From the NCBI GenBank assembly GCA_963680875.1, contig OY804586.1, forward strand, positions 53,168,203 through 53,232,202: a DNA stretch of 64,000 bases, read 5' to 3'. The notes beneath the pieces are model-generated. The model had not been told where the DNA came from, ran no database searches, and saw only the letters and a list, made by a program, of their open reading frames with translations. The position numbers and the translations under genes were made by a program. Origin of the DNA: Bathymodiolus brooksi. Its lineage: Eukaryota > Mollusca > Bivalvia > Mytilida > Modiolidae. Below are positions 1-64,000 of this stretch, piece by piece (the stretch's first letter is position 1; every line of letters begins with the position of its first letter).

Positions 1-3000
1 CCGACAGAAGATACCTTCAACCTATTCCTAAGACTGGTCTTGATAAGATTATACCTACTAAAGCCCGACAGAAGATACCTTCAACCTATTCCTAAGACTG
101 GTCTTGATAAGATTATACCTACTAAAGCCCGACAGAAGATACTTTCAACCTATTCTTAAGATTGGTCTTGATAAAATTATACCTACTAAAGCCCGACAGA
201 AGATACCTTCAACCTATTCTTAAAATTGGTCTTGATAAGATTATACCTACCAAAGCCCGACAGAAGATACCTTCAACCTATTCCTAAGACTGGTCTTGAT
301 AAGATTATACCTACTAAAGCCCGACAGAAGATACCTTCAACCTATTCCTAAGACTGGTCTTAATAACATTATACCTACTAAAGCCCGACAGAAGATACCT
401 TCAACTTATTCTTAAGATTGGTCTTGATAAGATTATACCTACTAAAGCCCGACAGAAGATACCTTCAACCTATTCTTAAGATTGGTCTTGATAAGATTAT
501 ACCTACTAAAGCCCAACAGAAGATACCTTCAACCTATTCCTAAGATTGGTCTTGATAAGATTTTACCTACTAAAGCCCGACAGAAGATACCTTCAACCTA
601 TTCCTAAGACTGGTCTTGATAAGATTATACCTACTAAAGCCCGACAGAGGATACCTTCAACCTATTCTTACGATTGGTCTTGATAAGATTATACCTACTA
701 AAGCCCGACAGAAGATACCTTCAACTTATTCTTAAGATTGGTCTTGATAAGATTATACCTACTAAAGCCCGACAGAAGATACCTTCAACCTATTCTTAAG
801 ATTGGTCTTGATAAGATTATACCTACTAAAGCCCGACAGAAGATACCTTCAACCTATTCCTAAGACTGGTCTTGATAAGATTATACCTACTAAAGCCCGA
901 CAGAAGATACCTTCAACCTATTCCTAAGACTGGTCTTGATAAGATTATACCTACTAAAGCCCGACAGAAGATACCTTCAACCTATTCCTAAGACTGGTCT
1001 TGATAAGATTATACCTACTAAAGCCCGACAGAAGATACCTTCAACCTATTCTTAAGATTGGTCTTGATAAGATTATACCTACTAAAGCCCGACAGAAGAT
1101 ACCTTCAACCTATTCTTAAGATTGGTCTTGATAAGATTATACCTACTAAAGCCCGACAGAAGATACCTTCAACCTATTCCTAAGATTGGTCTTGATAAGA
1201 TTATACCTACTAAAGCCCGACAGAAGATACCTTCAACCTATTCTTAAGATTGGTCTTGATAAGATTATACCTACTAAAGCCCGACAGAAGATACCTTCAA
1301 CCTATTCTTAAGATTGGTCTTGATAAGATTATACCTACTAAAGCCCGACAGAAGATACCTTCAACCTATTCTTAAGATTGGTCTTGATAAGATTATACCT
1401 ACTAAAGCCCGACAGAAGATACCTTCAACCTATTCCTAAGACTGGTCTTGATAAGATTATACCTACTAAAGCCCGACAGAAGATACCTTCAACCTATTCC
1501 TAAGACTGGTCTTGATAAGATTATACCTACTAAAGCCCGACAGAAGATACCTTCAACCTATTTTTAAGATTGGTCTTGATAAGATTATACCTACTAAAGC
1601 CCGACAGAAGATACCTTCAACCTATTCTTAAGATTGGTCTTGATAAGATTATACCTACCAAAGCCCGACAGAAGATACCTTCAACCTATTACTAAGACTG
1701 GTCTTGATAGGATTATACCTACTAAAGCCCGACAGGAGATACCTTCAATCTATTCCTAAGATTGGTCTTGATAAGATTATACCTACTAAAGCCCGACAGA
1801 AGATACCTTCAACCTATTCCTAAGACTGGTCTTGATAAGATTATACCTACTAAAGCCCGACAGAAGATACCTTCAACCTATTCTTAAGATTGGTCTTGAT
1901 AAGATTATACCTACTAAAGCCCGACAGAAGATACCTTCAACCTATTCTTAAGATTGGTCTTGATAAGATTATACCTACTAAAGCCCGACAGAAGATACCT
2001 TCAACCTATTCTTAAGATTGGTCTTGATAAGATTATACCTACTAAAGCCCGACAGAAGATACCTTCAACCTATTCTTAAGATTGGTCTTGATAAGATTAT
2101 ACCTACTAAAGCCCGACAGAAGATACCTTCAACCTATTCTTAAGATTGGTCTTGATAATATTATACCTACTAAAGCCCGACAGAAGATACCTTCAACCTA
2201 TTCCTAAGACTGGTCTTGATAAGATTATACCTACTAAAGCCCGACAGAAGATACCTTCAACCTATTCCTAAGACTGGTCTTGATAAGATTATACCTACTA
2301 AAGCCCGACAGAAGATACCTTCAACCTATTCTTAAGATTGGTCTTGATAAGATTATACCTACTAAAGCCCGACAGAAGATACCTTCAACCTATTCTTAAG
2401 ATTGGTCTTGATAAGATTATACCTACCAAAGCCCGACAGAAGATACCTTCAACCTATTCCTAAGACTGGTCTTGATAAGATTATACCTACCAAAGCCCGA
2501 CAGAAGATACCTTCAACCTATTCCTAAGACTGGTCTTGATAAGATTATACCTACTAAAGCCCGACAGAAGATACCTTCAACCTATTCTTAAGATTGGTCT
2601 TGATAAGATTATACTTACTAAAGCCCGACAGAAGATACCTTCAACCTATTCCTAAGATTGGTCTTGATAAGATTATACCTACTAAAGCCCGACAGAAGAT
2701 ACCTTCAACCTATTCCTAAGATTGGTCTTGATAAGATTATACCTACTAAAGCCCGACAGAAGATACCTTCAAACTATTCCTAAGATTGGTCTTGATAAGA
2801 TTATACCTACTAAAGCCCGACAGAAGTTACCTTCAACTTATTCTTAAGATTGGTCTTGATAAGATTATACCTACTAAAGCCCGACAGAAGATACCTTCAA
2901 CCTATTCTTAAGATTGGTCTTGATAAGATTATACCTACTAAAGCCCGACAGAAGATACCTTCAACCTATTCCTAAGACTGGTCTTGATAAGATTATACCT

Positions 3001-3515
3001 ACTAAAGCCCGACAGAAGATACCTTCAACCTATTCCTAAGACTGGTCTTGATAAGATTATACCTACTAAAGCCCGACAGAAGATACCTTCAACCTATTCC
3101 TAAGACTGGTCTTGATAAGATTATACCTACTAAAGCCCGACAGAAGATACCTTCAACCTATTCTTAAGATTGGTCTTGATAAGATTATACCTACTAAAGC
3201 CCGAGAGAAGATACCTTCAACCTATTCTTAAAATTGGTCTTGATAAGATTATACCTACTAAAGCCCGACAGAAGATACCTTCAACCTATTCCTAAGACTG
3301 GTCTTGATAAGATTATACCTACTAAAGCCCGACAGAAGATACCTTCAACCTATTCCTAAGACTGGTCTTGATAAGATTATACCTACTAAAGCCCGACAGA
3401 AGATACCTTCAACCTATTCTTAAGATTGGTCTTGATAAGATTATACCTACTAAAGCCCGACAGAAGATACCTTCAACCTATTCTTAAGATTGGTCTTGAT
3501 AAGATTATACCTACT

Positions 3516-4150
3516 AAAGTCCGACAGAAGATACCTTCAACCTATTCTTAAGATTGGTCTTGATAAGATTATACCTACTAAAGCCCGACAGAAGATACCT
3601 TCAACCTATTCCTAAGACTGGTCTTGAAAAGATAATACCTACTAAAGCCCGACAGAAGATACCTTCAACCTATTCTTAAGATTGGTCTTGATAAGATTAT
3701 ACCTACTAAAGCCAGACAGAAGATACCTTCAACCTATTCTTAAGATTGGTCTTGATAAGATTATACCTACTAAAGCCCGACAGAAGATACCTTCAACCTA
3801 TTCCTAAGATTGGTCTTGATAAGATTATACCTACTAAAGCCCGACAGAAGATACCTTCAACCTATTCCTAAGATTGGTCTTGATAAGATTATACCTACTA
3901 AAGTCCGACAGAAGATACCTTCAACCTATTCTTAAGATTGGTCTTGATAAGATTATACCTACTAAAGCCCGACAGAAGATACCTTCAACCTATTCCTAAG
4001 ACTGGTCTTGAAAAGATAATACCTACTAAAGCCCGACAGAAGATACCTTCAACCTATTCTTAAGATTGGTCTTGATAAGATTATACCTACTAAAGCCAGA
4101 CAGAAGATACCTTCAACCTATTCTTAAGATTGGTCTTGATAAGATTATAC
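3516..4150. repeat. 384-bp (6-monomer) higher-order duplication inside the satellite
   Basis: Two rare variants recur together: gtcttgaaaagataat at 3621 and 4005, and gccagaca at 3711 and 4095. Both pairs are exactly 384 bp (6 x 64) apart. This is a local tandem duplication of a six-monomer block. Confidence 0.85.
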
Positions 4151-7100
4151 CTACTAAAGCCCGACAGAAGATACCTTCAACCTATTCCTAAGATTGGTCT
4201 TGATAAGATTATACCTACTAAAGCCCGACAGAAGATACCTTCAACCTATTCCTAAGATTGGTCTTGATAAGATTATACCTACTAAAGCCCGACAGAAGAT
4301 ACCTTCAACCTATTCCTAAGACTGGTCTTGATAAGATTATACCTACTAAAGACCGACAGAAGATACCTTCAACCTATTCCTAAGATTGGTCTTGATAAGA
4401 TTATACCTACTAAAGCCCGACAGAAGATACCTTCAACCTATTCCTAAGATTGGTCTTGATAAGATTATACCTACTAAAGCCCGACAGAAGATACCTTAAA
4501 CCTATTCTTAAGATTGGTCTTGATAAGATTATACCTACTAAAGCCAGACAGAAGATACCTTCAACCTATTCCTAAGACTGGTCATTATAAGATTATACCT
4601 ACTAAAGCCCGACAGAAGATACCTTCAACCTATTCCTAAGACTGGTCTTGATAAGATTATACCTACTAAAGCCCGACAGAAGATACCTTCAACCTATTCC
4701 TAAGACTGGTCTTGATAAGATTATACCTACTAAAGCCCGACAGAAGATACCTTCAACCTATTCTTAAGATTGGTCTTGATAAGATTATACCTACTAAAGC
4801 CCGACAGAAGATACCTTCAACCTATTCTTAAGATTGGTCTTGATAAGATTATACCTACTAAAGCCCGACAGAAGATACCTTCAACCTATTCTTAAGATTG
4901 GTCTTAATAAGATTATACCTACTAAAGCCCGACAAAAGATACCTTCAACCTATTCTTAAGATTGGTCTTGATAAGATTATACCTACTAAAGCCCGACAGA
5001 AGATACCTTCAACCTATTCCTAATACTGGTCTTGATAAGATTATACCTACTAAAGCCCGACAGAAGATACCTTCAAACTATGCCTAAGACTGGTCTTGAT
5101 AAGATTATACCTATTAAAGCCCGACAGAAGATACCTTCAACCTATTCTTAAGATTGGTCTTGATAAGATTATACCTACTAAAGCCCGACAGAAGATACCT
5201 TCAACCTATTCCTAAGACTGGTCTTGATAAGATTATACCTACTAAAGCCCGACAGAATATACCTTCAACCTATTCCTAAGACTGGTCTTGATAAGATTAT
5301 ACCTACTAAAGCCCGACAGAGGATACCTTCAACCTATTCTTAAGATTGGTCTTGATAAGATTATACTTACTAAAGCCCGACAGAAGATACCTTCAACCTA
5401 TTCTTAAGATTGGTCTTGATAAGATTATACCTACTAAAGCCCGACAGAAGATACCTTCAACCTATTCTTAAGATTGGTCTTGATAAGATTATACCTACTA
5501 AAGCCCGACAGAAGATACCTTCAACCTATTCTTAAGATTGGTCTTGATAAGATTATACCTACTAAAGCCCGACAGAAGATACCTTCAACCTATTCCTAAG
5601 ACTGGTCTTGATAAGATTATACCTACTAAAGCCCGACAGAATATACCTTCAACCTATTCCTAAGACTGGTCTTGATAAGATTATACCTACTAAAGCCCGA
5701 CAGAGGATACCTTCAACCTATTCTTAAGATTGGTCTTGATAAGATTATACCTACTAAAGCCCGACAGAAGATACCTTCAACCTATTCTTAAGATTGGTCT
5801 TGATAAGATTATACCTACTAAAGCCCGACAGAAGATACCTTCAACCTATTCCTAAGACTGGTCTTGATAAGATTATACCTACTAAAGCCCGACAGAAGAT
5901 ACCTTCAACATATTCTTAAGATTGGTCTTGATAAGATTATACCTACTAAAGCCAGACAGAAGATACCTTCAACCTATTCTTAAGATTGGTCTTGATAAGA
6001 TTATACCTACTAAAGCCCGACAGAAGATACCTTCAACCTATTCCTAAGATTGGTCTTGATAAGATTATACCTACTAAAGCCCGACAGAAGATACCTTCAA
6101 CCTATTCCTAAGATTGGTCTTGATAAGATTATACCTACTAAAGCCCGACAGAAGATACCTTCAACCTATTCCTAAGACTGGTCTTGATAAGATTATACCT
6201 ACTAAAGCCCGACAGAAGATACCTTCAACCTATTCTTAAGATTGGTCTTGATAAGATTATACCTACTAAAGCCCGACAGAAGATACCTTCAACCTATTCT
6301 TAAGATTGGTCTTGATAAGATTATACCTACTAAAGCCCGACAGAAGATACCTTCAACCTATTCCTAAGACTGGTCTTGATAAGATTATACCTACTAAAGC
6401 CCGACAGAAGATACCTTCAACCTATTCCTAAGACTGGTCTTGATAAGATTATACCTAATAAAGCCCGACAGAAGATACCTTCAACCTATTCTTAAGATTG
6501 GTCTTGATAAGATTATACCTACTAAAGCCCGACAGAAGATACCTTCAACCTATTCCTAAGATTGGTCTTGATAAGATTATACCTACTAAAGCCGGACAGA
6601 AGATACCTTCAACCTATTCCTAAGACTGGTCTTGATAAGATTATACCTACTAAAGCCCGACAGAAGATACCTTCAACCTATTCTTAAGATTGGTCTTGAT
6701 AAGATTATACCTACTAAAGCCCGACAGAAGATACCTTCAACCTATTCTTAAGATTGGTCTTGATAAGATTATACCTACTAAAGCCCGACAGAAGATACCT
6801 TCAACCTATTCTTAAGATTTGTCTTGATAAGATTATACCTACTAAAGCCCGACAGAAGATACCTTCAACCTATTCCTAAGACTGGTCTTGATAAGATTAT
6901 ACCTACTAAAGTCCGACATAAGATACCTTCAACCTATTCCTAAGATTGGTCTTAATAAGATTATACCTACTAAAGCCCGACAGAAGATACCTTCAACCTA
7001 TTTCTAAGACTGGTCTTGATAAGATTATACCTACTAAAGCCCGACAGAAGATACCTTCAACCTATTCTTACGATTGGTCTTGATAAGATTATACCTACTA

Positions 7101-8340
7101 AAGCCCGACAGAAGATACCTTCAACCTATTCTTAAGATTGGTCTTGATAAGATTATACCTACTAAAGCCCGACAGAAGATACCTTCAACCTATTCTTAAG
7201 ATTGGTCTTGATAAGATTATACCTACTAAAGCCCGACAGAAGATACCTTCAACCTATTCCTAAGACTGGTCTTGATAAGATTATACCTACTAAAGCCCGA
7301 CAGAAGATACCTTCAACCTATTCCTAAGACTGGTCTTGATAAGATTATACCTACTAAAGCCCGACAGAAGATACCTTCAACCTATTCTTAAGATTGGTCT
7401 TGATAAGATTATACCTACTAAAGCCCGACAGAAGATACCTTCAACCTATTCTTAAGATTGGTCTTGATAAGATTATACCTACTAAAGCCCGACAGAAGAT
7501 ACCTTCAACCTATTCCTAAGACTGGTCTTGATAAGATTATACCTACTAAAGCCCGACAGAAGATACCTTCAACCTATTCTTAAGATTGGTCTTGATAAGA
7601 TTATACCTACTAAAGCCCGACAGAAGATACCTTCAACCTATTCTTAAGATTGGTCTTGATAAGATTATACCTACTAAAGCCCGACAGAAGATACCTTCAA
7701 CCTATTCTTAAGATTGGTCTTGATAAGATTATACCTACTAAAGCCCGACAGAAGATACCTTCAACCTATTCCTAAGACTGGTCTTGATAAGATTATACCT
7801 ACTAAAGCCCGACAGAAGATACCTTCAACCTATTCCTAAGACTGGTCTTGATAAGATTATACCTACTAAAGCCCGACAGAAGATACCTTCAACCTATTCT
7901 TAAGATTGGTCTTGATAAGATTATACCTACTAAAGCCCGACAGAAGATACCTTCAACCTATTCCTAAGACTGGTCTTGATAAGATTATACCTACTAAAGC
8001 CCGACAGAAGATACTTTCAACATATTCTTAAGATTGGTCTTGATAAGATTATACCTACTAAAGCCCGACAGAAGATACCTTCAACCTATTCTTAAGATTG
8101 GTCTTGATAAGATTATACCTACTAAAGCCCGACAGAAGATACCTTCAACCTATTCTTAAGATTTGTCTTGATAAGATTATACCTACTAAAGTCCGACAGA
8201 AGATACCTTCAACCTATTCCTAAGACTGGTCTTGATAAGATTATACCTACTAAAGTCTGACAGAAGATACCTTCAACCTATTCCTAAGATTGGTCTTGAT
8301 AAGATTATACCTACTAAAGCCCGACAGAAGATACCTTCAA

Positions 8341-11300
8341 CCTATTCCTAAGACTGGTCTTGATAAGATTATACCTACTAAAGCCCGACAGAAGATACTT
8401 TCAACCTATTCTTAAGATTGGTCTTGATAAGATTATACCAACTAAATCCCGACAGAAGATACCTTTAACCTATTCTTAAGATTGGTCTTGATAAGATTAT
8501 ACCTACTAAAGCCCGACAGAAGATACCTTCAACCTATTCTTAAGATTGGTCTTGATAAGATTATACCTACTAAAGCCCGACAGAAGATACCTTCAACCTA
8601 TGCCTAAGACTGGTCTTGATAAGATTATACCTACTAAAGCCCGACAGAAGATACCTTCAACCTATTCTTAAGATTGGTCTTGATAAGATTATACCTACTA
8701 AAGCCAGACAGAAGATACCTTCAACCTATTCTTAAGATTGGTCTTGATAAGATTATACCTACTAAAGCCCGACAGAAGATACCTTCAACCTATTCCTTAG
8801 ATTGGTCTTGATAAGATTATACCTACTAAAGCCCGACAGAAGATACCTTCAACCTATTCTTAAGATTGGTCTTGATAAGATTATACCTACTAAAGCCCGA
8901 CAGAAGATACCTTGAACCTATTCCTAAGACTGGTCTTGATAAGATTATACCTACTAAAGCCCGACAGAAGATACCTTCAACCTATTCTTAAGATTGGTCT
9001 TGATAAGATTATACCTACTAAAGCCCGACAGAAGATACCTTCAACCTATTCTTAAGATTGGTCTTGATAAGATTATACCTACTAAAGCCCGACAGAAGAT
9101 ACCTTCAACCTATTCTTAAGATTGGTCTTGATAAGATTATACCTACTAAAGCCCGACAGAAGATACCTTCAACCTATTCCTAAGACTGGTCTTGATAAGA
9201 TTATACCTACTAAAGCCCGACAGAAGATACCTTCAACCTATTCCTAAGACTGGTCTTGATAAGATTATACCTACTAAAGCCCGACAGAAGATACCTTCAA
9301 CCTATTCTTTAGATTGGTCTTGATAAGATTATACCTACTAAAGCCCGACAGAAGATACCTTCAACCTATTCCTAAGACTGGTCTTGATAAGATTATACCT
9401 ACTAAAGCCCGACAGAAGATACCTTCAACCTATTCCTAAGACTGGTCTTGATAAGATTATACCTACTAAAGCCCGACAGAAGATACCTTCAACCTATTCT
9501 TAAGATTGGTCTTGATAAGATTATACCTACTAAAGCCCGACAGAAGATACCTTCAACCTATTCTTAAGATTGGTCTTAATAAGATTATACCTACTAAAGC
9601 CCGACAGAAGATACCTTCAACCTATTCTTAAGATTGGTCTTGATAAGATTATACCTACTAAAGCCCGACAGAAGATACCTTCAACCTATTCCTAAGACTG
9701 GTCTTGATAAGATTATACCTACTAAAGTCCGACAGAAGATACCTTCAACCTATTCTTAAGATTGGTCTTGATAAGATTATACCTACTAAAGCCCGACAGA
9801 AGATACCTTCAACCTATTCTTAAGATTGGTCTTGATAAGATTATACCTACCAAAGCCCGACAGAAGATACCTTCAACCTATTCCTAAGATTGGTCTTGAT
9901 AAGATTATACCTACTAAAGCCCGACAGAAGATACCTTCAACCTATTCCTAAGACTGGTCTTGATAAGATTATACCTACTAAAGCCCGACAGAAGATACTT
10001 TCAACCTATTCTTAAGATTGGTCTTGATAAGATTATACCTACTAAATCCCGATAGAAGATACCTTCAACCTATTCTTAAGATTGGTCTTGATAAGATTAT
10101 ACCTACTGAAGCCCGACAGAAGATACCTTCAACCTATTCTTAAGATTGGTCTTGATAAGATTATACCTACTAAAGCCCGACAGAAGATACCTTCAACCTA
10201 TGCCTAAGACTGGTCTTGATAAGATTATACCTACTAAAGCCCGACAGAAGATACCTTCAACCTATTCTTAAGATTGATCTTGATAAGATTATACCTACTA
10301 AAGCCAGACAGAAGATACCTTCAACCTATTCTTAAGATTGGTCTTGATAAGATTATACCTACTAAAGCCCGACAGAAGATACCTTCAACCTATTCCTAAG
10401 ATTGGTCTTGATAAGATTATACCTACTAAAGCCCGACAGAAGATACCTTCAACCTATTCTTAAGATTGGTCTTGATAAGATTATACCTACTAAAGCCCGA
10501 CAGAAGATACCTTCAACCTATTCTTAAGATTGGTCTTGATAAGATTATACCTACTAAAGCCCGACAGAAGATACCTTCAACCTATTCTTAAGATTGGTCT
10601 TGATAAGATTATACCTACTAAAGCCCGACAGAAGATACCTTCAACCTATTCCTAAGACTGGTCTTCATAAGATTATACCTACTAAAGTCTGACAGAAGAT
10701 ACCTTCAACCTATTCCTAAGATTGGTCTTGATAAGATTATACCTATTAAAGCCCGACAGAAGATACCTTCAACCTCTTCCTAAGACTGGTCTTGATAAGA
10801 TTATACCTACTAAAGCCCGACAGAAGATACCTTCAACCTATTCTTAAGATTGGTCTTGATAAGATTATACCTACTAAAGCCCGACAGAAGATACCTTCAA
10901 CCTATTCTTAAGATTGGTCTTGATAAGATTATACCTACTAAAGCCCGACAGAAGATACCTTCAACCTATTCCTAAGACTGGTCTTGATAAGATTATACCT
11001 ACTAAAGACCGACAGAAGATACCTTCAACCTATTCCTAAGACTGGTCTTGATAAGATTATACCTACTAAAGCCCGACAGAAGATACCTTCAACCTATTCT
11101 TAAGATTGGTCTTGATAAGATTATACCTACTAACGCCCGACAGAAGATACCTTCAACCTATTCTTAAGATTGTTCTTGATAAGATTATACCTACTAAAGC
11201 CCGACAGAAGATACCTTCAACCTATTCCTAAGATTGGTCTTGATAAGATTATACCTACTAAAGCCCGACAGAAGATACCTTCAACCTATTCTTAAGATTG

Positions 11301-14300
11301 GTCTTGATAAAATTATACCTACTAAAGCCCGACAGAAGATACCTTCAACCTATTCCTAAGACTGGTCTTGATAAGATTATACCTACTAAAGCCCGACAGA
11401 AGATACCTTCAACCTATTCTTAAGATTGGTCTTGATAAGATTATACCTACTAAAGCCCGACAGAAGATACCTTCAACCTATTCTTAAGATTGGTCTTGAT
11501 AAGATTATACCTACTAAAGCCCGACAGAAGATACCTTCAACCTATTCTTAGGATTGGTCTTGATAAGATTATACCTACTAAAGCCCGACAGAAGATACCT
11601 TCAACCTATTCCTAAGATTGGTCTTGATAAGATTATACCTACTAAAGCCCGACAGAAGATACCTTCAACCTATTCCTAAGACTGGTCTTGATAAGATTAT
11701 ACCTACTAAAGCCCGACAGAAGATACCTTCAACCTATTCTTAAGATTGGTCTTGATAAGATTATACCTACTAAAGCCCGACAGAAGATACCTTCAACCTA
11801 TTCTTAAGATTGGTCTTGATAAGATTATACCTACTAAAGCCCGACAGAAGATACCTTCAACCTATTCTTAAGATTGGTCTTGATAAGATTATACCTACTA
11901 AAGCCCGACAGAAGATACCTTCAACCTATTCCTAAGACTGGTCTTGATAAGATTATACCTACTAAAGTCCAACAGAAGATACCTTCAACCTATTCCTAAG
12001 ATTGGTCTTGATAAGATTATACCTACTAAAGCCCGACAGAAGATACCTTCAACCTATTCCTAAGACTGGTCTTGATAAGATTATACCTACTAAAGCCCGA
12101 CAGAAGATACCTTCAACCTATTCTTAAGATTGGTCTTGATAAGATTATACCTACTAAAGCCCGACAGAAGATACCTTCAACCTATTCTTAAGATTGGTCT
12201 TGATAAAATTATACCTACTAAAGCCCGACAGAAGATACCTTCAACCTATTCCTAAGACTGGTCTTGATAAGATTATACCTACTAAAGCCCGACAGAAGAT
12301 ACCTTCAACCTATTCCTAAGACTGGTCTTGATAAGATTATACCTACTAAAGCCCGACAGAAGATACCTTCAACCTTTACTTAAGATTGGTCTTGATAAGA
12401 TTATACCTACTAAAGCCCGACAGAAGATACCTTCAACCTATTCCTAAAATTGGTCTTGATAAGATTATACCTACTAAAGCCCGACAGAAGATACCTTCAA
12501 CCTATTCCTAAGACTGGTCTTGATAAGATTATACCTACTAAAGCCCGACAGAAGATACCTTCAACCTATTCTTAAGATTGGTCTTGATAAGATTATACCT
12601 ACTAAAGCCCGACAGAAGATACCTTCAACCTATTCTTAAGATTGGTCTTGATAAGATTATACCTACTAAAGCCCGACAGAAGATACCTTCAACCTATTCT
12701 TAAGATTGGTCTTGATAAGATTATACCTACTAAAGCCCGACAGAAGATACCTTCAACCTATTCCTAAGACTGGTCTTGATAAGATTATACCTACTAAAGT
12801 CCGACAGAAGATACCTTCAACCTATTCCTAAGATTGGTCTTGATAAGATTATACCTACTAAAGCCCGACAGAGGATACCTTCAACCTATTCTTAAGATTG
12901 GTCTTGATAAGATTATACCTACTAAAGCCCGACAGAAGATACCTTCAACCTATTCCTAAGACTGGTCTTGATAAGATTATACCTACTAAAGCCCGACAGA
13001 AGATACCTTTAACCTATTCTTAAGATTGGTCTTGATAAGATTATACCTACTAAAGCCCGACAGAAGATACCTTCAACCTATTCTTAAGATTGGTCTTGAT
13101 AAGATTATACCTACTAAAGCCCGACAGAAGATACCTTCAACCTATTCTTAAGATTGGTCTTGATAAGATTATACCTACTAAAGCCCGACAGAAGATACCT
13201 TCAACCTATTCCTAAGACTAGTCTTGATAAGATTATACCTACTAAAGCCCGACAGAAGATACCTTCAACCTATTCCTAAGACTGGTCTTGATAAGATTAT
13301 ACCTACTAAAGCCCGACAGAAGATACCTTCAACCTATTCTTAAGATTGGTCTTGATAAGATTATACCTACTAAAGCCCGACAGAAGATACCTTCAACCTA
13401 TTCTTAAGATTGGTCTTGATAAGATTATACCTACCAAAGCCCGACAGAAGATACCTTCAACCTATTCCTAAGACTGGTCTTGATAAGATTATACCTACTA
13501 AAGCCCGACAGAAGATACCTTGAACCTATTCCTAAGACTGGTCTTGATAAGATTATACCTACTAAAGCCCGACAGAAGATACCTTCAACCTATTCTTAAG
13601 ATTGGTCTTGATAAGATTATACCTACTAAAGCCCGACAGAAGATACCTTCAACCTATTCTTAAGATTGGTCTTGATAAGATTATACCTACTAAAGCCCGA
13701 CAGAAGATACCTTCAACCTATTCTTAAGATTGGTCTTGATAAGATTATACCTACTAAAGCCCGACAGAAGATACCTTCAACCTATTCCTAAGACTGGTCT
13801 TGATAAGATTATACCTACTAAAGCCCGACAGAAGATACCTTCAACCTATTCCTAAGACTGGTCTTGATAAGATTATACCTACTAAAGCCCGACAGAAGAT
13901 ACCTTCAACCTATTCTTTAGATTGGTCTTGATAAGATTATACCTACTAAAGCCCGACAGAAGATACCTTCAACCTATTCCTAAGACTGGTCTTGATAAGA
14001 TTATACCTACTAAAGCCCGACAGAAGATACCTTCAACCTATTCCTAAGACTGGTCTTGATAAGATTATACCTACTAAAGCCCGACAGAAGATACCTTCAA
14101 CCTATTCTTAAGATTGGTCTTGATAAGATTATACCTACTAAAGCCCGACAGAAGATACCTTCAACCTATTCTTAAGATCGGTCTTAATAAGATTATACCT
14201 ACTAAAGCCCGACAGAAGATACCTTCAACCTATTCTTAAGATTGGTCTTGATAAGATTATACCTACTAAAGCCCGACAGAAGATACCTTCAACCTATTCC

Positions 14301-17300
14301 TAAGACTGGTCTTGATAAGATTATACCTACTAAAGTCCGACAGAAGATACCTTCAACCTATTCTTAAGATTGGTCTTGATAAGATTATACCTACTAAAGC
14401 CCGACAGAAGATACCTTCAACCTATTCTTAAGATTGGTCTTGATAAGATTATACCTACCAAAGCCCGACAGAAGATACCTTCAACCTATTCCTAAGACTG
14501 GTCTTGATAAGATTATACCTACTAAAGCCCGACAGAAGATACCTTCAACCTATTCCTAAGACTGGTCTTGATAAGATTATACCTACTAAAGCCCGACAGA
14601 AGATACTTTCAACCTATTCTTAAGATTGGTCTTGATAAGATTATACCTACTAAATCCCGATAGAAGATACCTTCAACCTATTCTTAAGATTGGTCTTGAT
14701 AAGATTATACCTACTGAAGCCCGACAGAAGATACCTTCAACCTATTCTTAAGATTGGTCTTGATAAGATTATACCTACTAAAGCCCGACAGAAGATACCT
14801 TCAACCTATGCCTAAGACTGGTCTTGATAAGATTATACCTACTAAAGCCCGACAGAAGATACCTTCAACCTATTCTTAAGATTGGTCTTGATAAGATTAT
14901 ACCTACTAAAGCCAGACAGAAGATACCTTCAACCTATTCTTAAGATTGGTCTTGATAAGATTATACCTACTAAAGCCCGACAGAAGATACCTTCAACCTA
15001 TTCCTAAGATTGGTCTTGATAAGATTATACCTACTAAAGCCCGACAGAAGATACCTTCAACCTATTCTTAAGATTGGTCTTGATAAGATTATACCTACTA
15101 AAGCCCGACAGAAGATACCTTCAACCTATTCTTAAGATTGGTCTTGATAAGATTATACCTACTAAAGCCCGACAGAAGATACCTTCAACCTATTCTTAAG
15201 ATTGGTCTTGATAAGATTATACCTACTAAAGCCCGACAGAAGATACCTTCAACCTATTCCTAAGACTGGTCTTCATAAGATTATACCTACTAAAGTCTGA
15301 CAGAAGATACCTTCAACCTATTCCTAAGATTGGTCTTGATAAGATTATACCTATTAAAGCCCGACAGAAGATACCTTCAACCTATTCCTAAGACTGGTCT
15401 TGATAAGATTATACCTACTAAAGCCCGACAGAAGATACCTTCAACCTATTCTTAAGATTGGTCTTGATAAGATTATACCTACTAAAGCCCGACAGAAGAA
15501 ACCTTCAACCTATTCTTAAGATTGGTCTTGATAAGATTATACCTACTAAAGCCCGACAGAAGATACCTTCAACCTATTCCTAAGACTGGTCTTGATAAGA
15601 TTATACCTACTAAAGACCGACAGAAGATACCTTCAACCTATTCTTAAGACTGGTCTTGATAAGATTATACCTACTAAAGCCCGACAGAAGATACCTTCAA
15701 CCTATTCTTAAGATTGGTCTTGATAAGATTATACCTACTAACGCCCGACAGAAGATACCTTCAACCTATTCTTAAGATTGTTCTTGATAAGATTATACCT
15801 ACTAAAGCCCGACAGAAGATACCTTCAACCTATTCCTAAGATTGGTCTTGATAAGATTATACCTACTAAAGCCCGACAGAAGATACCTTCAACCTATGCC
15901 TAAGACTGGTCTTGATAAGATTATACCTACTAAAGCCCGACAGAAGATACCTTCAACCTATTCTTAAGATTGGTCTTGATAAGATTATACCTACTAAAGC
16001 CCGACAGAAGATACCTTCAACCTATTCTTAAGATTGGTCTTGATAAGATTATACCTACTAAAGCCCGACAGAAGATACCTTCAACCTATTCTTAGGATTG
16101 GTCTTGATAAGATTATACCTACTAAAGCCCGACAGAAGATACCTTCAACCTATTCCTAAGATTGGTCTTGATAAGATTATACCTACTAAAGCCCGACAGA
16201 AGATACCTTCAACCTATTCCTAAGACTGGTCTTGATAAGATTATACCTACTAAAGCCCGACAGAAGATACCTTCAACCTATTCTTAAGATTGGTCTTGAT
16301 AAGATTATACCTACTAAAGCCCGACAGAAGATACCTTCAACCTATTCTTAAGATTGGTCTTGATAAGATTATACCTACTAAAGCCCGACAGAAGATACCT
16401 TCAACCTATTCTTAAGATTGGTCTTGATAAGATTATACCTACTAAAGCCCGACAGAAGATACCTTCAACCTATTCCTAAGACTGGTCTTGATAAGATTAT
16501 ACCTACTAAAGTCCAACAGAAGATACCTTCAACCTATTCCTAAGATTGGTCTTGATAAGATTATCCCTACTAAAGCCCGACAGAAGATACCTTCAACCTA
16601 TTCCTAAGACTGGTCTTGATAAGATTATACCTACTAAAGCCCGACAGAAGATACCTTCAACCTATTCTTAAGATTGGTCTTGATAAGATTATACCTACTA
16701 AAGCCCGACAGAAGATACCTTCAACCTATTCTTAAGATTGGTCTTGATAAAATTATACCTACTAAAGCCCGACAGAAGATACCTTCAACCTATTCCTAAG
16801 ACTGGTCTTGATAAGATTATACCTACAAAAGCCCGACAGAAGATACCTTCAACCTATTCCTAAGACTGGTCTTGATAAGATTATACCTACTAAAGCCCGA
16901 CAGAAGATACCTTCAACCTTTACTTAAGATTGGTCTTGATAAGATTATACCTACTAAAGCCCGACAGAAGATACCTTCAACCTATTCCTAAGATTGGTCT
17001 TGATAAGATTATACCTACTAAAGCCCGACAGAAGATACCTTCAACCTATTCCTAAGACTGGTCTTGATAAGATTATACCTACTAAAGCCCGACAGAAGAT
17101 ACCTTCAACCTATTCCTAAGACTGGTCTTGATAAGATTATACCTACTAAAGCCCGACAGAAGATACCTTTAACCTATTCTTAAGATTGGTCTTGATAAGA
17201 TTATACCTACTAAAGCCCGACAGAAGATACCTTCAACCTATTCTTAAGATTGGTCTTGATAAGATTATACCTACTAAAGCCCGACAGAAGATACCTTCAA

Positions 17301-17800
17301 CCTATTCTTAAGATTGGTCTTGATAAGATTATACCTACTAAAGCCCGACAGAAGATACCTTCAACCTATTCCTAAGACTAGTCTTGATAAGATTATACCT
17401 ACTAAAGCCCGACAGAAGATACCTTCAACCTATTCCTAAGACTGGTCTTGATAAGATTATACCTACTAAAGCCCGACAGAAGATACCTTCAACCTATTCT
17501 TAAGATTGGTCTTGATAAGATTATACCTACTAAAGCCCGACAGAAGATACCTTCAACCTATTCTTAAGATTGGTCTTGATAAGATTATACCTACCAAAGC
17601 CCGACAGAAGATACCTTCAACCTATTCCTAAGACTGGTCTTGATAAGATTATACCTACTAAAGCCCGACAGAAGATACCTTCAACCTATTCCTAAGACTG
17701 GTCTTGATAAGATTATACCTACTAAAGCCCGACAGAATATACTTTTAACCTATTCTTAAGATTGGTCTTGATAAGATTATACCTACTAAATCCCGACAGA
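8341..17800. repeat. 4.6-kb (72-monomer) segmental duplication inside the satellite
   Basis: At least a dozen private variants recur at +4608 bp (72 x 64). Examples are cttgaacct 8911/13519, cctattcttt 9301/13909, aaatcccgatag 10044/14652, tactgaagc 10107/14715, cttcataaga 10661/15269, taacgccc 11131/15739 and tgttcttg 11171/15779. The offset then falls to 4544 (ggattgg 11551/16095, aacctttact 12371/16915) and to 4160 (cctaagacta 13211/17371). So the right copy later lost one monomer and then six. A 25-monomer (1600-bp) shift also links 8391/8441/8601 with 9991/10041/10201. Confidence 0.85.
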
Positions 17801-19970
17801 AGATACCTTCAACCTATTCTTAAGATTGGTCTTGATAAGATTATACCTACTAAAGCCCGACAGAAGATACCTTCAAACTATTCTTAAGATTGGTCTTGAT
17901 AAGATTATACCTACTAAAGCCCGACAGAAGATACCTTCAACCTATTCCTAAGATTGGTCTTGATAAGATTATACCTACTAACGCCCGACAGAAGATACCT
18001 TCAACCTATTCTTAAGATTGGTCTTGATAAGATTATACCTACTAAAGCCAGACAGAAGATACCTTCAACCTATTCTTAAGATTGGTCTTGATAAGATTAT
18101 ACCTACTAAAGCCCGACAGAAGATACCTTCAACCTATTCCTTAGATTGGTCTTGATAAGATTATACCTACTAAAGCCCGACAGAAGATACCTTCAACCTA
18201 TTCTTAAGATTGGTCTTGATAAGATTATACCTACTAAAGCCCGACAGAAGATACCTTCAACCTATTCCTAAGACTGGTCTTGATAAGATTATACCTACTA
18301 AAGCCCGACAGAAGATACCTTCAACCTATTCTTAAGATTGGTCTTGATAAGATTATACCTACTAAAGCCCGACAGAAGATACCTTCAACCTATTCTTAAG
18401 ATTGGTCTTGATAAGATTATACCTACTAAAGCCCGACAGAATATACCTTCAACCTATTCTTAAGATTGGTCTTGATAAGATTATACCTACTAAAGCCCGA
18501 CAGAAGATACCTTCAACCTATTCCTAAGACTGGTCTTGATAAGATTATACCTACTAAAGCCCGACAGAAGATACCTTCAACCTATTCCTAAGACTGGTCT
18601 TGATAAGATTATACCTACTAAAGCCCGACAGAAGATACCTTCAACCTATTCTTAAGATTGGTCTTGATAAGATTATACCTACTAAAGCCCGACAGAAGAT
18701 ACCTTCAACCTATTCTTAAGATTGGTCTTGATAAGATTATACCTACTAAAGCCCGACAGAAGATACCTTCAACCTATTCCTAAGACTGGTCTTGATAAGA
18801 TTATACCTACTAAAGCCCGACAGAAGATACCTTCAACCTATTCCTAAGACTGGTCTTGATAAGATTATACCTACTAAAGCCCGACAGAAGATACCTTCAA
18901 CCTATTCTTAAGATTGGTCTTGATAAGATTATACCTACTAAAGCCCGACAGAAGATACCTTCAACCTATTCTTAAGATTGGTCTTGATAAGATAATACCT
19001 ACCAAAGCCCGACAGAAGATACCTTCAACCTATTCTTAAGATTGGTCTTGATAAGATTATACCTACTAAAGCCCGACAGAAGATACCTTCAACCTATTAC
19101 TAAGACTGGTCTTGATAAGATTATACCTACTAAAGTCCGACAGAAGATACCTTCAACCTATTCTTAAGATTGGTCTTGATAAGATTATACCTACTAAAGC
19201 CAGACAGAAGATACCTTCAACCTATTCTTAAGATTGGTCTTGATAAGATTATACCTACCAAAGCCCGACAGAAGATACCTTCGACCTATTCCTAAGACTG
19301 GTCTTGATAAGATTATACCTACTAAAGCCCGACAGAAGATACCTTCAACCTATTCCTAAGACTGGTCTTGATAAGATTATACCTACTAAAGCCCGACAGA
19401 AGATACCTTCAACCTATTCTTAAGATTGGTCTTGATAAGATTATACCTACTAAAGCCCGACAGAAGATACCTTCAACCTATTCTTAAGATTGGTCTTGAT
19501 AAGATTATACCTACTAAAGCCCGACAGAAGATACCTTCAACCTATTCTTAAGATTGGTCTTGATAAGATTATACCTACTAAAGCCCGACAGAAGATACCT
19601 TCAACCTATGCCTAAGACTGGTCTTGATAAGATTATACCTACTAAAGCCCGACAGAAGATACCTTCAACCTATTCTTAAGATTGGTCTTGATAAGATTAT
19701 ACCTACTAAAGCCAAACAGAAGATACCTTCAACCTATTCTTAAGATTGGTCTTGATAAGATTATACCTACTAAAGCCAGACAGAAGATACCTTCAACCTA
19801 TTCCTAAGATTGGTCTTGATAAGATTATACCTACTAAAGCCCGACAGAAGATACCATCAACCTATTCTTAAGATTGGTCTTGATAAGATTATACCTACTA
19901 TAGCCCGACAGAAGATACCTTCAACCTATTCTTAAGATTGGTCTTGATAAGATTATACCTACTAAAGCCC

Positions 19971-22900
19971 GACTGAAGATACCTTCAACCTATTCCTAAG
20001 ACTGGTCTTGAAAAGATTATACCTACTAAAGCCCGACAGAAGATACCTTCAACCTATTCCTAAGACTGGTCTTGATAAGATTATACCTACTAAAGTCCGA
20101 CAGAAGATACCTTCAACCTATTCCTAAGATTGGTCTTGATAAGATTATACCTACTAAAGCCCGACAGAAGATACCTTCAACCTATTCCTAAGACTGATCT
20201 TGATAAGATTATACCTACTAAAGCCCGACAGAAGATACCTTCAACCTATTCTTAAGATTGGTCTTGATAAGATTATACCTACTAAAGCCCGACAGAAGAT
20301 ACCTTCAACCTATTCTTAAGATTGGTCTTGATAAGATTATACCTACTAAAGCCCGACAGAAGATACCTTCAACCTATTTTTAAGATTGGTCTTGATAAGA
20401 TTATACCTACTAAAGCCCGACAGAAGATACCTTCAACCTATTCCTAAGACTGGTCTTGATAAGATTATACCTACTAAAGCCCGACAGAAGATACCTTCAA
20501 CCTATTCCTAAGACTGGTCTTGATAAGATTATACCTACTAAAGCCCGACAGAAGATACCTTCAACCTATTCTTAAGATTGGTCTTGATAAGATTATACCT
20601 ACTAAAGCCCGACAGAAGATACCTTCAACCTATTCTTAAGATTGGTCTTGATAAGATTATACCTACTAAAGCCCGACAGAAGATACCTTCAACCTATTCT
20701 TAAGATTGGTCTTGATAAGATTATACCTACTAAAGACCGACAGAAGATACCTTCAACCTATTCTTAAGATTGGTCTTGATAAGATTATACCTACTAAAGC
20801 CAGACAGAAGATACCTTCAACCTATTCTTAAGATTGGTCTTGATAAGATTATACCTACTAAAGCCCGACAGAAGATACCTTCAACCTATTCCTAAGACTG
20901 GTCTTGATAAGATTATACCTACTAAAGCCCGACAGAAGATACCTTCAACCTATTCCTAAGACTGGTCTTGATAAGATTATACCTACTAAAGCCCGACAGA
21001 AGATACCTTCAACCTATTCTTAAGATTGGTCTTGATAAGATTATACCTACTAAAGCCCGACAGAAGATACCTTCAACCTATTCTTAAGATTGGTCTTGAT
21101 AAGATAATACCTACCAAAGCCCGACAGAAGATACCTTCAACCTATTCTTAAGATTGGTCTTGATAAGATTATACCTACTAAAGCCCGACAGAAGATACCT
21201 TCAACCTATTCCTAAGACTGGTCTTGATAAGATTATACCTACTAAAGTCCGACAGAAGATACCTTCAACCTATTCTTAAGATTGGTCTTGATAAGATTAT
21301 ACCTACTAAAGCCCGACAGAAGATACCTTCAACCTATTCTTAAGATTGGTCTTGATAAGATTATACCTACCAAAGCCCGACAGAAGATACCTTCAACCTA
21401 TTCCTAAGACTGGTCTTGATAAGATTATACCTACTAAAGCCCGACAGAAGATACCTTCAACCTATTCCTAAGACTGGTCTTGATAAGATTATACCTACTA
21501 AAGCCCGACAGAAGATACCTTCAACCTATTCTTAAGATTGGTCTTGATAAGATTATACCTACTAAAGCCCGACAGAAGATACCTTCAACCTATTCTTAAG
21601 ATTGGTCTTGATAAGATTATACCTACTAAAGCCCGACAGAAGATACCTTCAACCTATTCTTAAGATTGGTCTTGATAAGATTATACCTACTAAAGCCCGA
21701 CAGAAGATACCTTCAACCTATGCCTAAGACTGGTCTTGATAAGATTATACCTTCTAAAGCCCGACAGAAGATACCTTCAACCTATTCTTAAGATTGGTCT
21801 TGATAAGATTATACCTACGAAAGCCAGACAGAAGATACCTTTAACCTATTCTTAAGATTGGTCTTGATAAGATTATACCTACTAAAGCCAGACAGAAGAT
21901 ACCTTCAACCTATTCCTAAGATTGGTCTTGATAAGATTATACCTACTAAAGCCCGACAGAAGATACCTTCAACCTATTCTTAAGATTGGTCTTTATAAGA
22001 TTATACCTACTAAAGCCCGACTGAAGATACCTTCAACCTATTCCTAAGACTGGTCTTGATAAGATTATACCTACTAAAGCCCGACAGAAGATACCTTCAA
22101 CCTATTCCTAAGACTGGTCTTGATAAGATTATACCTACTAAAGTCCGACAGAAGATACCTTCAACCTATTCCTAAGATTGGTCTTGATAAGATTATACCT
22201 ACTAAAGCCCGACAGAAGATACCTTCAACCTATTCCTAAGACTGATCTTGATAAGATTATACCTACTAAAGCCCGACAGAAGATACCTTCAACCTATTCT
22301 TAAGATTGGTCTTGATAAGATTATACCTACTAAAGCCCGACAGAAGATACCTTCAACCTATTCTTAAGATTGGTCTTGATAAGATTATACCTACTAAAGC
22401 CCGACAGAAGATACCTTCAACCTATTTTTAAGATTGGTCTTGATAAGATTATACCTACTAAAGCCCGACAGAAGATACCTTCAACCTATTCCTAAGACTG
22501 GTCTTGATAAGATTATACCTACTAAAGCCCGACAGAAGATACCTTCAACCTATTCCTAAGACTGGTCTTGATAAGATTATACCTACTAAAGCCCGACAGA
22601 AGATACCTTCAACCTATTCTTAAGATTGGTCTTGATAAGATTATACCTACTAAAGCCCGACAGAAGATACCTTCAACCTATTCTTAAGATTGGTCTTGAT
22701 AAGATTATACCTACTAAAGCCCGACAGAAGATACCTTCAACCTATTCCTAAGATTAATCTTGATAAGATTATACCTACTAAAGCCCGACAGAAGATACCT
22801 TCAACCTATTCCTAAGACTGGTCTTGATAAGATTATACCTACTAAAGTCCGACAGAAGATACCTTCAACCTATTCTTAAGATTGGTCTTGATAAGATTAT

Positions 22901-25900
22901 ACCTACTAAAGCCCGACAGAGGATACCTTCAACCTATTCTTAAGATTGGTCTTGATAAGATTATACCTACTAAAGCCCGACAGAAGATACCTTCAACCTA
23001 TTCCTAAGACTGGTCTTGATAAGATTATACCTACTAAAGCCCGACAGAAGATACCTTTAACCTATTCTTAAGATTGGTCTTGATAAGATTATACCTACTA
23101 AAGCCCGACAGAAGATACCTTCAACCTATTCTTAAGATTGGTCTTGATAAGATTATACCTACTAAAGCCCGACAGAAGATACCTTCAACCTATTCCTAAG
23201 ACTGGTCTTGATAAGATTATACCTACTAAAGCCCGACAGAAGATACCTTCAACCTATTCCTAAGACTGGTCTTGATAAGATTATACCTACTAAAGCCCGA
23301 CAGAAGATACCTTCAACCTATTCTTAAGATTGGTCTTGATAAGATTATACCTACTAAAGCCGGACAGAAGATACCTTCAACCTATTCTTAAGATTGGTCT
23401 TGATAAGATTATACCTACTAAAGCCCGACAGAAGATACCTTCAACCTATTCTTAAGATTGGTCTTAATAAGATTATACCTACTAAAGCCCGACAGAAGAT
23501 ACCTTCAACCTATGCCTAAGACTGGTCTTGATAAGATTATACCTTCTAAAGCCCGACAGAAGATACCTTCAACCTATTCTTAAGATTGGTCTTGATAAGA
23601 TTATACCTACGAAAGCCAGACAGAAGATACCTTTAACCTATTCTTAAGATTGGTCTTGATAAGATTATACCTACTAAAGCCAGACAGAAGATACCTTCAA
23701 CCTATTCCTAAGATTGGTCTTGATAAGATTATACCTACTAAAGCCCGACAGAAGATACCTTCAACCTATTCTTAAGATTGGTCTTGATAAGATTATACCT
23801 ACTAAAGCCCGACTGAAGATACCTTCAACCTATTCCTAAGACTGGTCTTGATAAGATTATACCTACTAAAGCCCGACAGAAGATACCTTCAACCTATTCC
23901 TAAGACTGGTCTTGATAAGATTATACCTACTAAAGTCCGACAGAAGATACCTTCAACCTATTCCTAAGATTGGTCTTGATAAGATTATACCTACTAAAGC
24001 CCGACAGAAGATACCTTCAACCTATTCCTAAGACTGATCTTGATAAGATTATACCTACTAAAGCCCGACAGAAGATACCTTCAACCTATTCTTAAGATTG
24101 GTCTTGATAAGATTATACCTACTAAAGCCCGACAGAAGATACCTTCAACCTATTCTTAAGATTGGTCTTGATAAGATTATACCTACTAAAGCCCGACAGA
24201 AGATACCTTCAACCTATTTTTAAGATTGGTCTTGATAAGATTATACCTACTAAAGCCCGACAGAAGATACCTTCAACCTATTCCTAAGACTGGTCTTGAT
24301 AAGATTATACCTACTAAAGCCCGACAGAAGATACCTTCAACCTATTCCTAAGACTGGTCTTGATAAGATTATACCTACTAAAGCCCGACAGAAGATACCT
24401 TCAACCTATTCTTAAGATTGGTCTTGATAAGATTATACCTACTAAAGCCCGACAGAAGATACCTTCAACCTATTCTTAAGATTGGTCTTGATAAGATTAT
24501 ACCTACTAAAGCCCGACAGAAGATACCTTCAACCTATTCCTAAGATTAATCTTGATAAGATTATACCTACTAAAGCCCGACAGAAGATACCTTCAACCTA
24601 TTCCTAAGACTGGTCTTGATAAGATTATACCTACTAAAGTCCGACAGAAGATACCTTCAACCTATTCTTAAGATTGGTCTTGATAAGATTATACCTACTA
24701 AAGCCCGACAGAAGATACTTTCAACCTATTCTTAAGATTGGTCTTGATAAGATTATACCTACTAAAGCCCGACAGAAGATACCTTCAACCTATTCTTAAG
24801 ATTGGTCTTGATAAGATTATACCTACTAAAGCCCGACAGAAGATACCTTCAACCTATTCTTAAGATTGGTCTTGATAAGATTATACCTACTAAAGCCCGA
24901 CAGAAGATACCTTCAACCTATTCCTAAGACTGGTCTTGATAAGATTATACCTACTAAAGCCCGACAGAAGATACCTTCACCTATTCTTAAGATTGGTCTT
25001 GATAAGATTATACCTACTAAAGCCCGACAGAAGATACCTTCAACCTATTCTTAAGATTGGTCTTGATAAGATTATACCTACCAAAGCCCGACAGAAGATA
25101 CCTTCAACCTATTCCTAAGACTGGTCTTGATAAGATTATACCTACTAAAGCCCGACAGAAGATACCTTCAACCTATTCCTAAGACTGGTCTTGATAAGAT
25201 TATACCTACTAAAGCCCGACAGAAGATACTTTCAACCTATTCTTAAGATTGGTCTTGATAAGATTATACCTACTAAATCCCGACAGAAGATACCTTCAAC
25301 CTATTCTTAAGATTGGTCTTGATAAGATTATACCTACTAAAGTCCGACAGAAGATACCTTCAACCTATTCTTAAGATTGGTCTTGATAAGATTATACCTA
25401 CTAAAGCCCAACAGAAGATACCTTCAACCTATGCCTAAGACTGGTCTTGATAAGATTATACCTACTAAAGCCCGACAGAAGATACCTTCAACCTATTCTT
25501 AAGATTGGTCTTGATAAGATTATACCTACTAAAGCCCGACAGAAGATACCTTCAACCTATTCTTAAGATTGGTCTTGATAAGATTATACCTACTAAAGCC
25601 CGACAGAAGATACCTTCAACCTATTCCTTAGATTGGTCTTGATAAGATTATACCTACTAAAGCCCGACAGAAGATACCTTCAACCTATTCTTAAGATTGG
25701 TCTTGATAAGATTATACCTACTAAAGCCCGACAGAAGATACCTTCAACCTATTCCTAAGACTGGTCTTGATAAGATTATACCTACTAAAGCCCGACAGAA
25801 GATACCTTCAACCTATTCTTAAGATTGGTCTTGATAAGATTATACCTACTAAAGCCCGACAGAAGATACCTTCAACCTATTCTTAAGATTGGTCTTGATA

Positions 25901-27880
25901 AGATTATACCTACTAAAGCCCGACAGAAGATACCTTCAACCTATTCCTAAGACTGGTCTTGATAAGATTATACCTACTAAAGCCCGACAGAAGATACCTT
26001 CAACCTATTCCTAAGACTGGTCTTGATAAGATTATACCTACTAAAGCCCGACAGAAGATACCTTCAACCTATTCTTAAGATTGGTCTTGATAAGATTATA
26101 CCTACTAAAGTCCGACAGAAGATACCTTCAACCTGTTCTTAAGATTGGTCTTGATAAGATAATACCTACCAAAGCCCGACAGAAGATACCTTCAACCTAT
26201 TCTTAAGATTGGTCTTGATAAGATTATACCTACTAAAGCCCGACAGAAGATACCTTCAACCTATTCCTAAGACTGGTCTTGATAAGATTATACCTACTAA
26301 AGTCCGACAGAAGATACCTTCAACCTATTCTTAAGATTGGTCTTGATAAGATTATACCTACTAAAGCCCGACAGAAGATACCTTCAACCTATTCTTAAGA
26401 TTGGTCTTGATAAGATTATACCTACTAAAGCCCGACAGAAGATACCTTCAACCTATTCCTAAGACTGGTCTTGATAAGATTATACCTACTAAAGCCCGAC
26501 AGAAGATACCTTCAACCTATTCCTAAGACTGGTCTTGATAAGATTATACCTACTAAAGCCCGACAGAAGATACCTTCAACCTATTCTTAAGATTGGTCTT
26601 GATAAGATTATACCTACTAAAGCCCGACAGAAGATACCTTCAACCTATTCTTAAGATTGGTCTTGATAAGATTATACCTACTAAAGCCCGACAGAAGATA
26701 CCTTCAACCTATTCTTAAGATTGGTCTTGATAAGATTATACCTACTAAAGCCCGACAGAAGATACCTTCAACCTATGCCTAAGACTGGTCTTGATAAGAT
26801 TATACCTACTAAAGCCCGACAGAAGATACCTTCAACCTATTCTTAAGATTGGTCTTGATAAGATTATACCTACTAAAGCCAGACAGAAGATACCTTTAAC
26901 CTATTCTTAAGATTGGTCTTGATAAGATTATACCTACTAAAGCCAGACAGAAGATACCTTCAACCTATTCCTAAGATTGGTCTTGATAAGATTATACCTA
27001 CTAAAGCCCGACAGAAGATACCTTCAACCTATTCTTAAGATTGGTCTTGATAAGATTATACCTACTAAAGCCCGACAGAAGATACCTTCAACCTATTCTT
27101 AAGATTGGTCTTGATAAGATTATACCTACTAAAGCCCGACTGAAGATACCTTCAACCTATTCCTAAGACTGGTCTTGATAAGATTATACCTACTAAAGCC
27201 CGACAGAAGATACCTTCAACCTATTCCTAAGACTGGTCTTGATAAGATTATACCTACTAAAGTCCGACAGAAGATACCTTCAACCTATTCCTAAGATTGG
27301 TCTTGATAAGATTATACCTACTAAAGCCCGACAGAAGATACCTTCAACCTATTCCTAAGACTGATCTTGATAAGATTATACCTACTAAAGCCCGACAGAA
27401 GATACCTTCAACCTATTCTTAAGATTGGTCTTGATAAGATTATACCTACTAAAGCCCGACAGAAGATACCTTCAACCTATTCTTAAGATTGGTCTTGATA
27501 AGATTATACCTACTAAAGCCCGACAGAAGATACCTTCAACCTATATTTAAGATTGGTCTTGATAAGATTATACCTACTAAAGCCCGACAGAAGATACCTT
27601 CAACCTATTCCTAAGACTGGTCTTGATAAGATTATACCTACTAAAGCCCGACAGAAGATACCTTCAACCTATTCCTAAGACTGGTCTTGATAAGATTATA
27701 CCTACTAAAGCCCGACAGAAGATACCTTCAACCTATTCTTAAGATTGGTCTTGATAAGATTATACCTACTAAAGCCCGACAGAAGATACCTTCAACCTAT
27801 TCTTAAGATTGGTCTTGATAAGATTATACCTACTAAAGCCCGACAGAAGATACCTTCAACCTATTCCTAAGATTAATCTT
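19971..27880. repeat. Marker block repeated four times inside the satellite
   Basis: The variant gactgaag occurs at 19971, 22019, 23811 and 27138. The variant agactgatct occurs at 20191, 22239, 24031 and 27358. Both are spaced 2048, 1792 and 3327 bp (32, 28 and 52 monomers, the last minus the 1-bp deletion at 24961). The variant agattaatct follows the last three at 22751, 24543 and 27870. tacctacga recurs at +1792 (21812/23604). One ancestral block has been copied repeatedly in units of tens of monomers. Confidence 0.85.
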
Positions 27881-30800
27881 GATAAGATTATACCTACTAA
27901 AGCCCGACAGAAGATACCTTCAACCTATTCCTAAGACTGGTCTTGATAAGATTATACCTACTAAAGCCCAACAGAAGATACCTTCAACCTATTCTTAAGA
28001 TTGGTCTTGATAAGATTATACCTACTAAAGCCCGACAGAAGATACCTTCAACCTATTCTTAAGATTGGTCTTGATAAGATTATACCTACTAAAGCCCGAC
28101 AGAAGATACCTTCAACCTATTCTTAAGATTGGTCTTGATAAGATTATACCTACTAAAGCCCGACAGAAGATACCTTCAACCTATTCCTAAGACTGGTCTT
28201 GATAAGATTATACCTACTAAAGTCCGACAGAAGATACCTTCAACCTATTCTTAAGATTGGTCTTGATAAGATTATACCTACTAAAGCCCGACAGAGGATA
28301 CCTTCAACCTATTCTTAAGATTGGTCTTGATAAGATTATACCTACTAAAGCCCGACAGAAGATACCTTCAACCTATTCCTAAGACTGGTCTTGATAAGAT
28401 TATACCTACTAAAGCCCGACAGAAGATACCTTTAACCTATTCTTAAGATTGGTCTTGATAAGATTATACCTACTAAAGCCCGACAGAAGATACCTTCAAC
28501 CTATTCTTAAGATTGGTCTTGATAAGATTATACCTACTAAAGCCCGACAGAAGATACCTTCAACCTATTCTTAAGATTGGTCTTGATAAGATTATACCTA
28601 CTAAAGCCCGACAGAAGATACCTTCAACCTATTCTTAAGATTGGTCTTGATAAGATTATACCTACTAAAGCCCGACAGAAGATACCTTCAACCTATTCCT
28701 AAGACTGGTCTTGATAAGATTATACCTACTAAAGCCCGACAGAAGATACCTTCAAACTATTCTTAAGATTGGTCTTGATAAGATTATACCTACTAAAGCC
28801 CGACAGAAGATACCTTCAACCTATTCTTAAGATTGGTCTTGATAAGATTATACCTACCAAAGCCCGACAGAAGATACCTTCAACCTATTCCTAAGACTGG
28901 TCTTGATAAGATTATACCTACTAAAGCCCGACAGAAGATACCTTCAACCTATTCCTAAGACTGGTCTTGATAAGATTATACCTACTAAAGCCCGACAGAA
29001 GATACTTTCAACCTATTCTTAAGATTGGTCTTGATAAGATTATACCTACTAAATCCCGACAGAAGATACCTTCAACCTATTCTTAAGATTGGTCTTGATA
29101 AGATTATACCTACTAAAGTCCGACAGAAGATACCTTCAACCTATTCTTAAGATTGGTCTTGATAAGATTATACCTACTAAAGCCCGACAGAAGATACCTT
29201 CAACCTATGCCTAAGACTGGTCTTGATAAGATTATACCTACTAAAGCCCGACAGAAGATACCTTCAACCTATTCTTAAGATTGGTCTTGATAAGATTATA
29301 CCTACTAAAGCCAGACAGAAGATACCTTCAACCTATTCTTAAGATTGGTCTTGATAAGATTATACCTACTAAAGCCCGACAGAAGATACCTTCAACCTAT
29401 TCCTTAGATTGGTCTTGATAAGATTATACCTACTAAAGCCCGACAGAAGATACCTTCAACCTATTCTTAAGATTGGTCTTGATAAGATTATACCTACTAA
29501 AGCCCGACAGAAGATACCTTCAACCTATTCCTAAGACTGGTCTTGATAAGATTATACCTACTAAAGCCCGACAGAAGATACCTTCAACCTATTCTTAAGA
29601 TTGGTCTTGATAAGATTATACCTACTAAAGCCAGACAGAAGATACCTTCAACCTATTCTTAAGATTGGTCTTGATAAGATTATACCTACTAAAGCCCGAC
29701 AGAAGATACCTTCAACCTATTCTTAAGATTGGTCTTGATAAGATTATACCTACTAAAGCCCGACAGAAGATACCTTCAACCTATTCCTAAGACTGGTCTT
29801 GATAAGATTATACCTACTAAAGCCCGACAGAAGATACCTTCAACCTATTCCTAAGACTGGTCTTGATAAGATTATACCTACTAAAGCCCGACAGAAGATA
29901 CCTTTAACCTATTCTTAAGATTGGTCTTGATAAGATTATACCTACTAAAGCCCGACAGAAGATACTTTCAACCTATTCTTAAGATTGGTCTTGATAAGAT
30001 TATACCTACTAAAGCCCGACAGAAGATACCTTCAACCTATTCCTAAGACTGGTCTTGATAAGATTATACCTACTAAAGCCCGACAGAAGATACCTTCAAC
30101 CTATTCTTAAGATTGGTCTTGATAAGATTATACCTACTAAAGCCCGACAGAAGATACCTTCAACCTATTCTTAAGATTGGTCTTGATAAGATTATACCTA
30201 CTAAAGCCCGACAGAAGATACCTTCAACCTATTCCTAAGACTGGTCTTGATAAGATTATACCTACTAAAGCCCGACAGAAGATACCTTCAACCTATTCCT
30301 AAGACTGGTCTTGATAAGATTATACCTACTAAAGCCCGACAGAAGATACCTTTAACCTATTCTTAAGATTGGTCTTGATAAGATTATACCTACTAAAGCC
30401 CGACAGAAGATACCTTCAACCTATTCTTAAGATTGGTCTTGATAAGATTATACCTACTAAAGCCCGACAGAAGATACCTTCAACCTATTCCTAAGACTGG
30501 TCTTGATAAGATTATACCTACTAAAGCCCGACAGAAGATACCTTCAACCTATTCCTAAGACTGGTCTTGATAAGATTATACCTACTAAAGCCCGACAGAA
30601 GATACCTTCAACCTATTCTTAAGATTGGTCTTGATAAGATTATACCTACTAAAGCCCGACAGAAGATACCTTCAACCTATTCTTAAGATTGGTCTTGATA
30701 AGATTATACCTACTAAAGCCCGACAGAAGATACCTTCCACCTATTCTTAAGATTGGTCTTGATAAGATTATACCTACTAAAGCCCGACAGAAGATACCTT

Positions 30801-33800
30801 CAACCTATTCCTAAGACTGGTCTTGATAAGATTATACCTACTAAAGTCCGACAGAAGATACCTTCAACCTATTCTTAAGATTGGTCTTGATAAGATTATA
30901 CCTACTAAAGCCCGACAGAAGATACCTTCAACCTATTCTTAAGATTGGTCTTGATAAGATTATACCTACCAAAGCCCGACAGAAGATACCTTCAACCTAT
31001 TCCTAAGACTGGTCTTGATAAGATTATACCTACTAAAGCCCGACAGAAGATACCTTCAACCTATTCATAAGACTGGTCTTGATAAGATTATACCTACTAA
31101 AGCCCGACAGAAGATACTTTCAACCTATTCTTAAGATTGGTCTTGATAAGATTATACCTACTAAATCCCGACAGAAGATACCTTCAACCTATTCTTAAGA
31201 TTGGTCTTGATAAGATTATACCTACTAAAGCCCGACAGAAGATACCTTCAACCTATTCTTAAGATTGGTCTTGATAAGATTATACCTACTAAAGCCCGAC
31301 AGAAGATACCTTCAACCTATGCCTAAGAGTGGTCTTGATAAGATTATACCTACTAAAGCCCGACAGAAGATACCTTCAACCTATTCTTAAGATTGGTCTT
31401 GATAAGATTATACCTACTAAAGCCAGATAGAAGATACCTTCAACCTATTCTTAAGATTGGTCTTGATAAGATTATACCTACTAAAGCCCGACAGAAGATA
31501 CCTTCAACCTATTCTTAAGATTGGTCTTGATAAGATTATACCTACTAAAGCCCGACAGAAGATACCTTCAACCTATTCTTAAGATTGGTCTTGATAAGAT
31601 TATACCTACTAAAGCCCGACAGAAGTTACCTTCAACCTATTCCTAAGACTGGTCTTGATAAGATTATACCTACTAAAGCCAGACAGAAGATACCTTCAAC
31701 CTATTCTTAAGATTGGTCTTGATAAGATTATACCTACTAAAGCCCGACAGAAGATACCTTCAACCTATTCTTAAGATTGGTCTTGATAAGATTATACCTA
31801 CTAAAGCCCGACAGAAGATACCTTCAACCTATTCTTAAGATTGGTCTTGATAAGATTATACCTACTAAAGCCCGACAGAAGATACCTTCAACCTATTCCT
31901 AAGACTGGTCTTGATAAGATTATACCTACTAAAGCCCGACAGAAGATACCTTCAACCTATTCCTAAGACTGGTCTTGAAAAGATTATACCTACTAAAGCC
32001 CGACAGAAGATACCTTCAACCTATTCTTAAGATTGGTCTTGATAAGATTATACCTACTAAAGCCCGACAGAAGATACCTTCAACCTATTCCTAAGACTGG
32101 TCTTGATAAGATTATACCTACTAAAGCCCGACAGAAGATACCTTCAACCTATTCCTAAGACTGGTCTTGATAAGATTATACCTACTAAAGCCCGACAGAA
32201 GATACCTTCAACCTATTCCTAAGATTGGTCTTGATAAGATTATACCTACTAAAGCCCGACAGAAGATACCTTCAACCTATTCTTAAGATTGGTCTTGATA
32301 AGATTATACCTACTAAAGCCCGACAGAAGATACCTTCAACCTATTCCTAAGACTGGTCTTGATAAGATTATACCTACTAAAGTCCGACAGAAGATACCTT
32401 CAACCTATTCTTAAGATTGGTCTTGATAAGATTATACCTACTAAAGCCCGACAGAAGATACCTTCAACCTATTCTTAAGATTGGTCTTGATAAGATTATA
32501 CCTACTAAAGCCCGATAGAAGATACCTTCAACCTCTTCCTAAGACTGGTCTTGATAAGATTATACCTACTAAAGCCCGACAGAAGATACCTTCAACCTAT
32601 TCTTAAGATTGGTCTTGATAAGATTATACCTACTAAAGCCCGACAGAAGATACCTTCAACCTATTCTTAAGATTGGTCTTGATAAGATTATACCTACTAA
32701 AGCCCGACAGAAGATACCTTCAACCTATTCTTAAGATTGGTCTTGATAAAATTATACCTACTAAAGCCCGACAGAAGATACCTTCAACCTATTCTTAAGA
32801 TTGGTCTTGAAAAGATTATACCTACTAAAGCCCGACAGAAGATACCTTCAACCTATTCCTAAGATTGGTCTTGATAGGATTATACCTACTAAAGCCCGAC
32901 AGAAGATACCTTCAACCTATTCTTAAGATTGGTCTTGATAAGATTATACCTACTAAAGCCCGACAGAAGATACCTTCAACCTATTCTTAAGATTGGTCTT
33001 GATAAGATTATACCTACTAAAGCCTGACAGAAGATACCTTCAACCTATTCTTAAGATTGGTCTTGATAAGATTATACCTACTAAAGCCCGACAGAAGATA
33101 CCTTCAACCTATTCCTAAGATTGGTCTTGATAAGATTATACCTACTAAAGCCCGACAGAAGATACCTTCAACCTATTCCTAAGATTGGTCTTGATAAGAT
33201 TATACCTACTAAAGCCCGACAGAAGATACCTTCAACCTATTCTTAAGATTGGTCTTGATAAGATTATACCTACTAAAGCCCGACAGAAGATACCTTCAAC
33301 CTATTCTTAAGATTGGTCTTGATAAGATTATACCTACTAAAGCCCGACAAAAGATACCTTCAACCTATTCTTAAGATTGGTCTTGATAAGATTATACCTA
33401 CTAAAGCCCGACAGAAGATACCTTCAACCTATTCTTAAGATTGGTCTTGATAAGATTATACCTACTAAAGCCCGACAGAAGATACCTTCAACCTATTCTT
33501 AAGATTGGTCTTGATAGGATTATACCTACTAAAGCCCGACAGAAGATACCTTCAACCTATTCTTAAGATTGGTCTTGATAAGATTATACCTACTAAAGCC
33601 CGACAGAAGATACCTTCAACCTATTCTTAAGATTGGTCTTGATAAGATTATACCTACTAAAGCCCGACCGAAGATACCTTCAACCTATTCTTAAGATTGG
33701 TCTTGATAAGATTATACCTACTAAAGCCCGACAGAAGATACCTTCAACCTATTCCTAAGATTGGTCTTGATAAGATTATACCTACTAAAGCCCGACAGAA

Positions 33801-34489
33801 GATACCTTCAACCTATTCTTAAGATTGGTCTTGATAAGATTATACCTACTAAAGCCCGACAGAAGATACCTTCAACCTATTCTTAAGATTGGTCTTGATA
33901 AGATTATACCTACTAAAGCCTGACAGAAGATACCTTCAACCTATTCTTAAGATTGGTCTTGATAAGATTATACCTACTAAAGCCCGACAGAAGATACCTT
34001 CAACCTATTCTTAAGATTGGTCTTGATAAGATTATACCTACTAAAGCCCGACAGAAGATACCTTCAACCTATTCCTAAGACTGGTCTTGATAAGATTATA
34101 CCTACTAAAGCCCGACAGAAGATACCTTCAACCTATTCTTAAGATTGGTCTTGATAAGATTATACCTACTAAAGCCCGACAGAAGATACCTTCAACCTAT
34201 TCCTAAGACTGGTCTTGATAAGATTATACCTACTAAAGCCCGACAGAAGATACCTTCAACCTATTCTTAAGATTGGTCTTGATAAGATTATACCTACTAA
34301 AGCCCGACAGAAGATACCTTCAACCTATTCCTAAGACTGGTCTTGATAAGATTATACCTACTAAAGCCCGACAGAAGATACCTTCAACCTATTCCTAAGA
34401 CTGGTCTTGATAAGATTATACCTACTAAAGCCCGACAGAAGATACCTTCAACCTATTCTTAAGATTGGTCTTGATAAGATTATACCTAC

Positions 34490-34915
34490 TAAAGCCCGAC
34501 AGAAGATACCTTCAACCTATTCTTAAGATTGGTCTTGATAAGATTATACCTACTAAAGCCCCTCTCACAATCAACTGAAGACAATGCAGAAAGTAAGTAA
34601 ACTAGAAACTTGTGGATAGTCCACAGAGAAACTGTCCTTTGACAACAAAGAAGATAGAGAAGTCTCCATTTTGACACCCTGGTACCCTGACAACATATGC
34701 TTCATCATCAACCATTCCTCACGAAAATGAACCTCACTGATGAACACCCCTGTCCTGACCAAAATGCCTACAAAGGAAATCAACCTGAACTCTACCATAA
34801 GACTTCAACTCTTGACTACCACTGCTAGGGATCAACTGAGTGTCAAAGATAGAAAGAGTTTGGAAAACATCCTGAGATGGAAAACGACCCTGGAGATTAG
34901 AAACCATTATAAAAA
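34490..34915 (-). pseudogene. Decayed hAT transposase 3' end; probable progenitor of the satellite
   Basis: Three conserved stretches appear in order on the minus strand, in three frames. First (about 34750-34900) is a segment reading LSIFDTQLIP, then ELKSYG and FLCRHFG. Second (about 34600-34770) is FREEWLMMKHMLSGYQ then DYPQVSSLL. Third (34489-34600) is ALSSVDCERGFS continuing into NLIKTNLKNRL. The last resembles the hAT C-terminal dimerisation domain, in which CERxFS and IKTxLRNRL are typical. Two frameshifts and stops separate the parts, so the gene is dead. CER lies in unique DNA while GFSRYNLIKTNLKNRLKV is encoded by the last satellite monomer, with no break in frame at 34560. Upstream parts of the transposase are absent; a SINE-like unit follows from about 34905. 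The hAT family call is confident; the closest subfamily (ZNF862/KIAA1586-like) is a guess. Confidence 0.8.
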
Positions 34916-35022
34916 AAATCCAACTAAGCGTGCTGGTCTAGAATAAAGTTGACCTCACCATAATCTCATTAAAAATTAACTTGTTCTCGCCATGGTATAG
35001 CTAAAAAAGTTGGCGTTAAACA
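34905..35022 (+). mobile_element. SINE-like repeat, family B, partial
   Basis: This matches the 3' half of units at 46985-47158 and 54065-54255. Shared words include atccaacta, cattaaaaattaacttgttctcgccatg and the ending gcgttaaac. It directly abuts the transposase remnant. Confidence 0.6.
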
Positions 35023-36051
35023 AAAATCTCACAATTTCTCCGTAAAATATTTGCATTCGCCGGAAACAATAATAAGGTTAATGTGAATGTAATTGATATA
35101 AGGCGTCATTTATACAACACTTATACAAATGTGTGTATTGTGCCGACTTGATTCTAAAATTATACACTTTTTCGACGTTTTTTTTTTTGCAGTAGTTGCC
35201 TTCCCTCAAGGCTGACAAAAGTACCCGTAACTCTCTTTTGACATTTAAAAAAGGTTACATTAGATACAGATTTCATAAATTAGTATTTGATAGAGGAGAC
35301 ACCAGGCTTGAATGTTTCAGCCGAGCGACTCAAATACTATGGTCCACGACAGTTGGTTCAAGCCAGTATGAGGTTAAAAAAAACAAAAAAACGTTTTCTT
35401 TCTTGCGTCTTTCAAGGATGAATAATGGATGAAGATGAATACATGTACGGTAATTGTCTGAAGATGGAATAAGTCTGTCTTTGAAAAAATAACTCTTTCA
35501 TCGTTTGCTATTTTATACATCATTTAGAATTGCTAAACATGCTAAATGTAACTTGCAAAGGCTGTGCATGGCGTCATTAGGGCAAGTCTAAATTGTAAGA
35601 ATTCTATTCTGAAATTTGCCATATACAATATCGGGTATATTAGAAAACGACTATGTCAATTATTTCCTAACAACGAAAATGTTCTTTTAAAAAAAATAAA
35701 ACATTTAGTTCCCCCATTAGATATTAGAGAATACCAACTGTAAAAAATACTATATACAAAAGTAAATATCATTGTATCTATATACTAAGTATTCTGACAA
35801 TCTCCATTCCCCGGGAGAATTCATTATAGAATTGCACGCAGATTGCTTTTAAATTGGTCGGTGTCTACAAAATGGAATACAATTACTTGATTTCCTTCCA
35901 TTCTGAAGTTAAATATTGTATAATCATCTCTGACACTATAGTGCTTGGAAGTTAGCTATATGTCTGTTATGGTCATTTTAATCGTGATAAAGATATTGTC
36001 GTTTGCAGACATTAGTCTACAGCGTTGCTTACGTCTATCTTACAGGTCTTA
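35023..36051. other. No gene recognised
   Basis: AT-rich DNA with no conserved protein motif. The longest open frame (35196-35432, 78 codons) is unlike any family I know and lacks coding character. No tandem or inverted structure was seen. Confidence 0.5.
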
Positions 36052-36289
36052 GGATTATGGTGTTTAACGCCACTTTCAACAATGTTTCAGTTATATCGCT
36101 GTGGTCAGTTTTATGGTGGAGGAGACCGAAGGACCCGGAGAAATCCACCGACCTGTCGCAAGTCACTGACAAACTTTATCACATAATGCTGTACACCTCG
36201 CCCTGAACGGGATCCGAACTCACATCAGTGGTGATAGGCACTGATTGCATAGGTAGTTGTAAATTCAACTACCATGACGTCCCCTCACC
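36052..36289 (-). mobile_element. tRNA-derived SINE-like repeat, family A
   Basis: Read on the minus strand, the unit has a tRNA-like head with gtagttg (A-box-like) and ttcggatccc in the B-box position (intact copies read gttcgaatccc). A central domain equivalent to ttctccgggtcctt follows, then a tail ending gttaaacaccat. Ten or so copies of this family occur in the window. The core resembles the conserved domain of broad animal SINE superfamilies such as MetaSINEs; that name is tentative. Confidence 0.7.
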
Positions 36290-36725
36290 ATATTTGGGGA
36301 AAATACACTGTCTGTTACCTGTGACCACGCTCTGGTTACTTCTCACTGATCACCCTTGCGTCATTTGAAATAATTGCATTATACATTTGTTTCGGAGCTG
36401 TCCGGTTACTGATCCGGCAATTAGAAGTTGCTATAGAAACATTGCCAATCGTAACTACTCGGCCATTCTCGCTACCCTACAAATAACCTCGTATGCATTA
36501 GGCGTATAAATCGCACTACTTTTCACATGTCAGTTACATGAAAGTTTGATAAAGTTATATTTTAAGCAATTTTCTATATTTCAATTAAAGTTTTAATTAG
36601 TTTTGCATGATTAGATTTTACTTAGTATGTCTTCCATATTGGATTTTCGTGGACTATATTTTTGTGCAGCTTAACTTAACCTAACTTCCGGCAAACAATT
36701 TAAGAAGAATTTCTACTATGTACGT

Positions 36726-37150
36726 CAATCGGCAAACCTCGGGCGAGTCCGCTTCTCTCCCTCAATACCTCGGCTCACTCGTCGCAACTTCGGTTGGTTC
36801 TGTACCTTCATCATACCTCGTCCGTATTACGATAGCTCCCATTGTAACTACTTTCGGAAATCTTCAATGAAGGAGGTATTAAAATAATTTCACTTTCGAA
36901 TATTCGTCCAATAATAATATATTTTCATTCGTCGCAATGTCGGCTGATTCTGTACCTTCATCAAAGACCAATATTTTTCAAAACAAACTCATCTATTGTC
37001 GCCATTTAGAACTTATTCGCGGTGCGCAATGTTTGATTGAAGTGATACGGTCTTCCGGCGAAGAAATGTGACGCGTAGACCATATCAAATACCGTATTAC
37101 AGCCGAGGTATTGAGGGAGAGAGGCGGACTCACCCGAGGTTTGCCGATTG
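36726..37150. repeat. Long inverted pair of 50-bp arms
   Basis: The left arm (36726-36775, starting caatcggcaaacctcggg) is the reverse complement of 37101-37150 with a few mismatches. Between them ttctgtaccttcatca occurs twice (about 36798 and 36949), again pointing to internal duplication. This is probably a degraded transposon or a pair of head-to-head copies; no target-site duplication was recognised. Confidence 0.7.
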
Positions 37151-37182
37151 TACCTTGGCTGTAATACGGTATTTGATAAGCT
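37082..37182. repeat. MITE-like hairpin with TATCAAATACCGTATTACAG arms
   Basis: tatcaaataccgtattacag at 37083 is matched by its reverse complement ending about 37181. The loop contains the right arm of the larger inverted pair. Confidence 0.65.
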
Positions 37183-37390
37183 ATAATGACGTTTCGCACG
37201 ATATTGCGTCCAGTGAAAAATGGTGTCAATGTCTTGATAAAAAAGTCTAGGATTTCAGTGTTGTAAAGCAAAATTCAAATATACGTATATCTAAATAAAG
37301 CCTAAAACAACGGGCCTCTGTCTGGCTATTATTCCTAAGTTCCTGATAATTTATTCTAATTATTTCAGTGTTCAAAGTTGTACTCTTACG

Positions 37391-38205
37391 CTAATATTTT
37401 GCTGTCCGACGTAACAGTTTGAAGTTCAGAAAATTGGTTTTTCGTTGGGTTCTCGGTAAACTCGACTCCGAAATGCGCGCAATATTGCCACGTACCCCTG
37501 TTCTTGATGTCATGTCCTTCCACAGTTTAACAAAGGGTGCTGCTTCCCTATTATATTTTCCACTCAGTATTTTGTATAGTTCTATCATATCTCCATGAAT
37601 TCTCCTAAACGTTAAGGTTGGTAGTTTCAGCTTTCTCAATCTCTCTGGATAGGACAGATTTTTTAGCCCTGGTAGTTGTTTTGCCGGTCGCTCTACGCTG
37701 CACATTTTCATATCATTTCAATGTACTTGGATTTATAAGGGTGCCATACAGGCCATACAGAGCTTGAGAATTCCAGGTGTGTTCTAACAAGTGTCTTATA
37801 TAATGGTACGAAGAATTCAGTGTCTAGGAACTGGAATGTACGTCTGAGCAGTGCAAACATACAGTTGGCCTTGTTAACTTTTTCACACATGTGTCGCTCA
37901 AAGCTTAGATCTGAGTCAATGATCACACCAATATCCTTCTCTTCTGTCGCTTTTTGTAGGGTTATTGTTTTCAGCTTAAATTGGTTGTCAGGGTCAGATC
38001 CAGGTTTTCCTATATATGTTTGCATTTGTCTGGGTGGAACTTCAGTAGCCATGTGTCACTCCAATCTGATAATTTATATAAGTCTGACTGTAGTTGTTCT
38101 ATGTATTGTTGCTTGCTGATGATATTGAATATCTTTGTGTCGTCCGCAAACAAGTACACGTAGGAAACAACAAGGTTTGGCAAGTCGTTTAGGGACCGAC
38201 CATTT
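37391..38205 (-). pseudogene. Non-LTR retrotransposon reverse transcriptase, C-terminal fragment
   Basis: Minus-strand translation gives a block with YLFADDTKIFN (the FADD catalytic motif of reverse transcriptase, 38139-38150), then LKFHPDKCKH. Next come EEKDIGVIIDSDLSFERHM, LVRTHLEFSSSVW, and finally LPGLKNLSYPERLRKLKLPT and GDMIELYKIL. This order is that of the thumb and C-terminal part of Jockey/CR1-like ORF2 proteins. The three blocks lie in three frames. An extra T at about 37709 explains the second shift. The 5' part of the element, including the endonuclease, is missing; homology stops near 38205, next to a poly-G run. The C-terminus also departs from the usual WNSLP region. It is an inactive, 5'-truncated copy. 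Confidence 0.85.
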
Positions 38206-38213
38206 AACTTGCA

Positions 38214-38236
38214 GGGGGGGGGGGGGGGGGGGGGGG
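38214..38236 (+). repeat. Homopolymer of 23 G
   Basis: An uninterrupted run of 23 guanines follows agggaccgaccatttaactt. The run sits at the 5' breakpoint of the retrotransposon fragment. Its exact length is uncertain because homopolymers are error-prone in assembly. Confidence 0.9.
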
Positions 38237-38443
38237 TTATGGTTTTTTGTTTCGTTCATAAAAAAAATTTCGGATAACACGAGTCAGAATATTTATTTTT
38301 TTTTGTCGCGTATAGCGCGAATTTTTTTTCCAGAATTTAACATTAGGTTATATGACAAAAACTCTGAATCAGATTATTTTTTTTTCCTCCACCAAATTCA
38401 GAATATTTTTTTAGAAAAAAAAACATAACCCGGCTATATCAAG

Positions 38444-38472
38444 GATTTGTATAGTAGACTACTATACAAATC
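38444..38472. repeat. Perfect 14-bp-arm palindrome
   Basis: gatttgtatagtag, one base, then ctactatacaaatc: perfect arms with a 1-nt centre. Confidence 0.85.
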
Positions 38473-39023
38473 ATTGGCTAGGCCTATATCATGGAGAAAA
38501 CAAGTTAATTTTCAATGAGATAATGGCGAGGTCCGCTTTGTCAAACGTTTAACGGGCATATCTGTTAATTTATAAAAACTTGGTAAAAGGGGAATAACTG
38601 GAATTTCCATGGCTATCATTTGGAACACCTCCGAATAGAACATTCCGAACGACAAAATGGTAGGTTCACTTGCACATGCACGACCTGTGAAAAACTAGAA
38701 GAAAGTAACAAGTAGACGGTGAATTACAGAAAAGTGAGTCAAAAACATGGAATTTCTCTGAAGTACATCGTTGGAATAATTTACATACGCACGTTAAAAA
38801 ATGCCCAAACATACATGTAACAAAAAAAACTGTTCTGAGCATAATTTGTTTATATAAATGTCAATAGCAACTGGTTAAAAATCATTCCTAAAAATTATAT
38901 TTATTTATATTTCCCCCCTTCATTCTTAGTACAGTCTATCTATAATGGAAAAAACAATCAGATTTTAAGCTAACTGCCTTTATTAAACCCAAGATATTGG
39001 TATATATCAAATCAAATAAGCAC
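38473..39023. other. No gene recognised
   Basis: AT-rich sequence without a convincing ORF, repeat or RNA gene. Confidence 0.45.
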
Positions 39024-39349
39024 TACAGCCACTAGTCCGAGATTCCTCTGTCGTCCGACGACATTATATATTTTTGCTAGAGCCGTCGGACGTCAGAGCG
39101 CAATATATACGGAAAACAGCTGATTTGCCTCACCAGCTCTGGGTCGGCACATTTCCACGTTTCGTGGCTATCGGATTTTATTAACTATCAGAAACCCTTA
39201 TATAAATCGCTTCACCAATCATTTTTCTATTCATTCATAACCATCTTACCCTCAGAAAGTGGTGTTATACTCCATTACAGCACGATTTTGCCTTAGATCC
39301 TATTATTCCGCCATTTGACTTACAGAGGAATCTCGGATTATACAGCCAC
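39024..39349. mobile_element. 308-bp MITE with 18-bp TIRs and 9-bp TSD
   Basis: The element proper is 39033-39340. It begins TAGTCCGAGATTCCTCTG and ends with the reverse complement of TAATCCGAGATTCCTCTG (one mismatch). It is flanked by the direct repeat TACAGCCAC at 39024-39032 and 39341-39349. No coding sequence is inside, so it is non-autonomous. A 9-bp duplication fits Mutator-like or Merlin-like transposases; the family is inferred only from that. Confidence 0.88.
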
Positions 39350-39436
39350 TAGTTATTAAAAACTGACCCAACATTTTTTTTACACATTTCATTTTTATAT
39401 TAAAAGTATTCAAAACCTAAACAATAAAGGCATCAT

Positions 39437-40132
39437 TTAGAAGTCTAGATACGATAACGTAACCCTCAGTCCGCTTTTGCTCCCAGCGAGGGTTACGAAT
39501 CGGTCCCATTCAATGTATGGGAGCAGTGCCCGGAGTGATTCACACCGGGCGGTTTTTTGTCCTAATTCCGTTATAAGTGGTTGGAAAAATTAACGGGGGT
39601 GAAAGTTAAATATATTTAGGTAAACCTTGAGGTGTTAAGAAACGCTGCATCAATCCATGGTAGACTTATATTCATCTGAAAATTTGAATGCATGGAATCT
39701 TCTTTCTGTCTGACATTTTGTTTACAAGTTGCTATTTCACATGCACTTGCCTCGTTTTGGAGATATCCTTATTTGGATCAATCGTAGTAAAAATGAATAG
39801 TAAAGTTTTTCATATTTGGCATTCAGATCCATATATGGATAGGCTCCGCCCATCACGAGAGTATACGTAAGGTGCCATGGCGAACAAGAAATAATTTTCG
39901 AATACTAAAGCGATCGTGAAGGTAGAAACAGCTATTGTAACACTTATTTCGTATCGCCATTACTTAAAAATTGTAGAGGATAATAAATTATGACCAGATA
40001 TGCAAAAAGAAAGTTGAAATATTCAGTTAACGAAAATTTTAATTTGCTCCCATACGTTGAATGGGACCGATTCGTAACCCTAACTGGAGCACAAGCGGAA
40101 TGAGGGTTACGTTGTCGTATCTATTAGAAGTC
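39437..40132. mobile_element. 678-bp MITE with ~80-bp TIRs and 9-bp TSD
   Basis: The element proper is 39446-40123. It starts TAGATACGATAACGTAACC and its other end is the near-perfect reverse complement over about 80 bp, through the segment gaatcggtcccattcaa. It is flanked by TTAGAAGTC at 39437-39445 and 40124-40132. Long TIRs with a 9-bp duplication are typical of Mutator-like elements. No transposase is present inside. Confidence 0.9.
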
Positions 40133-40247
40133 AACATTCACAATGTGAAAAAAAAATGGCATCTTTTCTTTTAGATAGCGAATTTCTAGGGATTTAAATG
40201 GGGGTACCTTCAAATGTTTTTCTAGCCGTGGAACCATACTAGTAGTT

Positions 40248-40329
40248 CTAAATGGTCCTTATTTATTTTTCCTTTTTAGGGGACTATTACTATAATAGTC
40301 CGCAAAAAGAATAAATAAGGACCATTTAG
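40248..40329. repeat. 82-bp near-perfect hairpin (MITE-like)
   Basis: ctaaatggtccttatttatt on the left pairs with aataaataaggaccatttag on the right, and the inner gactatta pairs with taatagtc. No target-site duplication was found. Confidence 0.8.
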
Positions 40330-40827
40330 AGCTACAGTTCAGCAGCTAACGTTTTACATTTTGTATTTTTAATTTCAAAACACAAATACAAAATCATGTG
40401 TAATAACTTAAGTAATTTAATTGGATGCTCATTACATTCTCGGTGTACATTTATAGGAAAAATACCCCAAAAAATGTATTCCTTTTTCGTTGGGCAAGTA
40501 TTCAAAACTGTCAAGTAAAAAATGGCACTTTGATTTCAAAGCATACCCTTGGTTAGCAGGACAATACTTGCTTCCATACTAATACAACTTTTTTCTTACA
40601 TTTAATGTAAAAAAAAAAGTGAAAGGGGAGGGGGGCAAAAATAGATAAAAATTACTCGCCACAATATATCTGAAAAATTCTGACTTGCCGTTGTGGAACT
40701 GATTAATGACTTACATATACCCGGTAATGAAGAAAAGCTAGCTGTAAACCGACAATAAAAATGTAGATATCACAGTTAGTGCACATGACACGTTTCTGGA
40801 ATAACCTTCATCAGGTGGGCTCAATAT

Positions 40828-40945
40828 CGAAATATTGGAAAGCTAAATCATTTAAAAGTGTTTGGAAGCAATAAACCAAAAGGGCCTAAACAGGATAGCC
40901 ACAATCAGATAAGGATACCTATGTCTGAGGGAGGAGTACCTTCGT
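40828..40945. repeat. Dispersed repeat, family D
   Basis: The words ggaaagc, caaaagggcctaaacagg, atagcc and cctatgtctgagggagg recur in diverged form at 46545-46612, 46856-46945 and 60495-60640. The origin is unknown. The rest of 40330-41112 shows nothing recognisable apart from a possible splice acceptor just before the F-box gene. Confidence 0.5.
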
Positions 40946-41103
40946 TTTGATAATAATTACATATTTAGGAACTGTAAATTTCAATAATAAATATATCTAA
41001 TAAACCATGTCAGTGCCGAAACACTGATTACTGTGCGGATGATAAACTGTCCATATTCTTGAACTTTGAACTATAGTATATTTAAATAAATCTACTGCTT
41101 ATA

Positions 41104-41113
41104 TATTTTCCAG
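41104..41113 (+). promoter_or_regulatory. Possible 5'-UTR splice acceptor before the F-box start codon
   Basis: A pyrimidine-rich tattttccag ends exactly at the ATG. This suggests that the 5' UTR is in a separate upstream exon and that the single coding exon begins here. Only the motif supports it. Confidence 0.4.
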
Positions 41114-43834
41114 ATGTCTTTTCCAATGGCTGAAGTTAAACCAACAATATCTGACCTACCAGAAGAGATTTTATTAGAAGTTTTTTCGTATCTGACACAT
41201 TTTGATATCTATCAGAATATCAGAAATGTTTGTGTTGGTTGGAAAATTCTAAGTGAATGTGCATGCCTATGGAAATGTATAGACATGGGAAAAGAGATTG
41301 AACTGTTAGGATTCTATTGCTATAGCAATGACCTAGAGAGCAAGATGAAGGTCATGAAGAGCTGGTTGGAGGTTAAATCATGTCACATGTTAAGTTTGGA
41401 TATTGGGCATAATTTTGATTGGTTTGTTAGATGTGTACAAAATAATCTATTAATAGCCTTTCCGAAAGTAACAAAACTTCAGATCGACCTACCGAACTTT
41501 GACATTGATGGTATTATAACTAAATTCTTTCCAAATGTGAGAGATTTACGTTTAAAATGTGATATGAAGTTTGTTGGAAATGTTTTCAATACATTAAATA
41601 TATTACGAAACTTGGAGTGTATAGAATTAAGTTTTGTACCCCCAGTAAATGCTCCATTATATGATACGGAGTGTGATAACATAAATGAAAAATTTGAAAC
41701 GTTATTCCAATTTCGTCCAAATTTAACACGTATTAAAGCTGACATTCTAACATGTAGTTCTGTGAAAGCTTTACTGAGTAATTGTCAAATGCTGGAATAT
41801 TTAGATATTGAATACTGCATCAACCTTGATAGTGAGGCTTTTGATAGCATGCCTATGAAGTACAGCTTGCTCACGTTAAATATGGATAATACATATCTTG
41901 ATGACAAATGTTTGAAAATTATTACCCAGAATGCACCAAATCTTAGACATTTATCTTTACAACGATGTGTGTATGTTACTGATGTAGGTTTTTCGTATGT
42001 TGGTACTCACTGCACGAAATTGGAAACCTTGATTGTAAATAAAGATGCATATTCTAATGGACGGAATATAACAAATGTTGGTGTTGATTCTATTGCAAGA
42101 GGATGTGAACATTTGAAAGTGTTCGTTGCAAAATACTGTCAAGGTATCACCGACGAGGGTATCCAATCTATAGCTGAACACTGTCGTAACATGTCAATTC
42201 TGAAAGTCACTGGCTGCACTGGGATTACTGGTACCGGTGTGGAATATTTGGCATACGGATGTCTGTCATTGCGTCACGTAGAATTTGATGAATGTGTTAA
42301 AGTGACGAGCAAGAGTGTAAACCATTTAATTGTCAATTGCATTTGGTTAGAAACGGTGAAATTTGATAGTTGTAATTTTATATATACGCTGAAATTTAAG
42401 AATTTTCTATTCGCTGATAATAGTATATCATCACAAGGTTTTGTAGGAAATGACCAACAAATAATACGAAATCTTTCTTTACAAGACGTAGTCAACTCTG
42501 GAAACACAACAGATGTTGTTAATATTACTAATAATACATCTGCTAATATCGATGATGAAACCGTCTTGGTTACAACTGCCACAAATGGGAATACTTTAAT
42601 TTTCCCGCAAACTATTTCTTCTCACGAAAACATCGTCACAAATGAGAATACTGTTGCAAGTACTATTTCTGCTGACGAAAACATCGTCACAAATGAGAAT
42701 ACTGTTGCGAGTACTATTTCTGCTGATGAAAACATTGTCACAAATGAGAATACTGTTGCAAATACTATTTCTGCTGACGAAAACATCGTCACAAATGAGA
42801 ATACTGTTGCGAGTACTATTTCTGCTGACGAAAACATCGTCACAAATGAGAATACTGTTGCGAGTACTATTTCTACTGACGAAAACATCGTCACAAATGA
42901 GAATACTGTTGCGAGTACTATTTCTGCTGACGAAAACATTGTCACAAATAAGAATACTGTTGCGAGTACTATTTCTACTAACGAAACAACTACTCTAATA
43001 AACGAGCATAAGACAAACATGAAAGCTGTCACAAGTAATTATATTTCTGCCGACAAAACTACCATCGATACAGTTCAAGTTGTCAGTAATAAATTGAGTA
43101 CTGCTGACAAACAATTTATAACAAATTCTATGAATGTTGATAATAGATCTACTAAATTTGAATTAAAAGCGGCCAACAGCTCTTGCCAAAGAAAACATGA
43201 GATAAAGTTAACCAGTAAAAGCAATGTAAATACATTGAAAAATGCCTCTTGCAAAAACACAGAAGTTGCAGACATAATTCCTCAAACTTTAAAAATTAAT
43301 TATAGAATGCAAGATACTTTACCAAGACATTCACACATGTGCATACTTCATCTTAGCTTTTGTCCAAATATTGGTGATGATTCAGTGAAAGAAATCGCTG
43401 ACTTTTGTCCAGACCTGAGAGAAGTGTATTTTTCAGGAACGTTCTTAATTACTGATGCTTCAATTCAATATTTACTGAAGAAATGTGTCTATCTAAAGGT
43501 ACTGGATATTTCTGGAGGTTCAACACTTGCCAAATCAACTTTTACGGACAAAGTTTTGATCTCGGTTGCAAATTACGGCAACAATTTGCAAGAATTACTG
43601 ATACACAAGAATAATAAGATAACTATATTAGGAATAAGAGAGCTGGTACAGACAAGTACCAGTCTAAAATCTGTGTCATTAACAGAAATGTATAGTACGA
43701 AAAGTAGACTCGGAATTTCACTAGATGACTGTGATTGGATAGTGGAAGAACTTGGAAAAAATAATGTCATGTTAAAACATAATAAGATCAGTCATGTCAT
43801 AAGTATTATAATAAAAAACAACTGCTGGATGTGA
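41114..43834 (+). CDS. F-box and leucine-rich-repeat protein with internal 17-residue repeats
   Basis: The 906-residue protein is encoded without an intron. An F-box lies at residues about 13-58 (LPEEILLEVFSYL, then CVGWKILSECACLWKCID), the part that binds SKP1 in SCF ubiquitin ligases. Cysteine-containing LRRs of the FBXL/AMN1 type follow at about 130-425, with units such as NLRHLSLQRCVYVTDVGF and HLKVFVAKYCQGITDEGI. A low-complexity Asn/Thr/Ser-rich segment (about 430-735) holds the repeat array, and a second LRR block lies at about 740-890. By family knowledge it should be a substrate receptor, with the LRRs reading the target; the target is unknown. The first ATG (41114) directly follows ttttccag, so a 5'-UTR intron may end there; the ATG at 41126 is an alternative. 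It converges with SKIC8. I do not recognise a specific ortholog. Confidence 0.88.
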   Translation: MSFPMAEVKPTISDLPEEILLEVFSYLTHFDIYQNIRNVCVGWKILSECACLWKCIDMGKEIELLGFYCYSNDLESKMKVMKSWLEVKSCHMLSLDIGHNFDWFVRCVQNNLLIAFPKVTKLQIDLPNFDIDGIITKFFPNVRDLRLKCDMKFVGNVFNTLNILRNLECIELSFVPPVNAPLYDTECDNINEKFETLFQFRPNLTRIKADILTCSSVKALLSNCQMLEYLDIEYCINLDSEAFDSMPMKYSLLTLNMDNTYLDDKCLKIITQNAPNLRHLSLQRCVYVTDVGFSYVGTHCTKLETLIVNKDAYSNGRNITNVGVDSIARGCEHLKVFVAKYCQGITDEGIQSIAEHCRNMSILKVTGCTGITGTGVEYLAYGCLSLRHVEFDECVKVTSKSVNHLIVNCIWLETVKFDSCNFIYTLKFKNFLFADNSISSQGFVGNDQQIIRNLSLQDVVNSGNTTDVVNITNNTSANIDDETVLVTTATNGNTLIFPQTISSHENIVTNENTVASTISADENIVTNENTVASTISADENIVTNENTVANTISADENIVTNENTVASTISADENIVTNENTVASTISTDENIVTNENTVASTISADENIVTNKNTVASTISTNETTTLINEHKTNMKAVTSNYISADKTTIDTVQVVSNKLSTADKQFITNSMNVDNRSTKFELKAANSSCQRKHEIKLTSKSNVNTLKNASCKNTEVADIIPQTLKINYRMQDTLPRHSHMCILHLSFCPNIGDDSVKEIADFCPDLREVYFSGTFLITDASIQYLLKKCVYLKVLDISGGSTLAKSTFTDKVLISVANYGNNLQELLIHKNNKITILGIRELVQTSTSLKSVSLTEMYSTKSRLGISLDDCDWIVEELGKNNVMLKHNKISHVISIIIKNNCWM
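42626..42985 (+). repeat. 51-bp coding minisatellite, 7 copies
   Basis: gaaaacatcgtcacaaatga starts copies at 42626, 42677, 42728, 42779, 42830, 42881 and 42932; a partial copy follows at 42983. The unit is in frame and encodes ENIVTNENTVASTISAD with few changes. It sits inside the linker between the two LRR blocks. Confidence 0.95.
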
Positions 43835-43855
43835 CTATGGATTTGATTGATATTT

Positions 43856-44043
43856 TGGGTGTTTTAACACCACTTTCAGCAATATTTCAGCTATATCATG
43901 GCACCCAGTCTTAGTACCCGGAGAGAACCACCGACCCTGGGCAAGCAACTGGTAAACTTTATCACTTGCGGCTGCGAGTCGAGTGCACCCTTTTTTGTAA
44001 TTTACAAAGCTGGACGTGAACCCACGCCATATTGGTGATAGGC
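43856..44043 (-). mobile_element. SINE-like repeat, family A, diverged
   Basis: Contains caccactttcagcaatatttcagc, tacccggagagaaccaccgac and ggtgataggc. It starts 22 bp after the F-box stop codon, so it probably lies in that gene's 3' UTR or end. Confidence 0.6.
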
Positions 44044-44260
44044 TTGTATGAGCTTCAACGACTTAACTAATTTAGCGACTGGAAATTTCTTTCATTAGTA
44101 ATATTGTACTAAATGAATGAGTTAAGATTTCTTGTCTCGTGTTAAGTGTACAGTATATTGTCACATTTAATGGAAATTCCAGTATATAATAATATAAGCC
44201 ATAGTTTCTGCACGATGAAACCCCTTGTTTAAGGGACGTCTCCTGATTATAGATGCTTAG

Positions 44261-44470
44261 TTTGGTTGGTTTATGGTGTTTAACACCATTTTCAACAATA
44301 TTTCAGTTATATCATGGCGACTGACGGAGGAAACCAGAGTACCCGGAGAAAACCACCAAAATGTCACAAGTCTTTGACAAAAATTATCAAATAATGTTGA
44401 ATCGAGCCTTGCCATGAACTGGATTCAAACTCACAACTTTAGTGGTGATAGGCACTGACTGCACAGGGAT
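44261..44470 (-). mobile_element. SINE-like repeat, family A
   Basis: Shows the family order: tttatggtgtttaacacca, gagtacccggagaaaaccacc, ggattcaaactcacaac, then ggtgataggcactgactg. Confidence 0.7.
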
Positions 44471-44574
44471 CATTTTGTCATTAATGATATGGTTGCGATT
44501 CCCCGACAAATATTTGTGCCTTTCCAAAGCCAGAACCTGGATTTCCAACGTTATATGTTATGGTCATTTTTTTG

Positions 44575-44790
44575 TTTGGTTTGGTTAGGTTATGGTGTTT
44601 AACGCCACTTTCAACAATAGTTCAGTTATATCGTGGGGGTCAGTTTTATTGATGGAGGAACCGGAGTAACCAGAGAAAACCAGCACAACATGAGCGGTTT
44701 TCGAACTTGCAACTTTAGTTGTGATAGGCACAGATTGCACAGGTAATTGTAAATCCAACTACCATACGTTCATGATCACGACAGCCCCCA
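44575..44790 (-). mobile_element. SINE-like repeat, family A, internal deletion
   Basis: Starts tttggttaggttatggtgtt and ends atccaactaccatacg...cgacagccccc. The middle, between the accagagaaaacc core and the tRNA-like head, is shortened. Confidence 0.7.
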
Positions 44791-45555
44791 TATTTTGTGT
44801 TGAGAGAGTGAGTTAAGATGAGAGGTGATTGTTCATTGTGTTGACTTGAGTGGAATTGTTGACCATCACTGTTTAAACTTACTTTTCTAAAGTCACCAAG
44901 ATCGTTAATTTTTTTTATTTACAACAAAATGTGTGTGAATTTTAATGTTAAACACAGAATCAATAGAAAATGATTTCTATTACAGAATTCATACATGTAT
45001 ACCAACTGTCCAGATTAGGGTCGTTCCATTAAAACACACGACACCCAAGGACGCATCGTGGGCAACCCTCAGCTGATCAGGACTTTTATTACTCGCCACT
45101 CGTTGCCCCTTGGTATTGGTCAACTGGCAAAGAAATCCTTGAAGTAATGTGATCATTTTAAAAGACTTTGATAAGTACAGATGACAGTCTTTATTGCCAA
45201 TAAAATCACAGCTTTTTAATGTATCTATATTAAGAATGGAATTCCTTGCAATTTATGCGAGTCACACTTTCTCTGTATAGATTTTTCACCACAAAGAAGG
45301 AGATTAACAATATCAAATGATGATTTTGATTGGTAACTATTAATAGCCTTATTCAACAAAACAAGGATTTCTCTGCCAGTTGACCAACAGGTGATGACTG
45401 GAGAGAAATGAAAGCATGATTAGCTGTGGGTTTCTAACAATGCCAGGGATGCCACTTTTAAAACATTTTTACCGCATGAAAAAGTAAAATTTCTGCGATA
45501 GTTGTTCATCCTATTTTCAAATTGCCATCCCTGGATATCATGAATATTCATGAAT
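44791..45555. other. No gene recognised
   Basis: Unique AT-rich sequence with no ORF above background and no clear repeat. It separates the convergent F-box and SKIC8 genes. Confidence 0.45.
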
Positions 45556-45799
45556 GGAATAACCAGGGCTGGATTATGTCCTTTTGGGGCCACTAGGCTA
45601 ATGAAATTATGGGGCCTCCCTCAGATGGAGCCACCCTCTAACTCGCCCACACCCGTCTTGTTACTTGTGATATATTTTAGCGACATTTACATAGCTTAGA
45701 AATTTATATTTGAAAATCTTTTAGCACGGTCCACAAGGTTGAAGGGTCCTAGGCTGCAGCCTATACTAGCCTAAAGGATAATCCGACCCTGGGAATAAC
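45556..45799. mobile_element. 228-bp hAT-type MITE with 8-bp TSD
   Basis: The element proper is 45564-45791. It begins CAGGGCTGGATTATG and ends with the reverse complement of CAGGGTCGGATTAT. It is flanked by GGAATAAC at 45556-45563 and 45792-45799. CAGGG-type termini with 8-bp duplications are the hAT hallmark. No ORF is inside. Confidence 0.88.
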
Positions 45800-45950
45800 C
45801 CATAATCAAAATAATAGAATGCAAGCAACTATTTCTGAGATATATGTATTTGCCTGTTGTGAAGTAAATTAATTCAAAGTTCAACAATTTCAACGATCAA
45901 TAAAAACGGCCATTTTTTTTAATTTACTGGTCACACATGGCTGCATCTTG

Positions 45951-45956
45951 TTTATT
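45951..45956 (-). promoter_or_regulatory. Possible SKIC8 polyadenylation signal
   Basis: AATAAA on the minus strand about 145 bp past the SKIC8 stop codon. Only the hexamer and its position support it. Confidence 0.35.
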
Positions 45957-46099
45957 TTCTTTGTAACCCAATATTCACGGATTCTGATCCTCCTTCTATG
46001 GCTGCCTGGACTTTTGAAGAACAGTTGATGTATTAAAATGATTCATTATTTATATATCAATATCAAAAACAATGTCCATAATATACAGGTCTGTACATA

Positions 46100-46192
46100 T
46101 TATACAGGTGGTCCCTCATAAACCTGTATAGATTTATCGTCCGATACTGAAACAATTTTAGATCCATCGTCACTATATTTAGCTGACCAAAC
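46100..46192 (-). CDS. WDR61: SKIC8 last exon with stop codon
   Basis: Follows a tttcag acceptor and starts [19 protein letters not shown], the final WD blade, ending in GPPV and TAA at 46100-46102. Phase 0 after the preceding exon. Confidence 0.95.
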   Translation of the reverse strand, partial: VWSAKYSDDGSKIVSVSDDKSIQVYEGPPV

Positions 46193-49100
46193 CTGAAATA
46201 AACAATGTAGATACTTATACTATTTAGTACACACGACATGTTTTTTAAGGTGGTACCTAACACTACAGGGAGATAACTCTTTAAAATCAGTTGAACATTT
46301 TGATCATATGATGTTTGTATGCAGATTTCAAGTATCTCGGTGATCAAAACCACAGAGAGAAAAGCTGCTATGTGGCTAGTGAATTTATAGCTCTAAGTCT
46401 GTTGGTTGGAATTTGTTAAAAATTTTGATATTTATTACAGTGGATATATTCAAACACACTGCCAAAAAAATAAGAAAATTAAACGAGCAGATCAAATTTT
46501 ACCTGAAGTGTATGGTACCACCTTAAATGACCTTTATCAGGTATGCATGCTCAAATTCAGAAGCTTGGAAAGCCAAACAATTCAACAGTCATTGTAGCAA
46601 GAAAACCAAAAGATCTGGATTAGGGTTATGGTGTTTTAACGCCACAACAATATTTCAGTTATATCGTGGCTGTCAGTTTTATTGGTGGAGAAATCCTGTT
46701 CCAAGTCACTGACAAACTTTACCACATAACATTGTATCGAGTACACCTCGTCTGAGTGGGATTTCTAACTCAGAATGTTAGTGGTGATAGGCACTGATTG
46801 CATAGATAGTTGTAAATCCAACTACCATACGATCATGACCACCACAGAACCTTCAAGAGATTGGAAAGCCAATAATTTAAAAGTCGTAGCAAGAAATCCA
46901 AAGGCCCTAAACAGGATAGCCAGCAAACTTTCAGGAGTAAAAGCAGACATGTAGGCTTGGAATCAGGATAAATAGTTCAAGTGAAGTGACATGTCTACCC
47001 GTGGACTGTTGTTTCAGTGAGCTAGCACTATAAAATTCCAACTCATCATGTTGGTCTTATACAAAATGGACATTTATTATCACCATTTCATCGTAATGTA
47101 AATTGTTCTCGCCATGATATGGCTGAAATATTTCTCACTTGGTATTAAATAATACCCACCCATTCATATCATGTGTGTCGCTGATAGATATTATAGTGTA
47201 TAAGGCTCAAAGAGAATATTTACAAACCATCGATAAGAAAGTTTTCTCAGGAAAATATTTCAAGACTGTGTTTATTTTAGATTAAGCAGTTTTTTATGTG
47301 ATATTTGATATTATTCATAATGATCAAGATAAGGAATTGGCGTTCTTGTAGAGAACATGTGCAATGACCTCATCATTTTACTAAGAGGGGCGGTTTGGGG
47401 CCATAAAACTAGTTTAACCCTGCCACTTTTTTCCGATTGGAATTTAGAACTGTTCTGAAGGTGTGTTATTTTCATTTTTCATTTTCGTGATGTTACAAAC
47501 TCATTTGTCCAAGCTTATTTTAATAGAATCAATGATTTACCTGATCTGTGTGATCGTAGAATGTGTGTACACATTGTCGAGCTCCAGCATCCCATATCTT
47601 TACTGTCTTGTCTGATGAACTGTAAATAAAACGGTACAAAATTTAACTTTACATTGTCAATGTGATAATAGATCTTTTGCACATTCCAGATTTGATTTTA
47701 AAATTATGTTTTTTTTATGTTATTTAATAATAGCATTGGGATTTTTTTTGGCAGTGGCCAAAATTGTACCTGTTCTATGCATACAAGAGCAAAGGAAATG
47801 ACAAAGAATAGGAGTTAATTTTTTTTTTTTAAATAGATATTTGAACCCTGTACAAAAATCAGAGGATAATTTACTAGCAAACAGAAAATTCACAAGTTGC
47901 TACAACATTAAAAGCTTAAAGAGATTATGGGGAAAATATGTTATTTTCATTTAACTTTGCATGAAAGTGGACCCGTTTCCCCCGCATTAAAGGGAAAATA
48001 TATGTTATTTTCATTTAACTTTGCATGAAAGTGGACCTGTTTCCCCGCATTAAAGGGAAAATATATGTTATTTTCATTTAACTTTGCATGAAAGTGGACC
48101 TGTTTCCCCCGCATTAAAGGGAAATAACTCCTATCAAAATGTGCAAAAACATATAATTCTAGAATCAAGTAGTAAATGTGCAAATGGTCTATTTATAGAT
48201 TATAGGAACATGTACATCATAGAGGGTTAGGGCTATAAATGGTCTATTTACAGTGAACCATCGTTAAGATTATAGGTACATGTACATCATAGAGGGTTAG
48301 GGCTATGCATGGGTGCTAAATGCTACTTTCATCAAATATTTCAATCGTATCAAAACATCCATTTTTTTTCGCTGTTAGAAACCAGAGTACTTTGAGAAAA
48401 CCACTAAACTCTCGAATATATCAAACTTAATTTATGTGATAAAGTTTGTCAGTGTCATGTGACAGGTCAGCGGTTTTCTCTAGTTTCTTCTACCAGTAAA
48501 ACTGACTCACGATATTACTGAAATATTGTTGAAAGTGGTGTTAAAGACCATAACACTAACCCCCCCTCCTCCCAGTGTTGTATCAGTAACACCTTTAAAC
48601 TAACTTTATTGGTCATGTGTACTGACTACGTAGGTGAATGATTAGGATTACGGTGTTTAATGCCACTTTCAACAATATTTCAGTTTTATCGATGATTTGT
48701 ACATTTTCTCTTTGATCTTTATGCGTGATAATATCTATTATCAAGGAACTATTGTGATATGAACATAATATCCCTGTTTTTAATGTGACATTATAATGAC
48801 GTTACTGACATCATCTCAGCAAATCCTCTATAAACATACCATCGTTTATATGTGTTGCCCGAAATGGTCTTTTTATCACAAGTCACACACAAAATCATAT
48901 AATGAGTACATTTCGCCATGAACGGGATTCAGACTCACAACATAAGTGATGATAGGCACTGATTGCATAGGTAGTTGTAAATCCAACTACCATACGATCT
49001 CTACCACAACTGCCCCTAACCTATTGGTGATGGGTAGCGACTACATTGGTGAAGGTGTAATACAACTATATAGAGAACCAGTCAAAAGGATGTATGATAA

Positions 49101-52100
49101 AGTAGTACGTAAACACAGAATGAATTCCTACACTGTTAGATAAAAAATAAACCATAGTGGATACTGCAAAATACTGAATGTCAGCAGAAATCTACAGATT
49201 TAAGGATCATTTTAAGCCCATATTTGATGACTTTGTGGACTTAAATAAAAAAAATGATTTCATTGGATAGTGGCCAGTCAAAAGTGAAAGTAGAATTTTT
49301 GAATGTTAACCACTTAAAGCAGACAATTTGTTTCTCATATTCTACTAAATGTAGGTCAGTGTTGCTCATGATTTTAGTTTTTTGTGTTATCCTATTATGT
49401 GTCTCTACGTTCTGAGTTCCTTGTTGTGATGTCCGTTACAATTTCCGCATAAAAACGATGGGGTTCGTCTTTACCCCCAGGTGTTTGTAGTAGGGCGCAT
49501 GTCTTATTTACATTATTTGTGTTTGTTTGCATATAGTGGTGTCCAATACATATTGTGTTGTGTTTTTGTTTTGTTTTTCTTTGTCTTGTGTACCCTATGT
49601 CAACAGTTTCTCTGAATTGTCCTTTCGGTATTCTTTTACGTCTATTTACAGGGCCACTTTTTCATTGACAAGAAAGTGGGCTTATAATGGGGGAATACTA
49701 TACATGAAATTTAAATGACACAAATATGTATACAATATTAAATCTACCTGGAGACAAAATGTGTGTCATCTTTACAGAAATCTACACTTAATACCCAGGA
49801 TCCATGTCCTGACAGGGCACCAGCCATAATTGCATGTTGTCTGAAAGATAAAAATATTTTTGTTGTCAATATAGCAGTCCTCACCGGTCCTCCGGCCCAA
49901 GACCAGCAAAACTTTGTTCGGACCAGTAAATTTTTTTTATAAATTATTTTTTTTAAAGTTTTTCAAACTATAAATTCAAGAATTTGATTTGGACCAGTAA
50001 ATTCAAATTTTCATTGCGAGGACTGTTTTTATCTACTTGTTATTTTTTAGCCCATGACAATTATCAGATTATCCACCCATTTTCAATGATGGTCTTGCAT
50101 TCACATGAATATATGCATGCATGAACTAATGAATTTACAGTATATTCCATTCATGATTTCTTTTATAAGGATTTCCAATTTGAGCAACAACAAACAAATC
50201 ACAATCAGTATTTTTCAATCAGTACGATATCAGCTTCCTTAAATAAAAAATGCAAAAAATCAGAATTAAAAATATATAATTATCAGCTCTAATGATTAAA
50301 GGGATTATAATAATGAATACTCTAAAATTATTAGAATGGAACACATTTTCAAGCATTAAAATAAAACTAGAGGCTCAGGTGAGCCTGTATCGCTCACCTG
50401 ACATAAATAAGTCCTCTTAAGAATGTCTGCATGTTGAATACATCTAAGTTACTATTCAAATCCCATACTGCCATAGGGTTTTATGTTAAAACTATGTCTG
50501 CTCATGGCAGCCATCTTGGATGGAGGTCGTGGTCACCAGACACAATTTTGAAAGTATACTACCCAAGGACCATCCATGCCATGTTTGCTTTAAATTGGCT
50601 GACTGGTTTCAGAAGAGAAGACTTTTAAACAATTTTCCCATAGGGTCCTATGTTAAAACTATGTCTGCTGACGGCGGCCATTTTGAACCGAGATCGGGAT
50701 CACTGAACACAATTTTGGAAGTTGACCACCTAAGGACCATCGATGACATGTTTGCTATATTGGCTTACTAGTTTCAGAGGAAAAGATTTTAAAACATTTT
50801 TTCCCATAGGGTCCTATGTTAAAACTACAGTATGTCTGCTGAAGGTGGCCATCTTGGATGGAGGTCAGGGTCACTGGACACAATTTTGAAAATTGACCAC
50901 TTAAGGACCATCCATGCCATGTTTGCTTTAAATTGGCTTACTGGTTTCAGAGAAGAAGATTTTTAAATATATTTCCCATAGGGTCCTATGTTAAAACTAT
51001 GTTCGCTGATGGAGGTCGGGGTCACAGGACATAATTTTGAAAGTTGACCACCTAAGGACCATTCATCCCATGTTTGCTTTAAACTGACTTACTGGTTTCA
51101 GAGGAGAAGACTATTAAACATTTTTTCCATAGGGTCCTATGTTAAAATTAAGTCGAGTCATGGCGGCCATCTTGAATTTCCGATCAGCAAACGATTCACA
51201 AGTTTAGTAAAGGACCACCCAATGATCATTCCTGCAAAGCCACAATTCAATTGGCTTAGTGGTTTCTAACAAGAAGATTTTTAAAATTTCGACCAATCAG
51301 AACACATTATAGGCCCTGGCAGCCATGTTGGATTTCCGATCAGCACCAAAAACAAAATCTTGTATATGACCATCCAATGAACATTTCTGCCAAGTTTGGT
51401 TCAAATCTGTTTTGTGGTTTCAGAAAAAAAGATGAAAATGTGAAATTCCCATAGGGTCCAATGTTAAACTAAGTCGAGTCATGGCGGCCATCTTGAATTT
51501 CCGATTGGCAAACGATTCACAAGTTTAGTACAGGACCATCCAATGATCATTCCTGCAAAGTCACAATTCAATTGGCTTAGTGGTTTCTAACAAGAAGATT
51601 TTTAAAATTTTGACCAATCAGAACACATTATGGGCCCTGGCAGCCATGTTGGATTTCCGATCAGCGCCAAAAACAAAAATCTTGTATATGACCATCCAAT
51701 GAACATTTCTGCCAAGTTTGATTCAAATCTGTTTTGTGGTTTCAGAAAAAAAGATGAAAATGTGAAATTCCCATAGGGTCTAATGTTAAACTAAGTCGAG
51801 TCATGGTGGCCATCTTGAATTTCCGATCGGCAAACGATTCACAAGTTTAGTACAGGACCATCCAATGATCATTCCTGCAAAGTCACAATTCAATTGGCTT
51901 AGTGGTTTCTAACAAGAAGATTTTTTAAATTTTGACCAATCAGAACACATTATGGGCCCTGGCAGCCATGTTGGATTTCCGATCAGCGCCAAAAACAAAA
52001 ATCTTGTATATGACCATCCAATGAACATTTCTGCCAAGTTTGATTCAAATCTGTTTTGTGGTTTCAGAAAAAAAGATGAAAATGTGAAATTCCCATAGGG

Positions 52101-55100
52101 TCCAATGTTAAACTAAGTCGAGTCATGGTGGCCATCTTGAATTTCCGATCGGCAAACGATTCACAAGTTTAGTACAGGACCACCCAATGATCATTCCTGC
52201 AAAGTCACAATTCAATTGGCTTAGTGGTTTCTAACAAGAAGATTTTTAAAATTTCGACCAATCAGAACACATTATGGGCCCTGGCAGCCATGTTGGATTT
52301 CCGATCAGCGCCAAAAACAAGAATCTTGTATATGACCATCCAATGAACATTTCTGCCAAGTTTGGTTCAAATCTGTTTTGTGGTTTCAGAAAAAAAGATG
52401 AAAATGTGAAATTCCCATAGGGTCCAATGTTAAACTAAGTCGAGTCATGGCGGCCATCTTGAATTTCCGATCGGCAAACGATTCACAATTTTAGTACAGG
52501 ACCACCCAATGATCATTCCTGCAAAGTCACAATTCAATTGACTTAGTGGTTTCTGACAAGAAGATTAATTTCAGCCAATGAGAACACATTATGGACCCTG
52601 GCAGCCATGTTGGATTTCAAATCAGCACCAAAAACACAAATCTGGTAGAGGACCATCCAGTGAACATTTCTGGCAAGTTTGGCTGATTTCTGTTCAGCGG
52701 TTTCAGAGAAGAAGATTTAAATGTGAAAAGCTAATGGACGGACGGACGCTTACCCATGACAAAAGCTCACATGGCCTATGGCCAGGTGAGCTAAAAAGAT
52801 AAAGGCCACAGCAAAATATATCTTTGCTGTTCTTGATATTTTCCACCTTCTCCTTTTTTCTCTCTTTCAAAAATCTGTATAAATTTCGTTACCAGTTCCA
52901 AATTCGTTTGAAATTTATAATCGCAAATAACTAACGGTTAAAGGCAGGAAAAGAATTTACATGGAAATAATCAATATGTATGTTTGGGAAACTGATAAGA
53001 TGTTAAAACCTAATACTATATATACATTCTAAAAAAAATTCTATCTTTTACAAGCATTATGAGAAGGATATTGACAGTAACATATTTTTTATGAATGTAA
53101 AAAATTGATGTCTGCAAACTCAAATGCAGTCGAAGCAGTTTACTGGTATGGTGGTTTGGCTTGGGTTTATGGTGTTTAATGCCACTTTCAACAATATTGC
53201 AGTTATATTGTGGCAGTCAGTTTTATTGGTGGAGGAAACCGGAGTACCCAGAGAAAACCACCAACTTGTCACAAGTCACAGACATATAATGTTGTATCTT
53301 GTTTTGATGTTTCCTTTGTTTTTATAAAAAAAAAACCCCACATTTGCTCAAAAATACAAGGAAGCACCATTAATACAATCGTAGTCAACGAGGCTTCGCA
53401 CGAACTCCCTCTTAAAATCTTCAAGTCTTCAGTATTAAACACAGACACTACAAACAAATATCGAGGAGAAAAAAAAGAGAAAAAATATTTTCTTGCAGCT
53501 TCCATAATTAGCGTGGAAAAATCTGAAGATCAAGAAATTATTTTCATACGATTTAAATGTAACGTAAAAAAAATAAGATAATGAGCTGAACAGACATTAC
53601 TTACATTTCATAAACTTTAATTGTATTATCATCTGATCCCGTCAGTAATAGCTGTGAATCTGGTGAAAAACATAATGATCTAATGGGCTTCGCATGACCT
53701 AAAAAATAAAAATAGAAAATTATTAATGTAATTATAGTCTTTGTGGATGTCAATATCAGTTTTTACAATCTGATTAAAGTTAGATTTCTTGCTTCCTCCC
53801 CTTTACTGATATGTCGTGGCGTTGGAGATCTGAGGAAATGAAATGGAATAGATAGAAGTCAATATGAGTTTTAATCAACACAAACAACTGTCAATAAAAA
53901 AGTGAAAAAGAAACTGAGTCAATATGATTTTCAATCAAACAATATCAGAATTAATAGAATGTCAACCGCATCAGATCAAACCAAAGACTATAAAATTGGT
54001 ATTTGTTGCTTCTCCGCTAAGCACACAGCATTAATGAGAAAGAGCAAAGACGGGTGATAATGTGTCCAAGTGGGGCAACATGTCTATCCCCAGACTGTGG
54101 TTTCAGTGAGATAGCACTATAAAAATCCAACTAAGTGTGTTGGTATAGTACAAAGCAGATTTCAACATCATCTCATTGAAAATTAACTTGTTCTCGCCAT
54201 GATATGGCTGAAAAATTGCTCATCTGGCATTAAACAATGATCACTCACTCGCCCATAATACCTACCTTCTAATGTATTTATAGGTACACCTTTATTTACA
54301 TCAAAAACATTGACTATACCATCAATAGACCCACAGGCTATGTACTGTCCATTAGGGCTCTGAAAATAGAAAGTGAGAGTAAAATATCTTAAAATAGAAC
54401 AACAGGATATGTACTGTCCATTAATAGGGCTCTGAAAATAGAAAGTGAGAGTAAAATATCTTAAAATAGAACAACAGGATATGTACTGTCCATTTGGGCT
54501 CTGAAAATGGAAAGTGAAAGTAGAATATCTTAAAATAGGACCACATGCTATGTATGTACTGTCCATTAGGCTTCTGAAAATAGAAAATGAAAGTAAAATA
54601 TCTTAAAATAGAACAACAGGCTATGTAGTCCATTAGGGCTCTGAAAATAGATTATCTAAATATATTTTGGAATGTAGACCAGGAAATATAATGTCTATTT
54701 AGGTTCAGAAAATGTTATTACTGATAATCATATGAAGTAGAAATCCAAAATATAATTAATCTTATAAGTAGTGTACTTACATAAGCTACATTAATGCCAA
54801 CATTTTTTGAGGGGAGATATATAAATCACAGGGGTCTGAAATTAAATAGGTAGTGTGTAAGGTTTATTGGGAACATGCGCATGTTGCTGCACAATGTAAT
54901 AATACATGTTAATAAGGGGCATAGCATGATATGATTGCTGAAAGTCAGCAAAGGCTTCTTCCTGTACCAACATTAATACAATCAAGCTTAACGAAAAATC
55001 ATCATCAATGGAAAAAATCTGTTGGAATACTACCTGAAGCCCTGTCAAAATCAATTAAAAAAAATATATAACTAGAGGCCCACCTGAACCTGTATCGCTC

Positions 55101-58100
55101 ACCTGTTTATTCATACCCAGTTTATGTTTAATCAACTCTAGATTTTACGAAAAAATTATCTAATTCATTTTCACATAGGTCTTTACTAAAATCAAATCCA
55201 TTACAATAAAATAAAAATAAAAATCTTAAATTGGTCTCTTATGGTCCTCTCATATCCCTGAAAAGGTAAAAACTACAACAAATCTGTTGGGAAAACTCCA
55301 AACTAGAATTTTTCAAAAGATCATGATGCAAGGCTCTCAGAACCCCTTTTATCCTGCAATGACAGCATTTACCGACCAATATAGCCTGCCTAATATTTTT
55401 TTTGATATTGGTCAGTTATAAATAGAACATTTTTTGATATTGGTCAGTTATAAATAGAACATACAAATGCAAAACGGGGCACATCGGGGGATATTGTTTT
55501 CAAATACATACACAAAATTATTTCAAATACTTTTATCATCGTCCAGTAAACGTTTATTTACGATTTAGAATTGCAGGATAAATACAATACATGTGCACTG
55601 TCGAAGCATATAGGTATATATGTGTATTCGGCGCGAAACGCGGGAAAAGGCTCGGCAAAGCCTCGCCTTTTCCCGCGTTTCTAAGCCTCATACACATATT
55701 ACCCATATGCTTCGACAGTGCACAAGTATTGTATATCTACCTACAAAACCTCTCAGGAAATACCAAGCAAATAATTTAAGCCTATGGCTAAATGTTCCCT
55801 TAATGTACAGTGTACTTACATAAGCTATACTAAGTGTAAATTTTCCTCTTGTGTCCATAGTCATTTCTTTTCTTCCAGAATCTACACCAAATATATTAAT
55901 TTTTCCACTGTGGCTTCCTGTGGCTAGAAATCTAGAGTCCGGTGAAAATGCCAGTGTCCATGCATCCACTAAAAATATACAATTCTATTTCTTAAGTGTC
56001 ATTTAAAATACAAATAGATTCTTTAATTCAAACCAAGTCATGCTGGAAACCTATATGTTGATTCTTGTTTTATTATATCTTTACAAAATTTCTTTTTCTG
56101 TTCCATTTTCTAGCTGTTAAAATTATTGTCCGACCTACAGATTTATTTCCTCATCTGTTGTGATTTCCCCCGTTTTCTCTAACAAGAAAAATGTGCATCT
56201 GCAAAGTAGAATGTCCAGTGAAGCATCTCACAAGTGTGGATGAGATATGTAGTGAAGTCAGAACAATTTCATGAAATAATCAGATAAAAGGTTTACATTA
56301 TATTTTCAAAACATCCTCTTCAGTGTTTAAATATTTTTTTTTATATATATATTTCTGTTTATTTAGGTAAAAAAATGGCACACAATACACATTTAAATTA
56401 TTTCTAAAACATTTCAGATATTGTCATTTTTAAACAGTCGTAATTGACAATGCATAATTTTTCACCGATTATTTGGGGCTGTCATGGTCATGATCGTATG
56501 GTAAATGGATTTACAACTACCTGTGCAATCAGTGCCTATCTCCACTACAGTTGTGAGTTAAAATTCCGCTCACGGTGAGATTTATTTGATACAAAATTAT
56601 ATTATGTGATAAAGTTTGTCACTGACTAACGACAAGTCAGTGGTTTTCTCCGGGTACAAAAAAACTGACTGTCATGATATAACTAAAATTTTATTGATAG
56701 TGGCATTAAACACCATTACCCTAACCCTACACCAATTATTTGAAAATGTACAAAAATGTTTTGGTAATAAGTGATTAACGATGTTTTACAAAACGAGATG
56801 ATGTTTCTCAGTCATCTCTCATTGAAGGGTGAAGCCCCCGAGATGAGAAATGACTAAGTAACGTTCTCAAGTTTTAAAAAAACATCTTTAATTATTTTAT
56901 CGCTATGATAGTATGTTTATCAAGGATTTGGTAATGTGTCGTCATTATAACGTCATATTAGAAAACAGCGATATTACTACATGCGTCCTTGACAACGCTT
57001 AGCGATAACTGGAATCATCTCAGCACTAACGTGATATGAAATATATTGGTTTTAAACTTCAAAGGGAAAATAAACAAAATAGCGATAAAAGAGTCCTATC
57101 AGTCTTGAACAGTATAAATAATTCTGATATGATAATGAAAGCCTGGACAGTCTTAACCAAACAACCAGTGAAATGCCCGGTCTGGTATGTTTAACAATGG
57201 AGATGAGTAACGTGGTTCGAATCCACATCAGCAGTGTTAGGGGGGGGTTACAGTATTTAATGTCACCTTCAACAATATTTCAGCTATATCGTGGCGGACA
57301 GTTTTATTGGTGCAGGAAACCAGAGTACCCTGAGAAAACCACTGAACTGCCACAAGTCACTGACAAACTTTATCACATAAAGTTGTATCGCGTACACCTC
57401 AGCATGAGCAGGATTCACACTCACATCTTTAGTGGTGATAGGCACTGATTGCAAAGGTATTTGTAAATCCAACTACCATACGACCACAACCACAATGGCT
57501 TGTGATCAGATGCTAACAACCCTAGAACCACTTGGTTTCAGCTATATGCAAGTAATATCTTACCAGGACCAGCATCTATACTTTTAATACATTTTCCTGT
57601 GATGATGTCCCACACCCTTACATGACTGTCTAAACTACTAGAGGCTGCCACTGTATATTAGTTAAGGGAAATCTTAGGACAGACATAAATGGATGAAAAT
57701 AATAATGAACTATCTTAAAAAGGTAAAAAGTCTAAAATGTGCTAATTTACAACAAGATACAGTTGTTTATTTAATTTTTAAATAAATTGATTGGCTAAGA
57801 ATGATGATTTCACATATCGGTAGTAATCTTTATAAAATATGTATTCAGTCCTCAAAATGAAAATTTTAATTTACTGGTCCAAATCTAATTCTAGAATTTA
57901 TTTTTATATATATCTAAATAAAAACTGAAAAATTTGCTGGTCCGAAAAAAGTTTTTCTGGTCTTGGGCCGAAGGACTGGTGCTCATTGTGAGGACTATCA
58001 TATTACAACTTATATACAGGAAAACCTGTCTTACTTGACATTCCATTAATCATCATTACAAGAGTTTCTGAAAAAAAATATAAATAGCAAAAACAAAATC

Positions 58101-58371
58101 TTTGGAGTTCCAAATAAAAAATATTTGGCATAGGTAGCTTTGGTGGGTGGGTCAAGTTGCAGTGTACCAAAATTATATTACGGATTGATTGGTGTTTAAT
58201 GCCAACTTTAGCATTATTTCAGCTATATAGTGGCATATACTACAGATAGTCTTGAGTATAGGTCATATATTTTCTATAAGGATACACGTTCCATTTCTGT
58301 TAATGTCTACAGAGACAACACCAAGTTGATGTCCTTCTAAAGCATGTCGTAATTCTAGCTTTCCGTCTGTC
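46100..58371 (-). CDS. WDR61: SKIC8 / WDR61, WD40 subunit of the SKI and PAF1 complexes (last 8 coding exons)
   Basis: Eight exons encode about 257 residues that follow the known WDR61 order. Examples are [92 protein letters not shown] and [23 protein letters not shown]. The family protein is a seven-bladed propeller of about 305 residues. It acts in cytoplasmic mRNA decay (SKI complex, with SKIV2L and TTC37) and in the nuclear PAF1 transcription complex. Exons are 46100-46192, 47541-47619, 49748-49840, 53605-53698, 54266-54359, 55820-55968, 57564-57650 and 58286-58371. All introns are GT-AG and phases join without conflict. The first ~50 residues are missing; their exons must lie above 58371, perhaps outside the window. 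Introns are filled with SINE-like, pearl-like and MITE repeats. Confidence 0.95.
46545..46612. repeat. Dispersed repeat, family D, fragment
   Basis: aagcttggaaagccaaacaattcaacag followed by caagaaaaccaaaag resembles 40828-40945 and 46856-46945. Confidence 0.4.
46621..46847 (-). mobile_element. SINE-like repeat, family A
   Basis: Shows ttatggtgttttaacgccac, caagtcactgacaaacttta, ggtgataggcactgattg and atccaactaccatacg. The central core is deleted. It lies in the last SKIC8 intron. Confidence 0.7.
46856..46945. repeat. Dispersed repeat, family D
   Basis: gattggaaagccaataattt then ccaaaggccctaaacaggatagcc, matching the 40828-40945 unit. Confidence 0.5.
46985..47158 (+). mobile_element. SINE-like repeat, family B
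   Basis: Shares acatgtctacccgtggactg, gcactataaaattccaact and ttgttctcgccatgatatgg with 54065-54255, in the same order. Confidence 0.65.
47541..47619 (-). CDS. WDR61: SKIC8 exon, blade 6/7 ([10 protein letters not shown])
   Basis: Encodes [20 protein letters not shown] and YDHTDQ between a tttacag acceptor and a gtaaat donor. The first base completes the serine codon begun in the previous exon. Confidence 0.95.
47930..48122. repeat. Three tandem copies of a 63-64-bp unit
   Basis: tatgttattttcatttaact begins at 47937, 48001 and 48064; each unit ends cccgcattaaaggg. The length matches the large satellite by chance; the sequences are unrelated. It lies in a SKIC8 intron. Confidence 0.9.
48182..48305. 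repeat. Tandem duplication of a ~60-bp unit
   Basis: aaatggtctattta and tacatcatagagggttaggg both occur twice (about 48182/48239 and 48212/48284). Confidence 0.75.
48286..48560. mobile_element. Fold-back pair of SINE-like family A ends
   Basis: The left half (agagggttagggctatgcat...agaaaaccacta) is in one orientation. The right half (ggttttctct...ttgaaagtggtgtta...taaccccc) carries the same domains inverted. The transcript could fold into a hairpin of about 120 bp. Confidence 0.6.
48646..49017 (-). mobile_element. SINE-like repeat, family A, interrupted
   Basis: The tail end lies at 48646-48692 (acggtgtttaatgccacttt) and the tRNA-like head at about 48875-49017 (gaacgggattcagactcaca, ggtgataggcactgattgca). 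About 180 bp of unrelated DNA replaces the core. Confidence 0.6.
49018..49747. other. SKIC8 intron sequence, nothing recognised
   Basis: No repeat, RNA or conserved coding motif was seen between the SINE-like unit and the exon at 49748. Confidence 0.4.
49748..49840 (-). CDS. WDR61: SKIC8 exon, blade 6 ([13 protein letters not shown])
   Basis: Encodes [20 protein letters not shown] then DDTHFVSS, with a tctttcag acceptor and a gtagat donor. The first base completes an Ile codon. Confidence 0.95.
49875..50025. mobile_element. MITE with CAGTCCTC/GAGGACTG ends
   Basis: Starts cagtcctcaccggtcctccg and ends cattgcgaggactg. A second copy in opposite orientation lies at 57846-57998. No target-site duplication could be identified. 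It sits 34 bp upstream (on the minus strand) of a SKIC8 acceptor. Confidence 0.7.
50367..52796 (+). mobile_element. Pearl/BIV160-like (Helentron-related) element with core tandem repeats
   Basis: The head is actagaggctcaggtgagcc...cgctcacctg. The core starts with about four ~165-175-bp units (cccatagggtccta...ccatcttggatggagg...ctggtttcagaggagaag). These pass into four to five ~322-bp units with agtcgagtca at 51151, 51472, 51794, 52116 and 52438. Each 322-bp unit is itself a dimer of two related ~161-bp halves. The end is an ACGG tract (52736-52748) and agctcacatggcc...caggtgagct. This matches the published layout of bivalve pearl elements and the BIV160 core repeat, now grouped with non-autonomous Helentrons; the match is from memory of the layout. 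It lies in a SKIC8 intron. Confidence 0.8.
52797..53156. other. SKIC8 intron sequence, nothing recognised
   Basis: AT-rich, with no repeat or conserved coding motif seen. Confidence 0.4.
53157..53297 (-). mobile_element. SINE-like repeat, family A, head missing
   Basis: ggcttgggtttatggtgttt through ggagtacccagagaaaacca to tcacaagtcacagac, then the homology stops. Confidence 0.65.
53605..53698 (-). CDS. WDR61: SKIC8 exon, blade 5 ([13 protein letters not shown])
   Basis: Encodes [20 protein letters not shown] then [10 protein letters not shown]. The donor gtaagt is strong and the acceptor is ttttttag. Confidence 0.95.
54065..54255 (+). mobile_element. SINE-like repeat, family B
   Basis: The fullest copy: ggggcaacatgtctatcccc, actgtggtttcagtgagata, gcactataaaaatccaact, ttgttctcgccatgatatgg, ending ggcattaaacaatgatcact. 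It stops about 11 bp before the SKIC8 exon at 54266. Confidence 0.65.
54266..54359 (-). CDS. WDR61: SKIC8 exon, blade 4 ([13 protein letters not shown])
   Basis: Encodes [20 protein letters not shown] then [11 protein letters not shown]. It is preceded on its strand by four imperfect copies of its own acceptor plus first codons (54339-54660). Which acceptor is used is inferred from homology: only this one gives the family-length loop after TLSIAY. Confidence 0.93.
54339..54660 (-). repeat. Tandem duplication of a SKIC8 splice acceptor with its first exon codons
   Basis: Copies begin (tatgta) at 54339, 54408, 54480, 54549 and 54622, with periods 69, 72, 69 and 73. Each holds ttttcag followed by AGCCC..AATGGACAGTACATA or a close variant; the exon 54266-54359 uses the first. 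The first three intervals are multiples of three and the frame stays open across them. Using an upstream acceptor would therefore insert 23-24 residues per copy. Confidence 0.9.
54771..54788 (-). repeat. Copy of the SKIC8 donor site in the same intron
   Basis: gtgtacttacataagcta is identical to 55810-55827, which spans the true exon end and its donor (TAGCTTAT followed by gtaagtac). Confidence 0.7.
55071..55110 (+). mobile_element. Pearl-like head fragment
   Basis: actagaggcccacctgaacc and tgtatcgctcacctg match the head at 50367. Confidence 0.6.
55398..55463. repeat. 32-bp unit in two tandem copies
   Basis: tttttgatattggtcagtta and taaatagaacat occur twice, 32 bp apart. Confidence 0.85.
55584..55732. 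repeat. 149-bp palindrome with ~60-bp arms
   Basis: gtgcactgtcgaagcatat pairs with atatgcttcgacagtgcac, and the inner aaacgcgggaaaaggc pairs with gccttttcccgcgttt. The GC-rich centre stands out from the AT-rich surroundings. It lies about 90 bp from the SKIC8 exon end at 55820. Confidence 0.9.
55820..55968 (-). CDS. WDR61: SKIC8 exon, blade 3 ([17 protein letters not shown])
   Basis: The largest exon seen (149 bp). It encodes [31 protein letters not shown] and [11 protein letters not shown], nearly identical to the vertebrate family motif order. Donor gtaagtac. Confidence 0.96.
56472..56730 (+). mobile_element. SINE-like repeat, family A, opposite orientation
   Basis: Reads in sense: ggggctgtcatggtcatgat, atttacaactacctgtgcaa, gtcagtggttttctccgggt, then ggcattaaacaccattaccc. 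Confidence 0.7.
56778..56886. repeat. Imperfect hairpin (~45-bp arms)
   Basis: gatgttttacaaaacgagat...ctcagtcatctctc pairs with gagatgagaaatgactaag...gttttaaaaaaacatc. MITE-like; no target-site duplication found. Confidence 0.65.
57236..57496 (-). mobile_element. SINE-like repeat, family A, near full length
   Basis: ttcaacaatatttcagctat, ccagagtaccctgagaaaac, gtcactgacaaactttatca, ggtgataggcactgattgca and aatccaactaccatacgacc are in the family order. It lies in a SKIC8 intron, ending about 68 bp from the exon at 57564. Confidence 0.75.
57564..57650 (-). CDS. WDR61: SKIC8 exon, blade 2 ([14 protein letters not shown])
   Basis: Encodes [20 protein letters not shown] then IKSIDAGP, with an atatacag acceptor and a gtaaga donor. 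Confidence 0.95.
57846..57998. mobile_element. MITE with CAGTCCTC ends, second copy, inverted
   Basis: Starts cagtcctcaaaatgaaaatt and ends ggcttgggccgaaggactgg-like to gtgaggact. It is the reverse complement of 49875-50025 throughout. Confidence 0.7.
58286..58371 (-). CDS. WDR61: SKIC8 most upstream exon found ([13 protein letters not shown])
   Basis: Encodes [20 protein letters not shown] then VDINRNGT. The acceptor cctatag and donor gtatcc are weaker than the rest, but the phase matches the next exon. It starts at about residue 50 of the family protein. Confidence 0.9.
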
Positions 58372-58454
58372 CTATAGGTAGATAAAATAAAAAAATAAAT
58401 ATTATTTGTAGCATATAACACAATTTCTTTTGTTGTGAAATGACTGTCTCATCT

Positions 58455-58660
58455 ATTTTTAGCTTGGCGGCTATCTTGGTTAGAAGTTGGGATCACCGGA
58501 CACAATTTTTAAGGGGGGCCACCCAAAGACCACTCCACCAAAGTTTGGTTGCAATTGGCCCAATGGTTTCTGAGAAGAAGATTAAAATGTGAAATGTTGA
58601 CGGACAGACGAAAAGTGATGATAATAGCTCACATGGCCTAAAGGCCAGGTGAGCTAAAAA
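58455..58660 (+). mobile_element. Pearl-like 3' fragment
   Basis: Has one core unit (gctatcttggttagaagttg...caatggtttctgagaagaag), an ACGG-like tract (gacggacagacg) and the agctcacatggcc...caggtgagct end. Confidence 0.7.
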
Positions 58661-58676
58661 CGGAATATATGTTAAA

Positions 58677-59380
58677 CTACTCCTTGCCATGTACCTGCAG
58701 TTAAAATTTGAGCTCATTTTGACTTATACTAAAGCAGCAATGGACAATTGAAGAAATTTCTATTTTTAGCAACAGCAGCCATCTTGAATGGAGGGCAGGG
58801 CTGTCGGACACAATATTGAAAGGGACCCACCCAGGGGCCATCCCAGCCAGGTTTGGTTTAATTTGGTTCAGCGGTTTCAGAGAAAAAGATTTAAATGTGA
58901 TCTTTTATCAAAATATGCCTAATTTGCATAATCGGTATAAATCGACTGAAAGAAAAATTTCACAGAAAAATTCCGAGCATATGTTAAACTACTCCTTGCC
59001 ATGTAGATGCAGTTAAAATTTGAGCTCATTTTGACTTATACTAAAGCAGCAATGAACAATTGAAGAAATTTCTATTTTTAGTAACAGCAGCCATCTTGAA
59101 TGGAGGGCGGGGCTGTCGGACACAATTTTGAAAGGGACCCACCCAGGGAACATCCCTGCCAGGTTTGGTTTAATTTGGTTCAGCGGTTTCAGAGGGGAAG
59201 ATTTAAATGTGATCTTTTATCAAAATATGGCTAATTTGCATAATCAGTATAAATCGGCTGAAAGAAAAATTTCACAGAAAAACCCGGATTAAATGTTAAA
59301 CTACTCCTTGCCATGTAGCTGCAGTTAAATTTGAGCTCATTTTGACTTATACTAAAGCAGCAATGGACAATTTATTTCAT
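58677..59380. repeat. 312-bp tandem repeat, ~2.3 copies, with pearl-like core
   Basis: ctactccttgccatgta begins at 58677, 58989 and 59301, exactly 312 bp apart. Each copy contains cagcagccatcttgaatgga and ggttcagcggtttcagag, which are pearl-core words, plus gcataatcggtataaatcg. Confidence 0.9.
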
Positions 59381-59395
59381 CCCCCTTTTTTTCTA

Positions 59396-59597
59396 TTTTT
59401 AGCTTGGTGGCCATCTTGGTTGGAAGTCGGACACAATTTTGGAAGGGGGCCATCCAAGGACCATTCCACCAAAGTTTGGTTGCAATTGGCCCAGTGGTTT
59501 CTGAGGAGAAGATTAAAATGTGAAATGTTGACGGACGAACGACGGACAAAAAGTGATGACAATAGCTCACATGGCCTAAAGGCCAGGCGACCTTTTC
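59396..59597 (+). mobile_element. Pearl-like 3' fragment
   Basis: gcttggtggccatcttggtt through ttgacggacgaacgacggac to agctcacatggcctaaaggc. It is a close relative of 58455-58660; the final gtgagct is altered to gcgacct. Confidence 0.7.
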
Positions 59598-60010
59598 ACT
59601 AAAGTGATCGTAAATCGTAAGTCTAAAATCACTCTTAAGATTTCCTTATGTGCACGTATACGTGCGTTTCACTAAACTAGTCCTAAACTCAGTTACGACT
59701 TACGACTTGCGACAAGTAACATCTCCTATAGTGGAGGTAATAATACATTGTATATGTTACAGGCGATTTAAAGAATCAGGCATTCTGTAGAATGACTGTA
59801 ATTTTAGGCAATCTATAGAATGCCTAACATCAATAGGAATTCTATTGAATGCCTAAAAATATCTAGTCATTCTATAGAATGCCTGAATTTTTTTTTAGCT
59901 ATTTTCAATAAATTGCCTGAATGTTATTACTAATACTTTAAATAAAAGAAATTCACAGTTTTGTCCAATACATTATGTCATATTGAATGTTTATAAGAAA
60001 GATTGTAAGA
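59598..60010. other. Intergenic, short inverted words only
   Basis: gcattctatagaatgcc-type words recur four times at 59778-59884 (a small palindromic cluster). Nothing coding was seen. Confidence 0.5.
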
Positions 60011-60088
60011 AAATGATAATCCCCTCCTTCATAATTAAGTACTCGCTTTGCTCATTCTTAATCATGAAGAAGGAGATTATCATGTTTT
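60011..60088. repeat. Hairpin with ~30-bp arms (MITE-like)
   Basis: aaatgataatcccctccttc and ataattaag pair with cttaatcatgaagaaggaga and ttatcat across a short loop. Confidence 0.75.
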
Positions 60089-60494
60089 TACATATAAGAA
60101 AATACCCCTAGGCTTTATTCATGTATAACTAATTGAACAGGTTAAAATTGTTGTCAACATTATCTTAGGGTGAGTTTGTCTTCACTCAAAACTGAATTAA
60201 TTTTATCATTCTGTAAAAATTGTCATGGCAGAAGAATGCAGTGTGCTCTCCAATGAGCAAACATTTACTAATAAGCTTTGTGAGACTTTGGAGTCTAATC
60301 CAAAATCAACTATATGGAAAAGAGATAAATACTACAATATTCTAAACAAAATAAAGACTGGAGAAAAAGAAAACAAAGTGGATTACTACTATATTCAAAG
60401 GTAAGCAAACTAACAAAGGACTGAGATTGCAGTTAATTTAAATTCTGCAAATGGTCATTTCAACAATTTATGTCTCATCAGTGCAGATAAAGTA

Positions 60495-60640
60495 AAAAGA
60501 TTTGGAAGATCAAAAACTGAAAGAACAATGTCTGATTGAGAACAAATAACCTGAAGGGCCTAAACAGTAACGCCAAAACCAGCTAAAGACAGACCTTTGC
60601 ACGAAGGAGATACTCCTTAGTATTATAAATTTCGAAAATT
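60495..60640. repeat. Dispersed repeat, family D, in the pseudogene intron
   Basis: gaagggcctaaacagtaacg and gacctttgcacgaaggagat are diverged forms of the 40828-40945 unit. Confidence 0.45.
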
Positions 60641-61176
60641 TTAGATATTGTCAATTTTCAAAATAATATCTGTTTTTCGTGCCGAAGTACTTGGATACTG
60701 GGGTGGTGAATACCCTCGGGGACTGTTGACTAAGAGTCCACCAGACAGTGGCTTTGACCCAGTGGTAATAAACTAACAAAGTACCAAGATTGCCGTTAAT
60801 TTAAATTCTGCAAATGGCCAAATACATGGTTTTAAGGTCACATGACATTTGAGCTGTTTTTTACCAATCGACGTCCTTGGTTAATTATTTCGTCTGTCTT
60901 CCATTCATTGAACAAATATAATCATGCATGCCAAAATCTACCTTTGCTGGAAAGTTCAAAATAATCTGATTACTTTGTTGACTTTTTATACGACCGCACA
61001 TAAGAGTGGTATGGGCCGAAACGAGTGTTATATTAACTTAGCTATACAGGGTTCATTATTTGTCAAAATTGAATGCAGTTTTTAATGAATGTCTCAATGA
61101 GCACACCATTTACTACCGTTTTTGACAATAATAACTGTATTTTCTTATAACTTTTCAACCATATAAACGAGAGCAA

Positions 61177-62435
61177 AATGAAACGGATAATATGAAGCAG
61201 CCGGCCGCGATACTGGTATTACCAGTATTGTAATATTTACAATACTGGTATTACCAGTATTATAATATTCACAATACTGGAAATACCAGTATTGTAAATA
61301 TTACAATACTGGTAATACCAGTATTGTAACACTGTACAATACTAGAAATACCAGTATTGTAATGTTACAATACTGGTAATACCAGTATCGTACCTATACA
61401 ATACTGGATGTACCAGTATCGTGCATTTACAATACTGGAATACCAGAATCGTTGATCTATACACAATACCGGAAGCTCCAGTATTCTTCATCCAACAATA
61501 CTGGTAATACTAGTATTGTAAAACACACGATACTGGAAGCTCCAGTATTCTTCATCCAACAATACTGGTAATACTAGTATTGTAAAGCACACAATACTGG
61601 AAACTCTAGTATTCTTCATCCAGCAATACTGGTAATACTAGTATTGTAAAACACACAATACTGGAAGCTCCAGTATTCTTCATCCAACAATACTGGTAAT
61701 ACTAGTATTGTAAAGCACACAATACTGGAAACTCTAGTATTCTTCATCCAGCAATACTGGTAATACTAGTATTGTAAAACACACAATACTGGAAGCTCCA
61801 GTATTCTTCATCCAGCAATACTGGTAATACTAGTATTGCAAAACACACAATACTGGAAACTCTAGTATCTGGCAATTTGACACGAGTGGGCAGAGCCTAA
61901 TTCTAACTGTAAATCACAGCTCATTGTATTTACCGTTAGTATTAGGCTCCGCCCAGTCATGTCAAATTACCTTACCAATATATATCAAACACTAAGGGAC
62001 CATACAAAATATTTTGACATTACAGGGCTTTTGCCTCTTATGTTATGTACAGCAGAAATGACGTATGAGTATGAATTATATTCAATTCTTTTAGTATAAT
62101 GTAGACATAAAAACTCGGGTTAACCGGAATTCTACCTAATCTTCCAATATCTGCAATACTGGTATAACCAGTATTTTCCAGTATCTGCAATACTGGTATT
62201 ACCTGTATTTTCCAGAATCTTCCAGTATCTGCAATACTGGTATTACCAGTATTTCCCAGAATCTTCCGGTATCTACAATACTCATATTTTGGCAATGACC
62301 AGTATCTTCTAGTATTGCAGATACTGGAAAATTCTGGAAGATACTGGGATACTAGTATTTACTGGTAAAATACTGGTATTACCAGTATTGTAGTACCAGT
62401 ATCGCGGCTGGCTGCTTCATATTATCCAATGAAAC
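61177..62435. mobile_element. 1243-bp palindrome-rich non-autonomous transposon with 8-bp TSD
   Basis: The element proper is 61185-62427. It starts GGATAATATGAAGCAGCC and ends with the exact reverse complement. Both ends continue as c(g/a)gccgcgatactggta inward. It is flanked by AATGAAAC at 61177-61184 and 62428-62435. Inside, units of the type caatactggtaataccagta and diverged forms (ctggaagctccagtattctt) repeat more than twenty times, each a small palindrome. A distinct 100-bp hairpin sits in the middle. There is no transposase ORF. An 8-bp duplication fits hAT, P or Merlin; termini starting GG favour Merlin, but that is only a hint. Confidence 0.88.
61871..61972. repeat. Hairpin inside the palindromic transposon
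   Basis: ggcaatttgacacgagtggg and cagagcctaa pair with ttaggctccg and cccagtcatgtcaaattacc. The inner taactgtaaat pairs with atttaccgtta. It may be a nested MITE. Confidence 0.75.
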
Positions 62436-63918
62436 TTCCAAAGATGCTCAGCAAGAGTCGAGTTCTACAAAAGTAAATGGGTTTTTTCTTTAAGTTTTAA
62501 AACTGTATGAGCTCTATAAGGGACATATAAAGATATTCAATTGAAAAAAACATATTTTTTTTCTTCAGATTTGACGTAATAGTGTGGTAAAATTGAAAAA
62601 CTGATTAAAAAGAGACAAGCAATTACAGACCCAATTCCTTATTATGCCTTTGCTGAAGAAATGTACAGCATTGTCTTGAGGGCTCATCTGAATACTGGAC
62701 ATGGAGAAAGAGATAAAATGTTAAAGGAGGTTAATAAGAAATATGCTAATGTTACAAGAAATGTCCTGAATTTATTCAAAGAAATGTGCGAGGAATGTCA
62801 ACTGAAAAAGAGAAAAAATGCAAGTAAGGGCCTAGTCGTCAAACTACTTCTTATCAAGGATTTTAACAGTCGAGGACAAGTAGATTTAGTTGATATGCAG
62901 TCCATGCGTGATGGTGACTTTAAGTTCATTTTGCATTATCAAGATCATCTCACTAAGTTTGCTGTCTTACGTCCACTTACTTCAAAGCTTGCAGCAGAAG
63001 TTGGTTTTCAACTGTTGGACATATTTTTACTTTTTGGAGCTCCACATATCCTTCAATCAGACAACGGACGTGAATTTACAGCACATGGACTTCTTTGCTC
63101 ATTAGAATCCGAGGAAGATTTAGTGAAACACCTTAATCGTGCTGAAGAGGAAGGAAATGATTTAACGGCTCCTGGTCATTTAGATCAACCAGACACTCAA
63201 GATGACGGGCTTGAAATTGAAATTTGCACAGTATGTGAAAAATCATGTTTTGTCAAAGTAAAATGTTCAATGTGTTCAAAGGCCAATGCTGATTTGGTGG
63301 TATGTCATTTGTGTTTCAATGAGGAAGTTATTTCTGAGGAGAGATGAAATGCTTCCGAATCTATGAGAAGGCAGGCCAACAGAATGAGAAATCTGTCCGA
63401 AAGAATTTTAACCGAGGTTGAAGTCGGAAAAAATATTCTTATCCCCATCCCTATGATTGACAGCGGGAAGGGTGATCCATGTAATTTGCTGGCTGTAGTC
63501 TTGAGCAGGGAGGAGCATGGCTATAAACTTGGAACAAAGTCAGGTGTATTATGTGGGCTTTATACCAGAAACCAATTTGAACTTTCCGATAATAACTTTT
63601 TAGCTAAGGACACTGTTCAACTTTAAACGGAAATTTCTCTGAGACAAGCAGTTAGTGATGCCTCAATATGTGATGGCCAAGGCTTTACAAAGTGTGGTTG
63701 TAGTGCTAGTGGGAAGTCCAGATACAACACGAAAAGATGTTTGTGTAGAAAAAATGGACTGATGTGTAATAGCCGTTGTCATCCAAACATTACCTGCATG
63801 AACAAGTAAAAAGTGAACTAATTTTTTTTTTTTTAAATTGTAAATTTGTGTGGAATTTAATATCAAACCTAATCTCTTACTTTTTGTTTGCATAATTTAT
63901 ATTTTTCCACTTTTGATA

Positions 63919-63924
63919 AATAAA
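63919..63924 (+). promoter_or_regulatory. Possible polyadenylation signal of the KRBA2-like gene
   Basis: AATAAA about 110 bp after the ancestral stop codon at 63807. Confidence 0.35.
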
Positions 63925-64000
63925 CAGTTTTTGTTCATTAAATGTGTCAAAATACAAGGCAATTTATTGAATTTACAACTTTTTTTTCAGGCATTCAATA

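Follow-up and report, generated by a model that had tools for sequence, protein, structure and literature searches.

The 64,000-nucleotide stretch of Bathymodiolus brooksi DNA analyzed here (the window; C15:53168203-53232202, contig OY804586.1, in a 2.0-Gb genome) opens with a tandem array of a 64-bp unit, which raises the questions of where this unit came from and whether the array grew at the site where it now lies. An earlier note, made from the letters of the window, proposed that the satellite was born from the C-terminal segment of a hAT transposase. This proposal holds: the monomer is a slice of the transposase ORF that is matched both in relatives and in copies from the same genome. 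We regard it as very probable that one copy of a hAT-like transposon acquired a 64-bp internal duplication from which a non-coding array grew in place. The features of the window are collected in Table 1.

Table 1. Positions of the array, the transposase remnant, and other features in the window
Feature	Position	Strand	Description
64-bp tandem array, window part	1..34561	-	~540 monomers; Tandem Repeats Finder
Edge monomer	34498..34561	-	Codes GFSRYNLIKTNLKNRLKVSSV; unit GGGCTTTAG...TCTGTC, contiguous in the C3, C17, and C10 ORFs
Array/element junction	34561..34562	-	GAGAG^GGGC
hAT-like transposase ORF remnant	34562..34905	-	P0001 residues ~379-501, spread over three frames; abuts the array
End of a high-copy dispersed repeat	34905..35048		Cuts off the hAT remnant; 35 further places among the best 40 matches
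Dispersed repeat	36049..36276		Recurs at many same-genome loci compared; pieces over 100 bp ~78-89% alike
Long open frame	41090..43834	+	F-box and leucine-rich repeats
Coding minisatellite	42611..42986		In the F-box/leucine-rich repeat frame; 51-bp unit, 7.4 copies, 17 residues per unit
Tandem arrays	50471..52728 and 58667..59372		Units of 151, 322, and 312 bp; consensus units share CCATCTTG stretches
Palindromic unit arrays	61210..62282		ATACTGGTAATACCAGTATT-type units, periods 32, 64, 34, and 44 (Tandem Repeats Finder)
Open frame	62583..63347	+	Weak integrase core match (PF00665, E 1.9e-4, under cut-off)

A relic of a transposase ORF adjoins the array

When P0001, a 558-amino acid Mytilus edulis protein annotated as zinc finger protein 862-like, was compared with the window by tblastn, residues 379-435 and 436-491 matched positions 34907-34737 and 34747-34580, respectively (62-65% identity), with a joint E value of 1e-33. 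These are the two upstream transposase blocks that the earlier note had placed in the expected order, and each lies in another frame. The in-frame junction described there is also present, as a minus-strand frame that reads WTIHKFLVYLLSALSSVDCER up to the boundary and GFSRYNLIKTNLKNRLKVSSVGL beyond it; in this frame ...LSALSSVDCER runs unbroken into GFSRYNLIKTNLKNRLKVSSVGL, followed by two stops. The boundary, previously set at 34560, is real, but its exact position is 34561/34562, one base off. A conceptual translation joining the three blocks, with X at stops, retrieved the Mytilus edulis protein with an E value of 3.6e-52 and a query coverage of 99% (of 213 candidates, 5 had an E value of 10 or lower), and comparison of the translated blocks with hAT transposases, a check suggested with the original claim, gave a hAT-type match. 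At the DNA level, the remnant and its same-genome copies form one alignment, with some indels, from ~34906 through the junction and into the first monomer. Starting near residue 379 of the 558 in P0001, the remnant is truncated at its 5' end and carries frameshifts; beyond 34905, the rest of the 64-kb window gave no other significant hAT match.

Searches for domains and structures gave no hAT match in the remnant itself. Pfam gave no match to the separate blocks and, with the joined blocks, no hAT match and one irrelevant match at E 0.69; no solved structure matched the transposase pieces at E up to 10, and Rfam gave no match in the window at the gathering score. The lack of a Pfam hAT domain in the remnant pieces would fit a chance resemblance of 34562-34620 to a hAT motif, in which case the junction would be meaningless. 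We consider the probability of this negligible, as chance similarity is argued against by the E value of 3.6e-52 to the Mytilus protein, by the 93-97% gap-free DNA identity to three same-genome copies, and by a far flank that comes from the same element family (see below).

The placement of the family was taken from its protein relatives. With the C-terminal part of P0001 as query, 13 of 1171 candidate proteins, one of them the query itself, reached an E value of 1e-5 or lower. The hAT dimerization domain (PF05699, Dimer_Tnp_hAT) is annotated by precomputed matches on 8 of these 13 proteins and is absent from P0001 and its closest relatives. P0001 scores 16.8 bits against this domain, under the cut-off of 21.4, and P0005, a distant relative of P0001, scores above it, at 27.1 bits. 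When nine of the 13 were aligned with P0005, CER, FS, N, IK, and the first R and last L of LRNRL proved invariant across all ten proteins. By protein similarity, the putative source element is a hAT-like (ZNF862-like) transposon.

The monomer matches one contiguous slice of the ORF

Read on the minus strand, the 64-bp monomer encodes GFSRYNLIKT(N/S)L(K/R)NRLKVSSV and has one base left over. Taken site by site, the consensus of the monomers of full length is GGCTTTAGTAGGTATAATCTTATCAAGACCAATCTTAGGAATAGGTTGAAGGTATCTTCTGTCG, and the monomer seam is TCTTCTGTCGGGCTTTAG. Across the same slice, P0001 reads CERGFSRYNLIKTYLRNRLRVSSVNTLL (longer context, SALSSVDCERGFSRYNLIKTYLRNRLRVSSVNTLLNI), and the 341-amino acid protein P0006 matches the monomer after CER with CERGFSRYNLIKTNIRNRLKVSSVNT and continues as GFSRYNLIKTNIRNRLKVSSVNT. 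What follows CER therefore matches the monomer in the Mytilus edulis protein, in P0006, and in the same-genome copies; an intact relative that departs from the monomer there, which the earlier note had named as a refutation, was not seen.

The genome search with P0001, in which the best 78 of 957 candidates were scored, gave copies on contigs C3, C1, and C17 that are close but broken and extend into the slice, a shorter copy on C10 that breaks just past it, two short close N-terminal pieces on C16 and C14, and numerous relatives at a greater distance. In a DNA search with the flank (best 40 of 2285 candidates), the matches besides the window were to C3 (89%), C17 (88%), C10 (90%), and C1 (71%), and the other 35 of the 40 covered only the dispersed repeat at ~34905-35030. 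Without gaps, the ORF remnant is identical to C3 at 315/339 positions, to C17 at 300/317, and to C10 at 209/216 (93-97%); with gaps counted, identity to these three copies is 88-90%. In the genome search for intact hAT copies that had been suggested, the close copies among the best 78 of 957 candidates were thus broken; they align to the monomer past CER.

Three of these copies (C3, C17, and C10) hold the slice once each and read through it into (N/S)TLLK, and C1 has 49 bp of the slice, once, followed by a deletion. At 63 of the 63 positions compared, the array consensus agrees with the base that most of the C3, C17, and C10 slices share; over these 63 nt, C3 differs from the consensus at three sites, C10 at two, and C17 at one, the nearest copy matching at 62/63. 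The duplicated unit is exactly 64 contiguous bases, and its two ends, GAGAG^GGGC versus CTGTC^AACA (C3 and C10) or CTATC^AGCA (C17), share no bases. The monomer is a contiguous slice of a hAT-like transposase ORF and is co-linear with the ORF in P0001, P0006, and more distant proteins.

In the stretches read, the array is absent from C3, C17, C10, and C1 (4/4 copies). Because the slice is conserved outside this genome and the same-genome copies are array-free, the transposon is taken to be older than the array. Divergence adds little to this order: monomers differ by 3.0% on average, and the remnant differs from the other copies by 3-9% without gaps. The reverse order, an older satellite that was inserted in or captured by a transposon, has a precedent in that the available text of PMC7320549 names monomer capture by transposons as a less likely alternative for a plant case. 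We give it next to no weight here, as the monomer is part of a protein, conserved in relatives, and is present singly in three array-free copies and partially in a fourth.

Sequence at the far edge of the array

In the assembly, the array extends left of the window to C15:53155801, for a total of 46,963 bp and ~734 monomers, the last of which is incomplete. Its other edge, 12.4 kb left of the window, breaks within a monomer at GGTTGAAG and is followed by TTTGTTATTATTTATTATGTAATAGTTGCTAAA. The sequence at this edge corresponds to the 3' flank of the C3 and C10 copies, with order and strand conserved: pieces of ~44, 39, and 220 bp follow each other in element order and on the element strand up to the shared end CCCTG (E down to ~1e-84), and individually they are 87-98% identical to C3 and 94-95% identical to C10. 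Only the last 45 bp are found in C1 and none in the C17 stretch that was read, so the 3' match is carried mainly by two copies. The last piece ends in ..CCTAGCTAAAACCCTG, as it does in C3, C10, and C1. Examination of the other edge, which had been proposed as a check, has thus found the 3' flank of the same element family.

Relative to C3, the left edge lacks ~190 bp made up of the end of the ORF and part of the 3' flank; AG is common to both sides. Two insertions split the pieces of the 3' flank. One, of ~200 bp (L010:7355-7556), starts with GGGACGGATCCAGG, ends with CGCCCCTGG, and contains a run of 15 G; from its motif, we take it to resemble a small hAT-type non-autonomous element. The other, of 1.7 kb (L010:5603-7315; C15:53153805-53155517), has the inverted ends CATGTCCGTAACT/AGTTACGGCCATG and is flanked by CTGTATT repeats.

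Elements of the hAT type carry terminal inverted repeats and create an 8-bp target-site duplication. The 3' end of the present element, ..CCCTG, is common to the array locus, C3, C10, and C1, and the sequences beyond it differ. The 5' part of the element and its 5' terminal repeat were not found in the upstream stretches of C3, C1, C17, and C10, and no target-site duplication was found in the stretches around the array locus and the copies.

At both edges, the array in the assembly is physically continuous with the element, and it lies between the ORF and the 3' end, as within one element copy. Such co-linearity with the element at each end suggests that the array grew where it lies. The array may instead have arisen in another copy of the transposon and arrived here in a moved or duplicated piece, which would leave its transposase origin intact and change only its birthplace. 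We judge this very unlikely: all listed matches to the monomer (best 40 of 76 candidates) fall within the C15 array, and none of the four further close copies with slice sequence carries an array in the stretches read (best 78 of 957 candidates in the protein search and best 40 of 2285 in the DNA search).

The array is long, homogenized, and non-coding

For positions 1-34561, Tandem Repeats Finder gave a period of 64, 540 copies, and 97% matches. An amplification of more than 540-fold, as estimated in the earlier note, therefore agrees with the 540 copies in the window and the 734 monomers overall. The array contains 131 haplotypes, and 731 of the 734 monomers have a length of 64, one of the three exceptions being the N/K edge copy, whose count includes an extra base. 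It is thus long and homogenized. In the genome search with the monomer, the matches listed, part of a total of 381, all lie at one locus, C15:53155801-53202763 of 106822986, which at a relative position of 0.498 is the middle of C15.

Two sites account for the main monomer types, which are N/K (333/734), S/R (324), N/R (67), S/K (4), and other (3); both common variants are nonsynonymous. The second site codes R in all four paralogues and is invariant among the ten aligned proteins, and the first codes N in three of the four, C3 having S. Because R is coded by all four paralogues and N by three of them, N/R is likely the founder type, with N/K and S/R derived. The right-edge copy is one substitution from the consensus, and its haplotype is the commonest in the array (212/734). 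Its AAG stands at a codon that specifies R in all four paralogues; the right edge has hence been homogenized or mutated. As an unchanged donor, this copy was rejected: its haplotype is N/K, and K is absent from all four paralogues. The earlier idea that the donor copy remains at the array edge is hence retained for the donor position and not for an unchanged or distinguishable donor, since an edge copy with the commonest, slightly derived haplotype cannot be told apart as such.

Of the single changes possible, the 731 full-length monomers show 61 of the 147 that are nonsynonymous and 20 of the 42 that are synonymous, a ratio of 0.87, and the longest open stretch in the array is 74 codons. A protein function of the array was considered and rejected, as the 3n+1 unit breaks the frame, the longest ORF has 74 codons, and the variants look neutral at the codon level. 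The array is non-coding tandem DNA whose codon-level variation looks neutral.

Blocks of as many as 17 successive monomers are found again, identical, at a lag of 81, whereas 10 shuffles reach 5-6. Private differences per monomer, counted without the two common variant sites, average 0.1 in the first 10 monomers, 0.33 in the last 10, and 0.49 in the rest. Decay of the edge at the hAT side was also considered and rejected: there is no gradient, and an apparent divergence in the first 61 monomers comes from one out-of-register monomer.

Proposed course of array formation

In the course that we propose, one copy of the hAT-like transposon, which may have degenerated before or afterward, would have gained a 64-bp tandem duplication within the codons for the conserved CERGFS...LRNRL stretch, in the dimerization region. 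This first duplication may have come from a staggered break repaired by end joining, which fits the lack of shared bases at the breakpoints better than slippage on a short repeat does. Growth to ~734 copies would then have proceeded by exchange and by duplication of multi-monomer blocks; copied blocks are seen in the array, and the route may have been unequal exchange or break-induced copying. A later deletion of ~190 bp with a 2-bp AG overlap would have cut the far edge back as far as the 3' untranslated part, and the two other insertions would have split the 3' flank.

Discussion

Satellites made of transposase codons are already known, and the B. brooksi array extends the short list of them by an animal, hAT-like example. 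In the Chenopodium satellite CficCl-61-40, a ~40-bp slice of the tnp2 gene of the CACTA-like element Jozin is the start monomer, and there, as in B. brooksi, a short transposase slice starts an array that is attached to an incomplete transposase (PMC7320549). According to the available text of that paper, CficCl-61-40 comes from a plant CACTA element, forms arrays of ~8 to 125 monomers of ~40 bp with the transposase on one side, is 82.1-94.9% similar to its parental slice, and occurs in several arrays and species. The B. brooksi case differs in being animal and hAT-like, with a 64-bp unit, one array of 734 monomers seen, the element on both sides, and a consensus that matches the nearest copy at 62 of 63 positions.

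Bivalve satellites of transposon origin include Helitron/Helentron-associated repeats and the Pearl-related BIV160 and HindIII repeats; in the available texts these are described as repeats of non-autonomous elements, whereas the B. brooksi array is a coding slice at one locus (PMC11136912, PMC7492417, PMC9659126). Monomers that overlap the coding part of a transposon, as in B. brooksi, are also found in PROsat, Pvc 20 (LINE-1 ORF2), and the chicken HinfI repeat (CR1), whose sources are retrotransposons (PMC9659126). Among the entries seen in PMC9659126, one satellite, CficCl-61-40, is transposase-derived, and the part of its Table 1 that was available has no row named hAT. No hAT-derived satellite appears in the available parts of PMC10794571 and PMC12324416, and none was found among open-licence papers on hAT elements and satellites, judged by title and the start of the abstract.

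The beginnings of satellites are usually inferred, because their source is lost or scattered. In B. brooksi both flanks survive, which makes the evidence unusually complete. A still more specific picture would be that of a single founding locus, in which a blunt 64-bp duplication in a dead transposon copy has grown in place to ~47 kb halfway along a 107-Mb contig and might develop into a (peri)centromeric satellite of that chromosome; we hold this to be decidedly unlikely as a whole. Since the source, the breakpoints, both flanks, and array-free sister copies are all readable, a base-by-base account can be given of the first duplication, of the monomer that was probably ancestral, and of the sequence of later events. 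Populations or sister species can serve to trace how the array grew.
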